Shown piece after piece: positions 1 through 64,000 of a stretch of 64,000 bases of DNA. Source of the stretch: Gammaproteobacteria bacterium (GTDB taxonomy: Bacteria > Pseudomonadota > Gammaproteobacteria > Nitrococcales > Nitrococcaceae); contig JAUILK010000003.1 of assembly GCA_030433275.1 (NCBI GenBank), positions 1 to 64,000 on the forward strand, read 5' to 3'. Within the stretch, counting starts at the first letter, position 1; the number at the start of each line of letters is the position of its first letter. The position numbers and the translations under genes were made by a program. A model generated the notes under the pieces. It saw only the letters and a program-made list of their open reading frames with translations. It was not told the DNA's origin and did no database searches.

Positions 1-271
1 TCGTGCGTCGACGTTCGACGCTGCGCAGCCCGCGCACCGCCTGGATATCGCTGCGCATGTCTTCGCGCAGCCATCTGCACAGCCACGTGGTCACGTCACA
101 GCAGCGCGGCGACACCGAGACGATCGTCTCGGAGCTAATGGAGGTATTGAAGTACCATAGGTGAGCCCCACTCCCATGGCGGCCCCTGTTTCGTTCCCCC
201 CATGTCTCGGACTGCCGGAACCCGGCGCCGAACACGTCGTTGCCGACCCCTTGGCCCGGACCGTGAACGCT
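1..271. other. Unassigned sequence at window edge
   Basis: I recognise no gene here. Both strands carry only short, broken frames. The minus strand runs on from the degraded IS200-type transposase at 272-450, but nothing in it resembles the C-terminal half of that family. It may be the rest of the decayed element or a gene cut by the window edge. Confidence 0.3.
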
Positions 272-450
272 GTCGGGATTGCGGAGGGCGATTGGATGTG
301 ATCCACCATCGCACAACCCTCGACCGGCTCCACTCCTTGCTGTTCGCACTGCTCCCGGAACCCCCCGTACAATCTCCCGACGCAGACTCTCATACAGCAC
401 CTTCCGGCGGTACTTCGGGACAAACACCACACGGTATTTGCAGCACCATC
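272..450 (-). pseudogene. IS200/IS605-type transposase (TnpA) remnant
   Basis: The minus strand encodes the start of a Y1 (HUH) transposase of the IS200 type. One frame reads CKYRVVFVPKYRRKVLY from about 442, the typical N-terminus. After a run of six G the similarity continues in another frame as FREQCEQQGVEPVEG, followed by MVDHI, which stands where the family has the metal-binding H-x-H of the active site (here H-I-Q, so the second histidine is lost). The frameshift, the lost histidine and the missing C-terminal catalytic tyrosine show a dead remnant. It directly abuts the thiolase tail at 481, so the element or a later deletion probably removed the rest of that gene. Confidence 0.6.
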
Positions 451-480
451 AAATCCTGGGATCAAACACCCCTAGTGTGA

Positions 481-540
481 GTCACGCTGTGCATCGGCGG
501 TGGCCAGGGCATCGCACTGGCGCTGGAGCGCCTGGCGTAA
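481..540 (+). pseudogene. 3' end of a thiolase (acetyl-CoA acetyltransferase) gene
   Basis: The last 19 codons before the TAA at 538-540 read VTLCIGGGQGIALALERLA. This is the conserved C-terminus of thiolases, where the CxGGG cysteine is the second catalytic cysteine. Everything upstream is replaced by the IS200-type remnant. In an intact gene this would be an acetyl-CoA acetyltransferase of the PHA or fatty-acid type. Only the tail survives, so it makes no enzyme. Confidence 0.6.
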
Positions 541-609
541 GCGTGCGGCTTTACCACGCGCAGGCCGGGGATCGACGCGCCGGCCGGCGCCCATCGGGGA
601 GAGCGAGCC

Positions 610-872
610 ATGAAAGCACTCGTCTATCACGGGCCGGGCCAGCGGGTCTGGGAGGACAAACCCCAGCCGGGCGTCGAGCATCCCACGGATGCCGTGGTGC
701 GCATCACCCACACCACCCTCTGCGGCACCGATCTGCACATCCTCAAGGGCGATGTGCCCACCGTCGAGGCCGGGCGCACCCTGGGCCACGAGGGTGTCGG
801 TGTCATCGAGGCGGTCGGCGAGGGGGTGGCCAACCTCCACGCGGGCGATCAGGTGCTCATCTCTTGTGTCAC
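610..872 (+). pseudogene. Zinc-dependent alcohol dehydrogenase, N-terminal fragment
   Basis: Starting at an ATG behind GGGGAGAGCGAGCC, this frame encodes the first 87 or so residues of a medium-chain zinc alcohol dehydrogenase. It has MKALVYHGPGQ, the catalytic zinc motif CGTDLHILKG and GHEGVGVIEAVGEGV. The similarity stops inside the segment that leads to the structural-zinc cysteines (ISCVTS). The sequence then runs directly into a P-type ATPase tail in another frame. The NAD-binding domain is missing, so the product cannot be functional. Confidence 0.75.
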
Positions 873-873
873 C

Positions 874-1235
874 TCGGCACCACCATGGTCGTCGGCACCC
901 TGGGCGTGCTGCACTGGCAACTGGGCGAGCTGCCGCGCGGCCAGGCCTTGACCCTGGCGTTCACCACCTTCGTGCTCTTCCAGCTGTTCAATGCCTTCAA
1001 CGCCCGCTCCGGTACGGGCTCAGCGCTGTCGCGCTACCTGTTCACCAACGTCCGGCTGTGGGGCGCGTTGGCGACGGTGCTGGTGCTACAGGTGATCGCC
1101 GTGCAGTGGCCGCCGGCACAGGCGGTGTTCGGCACCACCGGCCTTGGCGCGGGGCAGTGGGGGCTCGCCGCGGCCGTCGCCGCCTCGGTGCTGGTGCTCG
1201 AGGAGCTGCGCAAACGGGGTTGGCGTTCGTCTTGA
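874..1235 (+). pseudogene. P-type cation ATPase, C-terminal fragment
   Basis: From about 874 to the TGA at 1233-1235 one frame encodes roughly 120 residues of the C-terminal membrane region of a P2-type cation ATPase. It includes FVLFQLFNAFNARSG, characteristic of the last helices of Ca2+/Na+-type pumps. No phosphorylation or ATP-binding domain precedes it. The fragment is joined to the alcohol dehydrogenase head at about 868-876 through a short shared GTCACCTCG/GGCACCACC stretch, which suggests an illegitimate deletion. Confidence 0.65.
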
Positions 1236-1379
1236 GCGTGCGCGCGCGTTCAAGTGGCATGTGCCGACAACACCCGGCGCTCTGGATGGAGGGACGAGGC
1301 CGCGTTTGAACGCGGTGAGGTGGCGGATTTGCCGCAAGCATGGTGAACTGGGCGAGGCGGTATCCCGCGGGAGGTGACC

Positions 1380-1778
1380 ATGACGGCGGCAAGCATGCGT
1401 GCGATGGTGCTGCGGACGGCCGGCGCGCGGCTCGATCTGTGCGAGCTGCCACGCCCGGATCCGGCGGCTTGGGCAGGTGCGGTTGCAAGTACTTTAGTGC
1501 CGGCCGCTTTGGCCGCCGTACGCCCCGGCGGAGTCGTAGTCTGCGGCGGCATTCACATGAGCGACATCCCGGTCTTCGCCTATCGGCTCCTGTGGGAGGA
1601 GCGGGTGCTGCGCTCGGTCGCCAATCTCACCCGCAAAGACGGCCATGACTGCCTGGCCCGCGCCTCAAAGGCCGGCATACGCACCTACACCCAGCACTAT
1701 CGGCTCGAGCAGGCCAACGAGGCGCTCGCTGATTTGCGCGCCGGGCGGGTCTCGGGTGCCGCCGTCCTGATACCCTGA
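1380..1778 (+). pseudogene. Zinc alcohol dehydrogenase with large internal deletion
   Basis: An ATG at 1380 behind GGGAGG opens a frame of 132 residues. Its start (MRAMVLRTAGARLDLCELP) and its end (AVRPGGVVVCGGIHMSDIP to VSGAAVLIP) both belong to the propanol-preferring zinc alcohol dehydrogenase family. Members are usually about 330-340 residues, so some 200 residues are missing, including the zinc ligands and the start of the Rossmann fold. The frame is open but the protein cannot be a working dehydrogenase. Confidence 0.7.
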
Positions 1779-1792
1779 GCCCGAGTCAACGT

Positions 1793-1809
1793 GGCGGCTT
1801 CTCGCCGCC
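1793..1809 (+). terminator. Small GC hairpin after the alcohol dehydrogenase remnant
   Basis: GGCGGC and GCCGCC form a 6-bp stem with a 5-nt loop 15 bases past the stop at 1778. There is no clear T-tract, so this is only a possible terminator separating the remnant from norB. Confidence 0.3.
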
Positions 1810-1889
1810 GCATCGACAATTCAATTCTGCCGGCCGGCCTAAGCAAGAAGGCGCAACAAGAGTTTAAAAATTAAAGGAAAGCCCATCCC

Positions 1890-4160
1890 ATGAATTTGTC
1901 GGAGAAACTGCCGCCCCAGGATCGCGTCACGAAGGTCTTGGTTATCGCTCTCTTGCTCACGACGGTATTCTCGTGGGCTGCGATGATTTGGATGTCGTTC
2001 CTCACCTACGAAGGGGCGCCGCCGCTGCCGGAGCGGATTGTCTCTGAAAGCGGGGAGACGGTGATCACCCGCGCCGATATTACCGCCGGCAAGGCAGGCT
2101 TTCAGAAAGCCGATTTAATGGACTACGGTAGCCTCTACGGCATGGGCGCCTATTTCGGCGAAGACTATACTGCCGCGGCGCTCGTCGCCCTCGCCAAGGG
2201 TACCGAATCGGCGCTCGCGCGGGCACGCTACGGCCGCGATTTCGGGGCCCTCGATGCGCCGCAGCGTTTGGCGGTCAGCGCCGATATGCGTGCCATGCTC
2301 GCCGGCATCGATCTGACCGGCCAGCCGGTGGTCGTACCCGACAGCGTCGCCGCGGCGATTGCGCAATACCGCGAGAAGTTCGCAATCGAGATCCGCCGCA
2401 AGGCCGAGCGCGTCGGCTATACGCGCGCCTACAGCCTGGATGAGGCGCAGGCGCGTCGGGTCGCCGAGTTTATCGTTCATGCGGCGCTCACCACCGTCGC
2501 CCACCGGCCGGGCAAGGATTATTCCTGGACGGCGAACTGGCCGCCGGAGCCGTTGGTCGATAACGGGCCGACCGATGCCTCGGTGACCTGGACGGTGATC
2601 TCGCTCGGCGGGATGATCCTCGGCATCGGCGTCGTGCTGGTCATTTTCCGCGTATATATCGAGCGCCGCGATCCGGAAGAAAGCTATGCCAATATTCTCG
2701 GTGACTTCCAGGCGCTTACGCCGAGCCAGCAGGCGCTGGGTAAGTTTTTCGTCTTCGTCGCCCTTTTGCTGCTGATCCAGGTCGCCGCCGGAGCGATTCT
2801 GGGACACTACTACGCCGAGCGAGAGGGCTTCTACGGCATCCCGATTCTCGACTGGCTGCCATTCAACTGGGTGCGCAATGTCCATGTCCAGACCCCCATC
2901 GTCTGGATCGGGCTCGCCTGGATCGCGGCGGCTTTGTTCCTCGCCCCACGCATCGGCGGCCGGGAGCCCAGCGGACAAAAAAGTCTCGTCAATTTCCTGT
3001 TCGTCGCCGTGCTCGCGATCGTCGTCGGCACGGTGGTCGGCAATTACGCCGGCATCATGGGCTGGATGAGCGAAGGCAGCTGGTTCTGGTTCGGCAACCA
3101 GGGTCTCGAATACCTCCAGCTCGGGCGCTTCTGGCAGATTCTGTTCTTCGTCGGCCTTGTACTCTGGAGTCTGGTGCTGCTGCGCACGATGCTGCCGACA
3201 CTCATCCGACTGCTCGATGTTCGCAGCCTGTTCACGGCGTTTCGCATGGAGCATCTGCTCTGGTATAGCTCGGCCGGGATCGCCTTTATTTACGCCTTCG
3301 GCATGATTCCGCTGACAGGGATCGAGCCGTCGTTCACGATCAACGATTTCTGGCGCTGGTGGGTAGTCCACTTGTGGGTGGAGTGGTCCTTCGAGCTGTT
3401 TTCGGCGGCGGTCGTCGGTTACTTTTTGATGGCGATCGGCCTCGTCTCGCGCCAGCTCGCCGAGCGCGCGATCCTATTCGAGTGGATCCTGATCCTCGGC
3501 AGCGGCATTCTCGGCACCGGTCATCACATGTTCTGGGCCGGCGAGCCGGCGACCTGGCTGTCGGTGGGCAGCGTCTTCTCCTTCCTCGAGGTGCTGCCGC
3601 TGTTCCTGCTGCTGCTCGATGCCGTCGATCAGCGCGAGGGCGTCAGTGCCCGGGCCCAATTCCCTTATCGACTGGCCTTTCTGTTCATCCTCGGTTCGGT
3701 GATCTGGAACTTCGTCGGTGCCGGCGTATTCGGTGGCATCATCAACGCGCCGTTGATCAATTACTACCAGCATGCGACGTTCCTGACGATGAACCACAGT
3801 CATACAGCAATGTTCGGCGCATTCGGCCTGCTGGCTATCGGGCTGATCTATCTGTGCCTGCGCTACATGGTCGGCGATCGTGTCGCCTGGAGCGACCGCC
3901 TCGGCGTCTGGGCATTCTGGCTCTATAACATCGGCCTGGTGATGTGGATCTTCATGACCTTCCTGCCCGTAGGTTTTCCGCAGCTCGAAGTCGTCTTCAA
4001 CGAGGGTTATGCCGCGGCGCGCAGCCTCGAATTCTACGACTCCACCGAGATCTGGCAATGGCTGCGCACGCCCGGTGATATCGTATTCGCCGCCGGGGCG
4101 CTGCTCATGGCCTGGGATTTCCTCGTGAAGCTTCGGAGCATCCGTGTCCAAGCCAAGTAG
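1890..4160 (+). CDS. norB: Quinol-dependent nitric oxide reductase (qNor)
   Basis: This inner-membrane enzyme reduces two NO to N2O with electrons from quinol. The 756 residues match the length of the single-subunit qNor type. An N-terminal membrane helix (about 15-38) is followed by a roughly 190-residue periplasmic domain, then a twelve-helix heme-copper-oxidase fold. The metal ligands are visible: HLWVEWSFE (about 493, FeB histidine and glutamate), GTGHHMFW (about 545, FeB histidines) and NHSHTAMFG (about 634, heme ligands). The ATG at 1890 follows AAAGGA at a rather long spacing of 11. No norC partner, NorR gene or clear NO-regulator site is seen nearby, so it probably serves NO detoxification rather than full denitrification. 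Confidence 0.95.
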   Translation: MNLSEKLPPQDRVTKVLVIALLLTTVFSWAAMIWMSFLTYEGAPPLPERIVSESGETVITRADITAGKAGFQKADLMDYGSLYGMGAYFGEDYTAAALVALAKGTESALARARYGRDFGALDAPQRLAVSADMRAMLAGIDLTGQPVVVPDSVAAAIAQYREKFAIEIRRKAERVGYTRAYSLDEAQARRVAEFIVHAALTTVAHRPGKDYSWTANWPPEPLVDNGPTDASVTWTVISLGGMILGIGVVLVIFRVYIERRDPEESYANILGDFQALTPSQQALGKFFVFVALLLLIQVAAGAILGHYYAEREGFYGIPILDWLPFNWVRNVHVQTPIVWIGLAWIAAALFLAPRIGGREPSGQKSLVNFLFVAVLAIVVGTVVGNYAGIMGWMSEGSWFWFGNQGLEYLQLGRFWQILFFVGLVLWSLVLLRTMLPTLIRLLDVRSLFTAFRMEHLLWYSSAGIAFIYAFGMIPLTGIEPSFTINDFWRWWVVHLWVEWSFELFSAAVVGYFLMAIGLVSRQLAERAILFEWILILGSGILGTGHHMFWAGEPATWLSVGSVFSFLEVLPLFLLLLDAVDQREGVSARAQFPYRLAFLFILGSVIWNFVGAGVFGGIINAPLINYYQHATFLTMNHSHTAMFGAFGLLAIGLIYLCLRYMVGDRVAWSDRLGVWAFWLYNIGLVMWIFMTFLPVGFPQLEVVFNEGYAAARSLEFYDSTEIWQWLRTPGDIVFAAGALLMAWDFLVKLRSIRVQAK

Positions 4161-4544
4161 AGGCTTCGTCGACCGCTACCCCCGGTGATCGCGAGGCGCC
4201 CGCCGCCCCAGTACGGTGGTGCGCCCGGTTACTGGTCGCCCGAGACGCTGCTCACCGCCGCCGTCGCGGACTGCTTCGTTCTCACTTTCCGCAGCGTAGC
4301 GCAAGCATCCAAGCTGGAGTGGGAGAGCGTGAGCTGCGCTGTCGAGGGCACCCTCGAACGGGTGGATCGCATCCCGTGGTTCACGCATTTCGAGATCAAC
4401 GCCGAGCTGCGGATTGGCGATCCGGACAACCGAGGCAAGGCCGAACGCTGCCTTGAAAAGGCGGAGCGCGCCTGTTTGATCACTGCTTCCCTGAAGGCCG
4501 AGACAACGCTCCACTTTCAGGTCGAGGTCACCGACTCCGCGTGA
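4161..4544 (+). pseudogene. OsmC-family protein, N-terminally truncated
   Basis: The frame matches the OsmC/Ohr-type peroxidase-like family: PPPQYGGAPGYWSPETLLTA, then ADCFVLTF with the first conserved cysteine, and KAERACLITASLKAE with the second. About 25 N-terminal residues expected before the proline-rich start are missing. The only in-frame starts are weak (GTG at 4185), just 25 bases after the norB stop and in the same frame. It may be expressed as a shortened protein from norB read-through, but a truncated pseudogene is likelier. Its 3' end overlaps the convergent ATPase subunit A gene by 28 bases. Confidence 0.6.
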
Positions 4545-6394
4545 CAGATGTCGGCATCGAGCTCGACTCCCGCAGTCCGTGCCAGAGCCTCGATCTCCTT
4601 TGCGTAGCGCCGGTATTCGCTCGAGTCGAGGGCCGCATAGTTGAGATTTTTCATCGCCGTGGCGAGCCGGGTGAAATACTCACGCACCGCCTCCTTGTCG
4701 TCGAACCCGTAACTCGCGGCGACTAGGCGGTAGACCAGCGCCAGGCTGCGGCGCTGGCGCTGCGGCGAGCTGCTGGCATCCACCGCGTCGAAGGCGTCCT
4801 GCTGCAGGTAGACGAGATCGAGGAACGACGCCTTGTGATAGGTGATGTAGTCCTCGGTGGTGATGCCCTCGTCGCCGGTGACCTGCATCATCTGGTTGAC
4901 GTCCTCGCCGTCGTGGAGCAAATGCAGCAGCTCGCCGATACGCGCCGGCCATTCGCGCCCGAGCTGGGCGGCGATGTATTCGCCGAGCTCGCCGCGGTAG
5001 CGCGACCAGGAGAGCAGCGGATCCACCGCCGGATAGAAGCGCTTGTAGGCGCGCTCGGCGGACAGCCCCAAAAACGCCTTGACCGTGCTTAGCGTCGCCT
5101 GAGTGACCGGTTCCTCGAAGTTGCCGCCGGAGGGCGAGACGGTGCCGATCATCGTGAGGCTGCCGCTGTTGCCGGCGTTGTTGCGGATCACCCCAGCGCG
5201 CTCGTAGACGCTGCGGATCGCCGAGTCGAGATACGCCGGGTAGGCCTCCTCGCCGGGGATCTCCTCCATGCGCCCGGAGGTCTCGCGCATCGCCTGGGCC
5301 CAGCGCGAGGTGGAATCGGCGATCAGCAGCACGTCGAGGCCCATCTGGCGGTAGTACTCGCCGATGGTGATGCCGGTGTAGATGGAGGCCTCGCGGGCGG
5401 CCACCGGCATCGACGAGGTGTTGCAGATGATCACGGTGCGGTCCATCAGCGAGCCGCCGGTGGTGGGGTCGGTAAGCCGCGGGAACTCGGTGATGGTCTC
5501 CACCACCTCGCCGGCGCGCTCGCCGCAGGCGACGATGATGACGATGTCCACCGTGGAGTAACGCGCGATCAGGTTCTGCAGCACGGTCTTGCCGGCGCCG
5601 AACGGGCCGGGGATGCAGGCGGTGCCGCCGATGGCGATGGGAAAGAACGTGTCGATCACCCGAATGGTGGTGGCCATGGGGCGCTGCGGGTAGAGCCGTT
5701 CGCTGGCGTGGCTCTCGAGCAGCCGCCGCGGCAGCGGGGTGCGCACCGGCCAGCGCTGCGCCAGGGTGATCGAGCGCTCGCCGCCCTGGGCATCGAGCAG
5801 CCGGGCGACCGGCACATCGATGCCGAAGCTGCCTTCCTGGATCCAGTTGACCTCGTGCTCGCCCCGGGCGTCGAAGGGCACCATGATGCGGTGGGTGAAG
5901 CGCCCCTCCTGCACGGTGCCCAAGGTATCGCCGGCCCGCACCCGCTCGCCCATGCGCACCGCCGGTGCGAACGACCACTGGGTGGTGGCCTCCAGCGCCG
6001 CCAGATGTCGACCCCGGGGCAGAAAGAATCCCGACTCCGCGGCGAGCGCCTCCAGCGGGTTCTGCAGGCCGTCGTAGATCCCGCCGAGCAGGCCTGGGCC
6101 GAGGGTCACCGAGAGCATCTCGCCGGTCTGCTCCACAGCATCGCCGATGGCGATACCGCCGGTGTCCTCGAACACCTGGACGTCGGCGCGGCGCCCGCGC
6201 ACGCGCAGCACCTCGCCCTTCAACCGCACCGCGCGGCCAGCGGCGACGCCGCCGGTGGGCTCGATGTAGACGACCTCGTTTTTCATTAGCCCCGCCGAGC
6301 GCTCCGTGGCCTCGATGATGACGATATCGTCCTGCACGCTGACCACGCTGCAATCGCGCGCGGCGTCATGACGGGCGGCGGAATCCATGTCCAT
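4517..6394 (-). CDS. ntpA: V-type ATPase catalytic subunit A
   Basis: This is the catalytic nucleotide-binding subunit of the V1/A1 head, 625 residues. It carries the P-loop GPFGAGKTVLQN, the catalytic glutamate region ACGERAGEVVETITEFP, and ADSTSRWAQAMRE with PSGGNFEEPVT. I chose the ATG at 6394 because AGGGAG lies 4 bases upstream and the frame before it runs through a palindromic repeat that does not look coding. The gene lies last in the operon, separated from the C-like gene by that repeat. In the usual order A comes directly before B. Confidence 0.95.
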   Translation of the reverse strand: MDMDSAARHDAARDCSVVSVQDDIVIIEATERSAGLMKNEVVYIEPTGGVAAGRAVRLKGEVLRVRGRRADVQVFEDTGGIAIGDAVEQTGEMLSVTLGPGLLGGIYDGLQNPLEALAAESGFFLPRGRHLAALEATTQWSFAPAVRMGERVRAGDTLGTVQEGRFTHRIMVPFDARGEHEVNWIQEGSFGIDVPVARLLDAQGGERSITLAQRWPVRTPLPRRLLESHASERLYPQRPMATTIRVIDTFFPIAIGGTACIPGPFGAGKTVLQNLIARYSTVDIVIIVACGERAGEVVETITEFPRLTDPTTGGSLMDRTVIICNTSSMPVAAREASIYTGITIGEYYRQMGLDVLLIADSTSRWAQAMRETSGRMEEIPGEEAYPAYLDSAIRSVYERAGVIRNNAGNSGSLTMIGTVSPSGGNFEEPVTQATLSTVKAFLGLSAERAYKRFYPAVDPLLSWSRYRGELGEYIAAQLGREWPARIGELLHLLHDGEDVNQMMQVTGDEGITTEDYITYHKASFLDLVYLQQDAFDAVDASSSPQRQRRSLALVYRLVAASYGFDDKEAVREYFTRLATAMKNLNYAALDSSEYRRYAKEIEALARTAGVELDADICHAESVTST

Positions 6395-6410
6395 CAACTC
6401 CCTGAACGAA

Positions 6411-6664
6411 GTGAAAAGCCTGCCTGATGAGGAGCGAGGCCCAGCCGCATCGAGCTCCAGGTGCGGAGGTGCTTCGAGCGCCGTGGGCAGGCGGTGGGGT
6501 AGGCTCGCCCGGGAGACGCTGTGAATACATCCGTGTACGCTCGGATGCCGCCATCCCTGGCGGCATACGCTCCCGGGCGAGTGTACCCCACCGCCTTCGG
6601 CAACCATTGGTGTCTCAACATCCTCGCCACGGCTGGGCCTCGTTCATCATCAGAAAAGCTTTTG
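6411..6664. repeat. Long imperfect palindrome between ATPase genes
   Basis: The two halves are reverse complements over about 250 bp. The outer arms 6413-6446 and 6631-6664 agree in about 28 of 34 positions. The inner arms around 6491-6515 and 6570-6595 (ggcggtggggta / taccccaccgcc) and the centre 6548-6565 (gccgcc-atccct-ggcggc) pair almost perfectly. As RNA it would fold into one very long hairpin between the C-like and A genes. It resembles dispersed intergenic palindromes of halophilic gammaproteobacteria, but no second copy is in this window. Confidence 0.7.
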
Positions 6665-7333
6665 GTAGCGGCCGAGGCCCTGCTCGATGCCGGCCTGCAG
6701 GCGCCGTCCGGCGGCCTCGGCGTTGTAGCGCCGCCAGGCGGCGACGAGCCGCCACTGCAGCAGGTAGCGCGCCACCTCGCGAAAATCGAAGTGCCCGTAG
6801 CGCCGTGCCCGTGCGAGCACGCGCCAACGCTCGCCGAGCAGCAGCCGCTCGAGCTCGCGGGGCCGGTTTCCTTGCAGATGACCATGCGCCTCGGTGAGCC
6901 ACGGGAAAACGGCGCCGACTCCCAGCAGCGGCTCGCTCCAATGGGCGCCCATGTGCGCGAGCCGCGGCCCGAAGCCCCAGCGTGCCCCCGCTGCCGGGGC
7001 GGGCTCGCCGCGCGCGCGCCGGCGCAGCGCCGCGACCACGGTGTGCATCTCCAGCGGCACCGCAACGAGATCGAGAACACCATGCGCGACGAGCTGCGGC
7101 TCGGCCGCGCGGAACCGCCGGAGATAGGTATCCGTAGGCAGCGCCTTGCCCAGATGGCGCCAGTCGAGCAGCCTCTCCAGCGCCGCCAGCGTGTCGCGAT
7201 GCGCCGCACGCAGATTGCCGAGGCGGCGCTCCAGGCGGATCGCCGAGATCGGCAACGCCTCGCGGCCGAGGGGCGTGGCCGGCAGCGCCGGCAGGCTGGT
7301 GCGCAGAGCGACATACTGGTGGCGGGCGGCCAT
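6650..7333 (-). CDS. V-type ATPase C-like subunit (DUF2764-type position)
   Basis: A 227-residue, arginine- and leucine-rich, mostly helical protein between subunits E and A. In seven-gene bacterial V-ATPase operons such as the chlamydial one, this slot holds the DUF2764 protein, thought to replace subunit C as the link between rotor and membrane. I see no sharp motif, so the assignment rests on position, length and helical content. The 3' end overlaps the right arm of the palindrome by about 15 bases. The start at 7333 lies 2 bases after the subunit E stop, so the two are translationally coupled. Confidence 0.65.
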   Translation of the reverse strand: MAARHQYVALRTSLPALPATPLGREALPISAIRLERRLGNLRAAHRDTLAALERLLDWRHLGKALPTDTYLRRFRAAEPQLVAHGVLDLVAVPLEMHTVVAALRRRARGEPAPAAGARWGFGPRLAHMGAHWSEPLLGVGAVFPWLTEAHGHLQGNRPRELERLLLGERWRVLARARRYGHFDFREVARYLLQWRLVAAWRRYNAEAAGRRLQAGIEQGLGRYQKLF

Positions 7334-7335
7334 GG

Positions 7336-8028
7336 CTATTTCACGATGCCTTCGAGCATGGCCCGAAAGCGCGGCTGCAGATGTTCGAGCAGCAGTTCGG
7401 CCACGGCCGAGTCGGTGATGTCGATCTCCATGTCGTGCTCGTGAAGGCGCACCCGCAGGCCGCTGCCGTGCTCGCCCACCGAAAAGCGTACGCCCTCGCG
7501 CAGCAGCTCCCGAGCCTGGGCGACGACGAAATGCGACAGCGTCCCCTCCCGCAGCTCCTCGGGGCGGCGTCGCAGCTCCTCGAGGCCGAGCACATCCCGC
7601 GGCAGCACGACCTCCACGTCGTCCTCGGCGGCGAACGGCGTATCCCGGCGCGTGCGCGCGGCAAGCTCGAGGATGAGGCGTTGCAACAGCTCCTCCTGGG
7701 AGAGCGTCTCCGCCACCAGCCAGCGCAGATGCCCGCGAAAGCGATGGGTGAGCGTCGCCTGCATCTCCAGCACGGTGTCCCGGGCGGCGACGCGCAGCGC
7801 CTCACGCGCCGAGGACTGCAGCCGCTCGGCCTCCTCGCGCGCCTCGCGGCGGATGGCCTCGGCGTCCCGCTCGGCTTGCTCGATCATCCAGCTCGCGCGG
7901 CTTTCGGCATCGGCGACGATGCGCCGCGCCTGCTCCCGGCCCTGCTCGACGCCCTCGTCGCGCAGGCGTTCGATCAGCGCCTCGACGCCGGAGGACACCG
8001 CCTCGCCGGCGGCCTGTTGCTCGCTCAT
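7336..8028 (-). CDS. ntpE: V-type ATPase subunit E (peripheral stalk)
   Basis: A 230-residue stator protein. Residues about 10-110 form a long charged coiled coil (IEQAERDAEAIRREAREEAE), followed by a small globular C-terminal domain with VEVVLPRDVLGLEELRRRP. This is the layout of V-ATPase subunit E. No separate subunit G or F gene is seen in the operon. It starts 21 bases downstream of the subunit K stop. Confidence 0.85.
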   Translation of the reverse strand: MSEQQAAGEAVSSGVEALIERLRDEGVEQGREQARRIVADAESRASWMIEQAERDAEAIRREAREEAERLQSSAREALRVAARDTVLEMQATLTHRFRGHLRWLVAETLSQEELLQRLILELAARTRRDTPFAAEDDVEVVLPRDVLGLEELRRRPEELREGTLSHFVVAQARELLREGVRFSVGEHGSGLRVRLHEHDMEIDITDSAVAELLLEHLQPRFRAMLEGIVK

Positions 8029-8049
8029 CGCGCTACCTCCAGGGATCGT

Positions 8050-8499
8050 TCATTGAAGAGGGATGTCGCCGCCGATCACCAGGGCGAAGATGAAGGCGAA
8101 CACGCCGAAGCCCTCGACGATGGCCGCCGGCGCAATGGACAGCCCGAAGATTTCCGGCTTGCTCTTCGCGCTGTTGATCGCCGAGGCGCAGCAGCTGCCC
8201 TGATACACCGCACTCAGCAGCAGCGCCACGCCGGCGAGAATACCGACGGCGAACAGCCCCGGCGCGGTGTCGACGGTGACCGGGCGCTGCAGCGAGAACA
8301 TCACGACGATGCCGTAGATGCTCTGCGAGGAGGGCATCGCCGAGAGTCCGATGAAACGCCCGTGCCCGGATTCGGTCTCGAGCAGTGCGCCGATGGCCGC
8401 CTGGCCGGCGATGGCACAGCCGATGACACTGCCGATGGCACCGAGCGCCATCGGCCCGTACAACCCGGCCCAGCCCAGGGCGACGATCAGTTGCTCCAC
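8050..8499 (-). CDS. ntpK: V-type ATPase proteolipid subunit K
   Basis: The 149-residue membrane rotor subunit has four transmembrane helices in two related hairpins. The ion-carrying glutamate is in APAAIVEGFGVFAF near the C-terminus. Glutamines at the positions that help bind Na+ in the Enterococcus ring are also present (PSSQSIYG and AVYQGSC), so Na+ coupling is plausible. I chose the GTG at 8499, overlapping the subunit I stop by 13 bases, because it gives the normal N-terminus (VEQLIVALGWAGLYGPM). Confidence 0.9.
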   Translation of the reverse strand: MEQLIVALGWAGLYGPMALGAIGSVIGCAIAGQAAIGALLETESGHGRFIGLSAMPSSQSIYGIVVMFSLQRPVTVDTAPGLFAVGILAGVALLLSAVYQGSCCASAINSAKSKPEIFGLSIAPAAIVEGFGVFAFIFALVIGGDIPLQ

Positions 8500-10268
8500 T
8501 GTCCGGTCTCCGTTTTTGCAAAGGGCTTGAAGGGATAACCCTCGTCCGATATCCCCCAGTTGTAGAATTCGATGACGTTGAGCCGCAGGCCGTGGACCAC
8601 GCCGCTGACCACGGCGAGCACGAAGTTGAGCGCGTGGCCGGCGACGAGGATCAGCGCGTGGAGCAGCACGCCGAGCCCGGGGGCGGCGGCGGCCGCCTCG
8701 ACGGCGAGCTGATTGAAGGTCACCGCCAATGAGGCGCTGGCGAGCCCCAGGGCGAACAGCCGCAGATAGCTCAGCACGTCGCCGAAGGCCTTGGTCACGC
8801 GCGTCAAGCCGTAAAGACCGCCGGCCGCGCGCCACAGCAGATCCAGCGGCCGGCGTATTGCCCGGGTGTCGGTGAAAGCGACCACGGCGGCGAGCCCCAG
8901 CGCGAGGCCGGACGTGGCGCCGGGTACCTCAAAATAGAGCAGCGTGCCCGCGACCAGCGCGACGATCCAGCCCAGCGGCGCGAGCGCCGCGGCGCGGCCG
9001 CGGCGGTGCCAGGCGACGATGGCGTTGGCGACGATGAGATGGGCGAGCCCTACGGCCACGGAGAGCTGCATCATCTGCCCGAAATCGTTGACGTCAAGGA
9101 GCTTCAACCGCCCCAGCCAACTCTGCGGCGGTGGGCTCCAGCCGAAATAGCTCCCGCTCAGCACACCGTAGACGAACGCGCAACCAGCAAGCACATAGCC
9201 CATGTTGCGCACTCGAGTGCCGCTGCGGCTGCGCGCCAGCCGCGGCGAGGCCAGCAGCAGCACCGCGGCGAGCACCAGCGCATAGCCGGCGTCGGCGAGG
9301 ATCATCGCGAAGAACACCGCGAAGGAAAAGAAGATTACCCGCGAGGGATCCCAGCTGCGGTAGCCCGGCATCTGGTAGAAGCGCACTACTTCCTCACCGC
9401 CGGCGGTGCGCTCGTCGTTGGCGAGCAGCGTCGGCGGTTCGGCTTCAGGGGCTACCGGCTCGTCGAGCAGGGCGACACCTTCGCGCTCGGCGAGCGCGCG
9501 AATGTCCGGCAAAGCGGGTGCCGGTGCCCAGCCCTGGACGGCGAAGACGGCGTCGTCGTCCCGGGTAATACGCTGCGCCTGCGCCAGGCTCGCGGCATCC
9601 TCGGCGCGGGAGATATCCCGGTGCAGCCGATGGATCCAGCGGGTCAGCGCCTCGCGCTCGGCGGCGAGCTCATCGAGGCGCACGTTGAGGCTCTGGAGCG
9701 CGGCGCGCAGCGCTGGGCGCGGCACGCTGCCCGTGTGGGTGCGCGGTACCGGCATGGCGTCGGCCGACGGCTCGTCGCGGGCGATAACGGCGACGTAGCT
9801 GTTGCGGTTGTCACGGTGCACCTCCTGCCAGGGCAGGGTCACCGCGGCGAGCTGGCGGCGCTTGTAGTTGGGCACCTCGTAGAACCACAGCCGGTGGTCG
9901 GCGAGCTCGACAAGCGGCGGGAACTCGAAGTCCCCCCACGGCTCGAGGTCGTCGAGGCGACGCTGGGTGAAGTCGATGCTGTCCTCCACGTCGCGGCTCG
10001 CGCGTTGGTTCTCCAGCGCCCGCTCGACGATGGCCTCGCGATCGAATTGCGCGTCGTCGGGCACCTGATGGCGCTTGACCGGGCAGTCGAGCAGGTATCG
10101 GAGCGCCTTGCGCGTCGCCCCGGCGCCCGGGGCGCCGGGGCTCGGCTCGGCGTCGGCACGCAGCGCGATGAGATGCAGGACTCCGAGCGCCTGCAGCCCG
10201 GCGAGCACCGACTCCTTGTTGCCTCGGCTGCCGATCAGCGTGACCCGGCGCAGCGCCACGATGCTCAT
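8487..10268 (-). CDS. ntpI: V-type ATPase membrane subunit I (a-type)
   Basis: A 593-residue stator subunit. The N-terminal half (1-300) is a charged cytoplasmic domain with coiled coil. The C-terminal half holds seven or eight membrane helices, including SYLRLFALGLASASLA, the conserved helix carrying the essential arginine of the ion half-channels. Its ATG overlaps the subunit D stop in ATGA, and its stop overlaps the start of subunit K. Confidence 0.93.
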   Translation of the reverse strand: MSIVALRRVTLIGSRGNKESVLAGLQALGVLHLIALRADAEPSPGAPGAGATRKALRYLLDCPVKRHQVPDDAQFDREAIVERALENQRASRDVEDSIDFTQRRLDDLEPWGDFEFPPLVELADHRLWFYEVPNYKRRQLAAVTLPWQEVHRDNRNSYVAVIARDEPSADAMPVPRTHTGSVPRPALRAALQSLNVRLDELAAEREALTRWIHRLHRDISRAEDAASLAQAQRITRDDDAVFAVQGWAPAPALPDIRALAEREGVALLDEPVAPEAEPPTLLANDERTAGGEEVVRFYQMPGYRSWDPSRVIFFSFAVFFAMILADAGYALVLAAVLLLASPRLARSRSGTRVRNMGYVLAGCAFVYGVLSGSYFGWSPPPQSWLGRLKLLDVNDFGQMMQLSVAVGLAHLIVANAIVAWHRRGRAAALAPLGWIVALVAGTLLYFEVPGATSGLALGLAAVVAFTDTRAIRRPLDLLWRAAGGLYGLTRVTKAFGDVLSYLRLFALGLASASLAVTFNQLAVEAAAAAPGLGVLLHALILVAGHALNFVLAVVSGVVHGLRLNVIEFYNWGISDEGYPFKPFAKTETGQWSN

Positions 10269-10870
10269 GGGACCTCCGCCTGCGCGTGCTTGCGCTTGGC
10301 GAGCTTGGCGCGCACCACCGCCGAGCGCTCGCTGTCGGCGAGATGGATGCGAATGCGGCGGATGTTTTCCCGGGTGCGCGGGATGAGCACCTTGTCGAAC
10401 AGATTGACCCGCTGGGTGACGCGGGTGACCGCCCGGGCGAGGCGGCGCAGGCGCTCGCGTTGCACCTCAAGGCGCAAGGTGAGCTCCAGCGCCGCGGCCA
10501 GCTCTTCGGCGTAGCGCTCCAGCCAATGCGGTGTGGTAAGCGCGGGGTAGTCGGCGCGCTCGAGCTCGACGCCTTCAAGAATGGGCAGATGCACGCCGAG
10601 CAGGTTGTGCTCGCGCAGGCGCACGCCGGTAACCCGCACCAGATCGTCGAGCTCGACGGTGTCGTCGCCGGCCATGGGCAGGTGCTCGCGCACCCGGGCG
10701 GTGAGCGCGGCGAGTACCGCTTCGGTGGCGCGCACCTCGGCGCGCTCGCGGCTGCGCTCGGCGATGAGCTGACGGCGCTTGAGATCGAGCGACGGCAGGA
10801 TGCGCTGAAACCGCGCCAGGCGCGCCTGCTCGCGATGCAGCGCCGTCTTATTGAGCGACAGTCGGGCCAC
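10265..10870 (-). CDS. ntpD: V-type ATPase subunit D (central shaft)
   Basis: A 201-residue, highly helical protein that forms the rotating shaft inside the A3B3 head. The N-terminal LNKTALHREQARLARFQR and the C-terminal RRLARAVTRVTQRVNLFDK are the coiled-coil segments typical of subunit D. It follows subunit B by 9 bases and overlaps subunit I by 4. Confidence 0.92.
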   Translation of the reverse strand: MARLSLNKTALHREQARLARFQRILPSLDLKRRQLIAERSRERAEVRATEAVLAALTARVREHLPMAGDDTVELDDLVRVTGVRLREHNLLGVHLPILEGVELERADYPALTTPHWLERYAEELAAALELTLRLEVQRERLRRLARAVTRVTQRVNLFDKVLIPRTRENIRRIRIHLADSERSAVVRAKLAKRKHAQAEVP

Positions 10871-10879
10871 GGCGGCTCC

Positions 10880-12280
10880 TTACGGCGCCGCGCGCTCGGC
10901 GAGAGCCGCGATGCCGTCGCCCCGCGCCCGGCTGTGCCCATCCGGCTGCGGAAAATACTTGTCGATCAGAGTCTGTTTCATGACCAGCTCCTCGGCCCGG
11001 AAGCACTCGGCGAGCGTCTGCCAGCCGAGATCCAGCGCCTGCTCCAGCGGCATGGCGACGTCGACATCCATAAAGCGCGCCTCGAACAACTCACCGAAGC
11101 GCAGCAGCTTCTCGTCGAAGGCGGAGAGCTCAAAGGCCATGGCGCGCTTTTGCTCGGCATCCCGCGCCCCCGCGTAGAGCCGGATCATGGTGTTCATGAG
11201 CGCGCCGTGGTCCTCCCGGGTCGCCTTGCCGACCACGTGTTGCTTGAGCCGCGACAGCGAGCCGAAGGGATCGATGCGCCCGTCACGCAGATAGAACTGC
11301 CCCTCGGTGATGTAGCCGGTATTGTCCGGTACCGGGTGAGTAACATCGTCGCCGGGCATGGTGGTGACGGTGAGCACCGTGACCGAGCCGGCGCCGTGGA
11401 AATCGCAGGCCTTCTCGTAGCGACGCGCGAGCTGGGAGTAGAGATCGCCCATGTGGCCGCGGTTGGAGGGCACCCGCTCCATGCTGATGCCCACCTCCTT
11501 GATGGCGTCGGCAAACGCCGTCATGTCGGTGAGCAGCACCAGCACGCGTTTGCCTTCCTCCACCGCGAAGCGCTCGGCCACGGCGAGCGCCATGTCCGGC
11601 ACCAGCAGGCGCTCGACCACCGAGTCCGAGGCGAGATTGACGAACATCACCGTATGCGCGAACACGCCGGCGTCCAGGAAACGCTGGCGGAAGTAGTGAT
11701 AGTCGTCGAAGATCAGCCCCATGCCGCCGAACACCACCACATCGGCATCGGCGTGGATGGCGATGCGCGCGAGCAGCGCGTTGTAGGGCTCGCCGGCGAC
11801 CGAGAAGATCGGGATTTTCTGACTCTCCACCAGCGAGTTGAACACGTCGATCATGGGCACGTCGGTGCGGATCATGCGCGTCGGCATCACTCGGCGCATG
11901 GGATTCACCGACGGGCCGCCGATCGCCACCTTGCGATCTTCGGTGAGCGCGGGGCCGCGGTCGATGGGCTCACCGGTGCTGGAAAACGCCCGCCCGAGGA
12001 CGTTCTGCGAACAGGTCACCCGCATGGGATGGCCGAGAAAGCGGATCGAGGCCTGCGTGGTGAGCCCCGCCGTGCCGCCGAAGACCTGCAGCGAGACCAC
12101 CTCGCCGTCGATGCGGATCACCTGGGCGAGCACCGTCTCGCCGTTCGCCTTGCGCAGACTCGCGAGATCGCGGAAACGCGCCGGCGTGGGCTGTCCCGCA
12201 CCGCCCTGGGGCACTCGCACCCGCACGATGCCGCCGACGATGCTGAGGATATTGCGGTAGTGGCTGAGCAGTTGGGTCAT
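10880..12280 (-). CDS. ntpB: V-type ATPase regulatory subunit B
   Basis: A 466-residue non-catalytic nucleotide-binding subunit that alternates with A in the head. It shows PMIDVFNSLVESQKIPIFS and VVVFGGMGLIFDDYHYF, and LLTDMTAFADAIKEV with SMERVPSNRGHMGDLYSQL. It lacks a P-loop, as expected. Its ATG overlaps the stop of the upstream STAS-type gene in ATGA, which ties that gene to the operon. Confidence 0.95.
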   Translation of the reverse strand: MTQLLSHYRNILSIVGGIVRVRVPQGGAGQPTPARFRDLASLRKANGETVLAQVIRIDGEVVSLQVFGGTAGLTTQASIRFLGHPMRVTCSQNVLGRAFSSTGEPIDRGPALTEDRKVAIGGPSVNPMRRVMPTRMIRTDVPMIDVFNSLVESQKIPIFSVAGEPYNALLARIAIHADADVVVFGGMGLIFDDYHYFRQRFLDAGVFAHTVMFVNLASDSVVERLLVPDMALAVAERFAVEEGKRVLVLLTDMTAFADAIKEVGISMERVPSNRGHMGDLYSQLARRYEKACDFHGAGSVTVLTVTTMPGDDVTHPVPDNTGYITEGQFYLRDGRIDPFGSLSRLKQHVVGKATREDHGALMNTMIRLYAGARDAEQKRAMAFELSAFDEKLLRFGELFEARFMDVDVAMPLEQALDLGWQTLAECFRAEELVMKQTLIDKYFPQPDGHSRARGDGIAALAERAAP

Positions 12281-13062
12281 CTCGCACCACAGCTCTTATT
12301 CGCTCCCGCCGGTTGGGCACCGATCCAGCGCCAGGCCGCGGCCTGCTGATCCGCCGGGAACACCCGCATGTCGATTTCGGTGAAAACCGGGCTCATGGTT
12401 TCGATGATCTCCGCCATCCAGGCCGGCGCGCCGACGATGGCGTAACGCTCGACCTTCTGCAAGGCGGCGAGCTTCGTCGACACCAGACCGCTTTGCATAA
12501 AAATTTTCAGATCGATACCGCCGAAATGCCGGATGCGGTTGAGCAGGCGAACGCGGTCGTGACCCGCCAGGAAGGAGTCGAATTTCGCGATGACGCCGGG
12601 CATCTCGGGCGCGGCAATCACGCCGTTGATCTCGAAGGCGAGGACACCGTCAGCTGTCGTCGGCAGAAACCGCATCGCCGGCGGCGCGCTCGTCGGCGGC
12701 TTCGGGGTCTCGGCCGCCCATTGCAGCGCCGCTGCTCTTTGCGCGCTCGGGAACAGCCGCATCGGCAGCGTCGGAAATAGCGGCTGCAGAAAGTCGATGA
12801 GCGCCTGCGGCCACTGCTTGTCGGAGACGAGCGCATAGCGGGTGAATCGATCGAGGCGTCCGAGCAGCTCGAGATCGGCTTTGATTCCCGCGAACAGCGC
12901 CTCGGCACTGACATCCGCCAGCTCGGAGAAGTCCACCCACAGCCCGATGCGTTCATGACGCGCGAGCTTCTCCTCGAGTGCGGTTCGGTACTGTTCGATG
13001 TCATCGGCGGTTAAGATCCTGCTGATGGTGATGGCGAGCACCTGTTCCGATGCGGTGGTCAT
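12277..13062 (-). CDS. Tandem SpoIIAA/STAS-like domain protein
   Basis: A 261-residue protein made of two copies of a SpoIIAA-like fold (STAS-like, DUF3478 type). Copy one spans about 8-120, with WVDFSELADVSAEALFAGI. Copy two spans about 138-250, with VIAKFDSFLAGHDRVRLLN. Each copy contains an R-Y-A-(L/I)-V strand and ends in an R-(L/V)-F-P segment. Single-domain relatives bind lipids or act in stress responses. Here two are fused and coupled by ATGA to ATPase subunit B, so a role in regulating or assembling the ATPase is an inference from context. The ATG at 13062 starts right at the first domain; an in-frame extension upstream shows no family similarity. Confidence 0.75.
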   Translation of the reverse strand: MTTASEQVLAITISRILTADDIEQYRTALEEKLARHERIGLWVDFSELADVSAEALFAGIKADLELLGRLDRFTRYALVSDKQWPQALIDFLQPLFPTLPMRLFPSAQRAAALQWAAETPKPPTSAPPAMRFLPTTADGVLAFEINGVIAAPEMPGVIAKFDSFLAGHDRVRLLNRIRHFGGIDLKIFMQSGLVSTKLAALQKVERYAIVGAPAWMAEIIETMSPVFTEIDMRVFPADQQAAAWRWIGAQPAGANKSCGAR

Positions 13063-13091
13063 TTTAAATGCAATCCTAATTTGAAAACGCC

Positions 13092-15537
13092 TCAGCCCAG
13101 CTCCAATTCCACCCGGACGATGCCCGGCTCTCCTGGCATCGGACGCTGCCGGAAGCCAAGCGTTTTGCACAAGTGCAGCATAATCGTGTTCTGCTGCAGC
13201 ACCTCGCCGAAGACCAGCCGCGTTCCGCGGCGGCGGCAGTAATCGATGATGCGGCGCATGAGCAGGCGACCCAGACCCCTGCCCGTCATGTCGTGGCGAA
13301 CGATGATGGCGTATTCGGCCTGCTCGTTGTCGGGATCGGTGGCGATTCGAACCACACTGTAGATCTCGGTCTGACCGGCGACGCCTGGATCGGTCAAAAT
13401 GAGAGCCATCTCCCGATCGTAGTCGATCTGGGTGAACCGCGCAGCCATCATGTGCGAGAGAACTTTCAGCGGCATGAGGAAGCGCAGTCGGATCTCCTCC
13501 GGGGTAAGCCTGGTAAAGGCCTTCTGCAGCGCCGGTTCGTCCTCGGGCCGGATGGGTCGCAGCAGCAGCTTGGGGCCCTCGCCGAATGGTATCTCCTCCT
13601 CGAGCTCCTTCGGATACGGGCGGATGGCGAGTCGATCCGAGTGGGTTGCACGGCTTCTTTGCACCCGCATACGGGCATCGAGCGCCACCACGCCGTACTC
13701 GTCCGCCAGTAGCGGATTGATGTCCAGCTCGGCGATCTCCGGGAGGTCGGCTACCAGCTGTGCGACTCGAATCAGCGTCAAAGCGATGGCGTCCAGGTCC
13801 GCCGGCGGCAGACCCCGAGCACCTTGCAACTGCCGATGGATGCGCGCGCGGGCCATGATCTCGTGGGCAAGCTTCATATTGAGCGGCGGCAGCCCCAGGG
13901 CCTGGTCCTTGGCGATCTCCACGGCCGTGCCACCCTGGCCGAACAGCACCACCGGGCCGAACTGGGAATCGTCGCTCATCCCGACAATGAGCTCGCAGGC
14001 GCCGGGACGGCGCACCATCGGTTGAACACTGAACCCCTGGATGCGTGCCTCGGGCTTAGCTTGTCGCAGCCGTTGCAGCATCGCCTCCGCCGAGCGGCGT
14101 ACCGCCGCGGGGCCGGCAAGATCCAAGTCCACGCCACCCACGTCGGACTTATGCGTGATATCAGATGAGAGGACCTTCAGCGCTACCGGGCCGCCGATTT
14201 GTGCCGCCTGGGCAGCGGCCGCCTCGGGCGAATCAGCGCTGTGGGTGGCCACCACCGGGACACCGTAAGCGGCGAGCAAGTCTTTCGCCTGCGGCTCGGT
14301 GAGCCAGCCGTGTGCATCGGCGAGCGCATCCGCGATGGTGCGCCGCGCGCCTTCTACATCGGGAACGAATTCCACCGGTACCGAGGGCGGGGTTTCCAAC
14401 AACGTCTCCTGGTTGCGGCGGTAATTGACCATATGCATGAAGGCGCGGACAGCCGCTTCCGGTGTCGCGTAGCTGGGGATGCGGTGCTCGGCGAACAACG
14501 CCCGGGCGGCTTCGGCCGTGGACCGACCCACCCAGCTCGTCAGCAAGAATTGGCGTTGCGCGTGGCCTTTGCGCTGGCTGAGCTGCTCGGCGCTGTCGAT
14601 CACCGCGCGCGCGGCCCCCCGAGTGTCGGCGACTGCCGTGGGGCAATTCAAGACCAGCACCGCATCCACTTCCGGAGCGTCCGAGAGTACGCTGAGGGCG
14701 TCCGCGTAACGCTCGGCCGGGGCGTCCCCGATGATGTCCACCGGGTTGCCTCGAGACCAGACGGCGGGCAGGAGCTCATCCAGCTTGCCGATCGTCTCCT
14801 CGCTGAGCGCGGCGAGCGTACCCCCCTCGTCAATGAGCGCGTCGGTCGCCAGCACACCGATACCGCCGCCGTTGGTGAGAATGGTAAGACGGTCGCCGCC
14901 GGGCAGCTCACTCATCGCCAACGTCTCGACCGCTGCGAACAGCTCACCGAGTCTGAAGACTCGAAGCATGCCGGCCCGGCGAAAGGCCGCATCGTAAACA
15001 GCGTCTGCCCCGGCCAGCGCCCCCGTATGAGAGGCCGCGGCGCGCGCGCCTTCGGCGTGGCGCCCGGCCTTGACGACGATCACCGGCTTCATACGTGCAA
15101 TTGAGCCCTATCCTTGGCACCAGGATGCCCAAGCAGTTCGGTCCGATAAGGCGCATGAGGTGCGGTCTGGCGGCATCGAGCATCGCCTGGCGGCGGGCGC
15201 TGCCCGCCGCGTCGGCGCCTTCGCCGAACCCGGCCGTTACGACCACCGCGGCTTTCGTGCCGCGCTCGGCCAGCTTCCTTATGAGCTCGGCCACGGTGTC
15301 CGGTGGGGTGCTCAGCACGGCGAGGTCCGGGCTCATCGGCAGGCTATCGACGTCCGGATAAGCGAGTACGCCCTCAACAGCTCGATACTCGGGATTGACT
15401 GGCATGACCGGCCCCTCGAACCCGGACTTGAACAGGTTGCGCGCGAGAACCGCGCCAACGGAGCGGGGCGTCCGGCTAGCACCGATGAGGGCCACCGACT
15501 CGGGTCGAAACAGATGGTTTAGATTCCGAATGCTCAT
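13092..15537 (-). pseudogene. ADP-forming acyl-CoA ligase/GNAT fusion gene with internal deletion
   Basis: The 5' part (15537 to about 15105) encodes the CoA-binding domain, from MSIRNLNHLFRPESVALIGA to [17 protein letters not shown]. The 3' part (from about 15095 to 13092, in another frame) begins with [15 protein letters not shown], then ligase and ATP-grasp domains, and ends in a GNAT acetyltransferase ([20 protein letters not shown]). This is the layout of bacterial Pat-type protein lysine acetyltransferases of about 900 residues. Roughly 90-100 residues between the halves are deleted and the frame is broken at the junction near 15100. The 3' part could still give a 666-residue protein from the ATG at 15092. 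It ends 30 bases before the STAS-type gene. Confidence 0.75.
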
Positions 15538-16020
15538 GGCCACCTCCATTCGAGTTATGCTTGCCGATAGCGCCGCTGGCATAGCACAGAGCACCGCTTG
15601 CATGACACACGGATAATGCGCCGTACGCACTGGATCAACCGGCGGCCGTTTTTACCAGTGAGCATAGCCGTTAAGGCCGCTGGGACAGGCCTGAACGACG
15701 TCCTCGATGGGGCTAGGTGGTAGGCTGGCGGTTATTTTGGAGATTGATCAGGGTGAGTCGGCGCGCGGTTTTTTAGAAAATGATCACCGCCTTGATCCAA
15801 CTCAATGTAATTTGGGGTGCAAAGCTTAAGATCATATTTGTGATAGAGATTCCGGCGAGGAATTCGCAGGTTACGTAGCGGATCAACCGTGCCACGTAAT
15901 GAGAGTCAACTGAGGTGGCCCCACTGTCTGGGTGCTGCCAACATCAATTATCAATCGGTGGGTTATCTTGAGACGTGAGCTAACGAGAATTTTCGCGGCG
16001 GCCGGTTGGAGGATCCCCGG
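15538..16020. other. Divergent intergenic region upstream of phosphoketolase
   Basis: No gene is seen in these 483 bases between two divergent genes, which must carry both promoters. The half near phosphoketolase is AT-richer than its surroundings and contains several TGATC half-palindromes (15738-15795), listed separately where they resemble a known site. Confidence 0.5.
15792..15805 (+). promoter_or_regulatory. Possible FNR/CRP-family site before phosphoketolase
   Basis: TTGATCCAACTCAA agrees with the FNR-type dyad TTGAT-N4-ATCAA in nine of ten positions. It lies about 215 bases before the start of xfp. A site this common can occur by chance. Confidence 0.25.
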
Positions 16021-18438
16021 ATGAGCGATGGGATGATGCAGGCGGAACAAACAGGAACGCTAACGAAAGAAGAGCTGGCACGTATGAACGCCTACTGGCA
16101 CGCAGCGAACTACCTTTCGGTTGGCCAAATTTACCTGCTTGACAACCCCCTTTTGCGCGAGTCGCTGAAGCCCGAGCACATCAAGCCGCGGCTCTTGGGG
16201 CACTGGGGGACGACGCCCGGATTGAATCTCATCTATGTCCATCTCAATCGGGTCATCAAGAAGCATGACCTCGACATGATCTATGTGACCGGCCCCGGCC
16301 ACGGTGCGCCCGGCATCGTAGCGAATGTCTACCTGGAAGGAACCTACAGCGAAGTCTATCCGCATGTCTCACAGGACGAGGATGGCATGAGATCGCTTTT
16401 CAGGCAGTTTTCGTTCCCGGGCGGAATCCCGAGTCACACCGCACCGGAGACCCCGGGTTCCATCCACGAAGGCGGAGAGCTCGGTTATTCACTGTCACAC
16501 GCTTTCGGAGCCGCGTTCGACAACCCGGATCTCGTTGTCGCCTGCGTTGTCGGCGACGGTGAGGCAGAAACGGGGCCTCTCGCGACGGCCTGGCACTCCA
16601 ACAAATTCCTCAATCCCGCCTGCGACGGGGCGGTGCTACCGATCCTGCACCTCAACGGCTACAAGATTGCCAACCCCACGGTTCTCGCTCGGATCGAACG
16701 TGAAGAGCTGGAGCAGCTGTTTCTGGGGTACGGGTATAAGCCTTATTTCGTCGAGGGATCCGATCCTGCGGCCGTGCATCAAGCGATGGCAGCAACGCTC
16801 GATTCTGTTGTCATGGAGATCAAGGAGATCCAACGGCGGGCTCGGAGCGAAAGAGACACTTCACGGCCACGCTGGCCGATGATCGTGCTGGAGACGTTAA
16901 AGGGCTGGACGGGACCGAAGGAGGTGGATGGGCTCAAAGCCGAAGGTTACTGGCGCTCGCACCAAGTCCCCTTTACCGACGCGAGAGAAAATCCGGAGCA
17001 CACACAGCTGCTCGAGGATTGGATGCGGAGTTGTAGGCCGGAAGAGCTTTTTGATGAGGGTGGCCGTCTACGCCAGGAGCTTGCCGAGCTTGCGCCGGTA
17101 GGCACGCAACGAATGGGGGCCAATCCCCATGCCAACGGTGGGCTCCTGTTAAGAGCCTTGCGTCTGCCCGACTTTCGCTCATTCGCGGTCAATGTGCCAA
17201 CACCCGGCAAGGTGCAGGGCGAGGCGACTCGCGTCTTGGGGGGCTTTTTGCGCGAGGTGATGAGGCTGAACGCAGAGGCTCGCAACTTCCGTGTTTTCGG
17301 CCCCGATGAAACCGCTTCAAATCGCCTTACCGCATTGTTCGATATTACGAACCGGACTTGGATGGCGAAGATTCTACCGGAGGACGACCATCTCGCGGCA
17401 GACGGGCGGGTCATGGAGATTCTGAGCGAGCACACATGTCAGGGCTGGCTCGAAGGATATCTGCTCACGGGTCGGCATGGCCTTTTCTCCACCTACGAAG
17501 CCTTCGTGCACATCGTTGACTCCATGTTCAATCAGCATGCCAAATGGCTGAAGGTCGCAGGAGACGAGGTGCCATGGCGCCGTCCAATCGCCTCGTTGAA
17601 CTACCTACTGACGTCGCACGTGTGGCGCCAGGATCACAACGGCTTCAGTCATCAGGACCCCGGCTTCATCGACCATGTGGTCAACAAAAAGCCCAAAATA
17701 ATAAGAGTTTATTTTCCTCCGGATACGAATTGCTTGCTCCAGGTAGCCGATATCTGCCTGCGCAGCCGCGATTTCATCAACGTGATTGTCGCCGGCAAAC
17801 ACCCAGAACCGCAATGGCTTGAGATGCAGGCGGCGATAAGGCATTGCGCCGCCGGCATCGGCATCTGGGGATGGGCCAGCAACGATCAGGGAAACGAGCC
17901 CGATGTGGTGATGGCGTGTGCCGGAGACGTGCCGACCCTTGAGACATTGGCCGCCGTTGATCTGCTCCGGCAGCTCGAGCCGGATTTGAAGGTGCGCGTT
18001 GTCAACGTGGTCGATCTGATGCGCCTGCAGCCGGCGGAAGAGCACCCCCACGGGCTGTCGGACAGGGAGTTCGACGTACTGTTCACCATGGACAAACCGA
18101 TTATCTTCGCTTATCACGGCTATCCCTGGCTCATCCACCGGCTGACTTATCGGCGCGCCAATCACAGCAACCTCCATGTGCGTGGCTACAAGGAGGAAGG
18201 GAGCACTACCACACCCTTCGACATGCTGGTGCGCAACGACATGGACCGATACCACCTCGTCATGGACGTAATTGATCGTGTGCCGAAACTGCACATCAAG
18301 GCCGCTTATGCGAAGCAGGCAATGCGCGACAAGTTGATCGAGCACCAGGAATATATTGTCAAAGAAGGGCAGGATATGCCGGAGATTCGGGACTGGCAGT
18401 GGCCGTATCCGCAGCCGGATCAGGCGAAAACCGTTTGA
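16021..18438 (+). CDS. xfp: Phosphoketolase (xylulose-5-P / fructose-6-P)
   Basis: This thiamine-diphosphate enzyme splits xylulose 5-phosphate or fructose 6-phosphate with phosphate to acetyl phosphate plus a smaller sugar phosphate. The 805 residues match the family. Signatures are [57 protein letters not shown] and the ThDP motif GDGEAETGP (about 177). The ATG at 16021 has GGAGGA eight bases upstream, better than the TTG at 16006. A transaldolase-like scrap lies just downstream and a sugar phosphorylase fusion beyond it, so this stretch served sugar-phosphate metabolism. Confidence 0.95.
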
Positions 18439-18741
18439 GGTTGTGCAGACTACCGAATGAGTGGTGAGACATGTCTGGGATAAAAAAAAACCGATACGCG
18501 AGCGAGAGAGCTTGGCCAAGGCATCTGGCTTGACTACATCGACATGCTGATCGAGAGCCTATCCAGGCGTGGCGCTAGTGCAACGCAGCGGTACGAGACG
18601 CTCGCTCTTGAAGATATTTCTATATAAAGCCGCCGATCTATTCCGACCACTGAGCGAGGGAACATGGAAAGAGGCCATGAGACTCTTTCACGGCTTGGCC
18701 GGCCGAAGCTCCGTGAGACTCGCTCCTTCGGGCAGTGTTAA
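18439..18741. other. Intergenic stretch between phosphoketolase and the GH65 fusion
   Basis: These 303 bases contain the transaldolase-like remnant described separately and otherwise no recognisable coding sequence. The two flanking genes converge on it. A clear terminator is not visible. Confidence 0.4.
18499..18579 (+). pseudogene. Transaldolase N-terminal remnant
   Basis: From about 18505 the plus strand reads ELGQGIWLDYID, close to the start of transaldolases and transaldolase/glucose-6-phosphate isomerase fusions. The similarity fades after about 20 codons. Its position just downstream of phosphoketolase fits a former pentose-phosphate gene cluster. Confidence 0.4.
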
Positions 18742-21700
18742 TTACTCCGTGCAATCTTCCTCGCAACGCGATGCGGAGGGTGAGAGAGAAAACCGCGCGG
18801 TCTCTCCTGGGCTCAACCGCCATGATGCACCCTTGCAGCGGATGATGATCGGCGTGGTGTCGGCTGGCTCACTAGCCACGCTAAGAACCTCTTCGGTGAT
18901 CTCGACCTGCAGAGAGTGCCCGCGGTGACGTAGCTGGAACTTGAGTCGCGAAAGCGCCTCCGGCAGCATCGGGTTAAACCAAAGCTCGTCCCCGCGCAGC
19001 TCGAGTCCTGTGTAGCAGCGCTGGATCAAATCGAGTGTCCCTGCCATGGCGCCGAGATGGATACCCTCGGCCGTCGTGCCCCCCTGGATGTCATTGATAT
19101 CGCTATGAAGGGCCTGTTTGAACAAGGTCCAGGCGCGGCGCCGACACGATCGCGACAGTACCCACGCGTGAACGATTCCGCTCAGGGTGGAGCCGTGCGA
19201 GGTCCGCTCCAGGTAGTAGTTGACGTTCCTAGGGATCATCGATCCGTCAAATGCATATCCTAGGTTGTTGAGATTCTCGACGAGAGCTTCAGCCGAAAAC
19301 AGGTAGAACAGCATCAGAACGTCGGCTTGCTTTGAAAGCTTGTAGCGGTTTGGCGTGTCGCCTTCTGCCTCGAGAATAAGGTCAAGGCGCATGATATTGC
19401 CGTATCGGCGCCGGTAGGTTTCCCAGTCGAACTCTTCAAGCTGCTCGTAGCCTTCGAATTGACTGATGATCCCGTCCTCGTGGAAAGGCACGAACATCTT
19501 GCGACTGATGGCCGCCCAGCGCTCGAGCTCAGTGCGGTTCAGCCGAAGCGTTTCACAAAGCTCGCGGCAGCGCTCACCGGGCAGAAGATCGAACAGCCGT
19601 AACGCGTGTCCGATACACCAAGCGGCCATGACGTTGGTATAGGCGTTATTGTTCAAACCGGGTGTCTCGGCGCCAGGATAGGCGTCATGGAATTCATCCG
19701 GGCCCATGACGCCGCGGATCTCGTAGCGCCCCCGATCAGCGTTCCACTGGGCAAGGCTGCCCCAGAATCGAGCAATTTCAAGTAATAGCTCAGCGCCATA
19801 GCCGTATAGGAATTCCCGATCATCCGTCGCGTGGTAATACTGCCAGACGTTGTAGGCGATTGCGGCGTTTACGTGTCGCTGCAGATGCGTATTGTCACGG
19901 ATCCACGCTCCCGAACGTGGGTTGAGAAACATCACATCAGTCTCCTCCCGGCCGTTACTGCCACTCTGCCAAGGGAACATAGCGCCATGACAGCCGGCCT
20001 CGCGCGCTGCCCAACGCGCTTCCGCTAGCCGGCGCCAGCGGTACAAGAGGACTGCCCGCGTGAGCTTCGGAAGACGATGGTTCAGGAACGGGAAGATAAA
20101 CAACTCGTCCCAAAAGACGTGGCCGCGGTACCCCTCGCCGGTCCAGCCGCGCGCCGGAACGCCCGCGTCGAGATCGATCGTGTGCGGCGAGACGGTCTGC
20201 AGGAGGTGGAAGATATGAAACCGGACGATTCGCTGGGTACGGTGATCGGCTTCGTTGCGCACCCCCACTAATCCGAGCCCGACACGGCGCCACAGCTGCA
20301 CCCAGGCGAGCGCATGGCTTCTGGTCAGCTCCGCGAATTGGCCGGTGCGCGAGACGGCCGTTAGCGCTTCGAGGCGTGCGTCGGCAATGGCTCGGTCGCG
20401 TGAGGTGTACAGCGAGACGACCTTTTCAACGTCTACGCTCTTGCCTTGATCGAGCCGGAAAATCATCTCGTGGCCGATCAGGCCGGGTTCGCGAATGCTC
20501 TGTCGCGGCGGCTCGAACAACTGACCGTCCCCGTAGAGCCGCGTGCGAGCGGCCTCCACAACGCGGATCCGGGATTCCGAGGCTTGCGCCTCGAGAAGAA
20601 CCGTATCGCTTGTAAGCTCGGTGGCGTCGAGGGTTTCGATGTGGTGTCCGTTGAAAGGCTGGTAGCGTTGCACGCCTGAATTTATGACACGCCCGTCAAG
20701 TGCGGACCGCACGACGATACGACCTGACCAGTTTTCTGCAGTGACCCTGACCTGGAGTGCCGCGAGATGCCGCTCGCGCAAGTGAACCAACCGGCATTCT
20801 TCGAAGCGAATCACGCGCCCGCGGGCGTCACGAAAGCGTGCCGTTCGCCGGTAAAGCCCCCGGCGCAAGTCGAGATCTTGACGGTACTGAAGGAGTTTGG
20901 CCGTACCGCCGGGGCTAAACCATTCGGAACCTTCCTCCTCCAGTCGCACGGAGAGAGGGAGCCAATTTGGCCAGTTGACCAGATCCTCATGTTCGACCGT
21001 GCGCCCGGCGATTTCACTGGTCAGTCGATTATAACCGCCCGCCAGGTAGGTGCCGGGGTAATGGACGCCATCGGCGAGCGCCTCCGCCGCTGCGCCACGC
21101 GTGGCGAAATAACCGTTGCCCAGCGTGAAGAGCGCTTCGCGGCGTCCTTCGAGAGCCGGGACGAAACCCTCGTACGAGAGCGTCCAGGGACCGGTATTCC
21201 CCCGCTGACCCGTGCTATCGGGTTGCGGCGTCGTAATCTCTGACGGGTGCAATGGGGCGCCGGGCGGTCCGACCGGCGGTATCTGTTGCCCCGCCGACAG
21301 ACGGCTGAAGTACGCCGGGCTGGACTCTCGGACTCGGATCGTGGATAAGTCGGGCACGACCACATCGGCCCCGTGCGTTCTCAGACGGTCCGGATCACCA
21401 TCACGGCTTACGCCAACAACTAGCCCGAAGCCACCTGCGTGACCGGCCTCCACGCCAGCGAGCGCGTCCTCGACGACCATAATCCGGGAGGGTTCGGTAC
21501 CGAGGCGACGGGTGGCCTCGAGAAACGTATCCGGCGCTGGCTTGCCGCGCAGGCCGAGCCTCTCTCGAGCGAGCCCGTCGATTCTGACGTCGAAAAGCTC
21601 GGTAATGCCGGCAGCGCGTAACACAGCTGCGCAATTTTTGCTCGCAGAAATGACGGCCGTTTTAAAACCCGCCGCGCGCAGCCGCTGGATGAGGGGCACC

Positions 21701-22089
21701 GCATTCGGGTACGCCTGGACGCCGCCGCGCTCCAGGAGATCGACGAAGAGCGCGGTTTTTCGGCGGCCGAGGCCGTGCACCGTATCCTGCTCCGGGCCGT
21801 CGTCCGGACTGCCCTCCGGGAGGGTCAATCCTCGGGCGGTGAGAAAGGCTTTGATCCCGTCGTCGCGCGGACGCCCGTCGACATATTCATGGTAGTCCTG
21901 CGAGCTGAAGGGAACGAAGGGCCATCCATGCAGCTTCGCTTGCCTTTCAAGGTAGTCGTCGAAGACCTGCTTCCAAGCGGTCTCATGAACAAGAGCGGTC
22001 TTGGTAAGCACGCCGTCGAGATCGAACGCGACGCCATCGAAGCGCTCGCGCATGATCACCACCTCGGCGGCAGCTGCAGTATCAGACAT
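18742..22089 (-). CDS. Beta-phosphoglucomutase / GH65 phosphorylase fusion
   Basis: A 1,115-residue two-enzyme protein. Residues 1-240 are a HAD phosphatase-type beta-phosphoglucomutase: FDLDGVLTKT with the nucleophile aspartate, KPAPDTFLEA and VVEDALAGVEAG. Residues about 310-1100 are a glycoside hydrolase family 65 phosphorylase with GVMGPDEFHDAYP, whose glutamate (about 796) is the general acid, and phosphate-site residues in the C-terminal half. Such fusions cut trehalose or kojibiose-type disaccharides with phosphate to beta-glucose 1-phosphate and convert it to glucose 6-phosphate. Which disaccharide is used cannot be told. The ATG at 22089 has GGAGG seven bases upstream; an in-frame extension to 22197 lacks similarity. 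Confidence 0.9.
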   Translation of the reverse strand: MSDTAAAAEVVIMRERFDGVAFDLDGVLTKTALVHETAWKQVFDDYLERQAKLHGWPFVPFSSQDYHEYVDGRPRDDGIKAFLTARGLTLPEGSPDDGPEQDTVHGLGRRKTALFVDLLERGGVQAYPNAVPLIQRLRAAGFKTAVISASKNCAAVLRAAGITELFDVRIDGLARERLGLRGKPAPDTFLEATRRLGTEPSRIMVVEDALAGVEAGHAGGFGLVVGVSRDGDPDRLRTHGADVVVPDLSTIRVRESSPAYFSRLSAGQQIPPVGPPGAPLHPSEITTPQPDSTGQRGNTGPWTLSYEGFVPALEGRREALFTLGNGYFATRGAAAEALADGVHYPGTYLAGGYNRLTSEIAGRTVEHEDLVNWPNWLPLSVRLEEEGSEWFSPGGTAKLLQYRQDLDLRRGLYRRTARFRDARGRVIRFEECRLVHLRERHLAALQVRVTAENWSGRIVVRSALDGRVINSGVQRYQPFNGHHIETLDATELTSDTVLLEAQASESRIRVVEAARTRLYGDGQLFEPPRQSIREPGLIGHEMIFRLDQGKSVDVEKVVSLYTSRDRAIADARLEALTAVSRTGQFAELTRSHALAWVQLWRRVGLGLVGVRNEADHRTQRIVRFHIFHLLQTVSPHTIDLDAGVPARGWTGEGYRGHVFWDELFIFPFLNHRLPKLTRAVLLYRWRRLAEARWAAREAGCHGAMFPWQSGSNGREETDVMFLNPRSGAWIRDNTHLQRHVNAAIAYNVWQYYHATDDREFLYGYGAELLLEIARFWGSLAQWNADRGRYEIRGVMGPDEFHDAYPGAETPGLNNNAYTNVMAAWCIGHALRLFDLLPGERCRELCETLRLNRTELERWAAISRKMFVPFHEDGIISQFEGYEQLEEFDWETYRRRYGNIMRLDLILEAEGDTPNRYKLSKQADVLMLFYLFSAEALVENLNNLGYAFDGSMIPRNVNYYLERTSHGSTLSGIVHAWVLSRSCRRRAWTLFKQALHSDINDIQGGTTAEGIHLGAMAGTLDLIQRCYTGLELRGDELWFNPMLPEALSRLKFQLRHRGHSLQVEITEEVLSVASEPADTTPIIIRCKGASWRLSPGETARFSLSPSASRCEEDCTE

Positions 22090-22204
22090 CGGATGCCTCC
22101 AGCCCATATTGGGTCCACAACCTGCTTGCGATGGAAGCAGCACGGTTTCGTCGGCGCCCCCGGGCTCGCCTGGACAAAAATTAATCGCTTTAAACATAAC
22201 GCAG

Positions 22205-22755
22205 TGTGCGCAATCGGAGGTAATGCTGAGCCTGCGCCGCCAGTGCGAGCTGATTGGGCTGAACCGCTCCAGCTGGTACGCGGCAGGGCCGAAGGTAGAC
22301 GAATCGGCCGAGAACCTGAGGCTGCTGCAGCGGATTGACGCACTCTACACCGCGCCCCCTTCTACGGTAGCCGGAAGATAACGGCGGTCTTTCGGCGGGA
22401 GGGCCAAGCGGTCAACCGCAAGCGAATCCAGCGGTTCATGCGCCTGATGGGATTGCAGTCGGTGGCGCCGCGGCCGAATACCAGCCGGACGCATCCACGG
22501 CACAAGGTGTATCCGTACCTGCTGCGCGGGTTAACGCCGAGGCGGTCCGGTCAGGTCTACTCGGCCGATATCACCTACGTGCGCGTCGGTCGGGGCTTTG
22601 CCTATCTGGTGGCCGTGATTGACTGGTACAGCCGTCAGGTCCTGTCCTAGCGTTTATCCAACACGATGGATACGGCCTTCTGTGTGGGGGCTTTGGAAGA
22701 GGTGCGGACGTGCTATGGGAAGCCGGAGATCTTCAACACCGATCAGGGCAGTCAG
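22205..22755 (+). pseudogene. IS3-family transposase OrfB, 5' part
   Basis: The frame begins MLSLRRQCELIGLNRSSWY and continues, after a frameshift at a C-run near 22358, as YGSRKITAVFRREGQAVNRK and SADITYVRVGRGFAYLVAVI with the first DDE aspartate. An amber codon at 22648-22650 replaces the usual tryptophan of VLSWRLSNTMDT. The second aspartate is in FNTDQGSQ, where the IS30-family element enters. OrfA is not seen, so this copy is 5'-deleted, frameshifted and interrupted. Confidence 0.8.
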
Positions 22756-24207
22756 CTTAGGTTCAAGGAGTCGTCGCAACACTGCTTTTCTAAGTCAAGG
22801 ATAATAACTTGTTGAGCGCTTCGGCTGGTGCCTTCCAACCGAGTGTTTTGCGAGGTCTACCGTTGAGCGTGGCGGCAACGGCGTTGAGTTCGTGCTCAGA
22901 GTATCTGCTGATGTCGGTACCCTTGGGGAAGTACTGGCGCAGCAACCCGTTGGTGTTCTCGTTGCTTCCACGCTGCCAAGGGCTTCTCGGGTCGCAGAAG
23001 TAGATCGCCAGGCCGGCGTCGATCCGTAGCTGTGCGTGTTGGGCAAGCTCTGCGCCCTGATCCCACGTCAGCGATTTGCGGAGTTGTTCAGGCAGTGCCA
23101 CGATCTTCGCGGCGATGGCATCGCGGACGGCTTCGGCGCCGTGACCGGCCAATGCTGGTCCGTTCTTGGCTCTGGCGCCGAGGCCATGACCGGGCATGGG
23201 CGGCAGATGCAGCAGCATCGTGAATCGGGTCGTGCGTTCGACTAAGGTGCCGATCGCAGAGCTGTTCAGCCCGAGGATGAGATCGCCCTCCCAGTGGCCG
23301 GGTACGGCACGGTCGGCAACTTCGGCTGGGCGCTGGCTGATCATCACCTGCGGGGTGATAAAATTTTTGCCCCGTTGCCGTGTCCTGGCGCGTGGCACCC
23401 GCAGCGCTCGACCGGTGCGCAGACACGCGCAGAGTTCGCGTCGCAGCGCACCGCGGCCTTGAATGTAGAGCGCTTGGTAGATTGCTTCGTGAGAAATCCG
23501 CATAGTCTCATCATGCGGGAAGTCGATCCGTAATCGCTGACTGATCTGCTCCGGGCTCCAGCAGGTGCCCCATCGCCGGTCTGCTCGACGACCATGACGC
23601 CGCCCCTTCCATGGCACGCTGGGTCCGGAGATCGGCTTACCGTCCGCATCGCTGACTGCACCCGCGAGCCGCGCTTGTACGTAAGCTCGCAACCGCTTAT
23701 TCTCAGCGAGCTTGGCAGGCTTGGGCCGTTTGGCGGCCCATTCCGACTTCCACTGCGCGACCGTGGCCCGATACTTCAATGTGCCGCCGCGGGTCTCTGC
23801 ATTACGCCGCAGCTCGCGCGAGATCGTCGACGGCGCTCGGCCTAGCCGCCGTGCGATCTCGCGAATCCCATGCCGCTCAGCCTTCAATAGCGCAAGCTCC
23901 TCACGCTCGGAGAACGACAGGTAACGCCCCGAGCGAGGCAACAAACTGATCGGTGCCATCCCGCCTGCCTCACGAAACCACCGCGGACCCAGCGGCTGCG
24001 ATACACCGCACGCCAACGCAGCGGCCTCACTTGGCATCCCCTCGGCGATGTACTTCCAAAACGTCTGTTTGGTCTCCCGCTGATTGACGCCCGGGCGGCC
24101 CGGCGAGCGCATCGGCGCGCGCCCTGTCTTCTCCGTTACCCAACCTCGTGGTCGTCCCATACAACACCTCCAACTTCGAGATGTTGCGACAACCGGTTGA
24201 ATCCGCC
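22756..24207. mobile_element. IS30-family insertion sequence, 1,452 bp
   Basis: Boundaries follow from the interrupted IS3 gene: CAG at 22753-22755 and CAG at 24208-24210 form a 3-bp target duplication, typical of IS30. The ends are 26-bp imperfect inverted repeats that share GTCGCAACA at their inner edges (22773-22781 and 24182-24190) and TTCAA further out. The single gene is on the minus strand. Confidence 0.85.
22790..24160 (-). CDS. IS30-family transposase
   Basis: A 456-residue DDE transposase. The N-terminal helix-turn-helix contains REIARRLGRAPSTISRELRR. The catalytic core shows GHWEGDLILG (first aspartate), LTWDQGAELAQH (second) and ENTNGLLRQYFPKGTD (glutamate). The frame is full-length and uninterrupted, so the element may still be active. 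Confidence 0.93.
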   Translation of the reverse strand: MGRPRGWVTEKTGRAPMRSPGRPGVNQRETKQTFWKYIAEGMPSEAAALACGVSQPLGPRWFREAGGMAPISLLPRSGRYLSFSEREELALLKAERHGIREIARRLGRAPSTISRELRRNAETRGGTLKYRATVAQWKSEWAAKRPKPAKLAENKRLRAYVQARLAGAVSDADGKPISGPSVPWKGRRHGRRADRRWGTCWSPEQISQRLRIDFPHDETMRISHEAIYQALYIQGRGALRRELCACLRTGRALRVPRARTRQRGKNFITPQVMISQRPAEVADRAVPGHWEGDLILGLNSSAIGTLVERTTRFTMLLHLPPMPGHGLGARAKNGPALAGHGAEAVRDAIAAKIVALPEQLRKSLTWDQGAELAQHAQLRIDAGLAIYFCDPRSPWQRGSNENTNGLLRQYFPKGTDISRYSEHELNAVAATLNGRPRKTLGWKAPAEALNKLLSLT

Positions 24208-24336
24208 CAGTTTACCACTGAGCCTTCACCGGCGTGCTCAAGGCCGCAGACATACGCATCAGAAGAGGGACGGTAAGGGCCGGGGACTGGATAACATCTT
24301 GATCGAACGGCTGTGGCGCTCGGTGAAGTACGAGGG
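24208..24336 (+). pseudogene. IS3-family transposase OrfB, 3' part
   Basis: Directly after the IS30 element the interrupted gene resumes as FTTE, then FTGVLKAADIRI. A frameshift in the next codons leads to GKGRGLDNILIERLWRSVKYE, which carries the third catalytic residue (ERLW). The similarity stops about 24336, shortly before the IS5-type left end, so the true right end of this IS3 copy is lost. Confidence 0.8.
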
Positions 24337-24358
24337 ATTTTATCTCAGAACCCCACCC

Positions 24359-24551
24359 GCTGTCTTGTTAAAATGCTGCTTTTTATCATATAAATATATT
24401 ATAAATCTCACACAAAAGATCAGCTCGTGTACGATAGTGGCTTCGCCGACGAAGAATAGCCGCTTATCGCGCACCACTTTGAGCCCAAAGACAAACGCGC
24501 CGCGGCTGCGGTCCATTCCAAGCGCACTCTCGTTAACGCCATCCTCTACAT
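24359..24551 (+). pseudogene. IS5-family element, left part with start of transposase
   Basis: The left end GCTGTCTTGTTAAA resembles, inverted, the right end at about 34235-34248. The transposase begins at a GTG (24427) as VYDSGFADEE, then an amber codon at 24457-24459 replaces the expected tryptophan, then PLIAHHFEPKDKR to NAILY. The Tn3-family transposon cuts the next codon (AT|C). The rest of the gene is at 33597. Confidence 0.8.
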
Positions 24552-24605
24552 GGGGTCAACTCACGAAACGGAAAAAATCGTACGCTAAGTCTCGCGCGGT
24601 GTCCG
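24552..24605 (+). repeat. Left terminal inverted repeat of the Tn3-family transposon
   Basis: Fifty-four bases that match the reverse complement of 33538-33591 except at one position (T versus C at the 39th base). The first 38 bases are the usual Tn3-family inverted repeat. The further 16 matching bases extend beyond it. Confidence 0.93.
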
Positions 24606-24681
24606 CAGCCGCCGGAATTTGTGCCGCTCGACTCGTTTTCCCGCGCTACGGTCGGCAGCGCTGTCAGCGATCATGCTCGGA

Positions 24682-27102
<2,421 letters not shown>

Positions 27103-27156
27103 GGTGAGCCTCTCACTGCCAATCGAACCGATGCGGATTTCGCTGCGATAGCGTGT

Positions 27157-27411
27157 TCATGCGCGGTCACCGGCGGCGTCATCGGCACACCGCTGGCCTT
27201 GCTGCACGGGCGGGCACGGCTGACTCCCGTAGGAGCAGAAAACACAACAGTCCCCGGCTTTCGGGCGCAGCAATTCACCGCACCCGGCGCACTTGTAGAA
27301 GTACTGGCAGGTGTCGACGGGCATGGTCTCATGCTCGGCGTGTCCGCAGTACGGGCAGGTCAGCGTGGATTCGGCAACGATTGGTGTCACGGCGTAACTC
27401 CGTTGGTTCAT
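27157..27411 (-). CDS. GDCCVxC-domain cysteine-rich protein
   Basis: An 84-residue soluble protein with two CxxC pairs (LTCPYCGH, KCAGCGELL) and the family signature GDCCVFCSYGS followed by PCPPVQ. The ten cysteines suggest metal binding or redox chemistry. Members occur next to heavy-metal and mercury resistance genes. Here it sits between the CcdA-like gene and the ATPase, all on one strand with short gaps. Confidence 0.85.
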   Translation of the reverse strand: MNQRSYAVTPIVAESTLTCPYCGHAEHETMPVDTCQYFYKCAGCGELLRPKAGDCCVFCSYGSQPCPPVQQGQRCADDAAGDRA

Positions 27412-27426
27412 CGAAAAACAAACCGC

Positions 27427-28086
27427 CTACAATGTGATCGCCAGTCCGATGGACCACAGCCCTAGTGCGATCAGCACCACCCCGGTGACGCGCGGCATGC
27501 GCGACGACCAGCGGGCGATCACATCCAGCAGACGCCGCCCGGGGTTGGTGAACACCGCCAGCACGAGCGGCGAGGACAGCGCCAGGCCAAACACGGCGAG
27601 CGAGCCGGCGCCGTAGGCGATCCCGATCCCGCCGCCGGCAGCGGCCTGGGCGGCCGCGCCGCCGAGCAGTAGGGCCAGCAGCGGCGCAGCGCAGGCCGGG
27701 ATATTCAGGGCGAACACCGCGCCCAGCGTGGCGCCGGCGCCCTGGGTCGAGACCCGCGGCAGCAGGCGATCGCCCGCGCGGATCAGCCGTCCCGCACCGC
27801 CGCCGACGTAGACCGTGCCAAGCACGACGTAGAGGCCGCCCAGCGCCGCCCATAGACCGTGCTGGACACCCAGAAAACGGTTGCCTAGCCAGGCTGCGAG
27901 TACGCCCAGCGCGGCCATGAAGAGGGCGCGAACGCCGGCAAACACCATGGTCTGCCACCACCGTTCGCGCACCGGCAGGCGGTCCAATACTTTCAGAAAC
28001 AGCAGATGGCTGCCCACCGAGCACGGCTCCACGAATGCGAACAGTCCCAGACCCGCCGACAGCGCCAGCCATTGTGCGGTGTTCAT
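27427..28086 (-). CDS. CcdA/DsbD-like membrane protein
   Basis: A 219-residue protein with six predicted membrane helices. Two conserved cysteines lie in FVEPCSVGSHLLF (helix 1) and NIPACAAPLLALLLG (helix 4), the arrangement by which CcdA/DsbD carry reducing power across the inner membrane. In a metal operon it may keep the cysteines of the HMA or GDCCVxC proteins reduced, which is inference. It begins 3 bases after the HMA gene. Confidence 0.8.
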   Translation of the reverse strand: MNTAQWLALSAGLGLFAFVEPCSVGSHLLFLKVLDRLPVRERWWQTMVFAGVRALFMAALGVLAAWLGNRFLGVQHGLWAALGGLYVVLGTVYVGGGAGRLIRAGDRLLPRVSTQGAGATLGAVFALNIPACAAPLLALLLGGAAAQAAAGGGIGIAYGAGSLAVFGLALSSPLVLAVFTNPGRRLLDVIARWSSRMPRVTGVVLIALGLWSIGLAITL

Positions 28087-28089
28087 CGA

Positions 28090-28308
28090 CTACGCTGAAG
28101 TCGGCGTGGCCGTGTAACCGGCGTCTTGCACCGCCTGGACCAGCGCTTTGGCGGCGACTTGGTCGGCGTCGTGCGCAATCCGGGCCTGTTTCGACTCCAG
28201 CGATACGGTGACGCCTTTCACGCCCGCCTGCTGTTCCAGTACATGGGTCACGATCTGCACGCAGCCCTGGCAGTGCATGCCGTCGATGGTCAAGGTGGTG
28301 GTCTGCAT
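28090..28308 (-). CDS. Small HMA-domain metallochaperone
   Basis: A 72-residue single HMA domain with the metal site DGMHCQGCVQIV, like CopZ or MerP without a signal peptide. It should deliver metal to the ATPase of the same operon. I chose the ATG at 28308 because GAGGAG lies 7 bases upstream. It is the first gene after the inner MerR-type promoter. Confidence 0.88.
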   Translation of the reverse strand: MQTTTLTIDGMHCQGCVQIVTHVLEQQAGVKGVTVSLESKQARIAHDADQVAAKALVQAVQDAGYTATPTSA

Positions 28309-28369
28309 GAGACGCTCCTCAGATTTGGGGCCGGGCGTCGAACCCGGCGTTTCTACAAGTCTGAAGAGA

Positions 28370-28400
28370 AGCATAGAACCTGGAGTCAACTCCAGGTAAA
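28370..28400 (-). promoter_or_regulatory. MerR-type promoter/operator of the metal operon
   Basis: On the minus strand TTTACC (-35, 28395-28400) and TATGCT (-10, 28370-28375) are 19 bp apart, the long spacing typical of MerR-family promoters. The perfect 20-bp dyad ACCTGGAGT-TG-ACTCCAGGT (28378-28397) fills the spacer. It resembles the ZntR site of E. coli zntA. It precedes the HMA gene. Confidence 0.85.
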
Positions 28401-28429
28401 GTCATGATTTTTGACCGCGACGGCTCGTT

Positions 28430-28828
28430 CTAATCCGGCTGCCCGAGCCCTTCCAGAATTGGGCAACCTTGGTCGCTGCCCTGGCATAGCTCGTGCAGTT
28501 GGCGCAGCTCGCGCTGAAGTTGCTCCAGATCGGTCAGGCGCCGCTGAATCTCGTCCAGCTTGCGCGCAGTCAGCCGGGCGACCGCCGGCCGAGCCGCATC
28601 GCGACAGCTTCGAAATTCAAGCAGCTGGCGAATCTCGTCGAGCGAAAAATCACAGCGCTGGGCCCGCTGAATGAAGTGGAGCCGGGCCAAATCCGCCTGA
28701 TCGTAGCGGCGCCGCCCGCTGGAGTTGCGGGCAATCCGCGGCAGCAGGCCGATCTTTTCGTAGTAACGCAGTGTATCGACCGATAAGCCGGTCATTTTCG
28801 CGGTTTCGCCGATGGGCGTTCCGGACAT
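28430..28828 (-). CDS. MerR-family metal-responsive regulator (ZntR/CadR/PbrR-like)
   Basis: A 132-residue activator. The winged helix-turn-helix starts SGTPIGETAKMTGLSVDTLR, with LRYYEKIGLLP. A dimerisation helix follows. Cysteines at FRSCRDAA (about 77), LCQGSDQGCPI (about 115 and 122) match the C-x(n)-C-x(6-8)-C pattern of ZntR, CadR and PbrR rather than CueR. I chose the ATG at 28828; an upstream in-frame extension has no similarity. It likely controls four sites: one in front of itself, one before the HMA operon, and two driving plus-strand genes. Confidence 0.88.
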   Translation of the reverse strand: MSGTPIGETAKMTGLSVDTLRYYEKIGLLPRIARNSSGRRRYDQADLARLHFIQRAQRCDFSLDEIRQLLEFRSCRDAARPAVARLTARKLDEIQRRLTDLEQLQRELRQLHELCQGSDQGCPILEGLGQPD

Positions 28829-28941
28829 GGTGCTCCGTGTGTCGTGATGGCAGCGTGGTTTGATTACCCCTGCCTTGAAAGTCGCAATCAATCCCAGGTG
28901 TGGGGGTGCCAGGTTGGACTGTGGAATCAGCCTTCAAGATC

Positions 28942-28972
28942 AGTCTATATTCTAGAGTTGACTCCAGATCAA
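28942..28972 (-). promoter_or_regulatory. MerR-type promoter/operator before the regulator gene
   Basis: TTGATC (-35, 28967-28972) and TAGACT (-10, 28942-28947) on the minus strand, 19-bp spacer, with the near-perfect dyad TCTGGAGT-CA-ACTCTAGA inside. It lies about 115 bases before the merR start, so the regulator probably controls its own gene. Confidence 0.75.
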
Positions 28973-29012
28973 GCCTGCAATCTTACCGTTGGTGGCGCCG
29001 CTCCAAACCCGT

Positions 29013-29043
29013 TTGACATGGAGCTAACTCCAGATTGGAGCCT
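29013..29043 (+). promoter_or_regulatory. MerR-type operator before the oxidase gene
   Basis: A consensus TTGACA (29013-29018) is followed by the dyad TGGAG-CTAA-CTCCA (29019-29032) in the same place as in the other sites. The -10 at 19-bp spacing (GAGCCT) is poor, so promoter strength is doubtful. It faces the D-amino-acid-oxidase-like gene. Confidence 0.55.
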
Positions 29044-29079
29044 GTGTGTGCTTTTTGCAATAACCACTGGAGTCGAATC

Positions 29080-30458
29080 ATGGAACGCTTCAACAACGCA
29101 AACACACGGGTGCTGGTCATCGGCGCGGGGATGATCGGTTTAACGACTGCGCTTTGTCTACGCCGACGCGGTTTTCAGCCGATCGTCGTCGCGGACCGAT
29201 TCGCGCCGGGGATCACATCGAACGTGGCCGGTGCGTTATGGGAATGGCCACCGTCCGTCTGCGGGCGCCATCACGGCGAGGCGCTGCTCGAGCGTGCCAA
29301 GACATGGAGCATGACCTCGTACACGGCGTTTGAGCGTCTGGCGGCACGGCCGGCGACCGGCGTCACGATGCGCACCGCGGTTTTCTATTTCAAACGGCCG
29401 GTCGCCGATAACGCCCGTGAATGGGCCAAGCGCAATGAGCTTAAGCGGCGCGTCCGCGCGTTTCGGCATGACCCCCAATTGATCGCGGAATACGGCGTGA
29501 ACCCGGACAGTGGCGGGGTCGATGCGTACGAGATGCTCGCCCCGACCATCGATACGGACCGGTACATGGCGTGGCTCAAGCAGGAAGCGATCAGGGCAGG
29601 GTGCGAGCTCGTGCAGCAAAAGATCCGTGGCCCGAATGGCACTTAGTTAAGCCGTAAGCCACTGAAAATAAAGTGTAGGAACATAGACAAGGACATCGCA
29701 AACGCGTTGTCGAAACCGATCCAAGCCGGCAATTGGCGATTCGCTCCATTACAAGTCATTGAAATCGCTTCGTGTCGTCTTTTGGGCGCACCTTCGTAAT
29801 CTATTGATATAATAGAACTTATTAGCTTAACTAAGTGCCATTCATCCGTGGCCCGCTTGTCGCACAAGAACACGCGCTTCGTCGGCAATACAATGTCGAT
29901 GCGATCGTGAATTGCGCCGGCCTCGGGGGTGCCGAACTGGCCGCGGGCGGTCTGGCGTTGTTCGCGCTGCGCGTCAGCGGCGTGTTGATCCGCCTGCGCA
30001 ACGATGGCAAAAGCATGCCGCGGATCGAAAGGGCACATTGCGTTGCCAACGATGCATCGGAACAAGACCAGGATATGGTCTTCATCGTCCCCCAGGGAAC
30101 GGATACGCTGCTGCTCGGCGGCCTCTTGGAAGCCGATGAATGCGGCCTCGATATCGATCTAGACAACTATCCGCCCATCCAGCACATTCTGCAGCGCTGC
30201 ACCGCGTTCCTCCCCGCCTTATCCAGGGCGGTAGTCGACCCCGTCGAACTCGTGCGCGTGGGGTTGAGGCCGTTTCGTACACAAAATGCACGGGTCGAAC
30301 GCGAAGCGAACACCTCGATCATCCACAACTACGGCCACGGAGGCTCGGGCGTGACCCTGTCGTGGTGCTGTGGTTCGGAAGTCGCCGAGCGGGTCGAGTC
30401 ATTATTGGGTGTCGAAAGGATGAGTGCGGATTCCGGGCTTGCTGTTGATCCCCTGTAA
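29080..30458 (+). pseudogene. D-amino-acid-oxidase-like FAD oxidase, split by a MITE
   Basis: The N-terminal half (29080-29633) has the FAD-binding [19 protein letters not shown] and [10 protein letters not shown]. The second half (29855-30458) has VDAIVNCAGLGG, VLIRLRNDG and NYGHGGSGVTLSW, the signatures of D-amino-acid oxidases. A 210-bp MITE with 11-bp target duplication lies between. Removing it and one duplication restores a single frame of 385 residues. Residues around 29937-29987 ([17 protein letters not shown]) do not fit the family and are identical to a segment of the metal ATPase in this transposon, so the gene was damaged before the MITE came in. Confidence 0.8.
29634..29843. mobile_element. 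210-bp MITE with 19-bp inverted repeats
   Basis: The ends 29634-29652 and 29825-29843 are perfect 19-bp inverted repeats (GAATGGCACTTAGTTAAGC). They are flanked by an 11-bp direct repeat ATCCGTGGCCC (29623-29633 and 29844-29854), a target duplication of the length made by IS4-type elements. The inside is AT-rich and encodes no transposase. Confidence 0.9.
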
Positions 30459-30599
30459 AGCGTACAGGCATTACGCCGGCCTCGGCCGGTGTCATGCTTT
30501 AGACCCCGGTTTCCCGCTGACGCAGGACGCCGCTGGATTGGTTGTCACCAGCGCCTCGGCCCGCGCGATCGCGCAGTGACTAATTGGCGGCAAAAAGGC

Positions 30600-30630
30600 T
30601 TGATCTGGAGTCGAGTCCAGGTCGTAGTCT
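30600..30630 (+). promoter_or_regulatory. MerR-type promoter/operator before the secreted-protein gene
   Basis: TTGATC (30600-30605) and TAGTCT (30625-30630) with a 19-bp spacer holding the dyad CTGGAGT-CG-AGTCCAG (one mismatch). It points towards the secreted protein and DUF4396-like genes, which would place them in the same metal regulon. Confidence 0.75.
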
Positions 30631-30775
30631 TACGCCTACTCGATAAACCACTGATTAATGGACGACTGATGTGCACTGCCAGAGGAGCGATTCATGAGGG
30701 AAAACAGCGACGATGCGGGCCGGGTGCTGGCTATCATGGAAACGAACGGCGCAACCGACCCGAAAACGCGCCGAG

Positions 30776-31324
30776 ATGGATCATGAACGGAACACGATAA
30801 ATGCAGCCGTGGTCGCGGCTATCCTGACGATCCTGGGTGGGCTCATCGGGGTCCCCACTGCTATTGCCGGGCAGAATCAAGGCGAGCAGAACGGAACCAA
30901 ACAACAGACGCAGACGGACGCCACGCTGATACAACAGATCCGGAGTGCGGCGCCCGCGTCCATTGTCCGCCAGGCCACCGTGATCAGCCCACAGGGCAAG
31001 GTGCTCAAGAAAGGGGCAGGCGAATGGGTGTGCCGTCTCGCCGGTCCGAACAGCAAGGCCCCGGCCTGTCTCGACGCCCAGTTTCGAGCCTATCTCAAGG
31101 CCCGATCACAAGGGAAAACGCCGCACCTCAAGCGCGTCGGGGTCGCCTATATGCTGCACGGCATGACGACAGCGGGTATGCGGATGCCGCCGCACATCAT
31201 GTTGGTTGTGCCCAATCGGGCGGCGTTCAAAGGGTATCCGACCGAACCTCAAGGCGGTATGCCATGGGTCATGAAAGCGGGCACCCCCTATGCCCATCTG
31301 ATCCTACCGGTCGGTGGAATGTAA
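30776..31324 (+). CDS. Secreted protein of unknown function in the metal transposon
   Basis: A 182-residue protein with an N-terminal hydrophobic segment (about 10-32, AAVVAAILTILGGLIG) and a possible signal-peptidase site near AIAGQ. The mature part has two cysteines (WVCRLAG, PACLDAQ) and a C-terminal half rich in methionine, histidine and proline (YMLHGMTTAGMRMPPHIM, GGMPWVM). The residues suggest metal contact in the periplasm, but I cannot name the family. The MerR-type promoter at 30600-30630 lies upstream. A 30-codon frame at 30694-30786 overlaps its start and is probably not a gene. Confidence 0.65.
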   Translation: MDHERNTINAAVVAAILTILGGLIGVPTAIAGQNQGEQNGTKQQTQTDATLIQQIRSAAPASIVRQATVISPQGKVLKKGAGEWVCRLAGPNSKAPACLDAQFRAYLKARSQGKTPHLKRVGVAYMLHGMTTAGMRMPPHIMLVVPNRAAFKGYPTEPQGGMPWVMKAGTPYAHLILPVGGM

Positions 31325-31391
31325 GCGTAGTCGCTGAGACTAGTCGATTCCATGGTCTTTTTAAAAAACCGAACGTTAGAAGGAAGTTGTG

Positions 31392-32081
31392 ATGACGATA
31401 CCGCTGTGGCTGACGGGACTCGCCTGGGCTGTAACGGGCGTCGGACTGTTATGTGCGGGGACGATCCTCGCCGATATCTATCTGGGCGGTTACCGGCAAG
31501 CAATGCCGAGTTGGGAGGCGGTGTGGCCGATCACCGCGGTCTACGCCGGTCCGCTGGCGCTTGTCGCCTACTATCGATGGGGCCGTCCGGCCACGCCGAA
31601 GTGGCAGCAGCGACATGGCACGCCGCCGGCATTGGGTTGGAATGCCACGGCCGCCGTCGAAACCATTCCCGGGGGCGCGGCATCCTTCATCGGCCACCTC
31701 ATTGCCGTGCCGATCGTCGTGGCCACCGGTGTCACGATCGCCGGCCAAGGCGTGTGGCCCATGATCCTGCTCATTGCCGCATTTGCGCTGCCACTGCTGG
31801 TCGCTTTCGAATACCGCTCGTTGACCCGGGCGGGGCAGATCCGCTCGGCCGGCCAGCGGTTGCGCGTGGCCCTGAAGCTTTCCGTACTGGCGATCGTCGC
31901 CTTCGATACGGGCATGGGCGCCACAATGCTCATCGTGGCTTTTGTGTTGGGCTACCCACCCGTAACGATCGCGTTCTGGTTTGTCATGTGGGGCGGGCTT
32001 CTATTGGGCTTCATGACCGCCTTTCCGATGGTACGGCGGTTGCTGCGACAGGGCGCGACGGAGCCCGCCCCGGTCGGTTAG
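31392..32081 (+). CDS. DUF4396-like integral membrane protein
   Basis: A 229-residue protein with six predicted helices. The early segment VYAGPLALVAYYRWGR matches what I recall of DUF4396-family membrane proteins, which occur near metal genes. The cysteine-rich HC-x-C motif of many relatives is absent here and replaced by FIGHLIAVP. The ATG at 31392 has AGAAGGA upstream. It follows the secreted-protein gene by 67 bases and is probably co-transcribed. Confidence 0.55.
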   Translation: MTIPLWLTGLAWAVTGVGLLCAGTILADIYLGGYRQAMPSWEAVWPITAVYAGPLALVAYYRWGRPATPKWQQRHGTPPALGWNATAAVETIPGGAASFIGHLIAVPIVVATGVTIAGQGVWPMILLIAAFALPLLVAFEYRSLTRAGQIRSAGQRLRVALKLSVLAIVAFDTGMGATMLIVAFVLGYPPVTIAFWFVMWGGLLLGFMTAFPMVRRLLRQGATEPAPVG

Positions 32082-32163
32082 GCCGCCCCTCGTGCACGTA
32101 CGCCGACGCCAAGGCCATATTGGCGTGATCAGTATTCGAAACCAGACGATGAGGCATTGTGCG

Positions 32164-32862
32164 ATGTCCGACCCAGAGATTCCCGCTAGCCCACGCGGCA
32201 TGCTCGCGCTGCTGGCGTGGCTTGTGGGGCCGGTAGTGTTGGGCGCCGGCCGGTCATCCTCGGGTCGCTGATCGCGTTTATCGTACTCACCGCCGCGACG
32301 GCGTTCGTCAACACGGCAACGGCGTTTATCGGAATGCGGTTGCTCTCTGCCATCGGGGCCAGCGGCGTCGTGCCGATCTCGCCGGCGTTGATCGGCGACC
32401 GGGTGCCCTTCCGCCGGCGCGGCTACGCACTGGGCTGGTTGTTTGGCGGTATGGCCGGCGGCATCGCAGTCGGCGCCGCCGGCGGCGCGCTCGGCGAGCC
32501 CATCCTGGGCTGGAGCGGCCTGTTCCTCGTTGCCAGTGGCAGTGGGCTGCTTCTGCTTGCGATCGCGCTCGTCGCTCGGCTATTGCCGGCCACGCCCCGG
32601 CCGACGAACGTTCCGCCGCTACGTGCAGTCGCGACGGGCTACGTCAACCTGTTTAGCATCCCCCGAGGACGCCGCACCTACGGCTACGTGCTGATCAACG
32701 CCATGCTGCAATCCGGAATCTACACCTGGCTCGGCGTCTACCTCACGCAACGATTCGGCCTCGGCGACGCGGGCATCGGGCTCACCCTACTCGGCTACGG
32801 CATCCCCGGCCTGCTCCTCGGCCCGGTCATCAGGCGCCTCGCCGACCGCTACGGCCGGTTTC
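32164..32862 (+). pseudogene. Major facilitator transporter, doubly truncated
   Basis: The ATG at 32164 opens MSDPEIPASPRGMLALLA, which ends at a stop at 32269-32271. From about 32250 another frame continues as PVILGSLIAFIVLTAATAF, ALIGDRVPFRRRGYALGW and GLFLVASGSGLLLL, a typical MFS middle part. Helices one and two are deleted. The C-terminal half ends at RLADRYGRF, where the sequence joins the transposase fragment. The gene is broken at both ends. Confidence 0.75.
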
Positions 32863-33531
32863 ACCGACCATGTGTTTGCCTTGATGCAACTGTTGGGCTA
32901 TCGCTTCGCGCTGCGCATTCGCGATCTGGCTGACCGGCGGCTCTATATTCCCGGCAATGCCAAGTGTTATCCGACGCTCGGCGGCATGATCGGCGGGCGG
33001 ATCAACGTCAGGCACATTCGAACACATTGGGACGAAATCCTACGCCTGGCGACCTCGATCAAACAGGGCACGGTCACCGCCTCGTTGATGCTGCGCAAAC
33101 TCGGCAGCTACCCGCGCCAGAATGGGCTGGCGATCGCGCTTCGTGAGTTAGGCCGCTTCGAACGCACGCTATTCGCTCTCGACTGGATGCAAAACGTTGA
33201 GCTGCGCCGCCGGGTGCAGGTGGGCCTGAACAAGGGCGAGGCCAAGAACGCACTGGCACGTGCCGTGTTCTTGAACCGGCTGGGCGAACTCCGCGACCGC
33301 AGCTACGAGAACCAGCGCTACCGGGCGAGCGGCCTGAACCTCGTGATCAACGCCATCATTCTCTGGAACACGGTTTATATGGAGCGGGCGATTCAGGGGC
33401 TGGCCGATTCCGGGCAAATCATCGATGAGGCATTGCTGCCGCATCTTTCGCCGTTGGGCTGGGAGCACATCAACTTTACCGGCGACTCTATCTGGCAGCA
33501 GGATAAGCGAGTCGAGCGGGGCCGATTCTGA
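32857..33531 (+). pseudogene. tnpA: Tn3-family transposase, C-terminal fragment
   Basis: The last 225 or so residues of a roughly 1,000-residue Tn3 transposase: [28 protein letters not shown] and [20 protein letters not shown], whose glutamate is the third catalytic residue, and WNTVYMERA. The first two catalytic aspartates lie in the missing part. The fragment is fused to the MFS gene at about 32860, so a deletion inside the transposon removed most of tnpA. It reads toward the right end. Confidence 0.9.
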
Positions 33532-33537
33532 CCGTTA

Positions 33538-33591
33538 CGGACACCGCGCGAGGCTTAGCGTACGATTTTTTCCGTTTCGTGAGTTGACCCC
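33538..33591 (-). repeat. Right terminal inverted repeat of the Tn3-family transposon
   Basis: Reverse complement of 24552-24605 with one mismatch. It ends at GACCCC and is followed by the TACAT target duplicate. Confidence 0.93.
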
Positions 33592-33596
33592 TACAT

Positions 33597-34248
33597 CAAC
33601 AAGACCGGCGCCCAATGGCGGATGTTGCCCAAGGAATTTCCGCCCTGGCAGACCGTGTACGATCATTACAGCAACTGGAATCGGCGCGGCCTTTGGGAAG
33701 CCGCCCTTGACGAGCTCAATGCGCTGCATCGAAAAAAAACGGCAAAACCCCAACCCCAAGCTACGCCATCATCGACTCCCAGAGCGTCAAGACGGTCAGC
33801 GCCAGCAAAGCGCGGGGGATCGATGGCGGCAAGAAAATCAAGGGACGAAAACGCCACATCGTAGTCGACACGCTGGGCCACCTGATTCAGGTGGTCATTC
33901 ATGCGGCCAACGTCCATGACACCGTGGGAGGCTGTGAGGTATTGCGCGCGGCACGGGATAAATGCCCCACCCTGAAGGGCTTCTCCGGCGATGCGGGCTA
34001 TCGTGGCACCGCCGTTGACTTTGTCGAGAAGACGTTGGGATTGAAGCGGCACATCTCCAAGAAGATCAAAGATACCTTTGCCATTTTGCCAATGCGTTGG
34101 ATCGTCGAGCGAACGTTTGCTTGGCTCGGCAATTACCGCCGCCTGTCCAAGGACTACGAAATTCTGCCGCTCACGGCCGAGAACATGGTGCGAATCGCTA
34201 TGCTGCGCCTCATGCTCGCAAAATGCGTATAACATTTACCCAGACAGC
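33597..34248 (+). pseudogene. IS5-family element, right part with rest of transposase
   Basis: The transposase resumes as NKTGAQWRMLPKEFPPWQT. At a run of eight A (33732-33739) the frame changes, which in the IS427 subgroup is a programmed frameshift. It then reads SYAIIDSQSVKTV (catalytic aspartate), GRKRHIVVDTLG, FSGDAGYRGTA (second) and MRWIVERTFAWLGNYRR (glutamate), ending at 34232. The right end is near 34248 (ACCCAGACAGC). With the amber codon at 24457 and the Tn insertion the IS is dead. Confidence 0.85.
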
Positions 34249-34263
34249 TTTTAAGAGCTGTCT
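34243..34263. terminator. Hairpin at the IS5 right end / relaxase 3' side
   Basis: GACAGCT-TTTAAG-AGCTGTC forms a 7-bp stem with a 6-nt loop between the IS5 transposase stop (34232) and the relaxase stop (34284). It could serve as a two-way terminator, or be part of the IS end. Confidence 0.4.
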
Positions 34264-34283
34264 TATCTGTTGCCGCGCTGGGA

Positions 34284-36092
34284 TTAGTGTGATTCCACGT
34301 GATCCAGCAGGGTTATCGAAGGATTGGGCGGGGGCAGCGCGACGCCCAGTGTCGCAACAGCATCCGGTATCAGGATCACTTTGAGTATCGACTGCTTCCG
34401 GCTACCTGTTGCGCGGCACGTCCAGATGTTCTCGTCCTTCGGCGTCTTGCGGTGCAGCTTTAGCTTCTGGAAGCGCTTCTGCGCGTGACCCCAATTCGCG
34501 GCATCGAAATCGCGGAAAATCCGCGGCGAGACGAGGGCTAGCCCTTCGGGTAAGACGTGAATGCGGGCCTTGGCTGTATTGATCGGGACCGCCTCGTTCT
34601 CGATCGATTGTTTGAGCCAGGCTAGGAAACGCTCACCGGCGTCCTCGCTCGGATCCATTCCCGTGACCTGACCATCCCCCTGATGTAACGTCGGCTTTGG
34701 CTCATCGACCGGCGAGGGCGGAGCTGCTGCAGTATCCGCCGCATTGGGCGCGGCGGTTTCTTCGACTGTAACCGTATCTGTCTCCGCTTCGGGCTCCAGT
34801 TGCGTGCCAACGTTGAAGGGTAGTGGCAACCCGTCGATTGAATCGCGCTCGCTCGTGTTCACCGCTGTACCGAGTTCTGCGCTCGGCTCAGGCGCATCGG
34901 CGCTCTCTGGCGGCGTGTCGTTTGTCGACTCCGCATAGACCGGCTCAACCGAGCCGTCCATCGGTTCAGGCCGGCGGGACTGGTCCGACCACATTTGCTC
35001 CGCTTGGAACCGCAGGCATGTCAGCTGCTTCTGCCAATCGCCGATCGTGATCGAGCACAGCCATACGGCCCGATCACCGTTTGGTACGAGCAGCCCGTGC
35101 TGTTGCAGTTCATCCATGAGCCGGTCATTGCGCGTCGGGATTCCCGGCTGACCTTCTTCGATCAGATGGGTGCGCAGCCTATCCAGCGTGGTCTTGGACA
35201 CGAGCCACAACGTGTCGCCGTCCAAATACGCCGCCGCGCCGCGGCGATTGAGGGGGAGGGCGCCGTCATCCAGGAGATAGCGAAGCCCGGTGACCAGGCG
35301 TGGGGCAAGTGGCTTGGCCTTCGCTGTGGGCAGCTGGACGTTCGTGCGGCCGCTGAGATTCCGGGCGACCGACAAGCCATCCGCTTTACCGACGATTTCG
35401 CCGACCGCATCGGCATTCGATAGATCGCCCTGTATGGTGGCGAGCCAGTTGTGTAGCACCGCCTGGTCGCTGGCGATCCATTGCAGACCCTCGTCCGGAA
35501 TCAGGTGATGTGCGAGTAACGGCGAAATGCGCTCATGGCGCCGATAGACGCGGTTTGGATTGAACTCGATGCCGTAGCTCGCACCGACCGGCATTGGACC
35601 GTGCACGGGCGACCAGGACTGGTGACGTTCGCCCCGGGCGTCGTAAAGCGCGATGCGCTGGTCGGTGACCGGTTTGCCCAGATCGTGGAGCAGGGCGGCG
35701 GTGAAGCACGCATACGTCCATAGATCCTGCGCTCGGGATTGCACTTCGGGCGCTTCGCCGCGCGGAAGGATGATGCCCTGTTTCAGATCCAGCGTATAGC
35801 GCGCGACTTCGATGCCATGCTGTAGCAGCCCACCGGCGCCGGCGTGATGGTGTGATTCAGATGCCGGGAGGCGCTGCACGAGGGCGGCGTAATTCTCGAA
35901 CACCACCTGATACAGTGATCGCCAATGTTCCGGCGGTACGCCGACTCGTGCCCTGATGGCCGCGAGTTCGCCTTCGAACGGCGCTAGAAGTACCGAGGCG
36001 TTGAGAACCGTGAAACGGTTGCGAGCCGTGCTCTTCGACGCCGATGCACCCTCATCGGGGCGCATCCATTTTTTAAAGCGCGCTAAGATCAT
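34284..36092 (-). CDS. MobH-type relaxase (TraI_2 domain) of an integrative element
   Basis: A 602-residue conjugation protein that should nick oriT. The N-terminal TraI_2 domain carries the MobH histidine signature SESHHHAGAGGLLQHG (about 78-93) and an HD-type motif ALLHDLGKP (about 131). A proline- and acid-rich linker (about 390-500) leads to a C-terminal TraI_2_C/DNA-binding domain (GLALVSPRIFRDF). Such relaxases belong to integrative conjugative elements and genomic islands. I chose the ATG at 36092; an upstream in-frame stretch lacks similarity. No coupling protein or secretion genes are in the window, so only part of the element is here. Confidence 0.85.
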   Translation of the reverse strand: MILARFKKWMRPDEGASASKSTARNRFTVLNASVLLAPFEGELAAIRARVGVPPEHWRSLYQVVFENYAALVQRLPASESHHHAGAGGLLQHGIEVARYTLDLKQGIILPRGEAPEVQSRAQDLWTYACFTAALLHDLGKPVTDQRIALYDARGERHQSWSPVHGPMPVGASYGIEFNPNRVYRRHERISPLLAHHLIPDEGLQWIASDQAVLHNWLATIQGDLSNADAVGEIVGKADGLSVARNLSGRTNVQLPTAKAKPLAPRLVTGLRYLLDDGALPLNRRGAAAYLDGDTLWLVSKTTLDRLRTHLIEEGQPGIPTRNDRLMDELQQHGLLVPNGDRAVWLCSITIGDWQKQLTCLRFQAEQMWSDQSRRPEPMDGSVEPVYAESTNDTPPESADAPEPSAELGTAVNTSERDSIDGLPLPFNVGTQLEPEAETDTVTVEETAAPNAADTAAAPPSPVDEPKPTLHQGDGQVTGMDPSEDAGERFLAWLKQSIENEAVPINTAKARIHVLPEGLALVSPRIFRDFDAANWGHAQKRFQKLKLHRKTPKDENIWTCRATGSRKQSILKVILIPDAVATLGVALPPPNPSITLLDHVESH

Positions 36093-36536
36093 GACTACCG
36101 GATCCTGCCCGATGGATTTTGTGGCAGGCAAATAAACTCGGAGGTATACGCAAGAGCGGTGTATACGCTGGGATCTGTCCGTGCCGGGGCTGCTGCGCAC
36201 GATGCATGAGCGGTTCGAGGCGCTGGCGCAGCCGATACGCCGAGCCGCGCGCGGCGGCTTTAGTTATCCACAGCTTGTGTGGGCAACCCTGTGGATATCT
36301 TCGACGTTCGCTGCTACGACATGCCATTAGCGGATCGGTTAATTTCTGTCCACGCCGGCCGCGGCGTGTCGGTCATGGAGTGGTCGCACCCTTTCGCGGC
36401 AGCGCAGCCCTTTTTGCCCTTTCGGGCAAATCGAGCTCTCTGATCGCTTTCGGGTAAGCCCGTTACCATTATAAAACTATTCCATTCGGCCCTTTGCGCC
36501 GGCCCTTGAGCCCTTCACCGTGCAGCTTCCCTTAAC

Positions 36537-36562
36537 GTAAAAGGCCGCGCTTGCGCACGGCC
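36537..36562 (-). terminator. Intrinsic terminator (minus strand)
   Basis: Read on the minus strand, GGCC-GT-GCGC-AA-GCGC-GGCC forms a stem with a 2-nt bulge and runs into TTTTACG. It would end a minus-strand transcript from the structured region. Confidence 0.5.
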
Positions 36563-36867
36563 CTGGTGGATACCGATTCGAGCCTATCGCTCGCGACGCG
36601 CTGCGGTGTAAAAGCGCGCGTCGCCTGGTTGAAGTATTGCCCCGAGGCAATGACTCTGGCCTCGTCGTCAGTAGGCCCTGTCATGCCGGCTCGGTACCGG
36701 GGCGTCGGAACCTGATTCATCTTTGGGCACGGATCACCGTACAAAGGGGCGCCGTCGGCTTCCGGCGACGGGCAACCGCGTGTTAAAGGAAGGCCGTGGC
36801 CTTCCCGCGATCGACTCTCTGAGCCGGCCCTGGGAAGGCCGCGGCGCGCCACGCCTGAATCAGTAAC

Positions 36868-36893
36868 AAAAGGGGCGCCAGCTCACAACTGGC
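36868..36893 (-). terminator. Intrinsic terminator (minus strand)
   Basis: On the minus strand GCGCCAG-TTGTGAG-CTGGCGC is followed by CCCCTTTTG. The 7-bp GC-rich stem and the short T-run fit a terminator for a transcript covering 36900-37110. Confidence 0.55.
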
Positions 36894-37298
36894 GCGATGT
36901 GAAGCGTTCTCGGGTACTGATGGGCTTAGACGGACATCTGTGACCCGCCGAGACCGCAGGATCGAATCCTCTTACGAGGACACTCCGTCTCACGATCCGA
37001 GCGGAGTTTGCCGCCGAAGCGGCAAGGGCCACTGATAACCGCAGTGGTGACGGGTGAAACTCGCCTTACGATGATAGCACCGCCTGCGAGGCAGACCCAC
37101 ATCCCGGACACGCAAGGCGAGCACCGCGGTCAAAGTCCGCCTCGAGATCGTCGACCTCCGTCACCTTCCAGAGCGGCGCCAGTACCAGAGCGGCAGTGAA
37201 CGTTCTGCTAACGCAGGGCAGGGCGGCGTTACCTTGGTACTCCGGGTGCTGGGCTCTTGCGGCAACGTATCACTGAATCCGCGGTCCCCCGTTGGGGC

Positions 37299-37346
37299 AG
37301 CGCTTTGCCGAAACCGGCCTCTGCGGGCCGAGTTGAGCAAAGCGCT
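37299..37346. other. Stem-loop with 10-bp arms
   Basis: AGCGCTTTGC and GCAAAGCGCT are perfect inverted copies that enclose about 28 bases, which contain a smaller CGGCC...GGCCG stem. It lies between the terminator of the DUF932 gene and the structured region. Its role is unknown; a small RNA or transfer-origin element is possible. Confidence 0.4.
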
Positions 37347-37357
37347 AATGCGATGAA

Positions 37358-37384
37358 ACCACCCGGAGCATTGCTCCGGGTGGT
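37358..37384 (-). terminator. Strong hairpin downstream of the DUF932 gene
   Basis: ACCACCCGGAGCA and TGCTCCGGGTGGT form a perfect 13-bp inverted repeat around one base, 29 bases past the stop of the DUF932 gene. The T-run after it on the minus strand is short (TTTCAT). Confidence 0.6.
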
Positions 37385-37412
37385 ATTGGTTGAGATAGAT
37401 GAGAACCGCTGG

Positions 37413-38207
37413 TCATGCAGCCTTTAGATCCGCGAAACGCTGCGCGAGACGCCACAGCGCCCGGTTGAGCCGCACGTCCTCGCTCACGGAGTTGACGGCG
37501 CGAGTACGCACCCGTCGTCCGTTGCGGGCACGTCCTCTGAGGGAGCCTCGCAGCAGGTTCTCCTGGACCCGGCTGAAAGTTGCCCAGAGATTGTCGCCCT
37601 CATCCTCGCGGCGGCGCGCACCGAGGATTTGATCGGTGCGCACTGGGCTTGCCTTGGGCCAGTCCTCCCCGTACCGCACCTCGAGCGCGGCCTCGGCGAA
37701 CAGGCTTTGTTCCTTGCTGTCGAGCTGGGTGTCGCGAAAGGCCTCGACCGAAGCGGCGATTTGGGGAACTTCATCAAGGAGCTCGTAGGAGCCCTCGATG
37801 ATGTCGTCCACCACGTTTTTGCCGTGGCGCACGCGGATGCCGCCGAAGTCGCCGATCGGGCAGACCATGCCGTTGGAACACACCAGACGAAAGAGGCCTG
37901 CGTCGAGCTGATACGCAGAACTGCGGTCATGGCTGTTGGTAAGCACGAGCTCGGCCACGGAATCCCCCACCTCGATGGGAGAATAGTTGCGGCGAAAGCG
38001 CAACATGTGACGAGCCACATGCTGGCGCTGTGAGTCACGCACGCGGGTCTGCTGAGCTCTCACCGGCAACCAGCCTTGCTCGCGAAAGGCCTCGACCAGG
38101 GTCATGGTGGGCACAAAGCCATAACGCTCGGATACGTTGCCGTCCGGCGCTTGCGCGAATACCGACGGAGCCAAGCGCATGATCTGATCGTTGGATAAAA
38201 CGGACAT
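37413..38207 (-). CDS. DUF932-family mobile-element protein
   Basis: A 264-residue protein of the phage/plasmid DUF932 (YfjQ-like) family: RYGFVPTMTLVEAFREQGW, RDSQRQHVARHMLRFRR and AGLFRLVCSNGMVC, which is the family signature. Members are common cargo of integrative elements; their biochemical role is unknown. AGGAGA lies 6 bases before the ATG, at the end of a leader repeat shared with the DUF3577 gene. Confidence 0.88.
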   Translation of the reverse strand: MSVLSNDQIMRLAPSVFAQAPDGNVSERYGFVPTMTLVEAFREQGWLPVRAQQTRVRDSQRQHVARHMLRFRRNYSPIEVGDSVAELVLTNSHDRSSAYQLDAGLFRLVCSNGMVCPIGDFGGIRVRHGKNVVDDIIEGSYELLDEVPQIAASVEAFRDTQLDSKEQSLFAEAALEVRYGEDWPKASPVRTDQILGARRREDEGDNLWATFSRVQENLLRGSLRGRARNGRRVRTRAVNSVSEDVRLNRALWRLAQRFADLKAA

Positions 38208-38213
38208 GGTGTA

Positions 38214-38366
38214 TCTCCTATAGACGGGAAACACCATGCCCCTTGGGGAGATGACGCTCCCCAAGAGTGGGTAGGAAGGTGCTGCCGATGACAGCGGGTG
38301 GTGAAGATTGGATCGAGCCTCGAAAGGCGCCTCTGTTCGCGATCCGTAGACGCTTTAAGGGCCGCT
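38214..38366 (-). repeat. Leader repeat copy A (5' of DUF932)
   Basis: About 153 bases nearly identical to 39349-39502. Both lie directly before a minus-strand gene, end in the ribosome site TAGGAGA, and contain a 9-bp stem (CTTGGGGAG / CTCCCCAAG, 38242-38265) just upstream of it. The shared block points to a common 5' untranslated leader that controls translation. Confidence 0.8.
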
Positions 38367-38424
38367 TATTCAACCCAAGCGGTCAGGAGTCTTTACAAAT
38401 GAACTGGTCAAGATTCATGAGCTC

Positions 38425-38649
38425 TCATGCCAGTCTCAAATCGGCTGACATGGCCCGCGCTATTTTCATGGCCGTAATGGGCTTGGTGGGTATCACCCAC
38501 CGCTCACCGACTGGGCACACAGTAATGAATAGTGTCTGCGCTTCCAGATTGTATTTTGCAGTAACGCGACCGCTCCACGCCGATACGTGCTTTCTTAAAG
38601 CGTTTGGATGCATGCGGATGTCAACAACATGGGGCTTGGCTTCAGCCAT
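38425..38649 (-). CDS. Small conserved-looking protein of the mobile element
   Basis: A 74-residue basic protein (AKPHVVDIRMHPNALRKHV, then TVCPVGERWVIPTKPITAMK). I do not recognise the family. It lies between the DUF3577 and DUF932 genes on the same strand, 108 bases after the former. GAGGAGAAACCTC lies just before the ATG at 38649, which supports translation. Confidence 0.55.
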   Translation of the reverse strand: MAEAKPHVVDIRMHPNALRKHVSAWSGRVTAKYNLEAQTLFITVCPVGERWVIPTKPITAMKIARAMSADLRLA

Positions 38650-38757
38650 GAGGTTTCTCCTCAAGCGTCGGGAGACACCGCCTCCCGCCGGGAAACAACG
38701 TTTCCCGGCGAGCAGATGATTTCGAATTGAATCGGAGGGGGGTGGACTCCCCGGTGG

Positions 38758-39342
38758 TCAAAAGGCTTGCGGCAGCCGCCAGACTTTGGCTTGACCGTCG
38801 AAGCAATAGCCGGATTGCTTCAGCTTACGCTTGCGAGCCTCGAAATCCGGATCGGTCTTTGACAGTTGAACCAAGACCGGCATTGCAGTCGTTGTCGGCT
38901 GTTCTAGCTCGGCGTTGGTGTCAAAGTCACGGTTGTGCGGCTCCGGCGCCTCTCCGTGCTCAGACTCCGTGTCGGCCCTATAGACGAGCTGGCCATCGAC
39001 CTTGATCCAGCCGATGTAGAGCAGGCGTGCCTTGAGGCTGACGCCTGTTTCGCCGGCACGTTCGCCCTTGGAATAGATGAATGTGTCTGCATACAGATCA
39101 CCGAGCCGGAAACCGATCAATACCTTGCGGTCTTCAACGGACGCCTGATACTGCTGTACCAGTTCGATGGCATTAGAGCCGCTGACACGGCAATCGAATC
39201 GCGTGTAGTTGACGTTGTCGGTCGCACCGTGCAACGCCGCGATGTCGCAGGCCCAGAATGACTGCCCGTTCTTGGGCTTGACCTCGCGAATGCGATTCAA
39301 GTACCCGAGGCCCTGCGTGTGAAGGTCGAAGTATTCAGACAC
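38758..39342 (-). CDS. DUF3577-family integrative-element protein
   Basis: A 194-residue protein starting at GTG with AGGAGA 7 bases upstream. YFDLHTQGLGYLNRIREV, FWACDIAALHGATDNVNYTR and FDCRVSGSNAIELV are the DUF3577 hallmarks. This family is almost confined to integrative conjugative elements of gamma- and betaproteobacteria. The C-terminal 40 residues (LSKTDPDFEARKRKLKQSGY) look like a small extra domain. The gene is preceded by leader repeat copy B. Confidence 0.85.
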   Translation of the reverse strand: MSEYFDLHTQGLGYLNRIREVKPKNGQSFWACDIAALHGATDNVNYTRFDCRVSGSNAIELVQQYQASVEDRKVLIGFRLGDLYADTFIYSKGERAGETGVSLKARLLYIGWIKVDGQLVYRADTESEHGEAPEPHNRDFDTNAELEQPTTTAMPVLVQLSKTDPDFEARKRKLKQSGYCFDGQAKVWRLPQAF

Positions 39343-39348
39343 GGTATT

Positions 39349-39502
39349 TCTCCTAATAGACGGGAAACACCATGCCCCTTGGGGAGATGATGCTCCCCAA
39401 GAGTGGGTAGAAAGGTGCTGCCGATGACAGCGGGTGGTGAAGATTGGATCGAGCCTCGAAAGGCGCCTCTGTTCGCGATCCGTAGAGGCTTCAAGGGCCG
39501 CT
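39349..39502 (-). repeat. Leader repeat copy B (5' of DUF3577)
   Basis: Second copy of the leader at 38214-38366, with only a few differences, including one base in the loop of the hairpin at 39378-39401 (stem conserved). It ends in TAGGAGA before the GTG start of the DUF3577 gene. Confidence 0.8.
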
Positions 39503-39707
39503 ATCTACCTAGCGGTAGGGTGTTCATGTATGAGCGAAGCACGCTTGTGCGTCTATGTCAATCGACCCTGCCCGTTATCCGCATCCTCCGCGTGCCGCAT
39601 GCGCGCATGGACCCGATGACCGTGCCGATGATTCCCACCTTCAGCAGCCGATCATTCATGTTTCCCTGTAGTTTTTTTCAAACCTAGAAACACGACTGGG
39701 ATCAATG

Positions 39708-39977
39708 TCAGTCGGCCCGCAAGACGGTATCGTAGTCTTGCCCACCGTAGAATACGCCCAGGATCGTCACGGCCTCATCGTCGACCGTAAACGCGCTAGC
39801 GGCGCGGCACCGGAAGCCGGTGATTCGCACTCCGGGCCTTATGTCATCGCGCTTCGCGCCGCGTAACGGAAAGGTCTCCAGGCCCTCGCAGTAGGCCACG
39901 ATGGAGCCGACGAAATCCTCGGCGCGTGGGGAATAATCAACACCGCACCTACGAATGTTCCTTTGTCGCCCGCTCAT
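39708..39977 (-). CDS. parE: ParE/RelE-family toxin
   Basis: An 89-residue type II toxin: YSPRAEDFVGSIVAYCEGL, PGVRITGFRCRAASAF and ILGVFYGGQDYDTVL with the typical C-terminal strand. ParE relatives poison gyrase; I infer this from the antitoxin class. The ATG at 39977 overlaps the antitoxin end by 29 bases, as usual in such pairs. Confidence 0.85.
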   Translation of the reverse strand: MSGRQRNIRRCGVDYSPRAEDFVGSIVAYCEGLETFPLRGAKRDDIRPGVRITGFRCRAASAFTVDDEAVTILGVFYGGQDYDTVLRAD

Positions 39978-40230
39978 GCAGCGCCGCCAGTCGAGTGCGG
40001 ACCTCGGCGGCGCCGATGCGGCTGGCAGGATCGGCCTTCGCCTCATCGTACGCGGCCGCGACCTCCGTTCGCAGCCAGGATTCCAGCACGCGCTCACGCG
40101 CCAGCAGGGCTCTCAAGCCATCGCGGATGACCTCGCTTTCCGTCGCGTACTCGCCGGATGCGACCTTGGCCTTCACGGCCTCTGCCATTTCATCGGGCAG
40201 GGTGATGCTGAATTGTCGAGTAGTGCGCAT
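39949..40230 (-). CDS. parD: ParD-family antitoxin
   Basis: A 93-residue protein with an N-terminal ribbon-helix-helix (TTRQFSITLPDEMAEAVKAK, then ATESEVIRDGLRAL) and a C-terminal toxin-binding tail. It should repress its own promoter at the palindrome just upstream. Confidence 0.9.
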   Translation of the reverse strand: MRTTRQFSITLPDEMAEAVKAKVASGEYATESEVIRDGLRALLARERVLESWLRTEVAAAYDEAKADPASRIGAAEVRTRLAALHERATKEHS

Positions 40231-40250
40231 GGGGAATCTTCCTCACAGCA

Positions 40251-40269
40251 AGTAGGATTAAATCCTACT
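40251..40269 (-). promoter_or_regulatory. ParD operator palindrome
   Basis: AGTAGGATT-A-AATCCTACT is a perfect 19-bp dyad 20 bases before the parD start, a suitable autoregulatory operator. Confidence 0.65.
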
Positions 40270-40339
40270 CTGATTCCGCGCGGCGCGCCATCGCGTTCCC
40301 GTGACCTGGATGTAACGTGCGCTGTGCACAGGCGTTTTG

Positions 40340-40580
40340 ATCGCACGGAATATGTCAGGACTCAGCTGCGCTCGCCGCCGTGGCGCAGACCAAGCCATCC
40401 TGGCGCATCGCAAGCGGGTCTACGAAAAGGCCAAGGCCTCACGCCCTTAACGCTGGTTTGGCGAGATGAGGAACTGGGAACCGATCGCAGGGGTGTGGCT
40501 GAACCCGCCCAACGGGGTCCGCACCGGCGAGCGGAGCCCGCGAAAAGTGGCCTAAAAAATCGGACAACTACGTTGACAAA
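40340..40580 (+). pseudogene. IS3-type transposase OrfB, C-terminal remnant
   Basis: Short frames read HRKRVYEKAKASRP and then, after a stop, EMRNWEPIAGVWLNPP, which resembles the tail of IS3-family OrfB proteins. TCGGACAACTACGTTGACA at the end looks like an IS terminal repeat. No catalytic region remains. Confidence 0.4.
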
Positions 40581-40585
40581 CGCCG

Positions 40586-40975
40586 TTATCGAATGAGCTC
40601 CACGTCCACTGCGGCCGCGGCCGCTATATCGTGCCAAGCGGTGTCAGCGGTGAGCGCGGGTGTTTGCCGAGCTTTCGCCAGGGCAAGACACGCGCGATCG
40701 CCGAGCGATAGCCCAGCCGATCGTGTGACCGATCGAAGTTGCGCGGTTGCCAAGGCCTGGTCGTAATCGAAGGGCTGAATCGAGAGCTGCAGCGTGTCGA
40801 TGACGGTTTCAGCGACGTCGCCTGGCATATCAAACGATAGAAGGCGAGCTGCGACCTCGGAGATGTTAATCGCCGACACCAAGGCGCCCGGCAAGTGTTC
40901 CTCGACCTGATCGCTGCCCGGCTCGTCGAAGATCACTGCGAGAATGGCCGAGGCGTCCAGCACGACATCAGCCAT
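40586..40975 (-). CDS. vapC: VapC-like PIN-domain toxin
   Basis: A 129-residue PIN ribonuclease with the acidic residues VVLDASAILAVIFDE, NISEVAARLL, LSLGDRACLALA and LTADTAWHDI. It overlaps the antitoxin gene by 8 bases. PIN toxins cut specific RNAs, often initiator tRNA. Confidence 0.9.
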   Translation of the reverse strand: MADVVLDASAILAVIFDEPGSDQVEEHLPGALVSAINISEVAARLLSFDMPGDVAETVIDTLQLSIQPFDYDQALATAQLRSVTRSAGLSLGDRACLALAKARQTPALTADTAWHDIAAAAAVDVELIR

Positions 40976-41255
40976 GGCGGGATCCACCCATCTCTTCGTC
41001 TTCTTGCGCCGCTTCGCTGCGACGTTCCTCTATCAGTTGATCCGACGCAAGACCGCTCGGCGGTTTATAGGGCGAGGCGAGCTCTCGCACGCGTTTTAGG
41101 GCGTGCCGAGTCGTAGTGATCCGTATCTCATCATCGACCAATGTTAAAACGAGGTGACCGGATCCAGACAGGCCTAAAGCGCGACGCATGTCCGCCGGCA
41201 GATTCATACGACCGGATTCGGATATAGGGATCGTACGCTTTTTAGTAGTAGACAT
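40968..41255 (-). CDS. vapB: VapB-like AbrB-fold antitoxin
   Basis: A 95-residue protein with an AbrB/SpoVT swapped-hairpin domain (ISESGRMNLPADMRRALGL). The C-terminal charged part (EERRSEAAQEDEEMGG) would bind the toxin. An inverted repeat at its start is the probable operator. Confidence 0.88.
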   Translation of the reverse strand: MSTTKKRTIPISESGRMNLPADMRRALGLSGSGHLVLTLVDDEIRITTTRHALKRVRELASPYKPPSGLASDQLIEERRSEAAQEDEEMGGSRHG

Positions 41256-41287
41256 TTGTACCGCTCAAGTTTTGATACAGGTACAAA
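41255..41287 (-). promoter_or_regulatory. VapB operator inverted repeat
   Basis: TTTGTACC (41255-41262) and GGTACAAA (41280-41287) are perfect 8-bp inverted copies separated by 17 bases, at the vapB start codon. It fits autoregulation by a VapBC complex. Confidence 0.6.
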
Positions 41288-41392
41288 GTTTATTATGAGT
41301 AGAGCGAAACGGCTAGGGCCAATCGTGCGGCATGACGCTGGCGCATTAGTCTCTTACGGATTCCGCAACCCAGTGTCGCGCTAGCCTGGCGT

Positions 41393-41599
41393 ACCCAGCG
41401 GCGTAACGTCTCGGCCGTGCAGCCGATTTTGTCCGCAATGGAGCAGATCGCCACCCACTGCGATTCGTGCTCGGCCTGGTGTTCGAACACTAGCTGAACA
41501 GTACGCTCCCGTACTTCCGGTGAATACGTCGTTGACGTTTCATGGCTCCATCCTCTCAAGAGTTGGAGCCTCCGGGAAAGTCGGGACGGTTCAGTTTGC
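41393..41599 (-). pseudogene. IS3-family OrfA, 5' fragment
   Basis: The frame reads TSTTYSPEVRERTVQLVFEH, then SIADKIGCTAETLRRWVRQA, the helix-turn-helix half of an IS3 OrfA, and loses similarity after about 41393. Upstream, TGAACCGTCCCGACTTTCCC (ending at 41599 on the minus strand) is a typical IS3 left end. OrfB and the right end are missing. Confidence 0.75.
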
Positions 41600-41625
41600 C
41601 GAGGAGCGGATTCCCCCGGAATTTC

Positions 41626-41748
41626 TGTCACATTATGAGCCTGATGAACCCTTTGCATATCTTAAATTAAATGACGTGTTAAGTGACAAATTTTGACGAC
41701 TTGAACTTTCCGGCTCACACTGTCACATAAACGAACGTATATGTGACA
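41626..41748 (+). promoter_or_regulatory. Probable res site of the serine resolvase
   Basis: Several TGTCACAT/GTGACA half-sites lie before the resolvase gene: TGTCACAT at 41626, GTGACA at 41683, and the inverted pair TGTCACATA (41721-41729) and TATGTGACA (41740-41748) with 10 bases between. This spacing of paired half-sites is what a Tn3-type resolvase binds at its recombination site, and it would repress its own gene there. Confidence 0.55.
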
Positions 41749-42380
41749 TGTATAAGATCTTGATTGGTTACATGCGGGTATCCAAGGCGGACGGCTCCCA
41801 AGCCACCGACTTGCAGCGCGACGCGCTAAGCGCCGCCGGCGTCGAACCGGCGCATCTTTATGAAGATCAGGCGTCCGGTAAACGCGAGGACCGCCCCGGC
41901 TTGACGAGCTGCCTGAAAGCACTCCGGCCAGGAGACACTTTGGTCGTGTGGAAGCTGGACCGACTTGGGCGCGACCTGCGCCATCTGATCAATACCGTTC
42001 ATGACCTGACCGGACGCGGCATCGGCCTGAAGGTGCTGACCGGCCATGGTGCGGCCATCGACACCACGACTGCCGCTGGCAAGCTAGTCTTCGGCATCTT
42101 CGCAGCTTTGGCCGAATTCGAGCGCGAGCTGATCACCGAGCGCACCATAGCTGGGCTGGCGTCAGCGCGGGCACGCGGCCGAAAGGGTGGCCGGCCGTTC
42201 AAGATGACGGCCGCCAAGTTGCGCCTGGCGATGGCCAGCATGGGGCAACCAGAAACCAAGGTCGGCGACTTGTGCCAGGAGCTTGGGATTACCCGGCAGA
42301 CGCTCTACCGGCATGTGTCTCCCAAGGGCGAACTACGGCCAGACGGAGTAAAGCTGCTCTCCCGCAGTTCAGCTGCATAG
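41748..42380 (+). CDS. tnpR: Tn3-family serine resolvase
   Basis: A 210-residue serine recombinase. The N-terminal catalytic domain has GYMRVSKADGSQ with the active serine, and VVWKLDRLGRDLRHL with AEFERELITERT. The C-terminal helix-turn-helix is VGDLCQELGITRQTLYRHV. It would resolve cointegrates at the site directly upstream. No matching Tn3 transposase lies nearby; the Tn3 fragment at 32857 belongs to a separate, delimited element. Confidence 0.92.
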   Translation: MYKILIGYMRVSKADGSQATDLQRDALSAAGVEPAHLYEDQASGKREDRPGLTSCLKALRPGDTLVVWKLDRLGRDLRHLINTVHDLTGRGIGLKVLTGHGAAIDTTTAAGKLVFGIFAALAEFERELITERTIAGLASARARGRKGGRPFKMTAAKLRLAMASMGQPETKVGDLCQELGITRQTLYRHVSPKGELRPDGVKLLSRSSAA

Positions 42381-42717
42381 TTGGCGGCGATCTGCAACGG
42401 GCAGCGGTTCAATTCGGCAACGATCCAATTGCCGGTGTCGACCCGTTGCTGTCATTCAGACTCGTACCGGCAACGCCCGCATTGGGGAAGAAACTTCCTG
42501 AGGACGTAAGCGAACGCTGCTGGATATGCGCTGGTAACGTGTCCCGTGGTTAGCTTCGGCATATCGGCAGGATGCCGGCTGGGGAAAACTCGACGTCGGG
42601 CAATTACGTGGTAGCTCCGGGCCATCTGTGGTAACTGTTTGTCTTGGTGAACATGGAAGCGCTGATCGCTAAGCCGCGAGATGTATCGACGTAATGACGA
42701 TTCAGTCGTGATTGCCG
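42381..42717. other. Intergenic stretch before the TIR operon
   Basis: No gene is recognised in these 337 bases. Short frames such as VGGDLQRAAVQFGNDPIAG, directly behind the resolvase in another frame, may be leftovers of a transposon, but I cannot place them. The GC content drops from here into the defence operon. Confidence 0.35.
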
Positions 42718-42745
42718 TTGATCCAATCACTGTTAGGATTACTAT
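42718..42745 (+). promoter_or_regulatory. Candidate promoter of the TIR operon
   Basis: TTGATC (42718-42723) and TACTAT (42740-42745) with a 16-bp spacer, 52 bases before the first TIR gene. The ribosome site AAGGA follows at 42786-42790. No operator-like dyad is obvious. Confidence 0.4.
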
Positions 42746-42797
42746 TGCGGTACTGCAATTATCTAGGCGACGCAGATCGTTTACAAAGGATAGGGGC

Positions 42798-43265
42798 ATG
42801 ACGGAGACAAAGAACATATTTATCAGCCACGTTCATAAGGACGATCAAGGCTTGCAGAAGCTGAAGGATCTGTTGGCTCCAAAAGGCATGGATATCCGGG
42901 ACTCCTCTATCCACACTGGCAAATTCAACAATGCTACAGATCCTAACTACATCAAAACTCAAATTCTGGCTCCTGCAATCAATTGGGCTGGAACTTTTGT
43001 TTGTTATGTGTCGCCGCAGACCAAGGAGAGCGAATGGGTTAACTGGGAGATTGAATATGCGGCCAAGCAGGGGAAACGCATTGTCGGCGTGTGGGAGCAT
43101 GGCGAGAAAGAATGTGATCTCCCTACCGCGCTACAGGAGTATGCCGACGCCTTGGTCGGATGGAACGGCAATGCGATTGTGGACGCGATCAACGGCAAGG
43201 ACAGCTGGGAGAAGCCAGATGGCAGCCCCTGTGCTCCAGTACCACTCAAGCGCCATCCTTGCTAA
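42798..43265 (+). CDS. TIR-domain protein, first gene of the defence operon
   Basis: A 155-residue protein consisting of one TIR-like domain: NIFISHVHKDDQGLQKLKDL at the start, TFVCYVSPQTKESEWVNWEI in the middle, where the glutamate (about 84) fits the catalytic residue of TIR NAD-cleaving enzymes, and KRIVGVWEHGEKECD. Such stand-alone TIR proteins make NAD-derived signals in Thoeris and related systems. The C-terminal 20 residues are proline- and lysine-rich. Its stop overlaps the next ATG by one base (TAATG), so the genes are coupled. Confidence 0.85.
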   Translation: MTETKNIFISHVHKDDQGLQKLKDLLAPKGMDIRDSSIHTGKFNNATDPNYIKTQILAPAINWAGTFVCYVSPQTKESEWVNWEIEYAAKQGKRIVGVWEHGEKECDLPTALQEYADALVGWNGNAIVDAINGKDSWEKPDGSPCAPVPLKRHPC

Positions 43266-43891
43266 TGGCCTGCATCTATTCATACGTAGTGCGCTATGAC
43301 AGCGGGTTTGCACCCAACCCGTTTTACGGTTATTGCACGCTCGCGACGTGCAAGCCAAAAATCAGGCGCCAAGCGAAAGTTGGCGACTGGGTGGTCGGTA
43401 CCGCCAGTAACGATCGTAGTATTAGGCGCGGAGGACATCTCGTCTATGCCATGTGCGTGACTGAGACAATGACGTTCGACGACTACGCAACCGACCCGCG
43501 GTTTGAAGCCAAGAAGCCATTTCGCATGGGCAGCCGCAAGCAAAGCTGTGGCGACAATATCTATTTTCGCAATGCGCCTGATCGTGATTGGCTCCAGCGT
43601 GATTCATTTCATTCGCTTTATGATGGAACAATCAACCCACAACATGTGACGCGAGACACGAGTGTTAACCGTGTTCTGATTAGCAGTGATTTTATTTATT
43701 TAGGCGGTACGGGCCCGGCATTTCCGGACGATCTTTGTGATCGAAACGGTAGATCTCTATGCAAGAGAGGTATTGGCAGCTCTTGTTTCGATGACCCTCA
43801 ACTCATCGAAGACCTAGAGCGCTGGGTACGTAATTTCGGGGGCAGTGGTTACCAGGGACCGCCACAAGAATGGATTTCGCTTCGTGAGTAA
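43265..43891 (+). CDS. Nmad2-like (nucleotide-modification-associated) protein
   Basis: A 208-residue protein resembling the Nmad2 domain, a family first noted in gene neighbourhoods of phage and bacterial base modification. Conserved-looking blocks are IYSYVVRYDSGFAPNPFYGY, CTLATCKPKIRRQAKVGDWV, and DNIYFRNAPDRDWLQRDSFH. Histidine-, aspartate- and cysteine-containing segments fit a nucleotide or nucleic-acid-handling enzyme, but the reaction is unknown. The assignment is from memory of the family. It lies between the TIR and MazG genes with overlaps or tiny gaps. Confidence 0.7.
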   Translation: MACIYSYVVRYDSGFAPNPFYGYCTLATCKPKIRRQAKVGDWVVGTASNDRSIRRGGHLVYAMCVTETMTFDDYATDPRFEAKKPFRMGSRKQSCGDNIYFRNAPDRDWLQRDSFHSLYDGTINPQHVTRDTSVNRVLISSDFIYLGGTGPAFPDDLCDRNGRSLCKRGIGSSCFDDPQLIEDLERWVRNFGGSGYQGPPQEWISLRE

Positions 43892-43895
43892 GCCA

Positions 43896-45023
43896 ATGAA
43901 CCAAAATACAAGTTTGCTTCTGTTGTCGGATTATGCCGCTCAGATCGCCGACACAGATGTGCTTGATCCAGCGGATATAGGTCCAATCCTGCAAGGCATC
44001 TTCGGTGAAGTCGGCGGCATCATGTCGACAGCGAAGAAGCACATTCGAGAGAAATCAGCCTACCCTGGATTCAAGCTGGCCGCTGAGGAAGAGTTTGGCG
44101 ATACGCTCTGGTATCTCGCTGCGCTATGCAGGCGGTTAAACCTTTCTCTGGATGAACTGTTTGTTGAGGCAACAAGCAGCGAAGGCTTTAGGGCAGTCGG
44201 TTCAGCAAGCGATACGGTTGAAGGCGCATTCGCTCATGTCGCAATACCGATGTCCACGGATTCGGTAGACACGACACTTTTTAGACTCGGGCGCTCAACG
44301 GCGGCATTGCTAGAAAGTGCCCCTGAGCGCGCAAAAATTGTGGGATTTGCAGGTGATTATCTCCACGCGCTTCATGCAGCAAAATTGACCTTTGCCGATG
44401 TTGCGCGGAGCAACTTACGAAAGGCCCGCGGGGCATTTCTTGAGCCACAACCTGAGGATTTGATTGACTTTGATGCCGATTTCGGAATTGAGGAGCAACT
44501 TCCAAGGGCATTCAAAATTCGCGTCAATCAACGAGATAGTGGCAGAAGCTACCTTCAATGGAATGGTGTTTTCATCGGTGATCCCTTGACGGACAATATT
44601 GCCGATTCAGATGGATATCGGTTCCATGATGTTTTCCATCTTTCATACGCGGCAATTCTTCATTGGTCGCCTGTTATGCGTGCTTTAATCAAGCATAAAC
44701 GCAAGAGCAGGCCTGAGTACGATGAGACACAGGATAGTGGCCGTGCCATTGTGGTTGAAGAGGGGTTAACCGCTTGGATTTTTACTAGAGCTAAGGAGCT
44801 TAATTTCTTCGAAGATCAAGAGCATATTTCATTGGGAATGCTTAAGACTATTGGTGAATTCGTGGCTGGCTACGAGGTATCGAAATGCTCACTTAAGCTC
44901 TGGGAGCGGGCCATTCTTGAAGGCTATGAGGTGTTCCGACGTCTTAGAGCCGCCCAAGGCGGCTGGATTATTGGTGATCGAGCGCTTCGCACGATCCGCT
45001 ATGAGCCACTTGAGTCGACCTGA
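43896..45023 (+). CDS. MazG-like NTP pyrophosphohydrolase with MazG_C domain
   Basis: A 375-residue two-domain protein. Residues about 20-90 are a MazG-type all-helical domain (GPILQGIFGEVGGIMSTAKK, then AAEEEFGDTLWYLAALCRRL), which removes pyrophosphate from NTPs or dNTPs. Residues about 215-370 match the MazG C-terminal domain with FHDVFHLSYAAILHWSPVMR and AIVVEEGLTAWIF, whose histidines and glutamates may bind metal. The IS1595 element enters at the last codons, changing the end from LESKK-stop to LEST-stop. Without it the stop would overlap the next ATG as ATGA. Confidence 0.82.
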   Translation: MNQNTSLLLLSDYAAQIADTDVLDPADIGPILQGIFGEVGGIMSTAKKHIREKSAYPGFKLAAEEEFGDTLWYLAALCRRLNLSLDELFVEATSSEGFRAVGSASDTVEGAFAHVAIPMSTDSVDTTLFRLGRSTAALLESAPERAKIVGFAGDYLHALHAAKLTFADVARSNLRKARGAFLEPQPEDLIDFDADFGIEEQLPRAFKIRVNQRDSGRSYLQWNGVFIGDPLTDNIADSDGYRFHDVFHLSYAAILHWSPVMRALIKHKRKSRPEYDETQDSGRAIVVEEGLTAWIFTRAKELNFFEDQEHISLGMLKTIGEFVAGYEVSKCSLKLWERAILEGYEVFRRLRAAQGGWIIGDRALRTIRYEPLEST

Positions 45024-46079
45024 TTAGCGTCGTCTTTCAGCAAGCGAACACGGGCACGTCACGGGGTTTTCGCTCGGGCCAGGGCGGGCAGCGCGCGGCG
45101 GCGACCAGTGCCCGCGGCACCAGCGCTTCCAGCCGGAAGCGGCGGTTGAACCGCCAGGCGGCCTCACCGAGGTAGCGCTCGGCGTACTTGGAGAAGCGAA
45201 AGGCATGATAGGTCCCATCGAGTGCGCGCTTGACGTTGCCGAGCACGATATTCGCCCAGCGCGCGCCCTCAGCCTCTGTCGCAGCGCGGCCGCCGCCGGC
45301 CTCGATGACCGTGTGGGCATGGCCGAGCGGCACCACGGCGCGGAAGGCACCCAAGCCGTCGCTGTAGACCTCGGCGTCGGGGGCCAGCCGCCGCCGCGCC
45401 CAGTTGGTGAGTGCGGCGGTGGTAAAACCGCTCACCGGCTCGATGACCGCCATACCCGGCCGACCGAGCTCATTGGTCGACACGGCGATCACGAAAGGGC
45501 GCTTGTTCTCCGAGCCCCGGCCGGGCTTGCCGCCGCTGCGCTCGCCGCCGAGATAGGCGTCGTCAAGCTCCACGAACCCATCGAGTCGACGCGGAGCTTC
45601 ACGCTCGGCCATCGCCTCCATGAGCTTGTGCTTCATCCGCCAGGCGCTGCGATAGCACACGCCCAGGTGGCGGGTAAGCTCCAAGGCGGCAAGGTTGGTC
45701 TTCGACTGCGTGAGCAGGTACATCGCGAGAAACCAACTCGTCAAAGGCAACTTGGTGTTCGCGAACACACTACCTGCATGCAGGCTCGTCTGGCGGTGGC
45801 AGACACTGCACTGCCAGTACCGCTGGCCATGGCGCACGAAGCGGCTGTGCATGCTTGCCGCGCACTGCGGGCAGATAAAACCGTGTGGCCAGCGCGCCTT
45901 GCGCAGCGCGCGCTCACACGCCGCCTCACTGCCGTAGCGCTGCATAAATTCGAGCAAGGACAGACCGCGTTGGAACTGGATGGGGTTCATGGCCATAGGG
46001 GAACCTCCCTCAAACAATACCTCGGCTATCCCCAGTGTCACATGGGCCGCGACTTTGCTGAAAGACGACGCTAATCAGG
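45019..46079. mobile_element. IS1595-family insertion sequence, 1,061 bp
   Basis: Perfect 25-bp inverted repeats at both ends begin CCTGATTAGCGTCGTCTTTC. They are flanked by the 8-bp duplication TGAGTCGA (45011-45018 and 46080-46087), the length known for IS1595. Removing the element and one copy rejoins the MazG gene end with the UDG gene start. Confidence 0.95.
45037..45996 (-). CDS. IS1595-family transposase (ISXO2-like)
   Basis: A 319-residue transposase. An N-terminal zinc ribbon (FICPQCAASMH, WQCSVCHRQT) is followed by the DDE-type ISXO2 domain with FVELDDAYLGGERSG, VYSDGLGAFRAV and the C-terminal NVKRALDGTYHAF and AWRFNRRF. I chose the ATG at 45996, which has GGGAGG about 8 bases upstream. 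It is intact, transcribed against the host operon. Confidence 0.93.
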   Translation of the reverse strand: MAMNPIQFQRGLSLLEFMQRYGSEAACERALRKARWPHGFICPQCAASMHSRFVRHGQRYWQCSVCHRQTSLHAGSVFANTKLPLTSWFLAMYLLTQSKTNLAALELTRHLGVCYRSAWRMKHKLMEAMAEREAPRRLDGFVELDDAYLGGERSGGKPGRGSENKRPFVIAVSTNELGRPGMAVIEPVSGFTTAALTNWARRRLAPDAEVYSDGLGAFRAVVPLGHAHTVIEAGGGRAATEAEGARWANIVLGNVKRALDGTYHAFRFSKYAERYLGEAAWRFNRRFRLEALVPRALVAAARCPPWPERKPRDVPVFAC

Positions 46080-46091
46080 TGAGTCGAAGAA

Positions 46092-46751
46092 ATGAGTTTA
46101 CTACACCCATTTGTAAACGCTGTTGCCGCCTTGCAGTTCGAAAATTGTTTTAATCCGTACGTAGATCGTTGCGAAGTACACGATCAAGAGGATGCCCCCT
46201 ATCTCCGGGCAACTTCTTTATCGGCTATGGTGGAAAGTGCTGCGTGTGAGCCAGTCGACGCGATATGGGTTGGTCGAGACCTCGGTTACCGTGGTGGACG
46301 GCGGACAGGCCTTGCTCTGACTGACGACGTTCATATCGATAGACATGCCAAGCGCTGGGATCTTTCTGCCAAACGGCCAACAGTCGGTACAGCCGTCGCC
46401 GAGCGGACTGCTGCGGTTGTCTGGAACATACTGGATCTGATTGATGCCCGTATATTCTTGTGGAACGTTTTTCCACTCCATCCCCATGAATTGGACGAAC
46501 CATTCAGCAATCGTCAGCATAACGCTCGCGAGCGTCGTGCTGGCGAGGAAGTACTCCAAAACCTGATAGCCTTATTGAGGCCGGAGAGGATCATCGCGAT
46601 CGGCAACGAGGCGGCTGCCTCAGCCAGCCACGTTGTGGATGCTGTGCCCGTGATCTGCGTTCGACATCCAAGCTATGGCGGGCAAACCCGGTTTCTACAC
46701 CAAATTGCTGAACTTTACGAGATCGCCCCACGGACTAGATCGCTACTTTAG
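46092..46751 (+). CDS. Uracil-DNA-glycosylase-superfamily protein
   Basis: A 219-residue protein of the UDG fold. Motif 1 is WVGRDLGYRGGRRTGLALTD, similar to the G-E-x-(P/L)-G-(Y/H)-x-G-x-R-x-T-G motif of family members but with arginine in place of the usual glutamate. The middle has FLWNVFPLHPHE and motif 2 is VRHPSYGG. Base excision from DNA is the family role; the altered motif may mean a changed substrate. A plain ATG at 46092 would overlap the MazG stop in the IS-free operon. Confidence 0.78.
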   Translation: MSLLHPFVNAVAALQFENCFNPYVDRCEVHDQEDAPYLRATSLSAMVESAACEPVDAIWVGRDLGYRGGRRTGLALTDDVHIDRHAKRWDLSAKRPTVGTAVAERTAAVVWNILDLIDARIFLWNVFPLHPHELDEPFSNRQHNARERRAGEEVLQNLIALLRPERIIAIGNEAAASASHVVDAVPVICVRHPSYGGQTRFLHQIAELYEIAPRTRSLL

Positions 46752-46822
46752 CGAAATGCTGGTTGTGGAAAGAAAACATAACTACAGTTGGCGGAAAAAC
46801 AATCACATATACGGATTAGATA

Positions 46823-47320
46823 ATGACGAGAAGGGTTTTCTTTAGCTTTCATTTCGCGAACGACTTCTGGCGCACTCAGCAGGTGCGCAATATAAATTCT
46901 CTCGAAGGTCAAAAGCTCTGCTCTTCAAATGATTGGGAAGAGGTCAAGCGTAAGGGCAAGGAGTCGATCAAGAAGTGGATCGATGACCAGATGCATGGTA
47001 AGAGCTGTGTCGTTATCCTAGTCGGTGCCGAGACGGCTAATCGACCATGGGTAATCCACGAAATATCTAAGGGCTGGAACGATAAGCGGGCGGTCTTAGG
47101 TATCCGTATCGACAAACTGCTTGATTCCAGCGGCCGCCCGTCCGTGGCAGGACCGAATCCATTTTCTAAGGTTACTTTTACAGGCTCGGCACGTAGTCTT
47201 TCCGAGGTGGCGCCGCTTAAGGTTCCGACCGGAACCGATAGCAAGGCCGCCTATGCCTCTATCGCCAACAATATTGAGGGATGGATCGAAGAAGCGATTC
47301 GTATACGCGCTAACAGTTAA
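46823..47320 (+). CDS. ThsB-like TIR-domain protein (DUF1863 type)
   Basis: A 165-residue protein with the N-terminal RRVFFSFHFANDFWRTQQVR and the block SCVVILVGAETANRPWVIHE, typical of the DUF1863/MTH538 TIR-like family to which Thoeris ThsB belongs. The glutamate in VIHEISKGWN (about 79) is the likely catalytic residue. Relatives make cyclic ADP-ribose isomers on phage infection. It follows the UDG gene by 71 bases, the largest gap in the operon, in AT-rich sequence that could hold an internal promoter. Confidence 0.85.
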   Translation: MTRRVFFSFHFANDFWRTQQVRNINSLEGQKLCSSNDWEEVKRKGKESIKKWIDDQMHGKSCVVILVGAETANRPWVIHEISKGWNDKRAVLGIRIDKLLDSSGRPSVAGPNPFSKVTFTGSARSLSEVAPLKVPTGTDSKAAYASIANNIEGWIEEAIRIRANS

Positions 47321-47341
47321 AGCCGCAGTCGAGGATGCCGC

Positions 47342-48502
47342 GTGAGCATATACGAGATAGGTCTCCTAGGCGATGTGACGGAGGTTGACCGTGACACGCT
47401 TGTCGCAACTATAGTGAAGCTCATTGCCGATTTCGATTTGGAGGTTGGCCGCGAGGTCATGATCCGGAACGCAGGTTCCTTCGCGGAACGGAATGGGCAT
47501 GCGGCAACCGCGGTGGCCTACTTTGGAGGCTCAACACAAGCTGATCAGGACTTGGCGCGGCGCGCCCTCACCGCAAGCCTGCCAGTGATCCCTACGGTAC
47601 CGGCCGATGGAGATTTTAGCGCCATGGTCCCTTCTTTTCTTCATGGGGCAAATGGTCTTTACCGCCGCGCCGACGATCCTGAGATGCGGGAACTAGCGGT
47701 AGGGCTCTTGGAATGCCTCGGCCTCCTCCGACGGCAGCGCCGAGTATTCGTCAGCTACCGACGAGTGGAATCTCGCATTGCTGCTGTCCAACTCCATGAT
47801 TTGCTGAGTGGACGCGGTTGTGATGTTTTTCTTGATACGCACGATATCCGTCCAGCCGAGCCATTCCAAGAGGTTCTCTGGCATCGGCTCTGTGACTCCG
47901 ATGTGATGGTGATGCTCGATACACCAACGTATTTCGAGAGCAAGTGGACACGCCAAGAACTTGGCCGTGCCCGGGCGAAAGAAATCCACGTACTCCGGAT
48001 AGTCTGGCCCGATCATACGCCAAGCAAGCAAACGGATTTCGCTGAGACAATCTACCTGGATCAAGCGGAACTTACTGGTTATGACGGCCCGATTCTCGAT
48101 GAGGTTGCCGATCAGATAGTCCTCACGATTGAGAGCCTACGGAGTCGCAGCATCGCCTCCCGGTACATGTCGATTACGGGGAAGCTGCGCGCAGAAGTTG
48201 AGAAAATCGGTGGTGAGCTTGACGGCGTCGGCGCGCACCGCGCAATTGCGCTGCGCTTGCCGGACAATAAAAAACTATGGGCTTACCCGATCGTTGGCAT
48301 TCCCACAGCAGACCTGCTCAACGATGTAGTTAATAAAGCCCATCGAGCAGATCAGCGTGGGATGCCAATCTTAGTTTACGATCACATTGGTATCCGGGAT
48401 CAGTGGATGGCGCACCTCAAATGGCTTGACGAGAACATTCGCGCAGTTCGCGCCATTCGGGTTGCTGAGGCAGCGTGGACACTTGCCGCTTGGGAGAGCT
48501 GA
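47342..48502 (+). CDS. TIR-domain protein with extra N- and C-terminal domains
   Basis: A 386-residue protein starting at GTG, with GAGG 9 bases upstream. Residues about 131-270 are a TIR domain: RRVFVSYRRVESRIAAVQLH, GCDVFLDTHDIRPAEPFQ and FESKWTRQELGRA, with the glutamate (about 205) in the catalytic place. Residues 1-120 hold an unassigned domain (VAYFGGSTQADQDLARRAL), possibly nucleotide-binding. Residues 275-386 form another unassigned part (PILVYDHIGIRDQWMAHLKW). It ends 2 bases before the SLOG gene and is probably its functional partner. Confidence 0.8.
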   Translation: MSIYEIGLLGDVTEVDRDTLVATIVKLIADFDLEVGREVMIRNAGSFAERNGHAATAVAYFGGSTQADQDLARRALTASLPVIPTVPADGDFSAMVPSFLHGANGLYRRADDPEMRELAVGLLECLGLLRRQRRVFVSYRRVESRIAAVQLHDLLSGRGCDVFLDTHDIRPAEPFQEVLWHRLCDSDVMVMLDTPTYFESKWTRQELGRARAKEIHVLRIVWPDHTPSKQTDFAETIYLDQAELTGYDGPILDEVADQIVLTIESLRSRSIASRYMSITGKLRAEVEKIGGELDGVGAHRAIALRLPDNKKLWAYPIVGIPTADLLNDVVNKAHRADQRGMPILVYDHIGIRDQWMAHLKWLDENIRAVRAIRVAEAAWTLAAWES

Positions 48503-48504
48503 GT

Positions 48505-49155
48505 ATGACCGACGCTATCTTCCTATCCGCCGGCGTTCCCGACCCCAAGCGAGGACCGGAATATGCTAGGACTGCTGATGCAGTCGCAATCACAGCAGCA
48601 GTGTCAGCGCTCGTTCATGTGACACTTGGGCGGCGTTTGCTTGTTTGGGGCGGTCATCCTGCCATTACACCAATGATTTGGGTAGTAGCTGAGGGGCTAG
48701 AAGTCGACTATGGGAGTTGGGTACAACTCTACCAGAGCCGGTATTTTGAGGATGAATATCCCGAAGACAATCAGCGGTTCCAGAACCTCACTTTAACCGA
48801 TGATGTCGGTTGCGACCGTGAACATAGCCTTCGACTGATGCGAGAACGGATGTTCTCGGATTTCAACTTTACGGCGGCGGTATTCATTGGAGGGATGGGC
48901 GGTATCGTTCAGGAGTTTGATCTGCTTCAGCAGATGCACCCTCAAGCGACATTACTGCCAGTGATCTCGACAGGGGGTGCGGTTCACGATGTAGCGCAGC
49001 GTATGGGGAATATCCCGTATGACCTTCGCGATGACTTGGATTACGTCGCGCTGTTTCATCGACACCTTGGGGTTTCTGTCAAGGAGATGCGCTACCAGCG
49101 TCCGACAGAGCAGCCGCTGGCGGTTGCGGACCGGTTTTACCGTCCTAAGGCCTGA
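48505..49155 (+). CDS. STALD-type SLOG-domain protein
   Basis: A 216-residue Rossmann-like protein with the SLOG pattern: AIFLSAGVPDPKRGPEYART, LLVWGGHPAITPMIW and FIGGMGGIVQEFDLL, the glycine-rich loops that bind nucleotide-derived ligands. The STALD branch is known to travel with TIR and Sir2 effectors. SLOG domains in Thoeris ThsA sense the TIR-made signal, so this protein is the likely receptor or a nucleotide-processing partner. It is last in the operon. Confidence 0.8.
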   Translation: MTDAIFLSAGVPDPKRGPEYARTADAVAITAAVSALVHVTLGRRLLVWGGHPAITPMIWVVAEGLEVDYGSWVQLYQSRYFEDEYPEDNQRFQNLTLTDDVGCDREHSLRLMRERMFSDFNFTAAVFIGGMGGIVQEFDLLQQMHPQATLLPVISTGGAVHDVAQRMGNIPYDLRDDLDYVALFHRHLGVSVKEMRYQRPTEQPLAVADRFYRPKA

Positions 49156-49335
49156 TATCAGGACTTCAACTTTCAAGTGCAACAACGCGCTTCAGCGGAC
49201 ACGGAAAGGCCATTCCGGCAGCTACAATTGCACCGGTTACGGCTGGCGTTGACCACTTCACCTGAAAGCTGACGGTCGCGTCCAGTGCTCGATCGGAATG
49301 TGTCAACCTCTTTCCGACAGCCACGGCTGTTTTTC

Positions 49336-49962
49336 TTAATTTATCTTCTCCGTGGTTGATGGGTTGGTCGGGGCGTAGGCGTAGTTGCCTGGCTGTGGGT
49401 CGTTAAGGAGATTCTCGGCCATGCTGGTGACTCCATCATCGGGGTTGATGGTGACTTGCTCGGGCGGGCATCGCGCGAGCGGTCGGCCTTTGGGATAGCG
49501 CTCGGGGTGCGCTGCGTAGTAGGCATCCAGGGCGGCTTGTCGTCGGGCGCGGACGGCCTCAACGCGGCCGTGGAAGACATCGGCGGGGGTATAGAAGGCC
49601 AGCCCCTCGTGGGGGCGATCTTTGTAGGCCGCGATGAACTCGCTCATCCATGCCCGGGCGTGCTCGATGCCCTCAAAGCGCCCGGGATAGCCGGGACTGT
49701 ACTTCAGCGTCTTGAACTGCGACTCGCTATAGGGGTTGTCGTTGGACACCCGTGGGCGGGAGTAGCTGCGGCGCACGCCGAAGGCATCGAGCAACTCCCG
49801 GTAGCTGTGGGCGATCATGGGCGCGCCACGGTCCTGATGGATGATGAGCTCACCCGGGGCGATGGCGTAGGCGTTGAGCGCCTCGCGAAAGAGGTGGCGA
49901 GCGAGCGCGGCGTTCTCCTTACGGCTGATCATCCAGGCCACCGGGTAGCGGCTGTAGAGATC
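49336..49962 (-). pseudogene. IS3-family OrfB, C-terminal part
   Basis: The frame continues the split OrfB as LDLYSRYPVAWMIS, IIHQDRGAPMIAH (second aspartate) and SNDNPYSESQFKTLKYSP (glutamate), and ends at 49336. The joined protein would be a regular DDE integrase with this part after the part at 51131-51569. Confidence 0.82.
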
Positions 49963-49964
49963 TA

Positions 49965-51128
49965 GTGTACCGTTCTATTCTTAATGGAACTTAGCGTGGC
50001 TGAGTCATTCCAACGCATTATCCTCTGTGGCATTGGATCAAGCGCATGCGAGTTGCCCCACCGATCGTGTTGACCGACAAGGAGCAGAGCGAGCTGACCC
50101 GAGTGTCGCGTTCGCGCCGTAGCAGCGTGCGCTTGGCGCAGCGCGCGCGGATTGTGCTGCTGGCCGCGCAGGGTATTCAGAACAAGGACATCGCCGAGCA
50201 GCTGGGTATCGGACGTGTGCAAGTCGCGCGCTGGCGCAATCGTTATGCGCAAGGAGGCCTCCAAGGCATCGAGCGGGACTTGCCGCGCGGCGCGCCGGCG
50301 CTGAAGGTGGACGTGAATCAGCTGGTCGAGCTGACAACGCAAACCAAGCCCAAAGCAGCCACGCACTGGAGCACGCGCAAGATGGCAGCTGTGCTGGGGG
50401 TCAGCGCCAGCACCGTCATGCGCCACTGGCAGGCCAACGGCTTGAAGCCTCATGTCGTGCGTGGCTTCAAAGTCTCGCGCGACCCGCAGTTCGTCGAGAA
50501 GCTCGAAGACATTGTCGCTCTATACGTGTCTCCGCCAGAGCATGCGCTGGTGCTGTGCTGCGACGAGAAGAGCCAAGTGCAGGCATTGGATCGCACGCAG
50601 CCGGGGCTGCCGCTGAAGAACGGCCGCGCCCAGACGATGACACACGACTACAAACGCCACGGCACGACCACGCTGTTCGCGGCACTGAACGTGCTCGACG
50701 GCAAGGTCATCGGTCAATGCCAGCCGCGCCATACCCACGCCGAGTGGCTGAAGTTCCTGCGCAAGATCGATCGCCAGACTCCGAAAGAGAAGACCTTGCA
50801 CTTGATCGCCGACAACTACGCCACGCACAAGCATCCGGCGGTCCAGAAGTGGCTGGCGAAGCATCCGCGGTTCAATATGCATTTCACACCGACTTCGGCG
50901 TCGTGGCTCAACATGGTCGAGCGCTTCTTCCGCAATCTCACGGCCGAGCGGCTGCGCCGCGGTGTCTTCACCAGCGTGCCTGAACTGGTGGCGGCTATCG
51001 ATGAATATGTTGCCCACCACAACAACCACCCCAAGCCGTTCATCTGGACCAAGAGCGCACGCGACATCCTGCAGAAGGTCATTCGCGCCAATAGCCGCTT
51101 AAGTTCCAAACAGAACGAAACGCTACAC
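49965..51128. mobile_element. IS630-family insertion sequence, 1,164 bp
   Basis: It lies between TA at 49963-49964 and TA at 51129-51130, the target duplication of IS630/Tc1 elements. The ends are imperfect inverted repeats of about 38 bp (GTGTACCGTTCTATTC... and GTGTAGCGTTTCGTTC... on the other strand). Excision with one TA restores the IS3 OrfB frame. Confidence 0.9.
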
Positions 51129-51131
51129 TAG
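50046..51131 (+). CDS. IS630-family transposase
   Basis: A 361-residue DDE transposase with an N-terminal double helix-turn-helix (NKDIAEQLGIGRVQVARWRN) and catalytic residues in LVLCCDEKSQVQALD, LHLIADNYATHKH and WLNMVERFFRNL. The last sense codon ends the element; the TAG stop is made of the TA target duplicate plus one host base. Translation from 50046 (ATG) seems likely; no strong ribosome site is seen. Confidence 0.93.
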   Translation: MRVAPPIVLTDKEQSELTRVSRSRRSSVRLAQRARIVLLAAQGIQNKDIAEQLGIGRVQVARWRNRYAQGGLQGIERDLPRGAPALKVDVNQLVELTTQTKPKAATHWSTRKMAAVLGVSASTVMRHWQANGLKPHVVRGFKVSRDPQFVEKLEDIVALYVSPPEHALVLCCDEKSQVQALDRTQPGLPLKNGRAQTMTHDYKRHGTTTLFAALNVLDGKVIGQCQPRHTHAEWLKFLRKIDRQTPKEKTLHLIADNYATHKHPAVQKWLAKHPRFNMHFTPTSASWLNMVERFFRNLTAERLRRGVFTSVPELVAAIDEYVAHHNNHPKPFIWTKSARDILQKVIRANSRLSSKQNETLH

Positions 51132-51569
51132 GATCTGATAGAGATTGAGATAGACCCGGGGCGTGGTCGTTGGCAGCCGCGAGATGTCCCAACTCCACGC
51201 CTGATGCGGAGCACGGGCGATGATCCGCGGTACGCTGTGGCGTTGCGCAGGACGCTGCGCCCGGCGCTCGCGGCTCTGAGCATCCTTGCGCAGCAATCGA
51301 TAGATCGTGGAGACCGAAGGCATGGGGCAGCCGCGGTTGAGCTCACGGGCGTGGATCACGCGCACGCTGGCGTCCTGATAGGGCTCGCTGTTGACCCGCT
51401 CAAGCGCGGCGCGCCGCTCGTGCTCGCTCAATTGCCGGGGCTGTTGGCGAATTGCCGTGGAAGAGCGCTGACGGAGCCGACGCCGATAGGTGCCCGTGCG
51501 TGATAAGCCCAGCGCCTCACAGGCGCGGCGGTGTGGCAGCTCGGCCGGTCGCTGCTCGAGAAGCCTCAT
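51131..51569 (-). pseudogene. IS3-family OrfB, N-terminal part
   Basis: The frame from 51569 reads LPHRRACEALGLSRTGTYRR, VIHARELNRGCPMPSVSTIY and WSWDISRLPTTTPRVY, with the first catalytic aspartate, and is cut by IS630 after NLYQI. The remaining part is at 49336-49962. Confidence 0.82.
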
Positions 51570-51876
51570 TGCGATGACTCGCTCTGTGCGTCCTCGAGCA
51601 GCGCCAAAAACTTTTTTTGCAGATCCACCATGTCCTCGGCAACTTGGGCCCGCCGCTCTTCGGCTCCAGCCCCTGCGTGCCGGCCTCGCTCAGCGTCCGG
51701 CGCCACTCAGCCAGCTGGCCTGCATACAGCGCATTGCGCCGCAGCCAGCCCCCTTTCTCGCCACGGGGCAAAGCATCGTACTCGGCGAGTAGCCGCTGCT
51801 TGTCAGAAGCGCTGAACCGCCGTCGGGTGCGCCGCTCCAGGCTCGGCTCGGTGGGGATCTCGTTGGTATCGTTCAC
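51517..51876 (-). pseudogene. IS3-family OrfA, frameshifted
   Basis: A GTG start with GAGGAGG 8 bases upstream opens RRTRRRFSASDKQRLLAEYD and LRRNALYAGQLAEWRRTLSE. After SGGPKL the frame moves: the expected leucine-zipper helix VAEDMVDLQKKFLALLEDA is found in a neighbouring frame. A frameshift near 51650 therefore breaks OrfA, unless it marks a recoding site. Confidence 0.7.
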
Positions 51877-51951
51877 GCTCGTAGCCTCCTCATTCAGTGC
51901 CCGAATGTTACATAAGAAACGCATCGGTCACTGTCGGATACGAGGTTGACA

Positions 51952-52488
51952 CTTAGGGGATCGTCCGCTTTTGGCCGGATACCGACCGCCGAGACGCGTC
52001 GGCGCGCTGATCAGCCTAAGCACCTCACAGCTGGTTGCTTGCCGACCCTGAGCCGCCCCCTTGTCAAGCAACGTTTCCTCTGCGCCATCGCAGCGGCAGC
52101 GTGGAACGCTTCCTCTTCCGAGTCGGCCCCTGGGAAAGTGCCGGAACACCTTTGCCAATTTGTGATGTATGCCAAAAAGCTGTAATGCTTGGGGACTTAT
52201 CGTGGTTTTCGGCGAAAGGTCGCAGGGTACTGGGATCCTGTACCACAACCTCTGTGGGCAGACGACCGATTGGTACAACTCCACGGTCAGCTACGGATGG
52301 AAGGTGGATGCAGTGGCAATGACGGTGACACTCTCGGGGCCCACAAGGACTCGCTCTGACACCAGCGAACTGCGGGGTCAAGTGTACAAGCTGTATTTGC
52401 ATTCCCATCTCTGAGTCCGCTAATGAGTTCCATACGCGGGGTGTCCGGTGTCGGGCTTCTGCGCTGATGCGCGCTGCGGAGGGTGAAG
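51952..52488. other. Intergenic stretch before the helicase gene
   Basis: No gene is recognised in 537 bases between the IS3 right end and the helicase start. Short frames on both strands have no family features. It should carry the helicase promoter; none stands out. Confidence 0.4.
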
Positions 52489-54890
52489 GTGAGTAGGTCC
52501 ATCGACAAGAGGCAATATCTGCGGCCCATTGCGCTCGACACGATCAATACCTTCGAGGCCATATGCGACGCCGTTGCCGATAGGATGCGCCGGGAAGCCG
52601 GCCCATCACACACCTCTATCGCCAACGCGCAGACTTTTACTAGCGGTGCCGCGCATAATCAGCTGGAAGGGATCTTGCGGTCGGAGCAAGCGAATCTGGC
52701 CAAGCTGGCGCGCGAGCCCGCTATATCACGCATTGTGGCGGTCGACGCAGAGGGAAACTGTAGAATCTACTTTATCTGCCGAAATGCCCCGGTGACTCTG
52801 CCTGGGCGGACTGCGCCCCTGGCCAGCTACAAATCGAAGATGGGAAGACTGGCATCTTTACCGATCGGCGAAGAGGTCGAGATTGAAATCGACGGCATCA
52901 GGCAAGGGTGGGAACTGGTTGAGCGCTGCCGCCTCCAACCGATACGGCCCGGCGGGGACTGGGATTCACAGAACACGATTGTTGAAGGCGGGCGCATCGG
53001 TATCGCCACGGTCGAGTCCTTGCGTGCACTGCTAGATGAAGGCGCGCGTGAGGATCTAGTGGATGCGATCCTTGCCGAGGAGCAGGGGGCAGCAGGGGTA
53101 AGGGGAGGCATACGACGAAGTGTCATCACGAAAATGGAACTTCGGGACCAGCCGATACTGGACCAGCTCCAAGATGATATCTTCCGTAGCCCACTCGACA
53201 GCAGATTGTTTGTTCTAGGGCCGCCGGGCGCTGGGAAGACGACGACCTTGATCCGCCGCTTGGGACAAAAGCTCGATCTCGAATACTTGGAGCAAGCGGA
53301 AGCCGGACTCGTGGAACGAGCGACACAGCGGTCCGGTCTCGACCATAGTCAAAGCTGGCTCATGTTCAGCCCCACCGAGCTGCTTAAGCAGTACGTGAAG
53401 GAGGCGTTTGCTCTTGAACAGATACCGGCATCCGATCAGCGACACATGAAAACGTGGGCGGACCACAGGCACTACCTCGCGCGCAACGTCTTCGGAGTAC
53501 TTAGATCGGCTTCTGGCCAAGGGTATTTTATCCTGCGCGACGATCTATCGATCTTGAAGAAGAGCACGGTTCATTACCTGATCGATTGGCACGACGACTT
53601 CGCCGATTTCCACGCGCAGCGCGTCTTGGAGCAGCTGCATCGCGGATTAGAGGCCTTGCAGCATCGGATCAACGACAGGACGGAGAGGATCGCTGAGCGT
53701 GTCGCAGGCCTGTTGGAAGGGGCTATGGGTTCGGATCTGCCAGAGCTCTGCGGGCGATTGGAGTCATTGCACGGTGACATTGCACCGATACTCAAGGAAC
53801 TGAAAGTGGAGTCCGACCGGCGTATCCGGGAAGTATTGAACCTGCAGCTGAACGCCGATCGGTCCTTTCTGCATGAGTTCGCAGGATTTCTGGACTCCTT
53901 GGGGTCGGATGACGTGGACAACGGCGAAGACGACGCGTTCGATGAAGACGATGACACCCCCGAGGTTTCGCCAAGGACGCCAATCTCAAAAGCTGTGACA
54001 ACCCACCTGCGCTTCATCAAGGCCCTATCACGAACGCGCGTTCAGAAGCGTCAGTTTGGCAGGGGCAGCAGGAACGCCCGGATTCTGGAGTGGCTCGGAG
54101 GGAGGATTCCGGGCGACGCCGAGTTGGCGGCTGTTGGCCAGAATGTGCTGCTCCAGAACTGCCTACGCCGATTCGTGAATATGCACAAGAAATTTGTGCA
54201 CGACGTTGGGCGAAGTTACCGGTCATACAGGAAACAGGGTCTGGGGTACAAGCACTGGTACACGGCCGAAGCGCGGGATTCGCGGTCTTTATCCGCATTG
54301 GAGATAGACTTGATCCTGCTGGTGATGGTTCGAAACGCAAGGGCACTGCTGAGCGACGGCAATATTGCCACTCGCATTGATGAGCCAAGGTTTGGCTACT
54401 TGCGAGACATCTCGGCGGAGTTCCGCAATCAGGTCGTGGTGGATGAGGCGACGGATTTCTCGTGCATTCAGCTCGCCTGTATGGCGCATTTGACGCACCC
54501 ATCCTTGGAGTCCTTCTTTGCCTGCGGCGATTTCAATCAGCGCGTTACGGAGTGGGGATGTCGATCAATAGAGCAATTGGGATGGGCCGTGCCCGGGATT
54601 GTGACGCGGGCAATCAACATATCGTATCGGCAGACCCGGCAGCTGAACGAGTTCTCCAACAGACTGGTTGCTGATGTGAGTGGCGGCTCCGCCGATGTGG
54701 CGCTGCCCGAAGCGATGGAAAATGACGGCGTTGCCCCCGCACTCCTGGAGAACGCCAGCGACCGCAGCGAGCTTTGCAGGTGGCTCGCCGGACGATTCGC
54801 CGAGATCGAGGAGTTTGTGGAACGGCTACCGTCCATTGCGGTTCTCGTGCAACGCGAAGCGCAAGTGCAGCCGCTGGCTGACGCACTTAA

Positions 54891-55955
54891 CCCAAGTTTA
54901 ACGCCCACCAAAAGAACTTCCTGATACTCAGAGAGTTAAGACCGACAGAGATGGCGAGTGGCACTACATTGCGTTCATTCTATGGACCGGTAGGCTTACA
55001 CGAGCGTTTTCTGCACGCCACCCGGTGCCGGATCGGCACCGAGCGCCTGATAGATTTGCGCCTGATCGGGCTCTGGTCGGGTGGACTTGCGCACATGCAG
55101 GGTGCGGCCATCGACGCGGTTGACCGTGCTCACCCCTCAAGCGCCGCGCGGTGGCGCAGCAGTACATCCGAGGTGCGGTAGAGCTGCATCGGGCTCATCG
55201 CCTCGAAGTCGACCTCCAGCAACTTGCCGAGGCCGCTGCGCCGGGCAAGCCACTGATGGGTGGCCCGCTCCGAGCCGGGGGCGGCCATACGCCCGATGAT
55301 CAGCCCCACGGCCGCCGCGCGCTGCGGACCGGTCAGCCCCAGCGCCTGGAGGCGCTCCTCCAAGCCCGCCTGACGCAGCGCCCACAGCCCCACCTGCTCG
55401 ACACCCACCGAGCGCGGGCGCACCAGTGAGAGCGAGTCCACATCCACCGACTGCACGTCACCACCGCCGGGTGCGCCGACACTGTCGGGCGGTGCCGGCG
55501 CGGCGCCCTGCTCGGCGAGCAGCCGCGCCGCAATACGCTCGGCTTGGCGCTCGACGGCGAGCGGAAGGCCCTTCTCCCCATCGTCGAACAGCGCCGCCTG
55601 GCCGCTGAGCCGTTTGCTCGATGCGCGCACACAACGCCGACCAGTACCTCTGTGCTACCGGGAAGTGTCGCCCCAGGTTCAACAGGGTGCGCTGGCGAAC
55701 CTTACCGGCGACCCGCTCGGAGCGCACCAGACGATGCGTGGTATACGACTCGCCGGTGGCGGTGCTGCGGGTCTGAGTGCGGCGGATGAACATGCCCGCG
55801 AGGCTAGCGTAGGCCGGCACTCCGCACAAGGGGCGATAACAAATATTATGGCACTACATTACCAGCACCGCCATCGCCTGTATATAAATCAATAAGTTAT
55901 ACTTCGATGCAGGCCGGAATCGGCCCAAAACCAGCCAGAAGGTGTTAAAGATGGG
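54891..55955. mobile_element. Internally deleted IS1634-family element, 1,065 bp
   Basis: The ends CCCAAGTTTAACGCC and, inverted, CCCATCTTTAACACC are related terminal repeats. TTAA flanks both sides (54887-54890 and 55956-55959). The transposase is on the minus strand: N-terminal MFIRRTQTRSTATGESYTTH (from about 55795), RLVRSERVAGKVRQRTLLNL, a frameshift near 55620, then ATHQWLARRSGLGKLLEVDF, and after a deletion near 55130 the C-terminal end VNRVDGRTLHVRKSTRPEP. It cannot move by itself but is precisely bounded. Confidence 0.8.
54993..55795 (-). pseudogene. IS1634-family transposase, deleted and frameshifted
   Basis: The start (55795) and the first 60 codons are in one frame, the following 160 (RLSGQAALFDDGEKGLPLAV onward) in the next, and the last 40 in a third stretch behind a deletion of most of the catalytic domain. 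No catalytic region is left. Confidence 0.75.
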
Positions 55956-56290
55956 TTAACGATGCACTCGTGGGCCACAATATACGCGTGACCGCATGCA
56001 TCAATGGCCAGAGCGTCGGGCAGGATACGGATGTCCGAGTGTTCGCCGTCGAGCATATCAAAGGCCTTGAATTTGAGGCAGTGTTCTTCATCGCGGCAGA
56101 TCAGCTGGCCCGCGAACAACCCGATCTCTTCGACAAGTACCTGTACGTAGGGGCGACGCGGGCCGCCACCTACCTCGGGATCACGTGTGAGGGCGCACTG
56201 CCGGGCAGTTTGGAGGTTTTGCGAGGTAGTTTCATCCCGTCCTGGCGAAATGGCCGTCTTGCAGATGAGCGGGGGGCGCTGGACATGTAA

Positions 56291-56596
56291 GAGCCAGAGC
56301 GGGACCGCGAAACCTTCTATATCGTGTGCAAGACATGGTTGCTGCGAGCGGTACCAACTGTGGATTGGCCCGGAAGGCAAGTGTCAGTTTTGTCAAACTG
56401 ACCAGGCCGCGACAGACTGTAGGCCCAAGTTCCGCAACGCCTGAAAGCGACCCGAAGCGGTCAGTCGCGCGGGCAATGTTGGAATGTCGGACTTAATCCT
56501 CTGCTATTGCTCAAGGCAGTGCAGGCCAGCGACTACCTCTCTGGCCTTCAGGACCGGGCACACACCAAGGCCGCCGCTTAGGCGACCTCACCCCGC
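56291..56596. other. Stretch between the helicase and subtilase genes
   Basis: The 306 bases between two convergent genes contain no recognisable gene. One plus-strand frame past the helicase stop (56187-56444) has several cysteines (SCARHGCCERYQ, GKCQFC) and could be a former C-terminal zinc-binding tail of the helicase reached by a frameshift, but I cannot support it further. Confidence 0.35.
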
Positions 56597-59230
56597 CTAT
56601 ACGGGAACAGCAACTTGCTGACGCAGGCGCTCTCTTACGCGCTCGTAGACGGCAACCGGCACATCCGCTCCGACTTCGAGCGTCACAGCCACTGCATATG
56701 GAATAGGGACATCCAAATCCCCCGCTGACGGCTTGCAGGACACGTTCAACACGATGTCCCCATCATCCACGAAAGGCTTCGCGTCGTCTCCAGCCCAGCG
56801 TCGATGAAATACCGTCCCGCGTCCAAACGCATTGTGAGAGGGCTGGTCTTTCGCGTTCCCCACGCCAAGCGACAACCCTTTGTCGCCGCCATGGATGATC
56901 TCCAGTTTGGCCATCCGATACATCCGATGGGCGATATTCAGGGGCGAGAGCCAGGCGACCGTCGCTGTCACTGCACGAAAGCCACCAAGGTTTTCGAGCT
57001 CGGCCGGGATCGGGATGCGAAACTCGTCCGTTTCCTTGGCGTGGATAGTGTTCCACCCGATCAGTGTTGCCCTGTTTTCTGCGCAATCAATGACACGATC
57101 AATATCTACGACTCCAAACCCAAGCAGGCGGGCTGCGTCGTCGCGCCGATGCTCCCAGTAACCCGTGCCATTATCCTTTGAGATTTCTTCGATTTTGGCA
57201 GCAATCTCCGAATCCCACTTGGCAGCATGGACAAGCAATGCCTTGAGAACGACTGCATGAAACGAAGGGTCCACGGCGGGATGTGGCGGTTCTGCCGGGA
57301 GTTCTTCCAGCGCTTCCAAGATGCGCAACGTGCCGTGTGTCGCCAGAGCTGTCGAGACACTGGTGCCGCTGAAGTTGAGCTTCTTTGACATCTCGCCCGC
57401 AGTGCCAGGAGCGGCTGCCCCGATACCGAAGAAGCGCCCCGGCTGTCGCACGGGGGTTACGGATATCGGTGCGGTATTCGTATGCGTTCGAACGTGTTCT
57501 CGTCCGCCCGGCAGTAAAAGCTCAGGCTTGACGCCCCTCAGATAGCCAAGACCCTGCGCCGAACTTGGGTTTGGTAGGAAAGGGCTCGCATATGGATCGA
57601 CAGCCATTGCACCCGCGCCGTTAGGCCCGATCTCATCGAAATGCGCGGCCCCGATCGTCAGGCTGTTCAGGCCTTCAGACGGTGCGAGAAGACGGCGATG
57701 TGCCCGATTCCGCAGGATCGCTTTCAGGAGAATGGTTTCCCGCTCTTCGGGGGCTGCATCCTCGAAGTCGGACCATACTGCAATCTCTTCGAGCGGCACC
57801 GGGTCAGGGATATTGCCAGCGCTTACCAGAATGAGAACGCCGTGTTGCCAGGCCAAGTAATCGATCAGCCGTGCCCAAGGGCTGAGAACACCCGCGAAAC
57901 GGCGCTTCAGATCCCCCAAGGACATATTCACGACCCGGACCGTGGGCGCAGTGGGCTCTTCGTCGCCTTCGCCTTCGCCTTCGCCTTCGCCTTCAAACAT
58001 GCGGATAAATGCGCGCCAGATCAGGTCGATGGCCAGCTTGTCCGGGGGCATACGTTCTTCAAAGGCATCAAAACCAACCGGTTGCGGGTACATCACCGGA
58101 CGCACGTAGAGCCGAAGGTTTACAGGGCCGGTTGGGGCGGCGCTGTTCAAATCGCCGTGCAGAATAAGCGAGGCCATGCTCGTGCCATGTTTCTGCTGGG
58201 CTGCCTGACCGTATTGGGCCGCGAAGTCATCAGGATCATCTATTTCCAGCCGGTCGGCCAGCTTGTGGTGCTGGGCCATCGGCATGCCATCAAGGAGAGC
58301 AGCAACTGGCGGTGCCAGCTCAGCCTCTTCATCAGGTTCGGTATCGATGGCTTCTTCCAGGTCTGGGCCGTGAGGATCTGTCACGAGGGACTGGGGCCTC
58401 AGCACCATTATTTCGTCGAATGTGGCAAGGCCAATGTCTGGGTGGTCCAGAATGCTTTGCACAAACTCCGGACGAACTTCTACCAGCGCTGCGTCGTACT
58501 GGATTTCCGGGATCGTGGCACGATCAAGCAGTTGGCCTCTGGCTTCACCAATAACTGCTGTAAGACGTTGATGCGCCCGTTCACGAAGGGCGGCGGCCGC
58601 CCGATACCAGAATTCCACCTCAAAGCGGACAGGATCATCGGGGAAGTCGCGAAGGCGCTCCAACCACTCCTGCTTGGCGTCTTCCGTTACCCTGTCCTGT
58701 GGGCCCCAGGGCCGAATATCGGACAGATGGGCGAAGACCCTCTTCCATTCCGTGTGAGGCCGAGTAATCTCTTCGCCGTTCTTGTAGCGGTTCCAAAGGC
58801 TTACCAGCTCTCGCAGAGCTGTTGCGTCGGGCAAAGTGAAGAAAAGGCGGCGTGGTACGGCTTTATCCCCCCGGCGGTTGCCATATTTATCCGTGGTCGC
58901 GAAGTCGTCGTCTGATTCGACCTCATCTTCGTCTTCGCCCAGGAATTCGAGTCCGCTGATCTGGCTGAGCGCACGGTGAAAATCCACAACGGTGCTTGCG
59001 ATCTCAAAGACTAGCGCCCGTTCGGGTGCAATCGCGGCGGGATCTTCCTGTAGCTCTGCAAGGCGTTGTGCATCGGGAAGGGCTTGAGATAGCCGGTCGA
59101 ACTTGGGGCCAACCCGCTGCACCTGCCGGTCGGCCGAAGGCGCTGCAACCTTCTCCTGGATAGTCACAGGAGGCCCCTTCGGTGTCGTGCGATTTGGTTG
59201 CAGCAATCCGAGAAGAGGACGTTCAGCCAT
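56597..59230 (-). CDS. ietS: Subtilisin-like protease, IetS type
   Basis: An 877-residue S8-family serine protease. The catalytic triad is visible as VAALLDGMPM (aspartate, about 312), QKHGTSMASLILHGD (histidine, about 350) and NFSGTSVSTALATHG (serine, about 618). A 300-residue N-terminal region and a 200-residue C-terminal beta-rich region surround it. It follows the AAA ATPase by 3 bases. The ATPase-subtilase pair corresponds to ietAS, described as a plasmid incompatibility locus and later as an anti-phage system. An in-frame EGEGEGEGEG run (57966-57995) comes from a CTTCGC repeat and could vary in length. Confidence 0.88.
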   Translation of the reverse strand: MAERPLLGLLQPNRTTPKGPPVTIQEKVAAPSADRQVQRVGPKFDRLSQALPDAQRLAELQEDPAAIAPERALVFEIASTVVDFHRALSQISGLEFLGEDEDEVESDDDFATTDKYGNRRGDKAVPRRLFFTLPDATALRELVSLWNRYKNGEEITRPHTEWKRVFAHLSDIRPWGPQDRVTEDAKQEWLERLRDFPDDPVRFEVEFWYRAAAALRERAHQRLTAVIGEARGQLLDRATIPEIQYDAALVEVRPEFVQSILDHPDIGLATFDEIMVLRPQSLVTDPHGPDLEEAIDTEPDEEAELAPPVAALLDGMPMAQHHKLADRLEIDDPDDFAAQYGQAAQQKHGTSMASLILHGDLNSAAPTGPVNLRLYVRPVMYPQPVGFDAFEERMPPDKLAIDLIWRAFIRMFEGEGEGEGEGDEEPTAPTVRVVNMSLGDLKRRFAGVLSPWARLIDYLAWQHGVLILVSAGNIPDPVPLEEIAVWSDFEDAAPEERETILLKAILRNRAHRRLLAPSEGLNSLTIGAAHFDEIGPNGAGAMAVDPYASPFLPNPSSAQGLGYLRGVKPELLLPGGREHVRTHTNTAPISVTPVRQPGRFFGIGAAAPGTAGEMSKKLNFSGTSVSTALATHGTLRILEALEELPAEPPHPAVDPSFHAVVLKALLVHAAKWDSEIAAKIEEISKDNGTGYWEHRRDDAARLLGFGVVDIDRVIDCAENRATLIGWNTIHAKETDEFRIPIPAELENLGGFRAVTATVAWLSPLNIAHRMYRMAKLEIIHGGDKGLSLGVGNAKDQPSHNAFGRGTVFHRRWAGDDAKPFVDDGDIVLNVSCKPSAGDLDVPIPYAVAVTLEVGADVPVAVYERVRERLRQQVAVPV

Positions 59231-59233
59231 AGA

Positions 59234-60229
59234 TTACCTCGCGCTCTCTTCTTGTCCGACTGGTTTGGCGCGATCCTCCCAGGCCTTTATCTGATCCGCA
59301 AAGATGGTTTTCAGAGGGGTCTCTCGCATGGAGAGCACTTCCCGTCGCCGAACATCCAGAATGAATTCCTCAGCCTCGGCATAACTAATGGGCCCAAGGC
59401 GCTTGGCTAAAGTCGCGGGCGTAATTCCCGGCTTCCCATCAAACTGCTGGAAATGCAAAGAAAAATAGGTTGTCAGCTCCTTCTCAGTTGGAGCCGGCAA
59501 GGGCAATCGGAGTTGGAAGCGGCGCCAAACGGCTCGGTCGAGCAGCTCTGCATGGTTCGAGGCTGCAATGATGACCGCGTAGCTTGGGAGTTCATCGACA
59601 TGCATCAGCAGTGAGGATACGACTCGCTTAATCTCTCCGGTTTCGTGGGTGTCTCCGCGTTCCTTCCCCACGGCGTCGAATTCATCGAAAAAGACGACGC
59701 AGGGTGTCGTGCGCACGTAGTCAAAAACGCGCTTCAGTCGGTTAGCAGTTTCGCCGAGGTAGCTGCCAATCAGGGCTTCATAGCGAATGACAAAAAACGG
59801 AACTGCTAGAGCTTCTGCGATCGCTTCTGCCAAGGATGTTTTGCCATTACCGGGAGGGCCCACCAGCATGACCCGATGTCGAGGATCCAGACCATGGGAC
59901 CGCAGCAGGCTCGCACGCTGCTGTTCTTCGATTAGCTGATCAACCGTCTCTCGGGTCTGGTCAGCAAGTACCATGTCGCTAAGTTGATGCTTTGGCGTTA
60001 GCTCCGCCAGAAATTCGCGGCCACGGCTTCCAGTGTCGTGAGCCGCCTGATTCAGCGAGCGTGTGCCATTATCGTTGGTGTGTAAGGCACGGGCGAGGCG
60101 ATCAGCAAGTACCCGGTGCTGTTTGCCTTTCTCATCAGCAATGATGCTCTCCACGGCGGTACGGACGGCTTTTTTGTCGCCGCTCACGCTCGCTTTTACG
60201 AGAGAGATGAGAAGATCACTGCGCGCCAT
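59234..60229 (-). CDS. ietA: AAA ATPase, IetA type
   Basis: A 331-residue AAA ATPase: Walker A LVGPPGNGKTSLAEA (about 120), Walker B CVVFFDEFDAVGKE (about 180), sensor 1 VIIAASNHAEL and arginine finger DRAVWRRFQLRL. The first 90 residues are helical and probably bind the partner. The start is uncertain: ATG at 60229 or 60244, both inside the end of the upstream small gene. Together with the subtilase it would form the ietAS defence pair. Confidence 0.85.
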   Translation of the reverse strand: MARSDLLISLVKASVSGDKKAVRTAVESIIADEKGKQHRVLADRLARALHTNDNGTRSLNQAAHDTGSRGREFLAELTPKHQLSDMVLADQTRETVDQLIEEQQRASLLRSHGLDPRHRVMLVGPPGNGKTSLAEAIAEALAVPFFVIRYEALIGSYLGETANRLKRVFDYVRTTPCVVFFDEFDAVGKERGDTHETGEIKRVVSSLLMHVDELPSYAVIIAASNHAELLDRAVWRRFQLRLPLPAPTEKELTTYFSLHFQQFDGKPGITPATLAKRLGPISYAEAEEFILDVRRREVLSMRETPLKTIFADQIKAWEDRAKPVGQEESAR

Positions 60230-60407
60230 CTGCACCGGTCCCATTTTTTGTTCTCTTCAATTTTTCAATTAGCGCTTCAACGATCCAGTGGTTTCGCGAG
60301 ACAGGTACTTCCTCGTTGCCTACGCACGAGTCGATGTCCTTGAGGATGTGTTCGGGGACCCGGACCGTCACGGCAACGCGTCCCTTATCGTTTCTTTGGT
60401 CGCTCAT
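60216..60407 (-). CDS. Small ribbon-helix-helix-like regulator
   Basis: A 63-residue protein with GRVAVTVRVPEHILKDIDSC and SRNHWIVEALIEKLKR, the strand and helices of a CopG/Arc-type DNA-binding domain. It overlaps the AAA ATPase start and is first in the operon, so it probably represses ietAS. The ATG at 60407 is followed directly by the domain; an ATG 24 bases upstream is an alternative. Confidence 0.65.
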   Translation of the reverse strand: MSDQRNDKGRVAVTVRVPEHILKDIDSCVGNEEVPVSRNHWIVEALIEKLKRTKNGTGADGAQ

Positions 60408-60693
60408 AGCCTGATGCCAATGTGATATCACAATGGGATCATAATGATGTTAAGGGGCGGTGTCGAACGATTCGTCCCTACATGGAGGGCCCGGCCGGGT
60501 ATCTGGCGTTCTGGTATGTGTCGTCACCGAGCAGTGTCGAACTGACGAGGCTGACCGCGAGAACCGAGGGTCGGGTCTTGCACTCAAGCAGTGGGTCGAA
60601 GCGGCGACTGACCGCTCCTGGCCGGCTGCCGCCCTCGTTTCCTTATGCCCCCCTTCCCTCTGCTGCCATGGCGCATTCGGCTTCTGACGTTCA

Positions 60694-60718
60694 GTGCAGC
60701 CGTCTTCTGAAAATGACA
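60694..60718 (-). repeat. Tn402-like terminal inverted repeat
   Basis: On the minus strand TGTCATTTTCAGAAGACG followed by GCTGCAC matches the 25-bp terminal repeat of Tn402/class 1 integron elements except at one position. No tni transposition genes are nearby. Confidence 0.75.
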
Positions 60719-60886
60719 GCGTAGCCGATGAGCGCCATGGCTTGCCTTTGTCCGTAAAGCCGTCCGCCTATCATGTTGTCCGACTACTCGTTGAGCAAGC
60801 CTATTTTCGGATGCTGTCCTGCCTGACCGTCTAATGATCGTTTGGCGGACGCAGGCTGACAAATATAGTTGGCACCCTCTTTCCAT

Positions 60887-60902
60887 GCAAACTATAGTTT
60901 GC
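60887..60902 (+). promoter_or_regulatory. Operator palindrome before higB
   Basis: GCAAACTATAGTTTGC is a perfect 16-bp dyad ending 2 bases before the toxin ATG, a probable autoregulatory site for the antitoxin. Confidence 0.7.
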
Positions 60903-60904
60903 AC

Positions 60905-61201
60905 ATGATCGAACTCATCAAGACACGCACCTTTGACGACTGGCTCTCCGGGTTGAAGGACTACCGAGCCGTGGCTCGCATTGCCGCACGGCTCGACCGC
61001 CTGGCAGCAGGCAACCCTGGTGACATGAAGTCTGTAGGCGCGGGCGTCTCGGAAATGCGGATCGATTATGGCCCCGGCTACCGAGTCTATTTGATGCAGC
61101 GTGGTCCCATCGTGATCGTGCTGCTTTGTGGTGGAGACAAGGCCACGCAAGCGCGAGATATCAAACGTGCCAAGGCGCTGGCCGCAGAATGGAAGAATTG
61201 A
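60905..61201 (+). CDS. higB: HigB/RelE-type toxin
   Basis: A 98-residue toxin of the addiction-module killer type: IELIKTRTFDDWLSGLKDYR, EMRIDYGPGYRVYLMQRGP and VLLCGGDKATQARDIKRAK. Toxin-first order is usual for HigBA. It precedes the antitoxin by 3 bases. Confidence 0.9.
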   Translation: MIELIKTRTFDDWLSGLKDYRAVARIAARLDRLAAGNPGDMKSVGAGVSEMRIDYGPGYRVYLMQRGPIVIVLLCGGDKATQARDIKRAKALAAEWKN

Positions 61202-61204
61202 GCC

Positions 61205-61516
61205 ATGACTATGAGAGACGATGTTTTCAGCCGCTACGATTCCGCTGATTACCTGACCAGCGAGGAACATATCGCGGCCTACTTTGAAGCCGTGATGGAG
61301 GAAGGCGGCGATGACCCGGCTTACATCGCCCGTGCGCTTGGCGTGGTCGCCCGCGCCCGCAACATGAGCCAACTGGCGCGCGAGGTTGGGATGACCCGCC
61401 AAGGATTGGACAAGGCGCTTTCTGGCGAGGGCAATCCTACTTTGTCCACAGTGATGAAGGTAGCAAAAGCACTCGGTCTTCGTTTGGAGATACGACCATC
61501 CGCCGAAGCGGAGTAG
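61205..61516 (+). CDS. higA: HigA-type antitoxin
   Basis: A 103-residue protein with a C-terminal helix-turn-helix (MSQLAREVGMTRQGLDKAL) and the addiction-module antidote N-terminus (YLTSEEHIAAYFEAVMEEG). It should bind the palindrome before higB. Confidence 0.9.
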   Translation: MTMRDDVFSRYDSADYLTSEEHIAAYFEAVMEEGGDDPAYIARALGVVARARNMSQLAREVGMTRQGLDKALSGEGNPTLSTVMKVAKALGLRLEIRPSAEAE

Positions 61517-61879
61517 ATGGACTCGCGCTCAGCGCCTGGAGGTGCTGCACAGGAGTAATGTGATCCCCGGCATCAACATTGCCAGCCGTTATCGAGGCAA
61601 CCGATGATGCCGAGACGTATCCGATATTCCCCAGGGTAAGGGGTCACCTAGGGGTGTGTCCCGCGACCCGTGCTACCGCTGCGGGCGTGCCGGCGTCCGT
61701 AGTCGGTCACCCACCAGTCAGCGCCGCCGCGCGGCCCTGGCGAGCTCTCCACCATCCCACACGCCGCTAGCCACTCCATCGTTTCCCGAACAAGACGTAG
61801 ACCGAAAAGTCGTGCCACCGGCCGCCGTCTGAAAATGGAGTTCGGGGCGGCAGTGGAACTGCGAACCGACTTAGGGGCG
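61517..61879. other. Stretch between two toxin-antitoxin modules
   Basis: No gene is recognised in 363 bases. A piece at 61826-61841 (GCCGTCTGAAAATGGA) loosely recalls the Tn402-type repeat but is too short to call. Confidence 0.35.
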
Positions 61880-62161
61880 TCAACCGAAAAGCGCGCTGTG
61901 CGAGCCAAGCCGGGCCAGCCGGAGCGTGTCGGAATCGGACTTGCGGTAGATCAGCAACAGGTCGGGCTTGACGTGACATTCCCGGTAGCCCGCCCAATCC
62001 CCAGAAAGATCGTGATCGCGGTAGCGCGAATCAAGGCACTGATCGGTTGCCAGTGCGACCAGCACCGGCTTGAGCGCGTCATCGAGCATGGCACGGTGCT
62101 GGCCCTTGGCTTGTCGTTTGTAATCGCGTTTGAATGCCGAGGATCGCTCAATCGTCCGCAT
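61880..62161 (-). CDS. yafQ: YafQ-type toxin
   Basis: A 93-residue RelE-superfamily mRNA interferase: IERSSAFKRDYKRQAKGQH, LSGDWAGYRECHVKPDLLLI and TLRLARLGSHSALFG, the typical C-terminal strand and active-site end. Its start overlaps the antitoxin gene by 14 bases. Confidence 0.92.
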   Translation of the reverse strand: MRTIERSSAFKRDYKRQAKGQHRAMLDDALKPVLVALATDQCLDSRYRDHDLSGDWAGYRECHVKPDLLLIYRKSDSDTLRLARLGSHSALFG

Positions 62162-62414
62162 GCAGGTCTGTCATCAGCTCGTCTACGCTGGCGAACTTCT
62201 TACCCTTGCCCGCTTCCAATTCGGCCAAGGCCTTGCGCGTGGTGGCGTTGGGCGCCTTCACATCGAAGGGCAGACGGCGTTCGTCAGCGATGCGCAGCAT
62301 CAGCAAACGGATGGCGTCGGAAATCGACAGGCCCATTGCTTCGAGTGCGCTGGCTGCGCGCTCCTTGGTGGCGGTGTCGATGCGTGCGCGAACGTAAGTG
62401 TCGGCGGTGCCCAT
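62148..62414 (-). CDS. dinJ: DinJ/RelB-type antitoxin
   Basis: An 88-residue protein with an N-terminal ribbon-helix-helix (DTYVRARIDTATKERAASAL, then LGLSISDAIR-like MGLSISDAIRLLM) and a C-terminal toxin-binding tail. It precedes yafQ in the standard order. Confidence 0.9.
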   Translation of the reverse strand: MGTADTYVRARIDTATKERAASALEAMGLSISDAIRLLMLRIADERRLPFDVKAPNATTRKALAELEAGKGKKFASVDELMTDLHADD

Positions 62415-62510
62415 GGTGACTCTCCGTGAAAGGTTTACGATGCCTCAATTGTAGTCACAATGCGACTGCATCACAAGATGGCACCGTGCAGCGGCAAGTC
62501 CAATCAACTG

Positions 62511-62536
62511 GTGCAGTCGGCTTCTGAAAACCGACA
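62511..62536 (-). repeat. Second Tn402-like terminal repeat
   Basis: CAACTG then GTGCAGTCGGCTTCTGAAAA and CCGACA follows the class 1 integron end and its inner neighbour with a few changes. It has the same orientation as the copy at 60694-60718, so the two toxin-antitoxin modules lie between direct copies. Confidence 0.6.
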
Positions 62537-62556
62537 CGTTTGCCGGGCAAAACAGA

Positions 62557-62670
62557 AATAAAGCCCACTGAGCGAGCCACGCCGCGCCGGTTTGAGCGTG
62601 TCGGTGCCTGATTTGCAGTCGATCAGCCGCAGGTCTGGCTTGATGCGGCACTCACGGTAGCCAGCTTTTC
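62557..62670 (-). pseudogene. Remnant of a second yafQ-like toxin gene
   Basis: The minus strand reads AGYRECRIKPDLRLID and TLKPARRGSLSGLYF, clearly related to the end of the YafQ toxin 400 bases away (AGYRECHVKPDLLLIY). The 5' part of the gene is missing. Confidence 0.65.
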
Positions 62671-62830
62671 TGATTGTTATTGCGCTCGGCTGGTCGGTAC
62701 GTAAGCAGGCGCGCGTCGGCATGGCGCTTGCGGCGATTTTGTTGATCCCCACTCTGGCGCTGTATCGTGCTCCCCTTGAAAGCCAAGCCACCGTTTAGAC
62801 ACTCTGGCAGCAGCCAGATGGAGGTGGAAG

Positions 62831-63157
62831 GTGGCTTCAGAGAAACCGGTCCAGCGTTGGACAGCGAAGCGCCGCTCGACACTCGTGCTGAGCCTCTTGC
62901 GCGGTGAGACGTCGGCCCAGGAGGCGGCGCGTAAGCACGGCCTGACGCTCGCCGAGGTGGAGGACTGGCAGGAGCGGTTCCTGTCGGGTGCCGAGAACAG
63001 CCTGCGCAGCAAGCCGCGCGAGGACGAGGCGTTGCGCGAGGAGGAGGTTCGCCGTCTGAAGCAGAAGGTCGGCGAGCTCGTGTTGGACAACGACATCCTG
63101 AAGGAGGCGGTGAAGCGGGCGCTCCCTTTGGCCCAGCGGACGTGCGAGGAATCGTAG
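62831..63157 (+). CDS. IS3-family OrfA
   Basis: A 108-residue protein with a helix-turn-helix (GETSAQEAARKHGLTLAEVE) and a leucine-zipper end (EEVRRLKQKVGELVLDNDIL), as in IS3 OrfA. Its TAG stop lies in the loop of a perfect 17-bp hairpin (63138-63177). Confidence 0.88.
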   Translation: MASEKPVQRWTAKRRSTLVLSLLRGETSAQEAARKHGLTLAEVEDWQERFLSGAENSLRSKPREDEALREEEVRRLKQKVGELVLDNDILKEAVKRALPLAQRTCEES

Positions 63158-63177
63158 CGGCGATTCCTCGCACGTCC
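63138..63177 (+). other. 17-bp perfect hairpin at the OrfA/OrfB junction
   Basis: GGACGTGCGAGGAATCG and CGATTCCTCGCACGTCC pair completely around the loop TAGCGG, which begins with the OrfA stop codon. Position and strength suggest a recoding stimulator or a block on OrfB translation. Confidence 0.7.
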
Positions 63178-63227
63178 GAGCGCAGGGTATCCGCGCTCGA
63201 GGCTGCAGCCGGGCAAGAGCGCTGTGG

Positions 63228-63947
63228 ATGGCAGGCGTCGAGCGGATTCATCGGCTGATCAAGCGGCTTCCGACCTTCGGCTACCGAAAGCTGTGGGCGA
63301 TGCTGCGGTTCCGGGAAGGGGTGATGGTCAACCGCAAGAGCGTCTATCGGGTACTGAAGCTGAAGGGCTGGTTCGTGAATCAGCGCCGGCGCAGGCCCCG
63401 GCCCCGCGTGCGGGCGAACCGCTCGGTGGCGAAGGCGAGCAATACGCGCTGGGCGATGGACGTCACCCACATCGACTGCGGCTGTGATGGCTGGGGACAC
63501 CTGGTGGCGGTCATCGACTGCCACGACCGCAGCATCGTTGGCTACGAGTTCGCCCTGCGCTCGCGAGCACGCGAGGCGGAGCGCGCCCTCGAAGCGGCGT
63601 GCATCGAACGCTTCGGCACGCTGCGACCGACCGGCCTGACTCCGGTGATCCGATCCGACAACGGGCTCATCTTCCAGTCGCGCCGATTCCGCGAGGCGTG
63701 CCGGCACTACCGGCTGAGCCAGGAGTACATCACACCGTACACGCCAGAGCAGAATGGGATGATCGAGCGATTCTTCCGCTCGCTGAAAGAGGAGTGCGTG
63801 TGGCTGGGACGGTTCGCCAGCTTCGCGGCCGCTCGGCGGGCGGTGAGGAGGTGGATCCGCTGGTACAACGAGGGGCGTCCGCACCAGGCGTTGGGCTACC
63901 TCAGCCCCCTTGAGTACCGTGGACAACAAGTTGCTCACGTGGCTTGA
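63228..63947 (+). CDS. IS3-family OrfB (DDE transposase)
   Basis: A frame of 239 residues with the catalytic residues in WAMDVTHIDCGCDGWGHLVA, LTPVIRSDNGLIFQSRR and PEQNGMIERFFRSLKEE. The N-terminal HTH_21 part (RIHRLIKRLPTFGYRKLWAM) begins directly at the given start. Related OrfB proteins begin about 30 residues earlier, so the natural product may arise by frameshifting from OrfA. The IS ends are not clear; the right end should be near or past 63990. Confidence 0.85.
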   Translation: MAGVERIHRLIKRLPTFGYRKLWAMLRFREGVMVNRKSVYRVLKLKGWFVNQRRRRPRPRVRANRSVAKASNTRWAMDVTHIDCGCDGWGHLVAVIDCHDRSIVGYEFALRSRAREAERALEAACIERFGTLRPTGLTPVIRSDNGLIFQSRRFREACRHYRLSQEYITPYTPEQNGMIERFFRSLKEECVWLGRFASFAAARRAVRRWIRWYNEGRPHQALGYLSPLEYRGQQVAHVA

Positions 63948-64000
63948 TTTCGAGGGAGCACTACAGCTGCTCTGAACCCGCTTGGCGACAATTCAATACG

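Follow-up and report, generated by a model that had tools for sequence, protein, structure and literature searches.

Four promoter sites on one transposon

Does one metal-sensing regulator switch on genes in both directions across this locus? The initial annotation had proposed as much, on the strength of four similar sites, in the 64-kb stretch of DNA analysed here (the window). The intervals were both read directly and scanned; the coordinates given for them earlier proved exact, and the TGGAG-x-CTCCA-like dyad described as common to them is present in all four. Each interval holds exactly one 31-bp promoter, composed of a -35 hexamer and a -10 hexamer with a 19-bp spacer between them that is taken up by an imperfect CTGGAGTYRACTCCAG dyad, so that the 19-bp spacer previously credited to three sites is in fact found at four of four. 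The directions had also been read correctly. On the minus strand, the candidate MerR-type promoter/operator S1 (28370-28400, TTTACC-TGGAGTTGACTCCAGGTTC-TATGCT) faces a metal operon and S2 (28942-28972, TTGATC-TGGAGTCAACTCTAGAATA-TAGACT) faces the regulator gene, a candidate for autoregulation; on the plus strand, the candidates S3 (29013-29043, TTGACA-TGGAGCTAACTCCAGATTG-GAGCCT) and S4 (30600-30630, TTGATC-TGGAGTCGAGTCCAGGTCG-TAGTCT) face an oxidase gene and a secreted-protein/DUF4396/MFS operon. Both boxes are good in S1, S2 and S4, while S3 has a recognisable -35 (TTGACA) and a weak -10 (GAGCCT). S2 can alternatively be read with a 17-bp spacer (TTGATC-17-TATAGA), which could provide basal expression of the regulator. 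A 17-nt block, AGGCTTGATCTGGAGTC, is identical in S2 and S4, so one of these may be a copy of the other rather than independently selected.

We consider it quite likely that S1-S4 are four promoters of one small regulon on a Tn3-family transposon, switched by one MerR-type activator. This reading is supported by the exact geometry at S1-S4, which is found nowhere else in the window and is near-unique in the genome, by the relatives of the regulator that adjoin the same promoter in about 30 loci, and by the location of all parts inside a single transposon with intact ends; it is weakened by S3, with its poor -10 and broken gene. Regulator binding, activation and the identity of the metal, unlike the sites, their geometry and non-random occurrence, the boundaries, the gene order and the retention of S1- and S4-type promoters in a second genome, are what we infer. 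MerR-family activators sit in an over-long spacer and untwist it when metal binds (PMC5045206, PMC1526738). By that model, a dimer of the MerR-type regulator (28828-28430) would bind the dyad filling the over-long 19-bp spacer and, when metal-free, would keep RNA polymerase unproductively bound; once metal is held between its loop cysteines, the regulator would untwist the spacer and bring the -35 and -10 into alignment. S1 would then drive the genes for a chaperone, a CcdA-like protein, a GDCCVxC protein and a P1B ATPase, for cytoplasmic capture and export, and S2 would drive the regulator gene, raising the level of the sensor. S4 would drive an envelope module of secreted protein, DUF4396 protein and a now truncated MFS gene, and S3 an oxidoreductase gene since broken by an insertion.

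The four sites and all their genes lie within a 9,040-bp Tn3-family transposon (24552-33591), recognised by its terminal inverted repeats, its target duplication and a piece of tnpA. Its ends are perfect 38-bp inverted repeats (24552-24589 and 33554-33591), and the 5-bp target duplication expected of the family, TACAT, flanks them at 24547-24551 and 33592-33596. A complete tnpA is lacking in the element, the remnant at 32872-33531 encoding the C-terminal 219 aa only (PF01526, E 1.2e-80). Judged by its sequence, the transposon is a defective Tn3-family member that could move, if it moves at all, only in trans. Nearby (34287-36200) lies the gene for a MobH relaxase of the PFGI-1 ICE class, and the transposon is therefore probably carried by a conjugative element. 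No close homologue of the ATPase is present in four genus mates.

Rarity and conservation of the promoter

A 31-column promoter profile was built from 29 training promoters, all taken from other genomes and none from the window. It scored S1, S2, S3 and S4 at 40.6, 38.8, 36.5 and 36.3 bits, the weakest training promoter scoring 37.4. Opposite-strand readings of the same dyads aside, the next independent site in the 64-kb window reached only -4.8 bits, and the best score among 300 windows simulated with a first-order Markov model was 20.5 bits. Because the training promoters were located via the dyad, the profile in part detects the dyad itself; both hexamers and the distance between them are nevertheless conserved, and none of these features had served to locate either the window sites or the dyads of the training set. 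For the whole genome (3,414,347 bp), the dyad pattern was used rather than the full profile: with at most one mismatch, TGGAGTNRASTCCAG occurs at S1-S4 and at one other place (C31:78137), where it overlaps a helicase gene at its start and lacks a promoter. This fifth dyad and the other genome matches examined scored at most -0.9 with the profile and added no further regulon sites. A generic TTGACT-N19-TATAAT pattern allowing 3 mismatches showed no enrichment (11 found vs 10 expected).

Relatives of the regulator were taken from 80 loci, and in about 30 loci, from Gamma- and Betaproteobacteria, TTGACC-TGGAGTYRACTCCAG-N4-TAnnCT lies beside the regulator gene or its operon. In Salinisphaera (L031-L034 and L036), the orthologous operon still has the S1-type promoter ahead of its chaperone gene. 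In Salinisphaera sp. GH4 (L030), TTGACC-TGGACTCGAATCCAGGGTC-TAGGCT (L030:1876) precedes genes for the secreted protein, DUF4396 (82%) and an MFS protein, arranged as they are here, and TTGACC-TTGAGTCGACTCCAGCTAA-TAGACT precedes the metal operon. This locus was excluded from training; its S4-type promoter scores 34.9 bits and its S1-type promoter 43.9 bits, the next site reaching -9.9. The promoter is kept in GH4 although the secreted proteins share only about 50% identity. With the promoter retained there before both the metal and the secreted-protein operons, the secreted-protein/DUF4396/MFS operon is very probably a member of the regulon. As for the proposal that a single regulator acts in both directions, the sites appear to be of its cognate promoter type, conserved in GH4 before the S1- and S4-type operons, and to that extent the proposal gains support. 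Both secreted-protein promoters deviate from the consensus at one symmetric dyad pair (columns 11/16), which, from these two cases, may reflect a shared lower affinity. GH4 also has, between its MFS and regulator genes, a gene for an ArsP_1-family permease (PF03773, L030:4781-5974), a possible further regulon member.

No such promoter was found upstream of distant relatives of the secreted protein, the oxidase or DUF4396, which suggests that these genes were recruited in this lineage and that the link is local. Neither the class sample nor Salinisphaera yielded a close relative of the oxidase that would have allowed S3 to be footprinted.

The genes behind the promoters

The minus-strand gene order is regulator, HMA chaperone, CcdA-like protein, GDCCVxC protein and P1B ATPase. 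The HMA/CopZ-like metallochaperone (28090-28308, minus strand, 72 aa) matches PF00403 with E 4.5e-16. The CcdA/DsbD-like membrane protein (27427-28086, minus strand, 219 aa) has a weak PF02683 match (E 0.007) and is 53% identical to the annotated CcdA of Marinobacter pSMR5. It is followed by the GDCCVxC-domain protein (27157-27411, minus strand, NF041374, E 1.6e-29) and the heavy-metal P1B ATPase (about 24682-27102, minus strand, TIGR01525, E 2.6e-166). In the ATPase sequence YPC replaces the CPC metal motif; the closest solved structures are Cu(I) ATPases, which have CPC. Full-text literature searches for "YPC motif" and "GDCCVxC" returned no match. The Marinobacter plasmid pSMR5 encodes a pump with 77% identity, preceded by genes for CcdA, cytochrome c and sulfite oxidase.

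On the plus strand, the gene that S3 faces is, as annotated initially, that of an oxidase, but it is now split by a 209-bp insertion into a 5' part (29080-29646, PF01266, E 7.5e-16) and a 3' part (29844-30458, PF01266, E 2e-18) of an FAD-dependent oxidoreductase of the DAO family. The insertion (29635-29843) is MITE-like, with 19-bp perfect inverted ends (arms 29634-29652 and 29825-29843) and a target duplication of about 11-12 bp, ATCCGTGGCCCG, and is present as a single copy in the genome. Behind S4, also on the plus strand, the first gene encodes a secreted protein of an unnamed family (30776-31324, the start being uncertain, 30713 or 30776) with WxC...C and PHxM/PYAHL motifs. It has no Pfam match and no solved relative; relatives in the family alignment are 27-54% identical, and AlphaFold run from two sequences gave a mean pLDDT of 49.9. 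The start of this gene is overlapped by a 30-codon frame (30694-30786), which has a good ribosome-binding site and is possibly a leader peptide with translational coupling.

The DUF4396 membrane protein follows (31392-32081, plus strand, PF14342, E 2.1e-21), and both its reading frame and that of the secreted protein are open and intact. The MFS transporter gene is a remnant cut at both ends (32217-32933, plus strand, PF07690 profile 59-270 of 347) that runs into tnpA near 32845-32851; the GH4 homologue is 406 aa long. With the oxidase gene split and the MFS gene truncated, induction of these two may be futile. Some of the genes had been described as having no known metal role, a statement that goes too far for DUF4396, encoded by the second gene behind S4, since it is found in metal islands of actinobacterial plasmids: Mycobacterium lentiflavum, Arthrobacter, Clavibacter and Rhodococcus have plasmids with relatives inside copper or other metal islands, and on the M. 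lentiflavum plasmid the relative is beside an oxidase relative and CopC. Those of Rubrobacter and Methylomagnum are not clearly in metal islands, and at the limits used no DUF4396 relative was found in the host's own genus, in 54 genomes of the order or in a 398-genome phylum sample. One paper links DUF4396 with copper, placing it at the edge of a metal cluster.

The regulator and its probable metal

The regulator (28430-28828, minus strand, 132 aa) has the features by which the MerR family is recognised: an N-terminal HTH and dimer-helix domain (PF13411, 5e-20; PF09278, 4e-17), a palindrome in a 19-20-bp spacer between -35 and -10 (at S1-S4) and at least two of the three metal-ligand cysteines, here a C-x6-C metal loop and one Cys in a non-canonical column. 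Its assignment within the family is less straightforward. Against the NCBIfam equivalog models it scores 88.0 bits for ZntR (cut-off 167.95), 89.3 bits for CadR-PbrR (cut-off 151.45) and 105.6 bits for CueR (cut-off 147.4), the last being the best model yet still below its threshold, and it also falls below the cut-off of the MerR model. The alignment used to compare residues included rows for E. coli CueR, E. coli ZntR and Tn501 MerR. In it, the recognition helix reads VDTLRYY, with Asp as in ZntR; missing from the effector domain are the Cys79/Cys82 column of ZntR/MerR and the C114/C115/C124 loop of ZntR, and its loop is a short CxxxxxxC one, nearer that of CueR. Salinisphaera-type members have an additional cysteine in another column (RSCRD; KGCRS in L030).

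In gammaproteobacterial members of this regulator group, a recognition-helix Asp correlates with G6/C13 of the operator (PMC5045206). The regulator's Asp and the G6/C13 of the operator agree with this protein-DNA correlation, the placement on the dyad assuming that two central bases are omitted, as in the symmetric numbering of that work. The published ZntR operator has the core CTGGAGTCGACTCCAG and a 20-bp spacer, and zntR genes are reported to have no preceding ZntR sites and not to be autoregulated (PMC1526738). Here, the spacer is 19 bp long and 7 bp separate the dyad centre from the -35, as against 20 and 8 for ZntR, so that neither the 22-bp palindrome in a 20-bp spacer nor, given S2, the absence of autoregulation typical of ZntR is found. 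The CueR-type ACCTTCC operator is likewise absent, the half-sites being CTGGAGT. The label ZntR/CadR-like, given to the regulator initially, thus holds on the DNA side (VDTLRYY helix, CTGGAG half-site) and fails both in geometry (7/19 vs 8/20) and on the effector side, with no Cys79/Cys82 column and a short loop. The 19-bp spacing, the short two-cysteine loop and the Cu-type pump point to a soft, thiophilic metal as effector, Cu(I)/Ag(I) being the likeliest candidates and Hg(II) a possible next one, with Zn/Cd/Pb less likely.

Several known systems come close to this one. ZntR-zntA of E. coli shares the dyad core, the recognition-helix Asp and the MerR-type spacer promoter, and differs in its 20-bp spacer with the dyad centre 8 bp from the -35 (here 19 and 7), in zntR not being autoregulated, and in having Cys79 and a longer loop. 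Several promoters under one MerR regulator are already known from CueR. The CueR regulon of E. coli and Salmonella (copA, cueO and others) resembles this locus in having one regulator with several separate 19-bp-spacer promoters, in its genes for an export pump, an envelope protein and an oxidase, and in its short Cys loop and Cu-type ATPase; in contrast, its operator is ACCTTCC-type with helix K rather than D, its genes are scattered on the chromosome rather than packed in one transposon, and its oxidase is a multicopper enzyme, the one here a flavoprotein. MerR and the mer operons of Tn21 and Tn501 provide a MerR-activated metal regulon on a Tn3-family transposon with a 19-bp spacer, whereas this element has no merA/merT, another dyad, no Cys82 column and four promoters instead of one divergent pair. 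An uncharacterised proteobacterial MerR subfamily (L039-L068), encoded beside thioredoxin/DsbD-like operons, has the same operator, spacing and regulator type (47-59% identity) but, unlike the regulator here, controls thioredoxin-like protein and DsbD-like permease genes.

Alternative explanations

Three other explanations bear on the four-promoter reading. Only S1 and S2 might work, S3 and S4 being promoter copies spread by recombination and no longer relevant, as could be argued from the block shared by S2 and S4, from the broken gene behind S3 and truncated MFS gene behind S4, and from recombination patches in both of these plus-strand genes (described below). However, S4 is conserved in GH4 as TTGACC-19-TAGGCT before the same three-gene operon, the secreted-protein and DUF4396 frames have stayed intact, and S3 and S4 score 36 bits, just below the weakest training promoter at 37.4; we therefore think this improbable. 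That other MerR paralogues of the genome act on S1-S4 in place of the local regulator is scarcely credible: two of them (C49 and C41) are 36-38% identical to it, but their recognition helices (VATETLRYYE and CSIQTIRHYE) have no Asp, no such promoter lies beside either gene, genus mates lack the island's ATPase, and relatives elsewhere pair this promoter with the local regulator's own subfamily.

The remaining explanation concerns the metal and is compatible with four working promoters. A true zinc/cadmium/lead system of ZntR or CadR type would account for a dyad core equal to the published ZntR consensus core (PMC1526738), for the ZntR-like D of the recognition helix and for the presence of CadR among the solved structures closest to the regulator. 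It seems unlikely, though, in view of all the ZntR/CadR equivalog models falling below cut-off, the missing Cys79-column ligand and short loop, a spacer of 19 rather than 20, the position of S2 before the regulator gene where zntR genes are reported to have no ZntR site (PMC1526738), and an ATPase closer to Cu than to Zn pumps.

A possible envelope layer of metal detoxification

Returning to one regulator acting at four promoters, we tentatively suggest, as something a little short of probable, that a distinct MerR subfamily, in which a ZntR-type operator goes together with a two-cysteine loop like that of CueR, acts from a mobile element to control an envelope system made up of the unnamed secreted Cys/Met/His-motif protein, DUF4396 and an MFS transporter. 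If true, the envelope system would be a second metal-detoxification layer beside cytoplasmic export, and the secreted protein would represent a new periplasmic metal-handling family. Phylogenetic footprinting ties an uncharacterised secreted family and DUF4396 to a metal sensor, and the placement of an entire multi-promoter regulon, beyond a single operon, between transposon ends offers a route by which such regulons could be passed on intact. The four promoters are ready and directly testable, and the mixed operator and loop features of the subfamily would allow a test of which residues set DNA versus metal specificity in MerR regulators.

Inverted pieces of the ATPase gene

A piece of the ATPase gene (26551-26614) is found inverted and in frame in the 3' half of the oxidase gene (29924-29987; 64 nt, 81% identical), where it occupies the place of a PxRG-like motif in relatives. 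From its sequence, this patch looks like a recombination or template-switch product. A second inverted ATPase-gene piece (25803-25852 vs 32202-32251; 50 nt, 86%) lies just before the start of the truncated MFS gene, and two patches from a single donor gene are unusual.

What the first reader, a model, noticed from the sequence alone, without database searches (positions are those of the whole stretch)
45011..46095. IS1595 sits exactly at the MazG/UDG junction and hides an ATGA overlap
With IS1595 and one TGAGTCGA removed, the MazG gene ends CTT GAG TCG AAG AAA TGA and its stop overlaps the UDG start (ATGA). With the IS present the protein ends LEST instead of LESKK, so the coding region is nearly unharmed, but 1.06 kb of antisense-oriented DNA now divides the operon. 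The downstream UDG, TIR and SLOG genes may be silenced or driven by IS promoters.
Basis: seen in the sequence. Interest (0 to 1): 0.6.

Follow-up and report, generated by a model that had tools for sequence, protein, structure and literature searches.

The report
Jumping gene splits a Thoeris-linked defence operon
A small jumping gene has landed exactly where two overlapping genes of a conserved bacterial anti-virus-type gene cassette meet; the insertion itself is ordinary, but the cassette it exposed, which travels with exchangeable Thoeris immune effectors, looks little studied and worth testing.

Summary
A 1,061-bp IS1595-family element (45019-46079, 25-bp perfect inverted repeats, 8-bp target duplication TGAGTCGA) sits at the very end of a MazG/MazG_C gene. 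The joined flanks restore ...LESKK* and an ATGA overlap with the UDG gene. Relatives confirm it: 46 of 54 loci have UDG directly after MazG on the same strand, 31 with the same 4-nt overlap, none with an insert there; the nearest (L005, 82% identical) has ATGA and the same seven-gene order. The altered C-terminal residues are not conserved.

Loss of translational coupling to UDG is likely. Silencing of the downstream TIR and SLOG genes is not well supported: they are a type III Thoeris set that in 30 of 31 relatives carrying ThcA lies upstream or on the other strand, so it should have its own promoter. No promoter-like site was found reading from the IS into UDG.

The larger result is the cassette: TIR-Nmad2-MazG-UDG, complete in 50 of 54 loci, beside type III Thoeris ThcA in 31 and type I ThsA in 5 others. 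Predicted folds (YTH-like, dUTPase/MazG-like) suggest uracil or modified-base surveillance feeding TIR signalling. That mechanism is inference.

The parts
42798..43265 (+). TIR1, ThsB-like TIR protein, 155 aa, first gene of the cassette
   Evidence: Pfam ThsB_TIR 77.4 bits; PADLOC ThsB PDLC00418 298.6 bits; coordinates
43265..43891 (+). Nmad2 protein, 208 aa; its ATG overlaps the TIR1 stop by 1 nt
   Evidence: Pfam Nmad2 205.3 bits on residues from 43316; predicted YTH-like fold
43896..45023 (+). MazG/dUTPase-like + MazG_C protein, 375 aa as found (ends LEST*), 376 aa (LESKK*) at the joined empty site
   Evidence: Pfam MazG_C 274.2 bits; N-terminal fold like dimeric dUTPases/MazG
45011..45018 (.). 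left target-site duplication TGAGTCGA
45019..46079 (-). IS1595-family insertion sequence, 1061 bp, 25-bp perfect terminal inverted repeats
45037..45996 (-). IS1595 transposase (probable ATG at 45996; frame open from GTG 46041)
46014..46041 (-). promoter-like site in front of the transposase, reading away from UDG
   Evidence: consensus match only; no more sites than in shuffles
46080..46087 (.). right target-site duplication TGAGTCGA
46077..46082 (+). AGGTGA formed by IS end plus target duplication, a possible new Shine-Dalgarno 9 nt before the UDG ATG
   Evidence: effect depends on the 16S tail length assumed
46092..46751 (+). UDG-superfamily protein, 219 aa; ATGA 46092-46095 is the hidden overlap
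   Evidence: Pfam UDG 33.4 bits, cut-off 24.3; alignment A1
46823..47320 (+). TIR2, second ThsB-like TIR protein, 165 aa
   Evidence: Pfam ThsB_TIR 87.9 bits; PADLOC PDLC00433 225.6 bits
47342..48502 (+). ThcB4, type III Thoeris TIR protein, 386 aa
   Evidence: NCBIfam NF058526 459.3 bits, cut-off 220
48505..49155 (+). ThcA, type III Thoeris SLOG (LD_cluster3) protein, 216 aa
   Evidence: NCBIfam NF058525 257.3 bits, cut-off 110; Pfam LD_cluster3 254.5 bits

Best explanation
Shown: an IS1595-family element inserted, probably recently (perfect repeats and duplication), into the last codons of the third gene of a conserved four-gene cassette TIR1-Nmad2-MazG-UDG that lies in front of a type III Thoeris set (TIR2-ThcB4-ThcA). 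MazG changes only in unconserved terminal residues; UDG and everything after it stay open. Inferred: the main effect is that ribosomes finishing MazG can no longer restart at the overlapping UDG start, and that UDG mRNA must now cross 1.06 kb of antisense DNA, so UDG is lowered while TIR1, Nmad2 and MazG are kept. The Thoeris III genes are probably transcribed on their own and largely spared. Inferred, weaker: the intact cassette is a Thoeris-linked surveillance module in which Nmad2 (YTH-like fold) reads a modified base, the MazG/dUTPase-like and UDG proteins act on uracil or modified pyrimidines in nucleotides and DNA, and TIR1 makes or boosts the nucleotide signal read by an exchangeable effector (ThcA or ThsA).
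For: Insertion anatomy and family. Empty junction in relatives: 31 of 46 same-strand junctions with the 4-nt overlap, 0 of 46 with an insert, nearest relative L005 with ATGA and the same seven-gene order. Weak native Shine-Dalgarno at UDG (median -2.2 kcal/mol, 45 relatives). MazG C-terminus unconserved. Thoeris III set independently placed: convergent in 26, upstream in 4, downstream same strand in 1 of 31 relatives with ThcA. Cassette complete in 50 of 54 loci. ThsA in 5 of 54 loci, 4 of them directly after UDG. Partner/arrangement needs at least 9 changes on the MazG tree over 49 labelled rows. ThcA is rare in general: 2 of 369 genomes of the window's class, one of them the window's own. 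Folds: Nmad2 to YTH domains, Z 7.9-8.8, all 50 rows shown; MazG residues 8-182 to dimeric dUTPases, Z up to 11.2.
Against: No expression data. The IS end creates AGGTGA before UDG (-9.5 against -2.4 kcal/mol with a 13-nt 16S tail), which could restore translation; with a 9-nt tail the gain is small (-3.9 against -2.2), the spacing is long, and the predicted local fold is more stable when the IS is present (-10.2 against -6.5). No promoter-like site was found before TIR2 either, so an own Thoeris III promoter is inferred only from gene order. Foldseek found no match at E <= 0.001 for either model, and the YTH Z lies near the level (about 8) that the tool warns may mean only a common arrangement. 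Presence or absence of any Thoeris partner needs only 3 changes on the tree, and 18 of 54 loci show no ThcA or ThsA in the held flanks (some are short contigs). Defence genes cluster in islands anyway.
Confidence: 0.65

Rival explanations
1. The insertion is close to neutral for the whole operon: transcripts read through the IS, the new AGGTGA starts UDG translation, and all seven proteins are made.
For: All seven frames are intact; AGGTGA from IS end plus duplication; no terminator-like site on the plus strand inside the IS.
Against: Over 1 kb of antisense DNA usually invites polarity (established knowledge, not tested); long spacing and a more stable local fold at the new site.
Confidence: 0.3
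2. The insertion knocks out everything from UDG to ThcA, perhaps selected because the defence genes are costly.
For: UDG-TIR2-ThcB4-ThcA lie in one direction with short gaps (71, 21 and 2 nt); no promoter-like site found before TIR2; two other relatives carry IS insertions in genes of the same kind (Nmad2 in L018, ThcA in L021).
Against: In 30 of 31 relatives with ThcA the set is not downstream on the same strand, so it is normally its own unit; all frames downstream of the IS are open.
Confidence: 0.2
3. Assembly artefact: IS and flanks joined wrongly.
For: Draft genome of 104 contigs.
Against: Perfect 8-bp duplication and 25-bp repeats; single full copy in the genome; flanks are continuous in relatives.
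Confidence: 0.02

Closest known systems
IS1595 family insertion sequences
   Same: Zinc-ribbon plus ISXO2-like DDE transposase over curated cut-offs, perfect terminal repeats, 8-bp duplication
   Different: Nothing notable; no near match in 72,556 plasmid records
Type III Thoeris (NCBIfam ThcA, ThcB4)
   Same: ThcA and ThcB4 over equivalog cut-offs, with a further ThsB-like TIR
   Different: Here preceded by the TIR1-Nmad2-MazG-UDG cassette; the one other ThcA genome in the class sample (G323) has no MazG_C match
Type I Thoeris (ThsA SIR2-STALD)
   Same: Relatives L033-L036 have ThsA (about 511-515 bits, PDLC00407) directly after UDG
   Different: Not present in the window operon; the cassette adds three nucleotide/DNA-base proteins
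Predicted defence domains MazG, MazG-C, NMAD, UDG in DefensePredictor (PMC13092281; section 8 and passages read)
   Same: Same domain types listed as predicted, unvalidated defence genes
   Different: The held main text has no occurrence of TIR or Thoeris; the figure itself and its supplements were not available, so whether this exact cassette is drawn there is unknown
Brig1 (PMC11078745; passages read)
   Same: UDG-superfamily glycosylase with anti-phage activity, found in the vicinity of a Thoeris ThsA-like gene
   Different: One gene suffices there, acting on glucosylated hmC; here UDG is part of a four-gene cassette and its substrate is unknown

Membership tests
IS1595 family | IS1595-type transposase (zinc ribbon + ISXO2-like domain) | tested here: met
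IS1595 family | terminal inverted repeats and 8-bp target duplication (size recalled) | tested here: met
   25 of 25 bp and 8 of 8 bp identical
IS1595 family | catalytic residues and subgroup | not tested
   no residue check made
Type III Thoeris | ThcA over curated cut-off | tested here: met
   257.3 bits, cut-off 110
Type III Thoeris | ThcB4 TIR protein over curated cut-off | tested here: met
   459.3 bits, cut-off 220
Type III Thoeris | anti-phage activity and signal molecule | not testable with these tools
   no defining paper was found or held
Thoeris ThsB (TIR1) | ThsB-like TIR domain | tested here: met
   298.6 bits to PDLC00418
Thoeris ThsB (TIR1) | catalytic glutamate | tested here: inconclusive
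   E84 nearly invariant in 17 aligned rows, absent in L047; its catalytic role is assumed from memory
UDG superfamily | Pfam UDG profile over cut-off | tested here: met
   33.4 bits, cut-off 24.3
UDG superfamily | active-site motifs | tested here: inconclusive
   D63 and H192-P193-S194 invariant in 19 of 19 rows; assignment to motifs recalled
MazG / dimeric dUTPase | all-alpha NTP pyrophosphatase fold | tested here: inconclusive
   no Pfam MazG N-terminal match; Z up to 11.2 to dimeric dUTPases over residues 8-182, below the tool's caution level of about 13 for helical folds
YTH/PUA-like readers (Nmad2) | fold | tested here: inconclusive
   Z 7.9-8.8, all 50 rows shown are YTH domains; Foldseek best hit an ASCH domain, E 0.019

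The most novel reading that the evidence does not exclude
TIR1-Nmad2-MazG-UDG is an undescribed Thoeris subtype or add-on: a uracil/modified-base surveillance module in which a YTH-like reader, a dUTPase-like enzyme and a UDG-superfamily glycosylase detect or attack phage DNA with unusual bases and trigger TIR signalling to interchangeable effectors (ThcA or ThsA). The window is a natural experiment in which a jumping gene separates the glycosylase from the rest.
Probability: 0.35. Interest if true: 0.75.

Novelty: new variant of a known kind. Interest (0 to 1): 0.45.

Why it matters
The insertion alone is ordinary. It matters because it marks a compact cassette, shared by many proteobacteria, that joins TIR signalling genes to enzymes of nucleotide and DNA-base chemistry and pairs with two different Thoeris effectors. 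If the cassette senses modified phage DNA, it would supply an infection trigger for a Thoeris-type system, and the window offers a natural mutant in which one part has been set apart.

Tried and rejected
A promoter in the IS reading into UDG: none found, but the scan is weak. IS-free copy in close kin: the cassette's MazG gene is absent from the other 94 of the 95 genomes searched, so relatives had to be distant. Near matches of the IS in plasmids: none. MazG relatives in phages: none in 50,697 records; in plasmids 34 of 72,556 records, several with a uracil-DNA glycosylase annotated alongside, not followed further. Solved structures by sequence: none at E <= 0.1 for UDG, MazG or ThcA. The same IS in relatives: no match to the transposase or the IS in the 54 loci. 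A shared promoter pattern in the UDG-TIR2 gap of window and L005: none seen. Literature: 'type III Thoeris' 0 papers, Thoeris + Nmad2 0, 'Thoeris type III' 1 (a passing mention), TadIII/DadIII 2, further searches. No listed paper was seen to describe the cassette, but only listings and the named passages or sections were read. Burroughs 2015 (cited in PMC13092281 as predicting several of these domains) and Yirmiya 2025 on TIR systems (seen in a reference list) could not be read.

Full report
What is there. At 45019-46079 lies a 1,061-bp insertion sequence with 25-bp perfect inverted repeats, flanked by TGAGTCGA at 45011-45018 and 46080-46087. Its minus-strand transposase is IS1595 family by Pfam and NCBIfam over curated cut-offs. 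It is the only full copy in the 3.41-Mb draft genome; one 166-bp remnant at 76% identity lies on another contig. The joined flanks give a MazG protein of 376 aa ending LESKK*, whose TGA overlaps the ATG of the UDG gene; as found, the protein is 375 aa and ends LEST*.

IS-free relatives. A scan of genome contigs (one genome for each of 84,980 species) gave 54 loci with a relative of the MazG protein. In 46 a UDG gene follows directly on the same strand; 31 of these overlap by 4 nt (30 with ATG, one with TTG), the other 15 lie between -23 and +16 nt, and none has an insert. The 8 remaining loci have UDG convergent (5), not detected (2) or beyond the contig end (1). The closest, L005 (titled as an Acetobacteraceae MAG), is 82% identical in MazG, has ATGA, and has the same seven genes in the same order. 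The terminal residues altered by the IS vary or are absent among 19 aligned sequences, so MazG is probably unharmed.

What the operon is. TIR1 (42798-43265, ThsB-like), Nmad2 (43265-43891), MazG/MazG_C (43896-45023), UDG (46092-46751), TIR2 (46823-47320, ThsB-like), ThcB4 (47342-48502) and ThcA (48505-49155) are all open. Gaps are -1, +4, (-4 at the empty site), +71, +21 and +2 nt. NCBIfam names the last two as type III Thoeris proteins. The first four form a cassette: all four are present in 50 of 54 loci (bit score over 60). ThcA lies within the held flanks in 31 of 54 loci (26 of the 41 with at least 4 kb on both sides): convergent downstream in 26, upstream in 4, downstream on the same strand in 1. 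Five further loci carry ThsA: L033-L036 directly after UDG (PADLOC and, for two of them, Pfam) and L008 upstream (32% identical, tblastn). So 36 of 54 have a Thoeris effector nearby and 18 have none seen; several of the 18 are short contigs. ThcA was found in 2 of 369 genomes of the window's class, the window's own included, and MazG_C in 4 of 369. The loci span more than that class, so the comparison is rough. On a MazG tree of 54 rows (5 with short flanks not counted; L045 left out) partner and arrangement need at least 9 changes, partner present or absent only 3. Repeated re-pairing is therefore supported for the kind and placing of the partner, less so for its presence.

Effect of the insertion. 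The native UDG start has weak pairing to the 16S tail (median -2.2 kcal/mol in 45 relatives), as expected where a start relies on coupling (coupling itself is established knowledge, not tested here). The IS end and the duplication together create AGGTGA 9 nt before the ATG. With a 13-nt tail this pairs at -9.5 against -2.4 at the empty site, matched by 2 of 45 relatives; with 8 nt, -6.8 against -2.2, matched by 3 of 45; with 9 nt, -3.9 against -2.2, matched by 17 of 45. The local fold is more stable with the IS (-10.2 against -6.5 kcal/mol), which would oppose this. The only promoter-like site in the IS reads away from UDG. I expect lowered UDG, unchanged upstream genes and a largely independent Thoeris III set; none of this has been measured.

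What the cassette may do. The Nmad2 model (mean pLDDT 84.1) matches YTH domains at Z 7.9-8.8 in all 50 rows shown, with ASCH and further YTH domains among the weak Foldseek hits. The MazG model (85.4) matches dimeric dUTPases over residues 8-182, Z up to 11.2; Foldseek had no hit at E <= 0.001 for either. UDG keeps an aspartate (D63) and an HPS stretch in 19 of 19 rows. A reader, a dUTPase-like enzyme and a glycosylase together suggest surveillance of uracil or modified bases, wired to TIR signalling. This is inference. Precedents: Brig1, a UDG-superfamily anti-phage glycosylase found in the vicinity of a ThsA-like gene (passages of PMC11078745), and DefensePredictor, which lists MazG, MazG-C and a nucleotide-modification-associated domain as predicted, unvalidated defence domains and names UDG in the legend of the same figure (section 8 and passages of PMC13092281).

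Verdict. The insertion is ordinary and correctly described. The cassette and its exchangeable Thoeris partners are the part worth following.

Noticed in passing
window 52483-56290: A UvrD/HelD-like helicase gene (813 aa piece, and a UvrD_C_2 piece at 55970-56290) appears split by foreign DNA around 55130-55829.
   Followed up: partly
window 49336-51924: Cluster of transposase genes and pieces (rve_3 integrase core at 49336-49941; DDE_3 type at 50046-51131) just after ThcA.
   Followed up: partly
L018 about 650-1800: In the Acidovorax facilis relative a DDE_Tnp_1 transposase sits inside Nmad2, soon after its start.
   Followed up: partly
L021 10310-11600: In the Achromobacter pulmonis relative a two-gene transposase (HTH_Tnp_1 + rve) splits ThcA.
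   Followed up: partly
window 34284-42380: TraI_2 relaxase-type gene, DUF932, DUF3577 and a resolvase suggest a mobile element next to the operon; the MazG gene is absent from the other 94 of 95 related genomes.
   Followed up: partly
window 56597-60244: A subtilase (Peptidase_S8) gene next to an AAA ATPase gene, minus strand.
   Followed up: no
L049, L051, L052, L054, L055: In these loci (Geminicoccus, Rhizobiales and others by title) UDG is turned around, convergent with MazG, so the overlap is not universal.
   Followed up: partly
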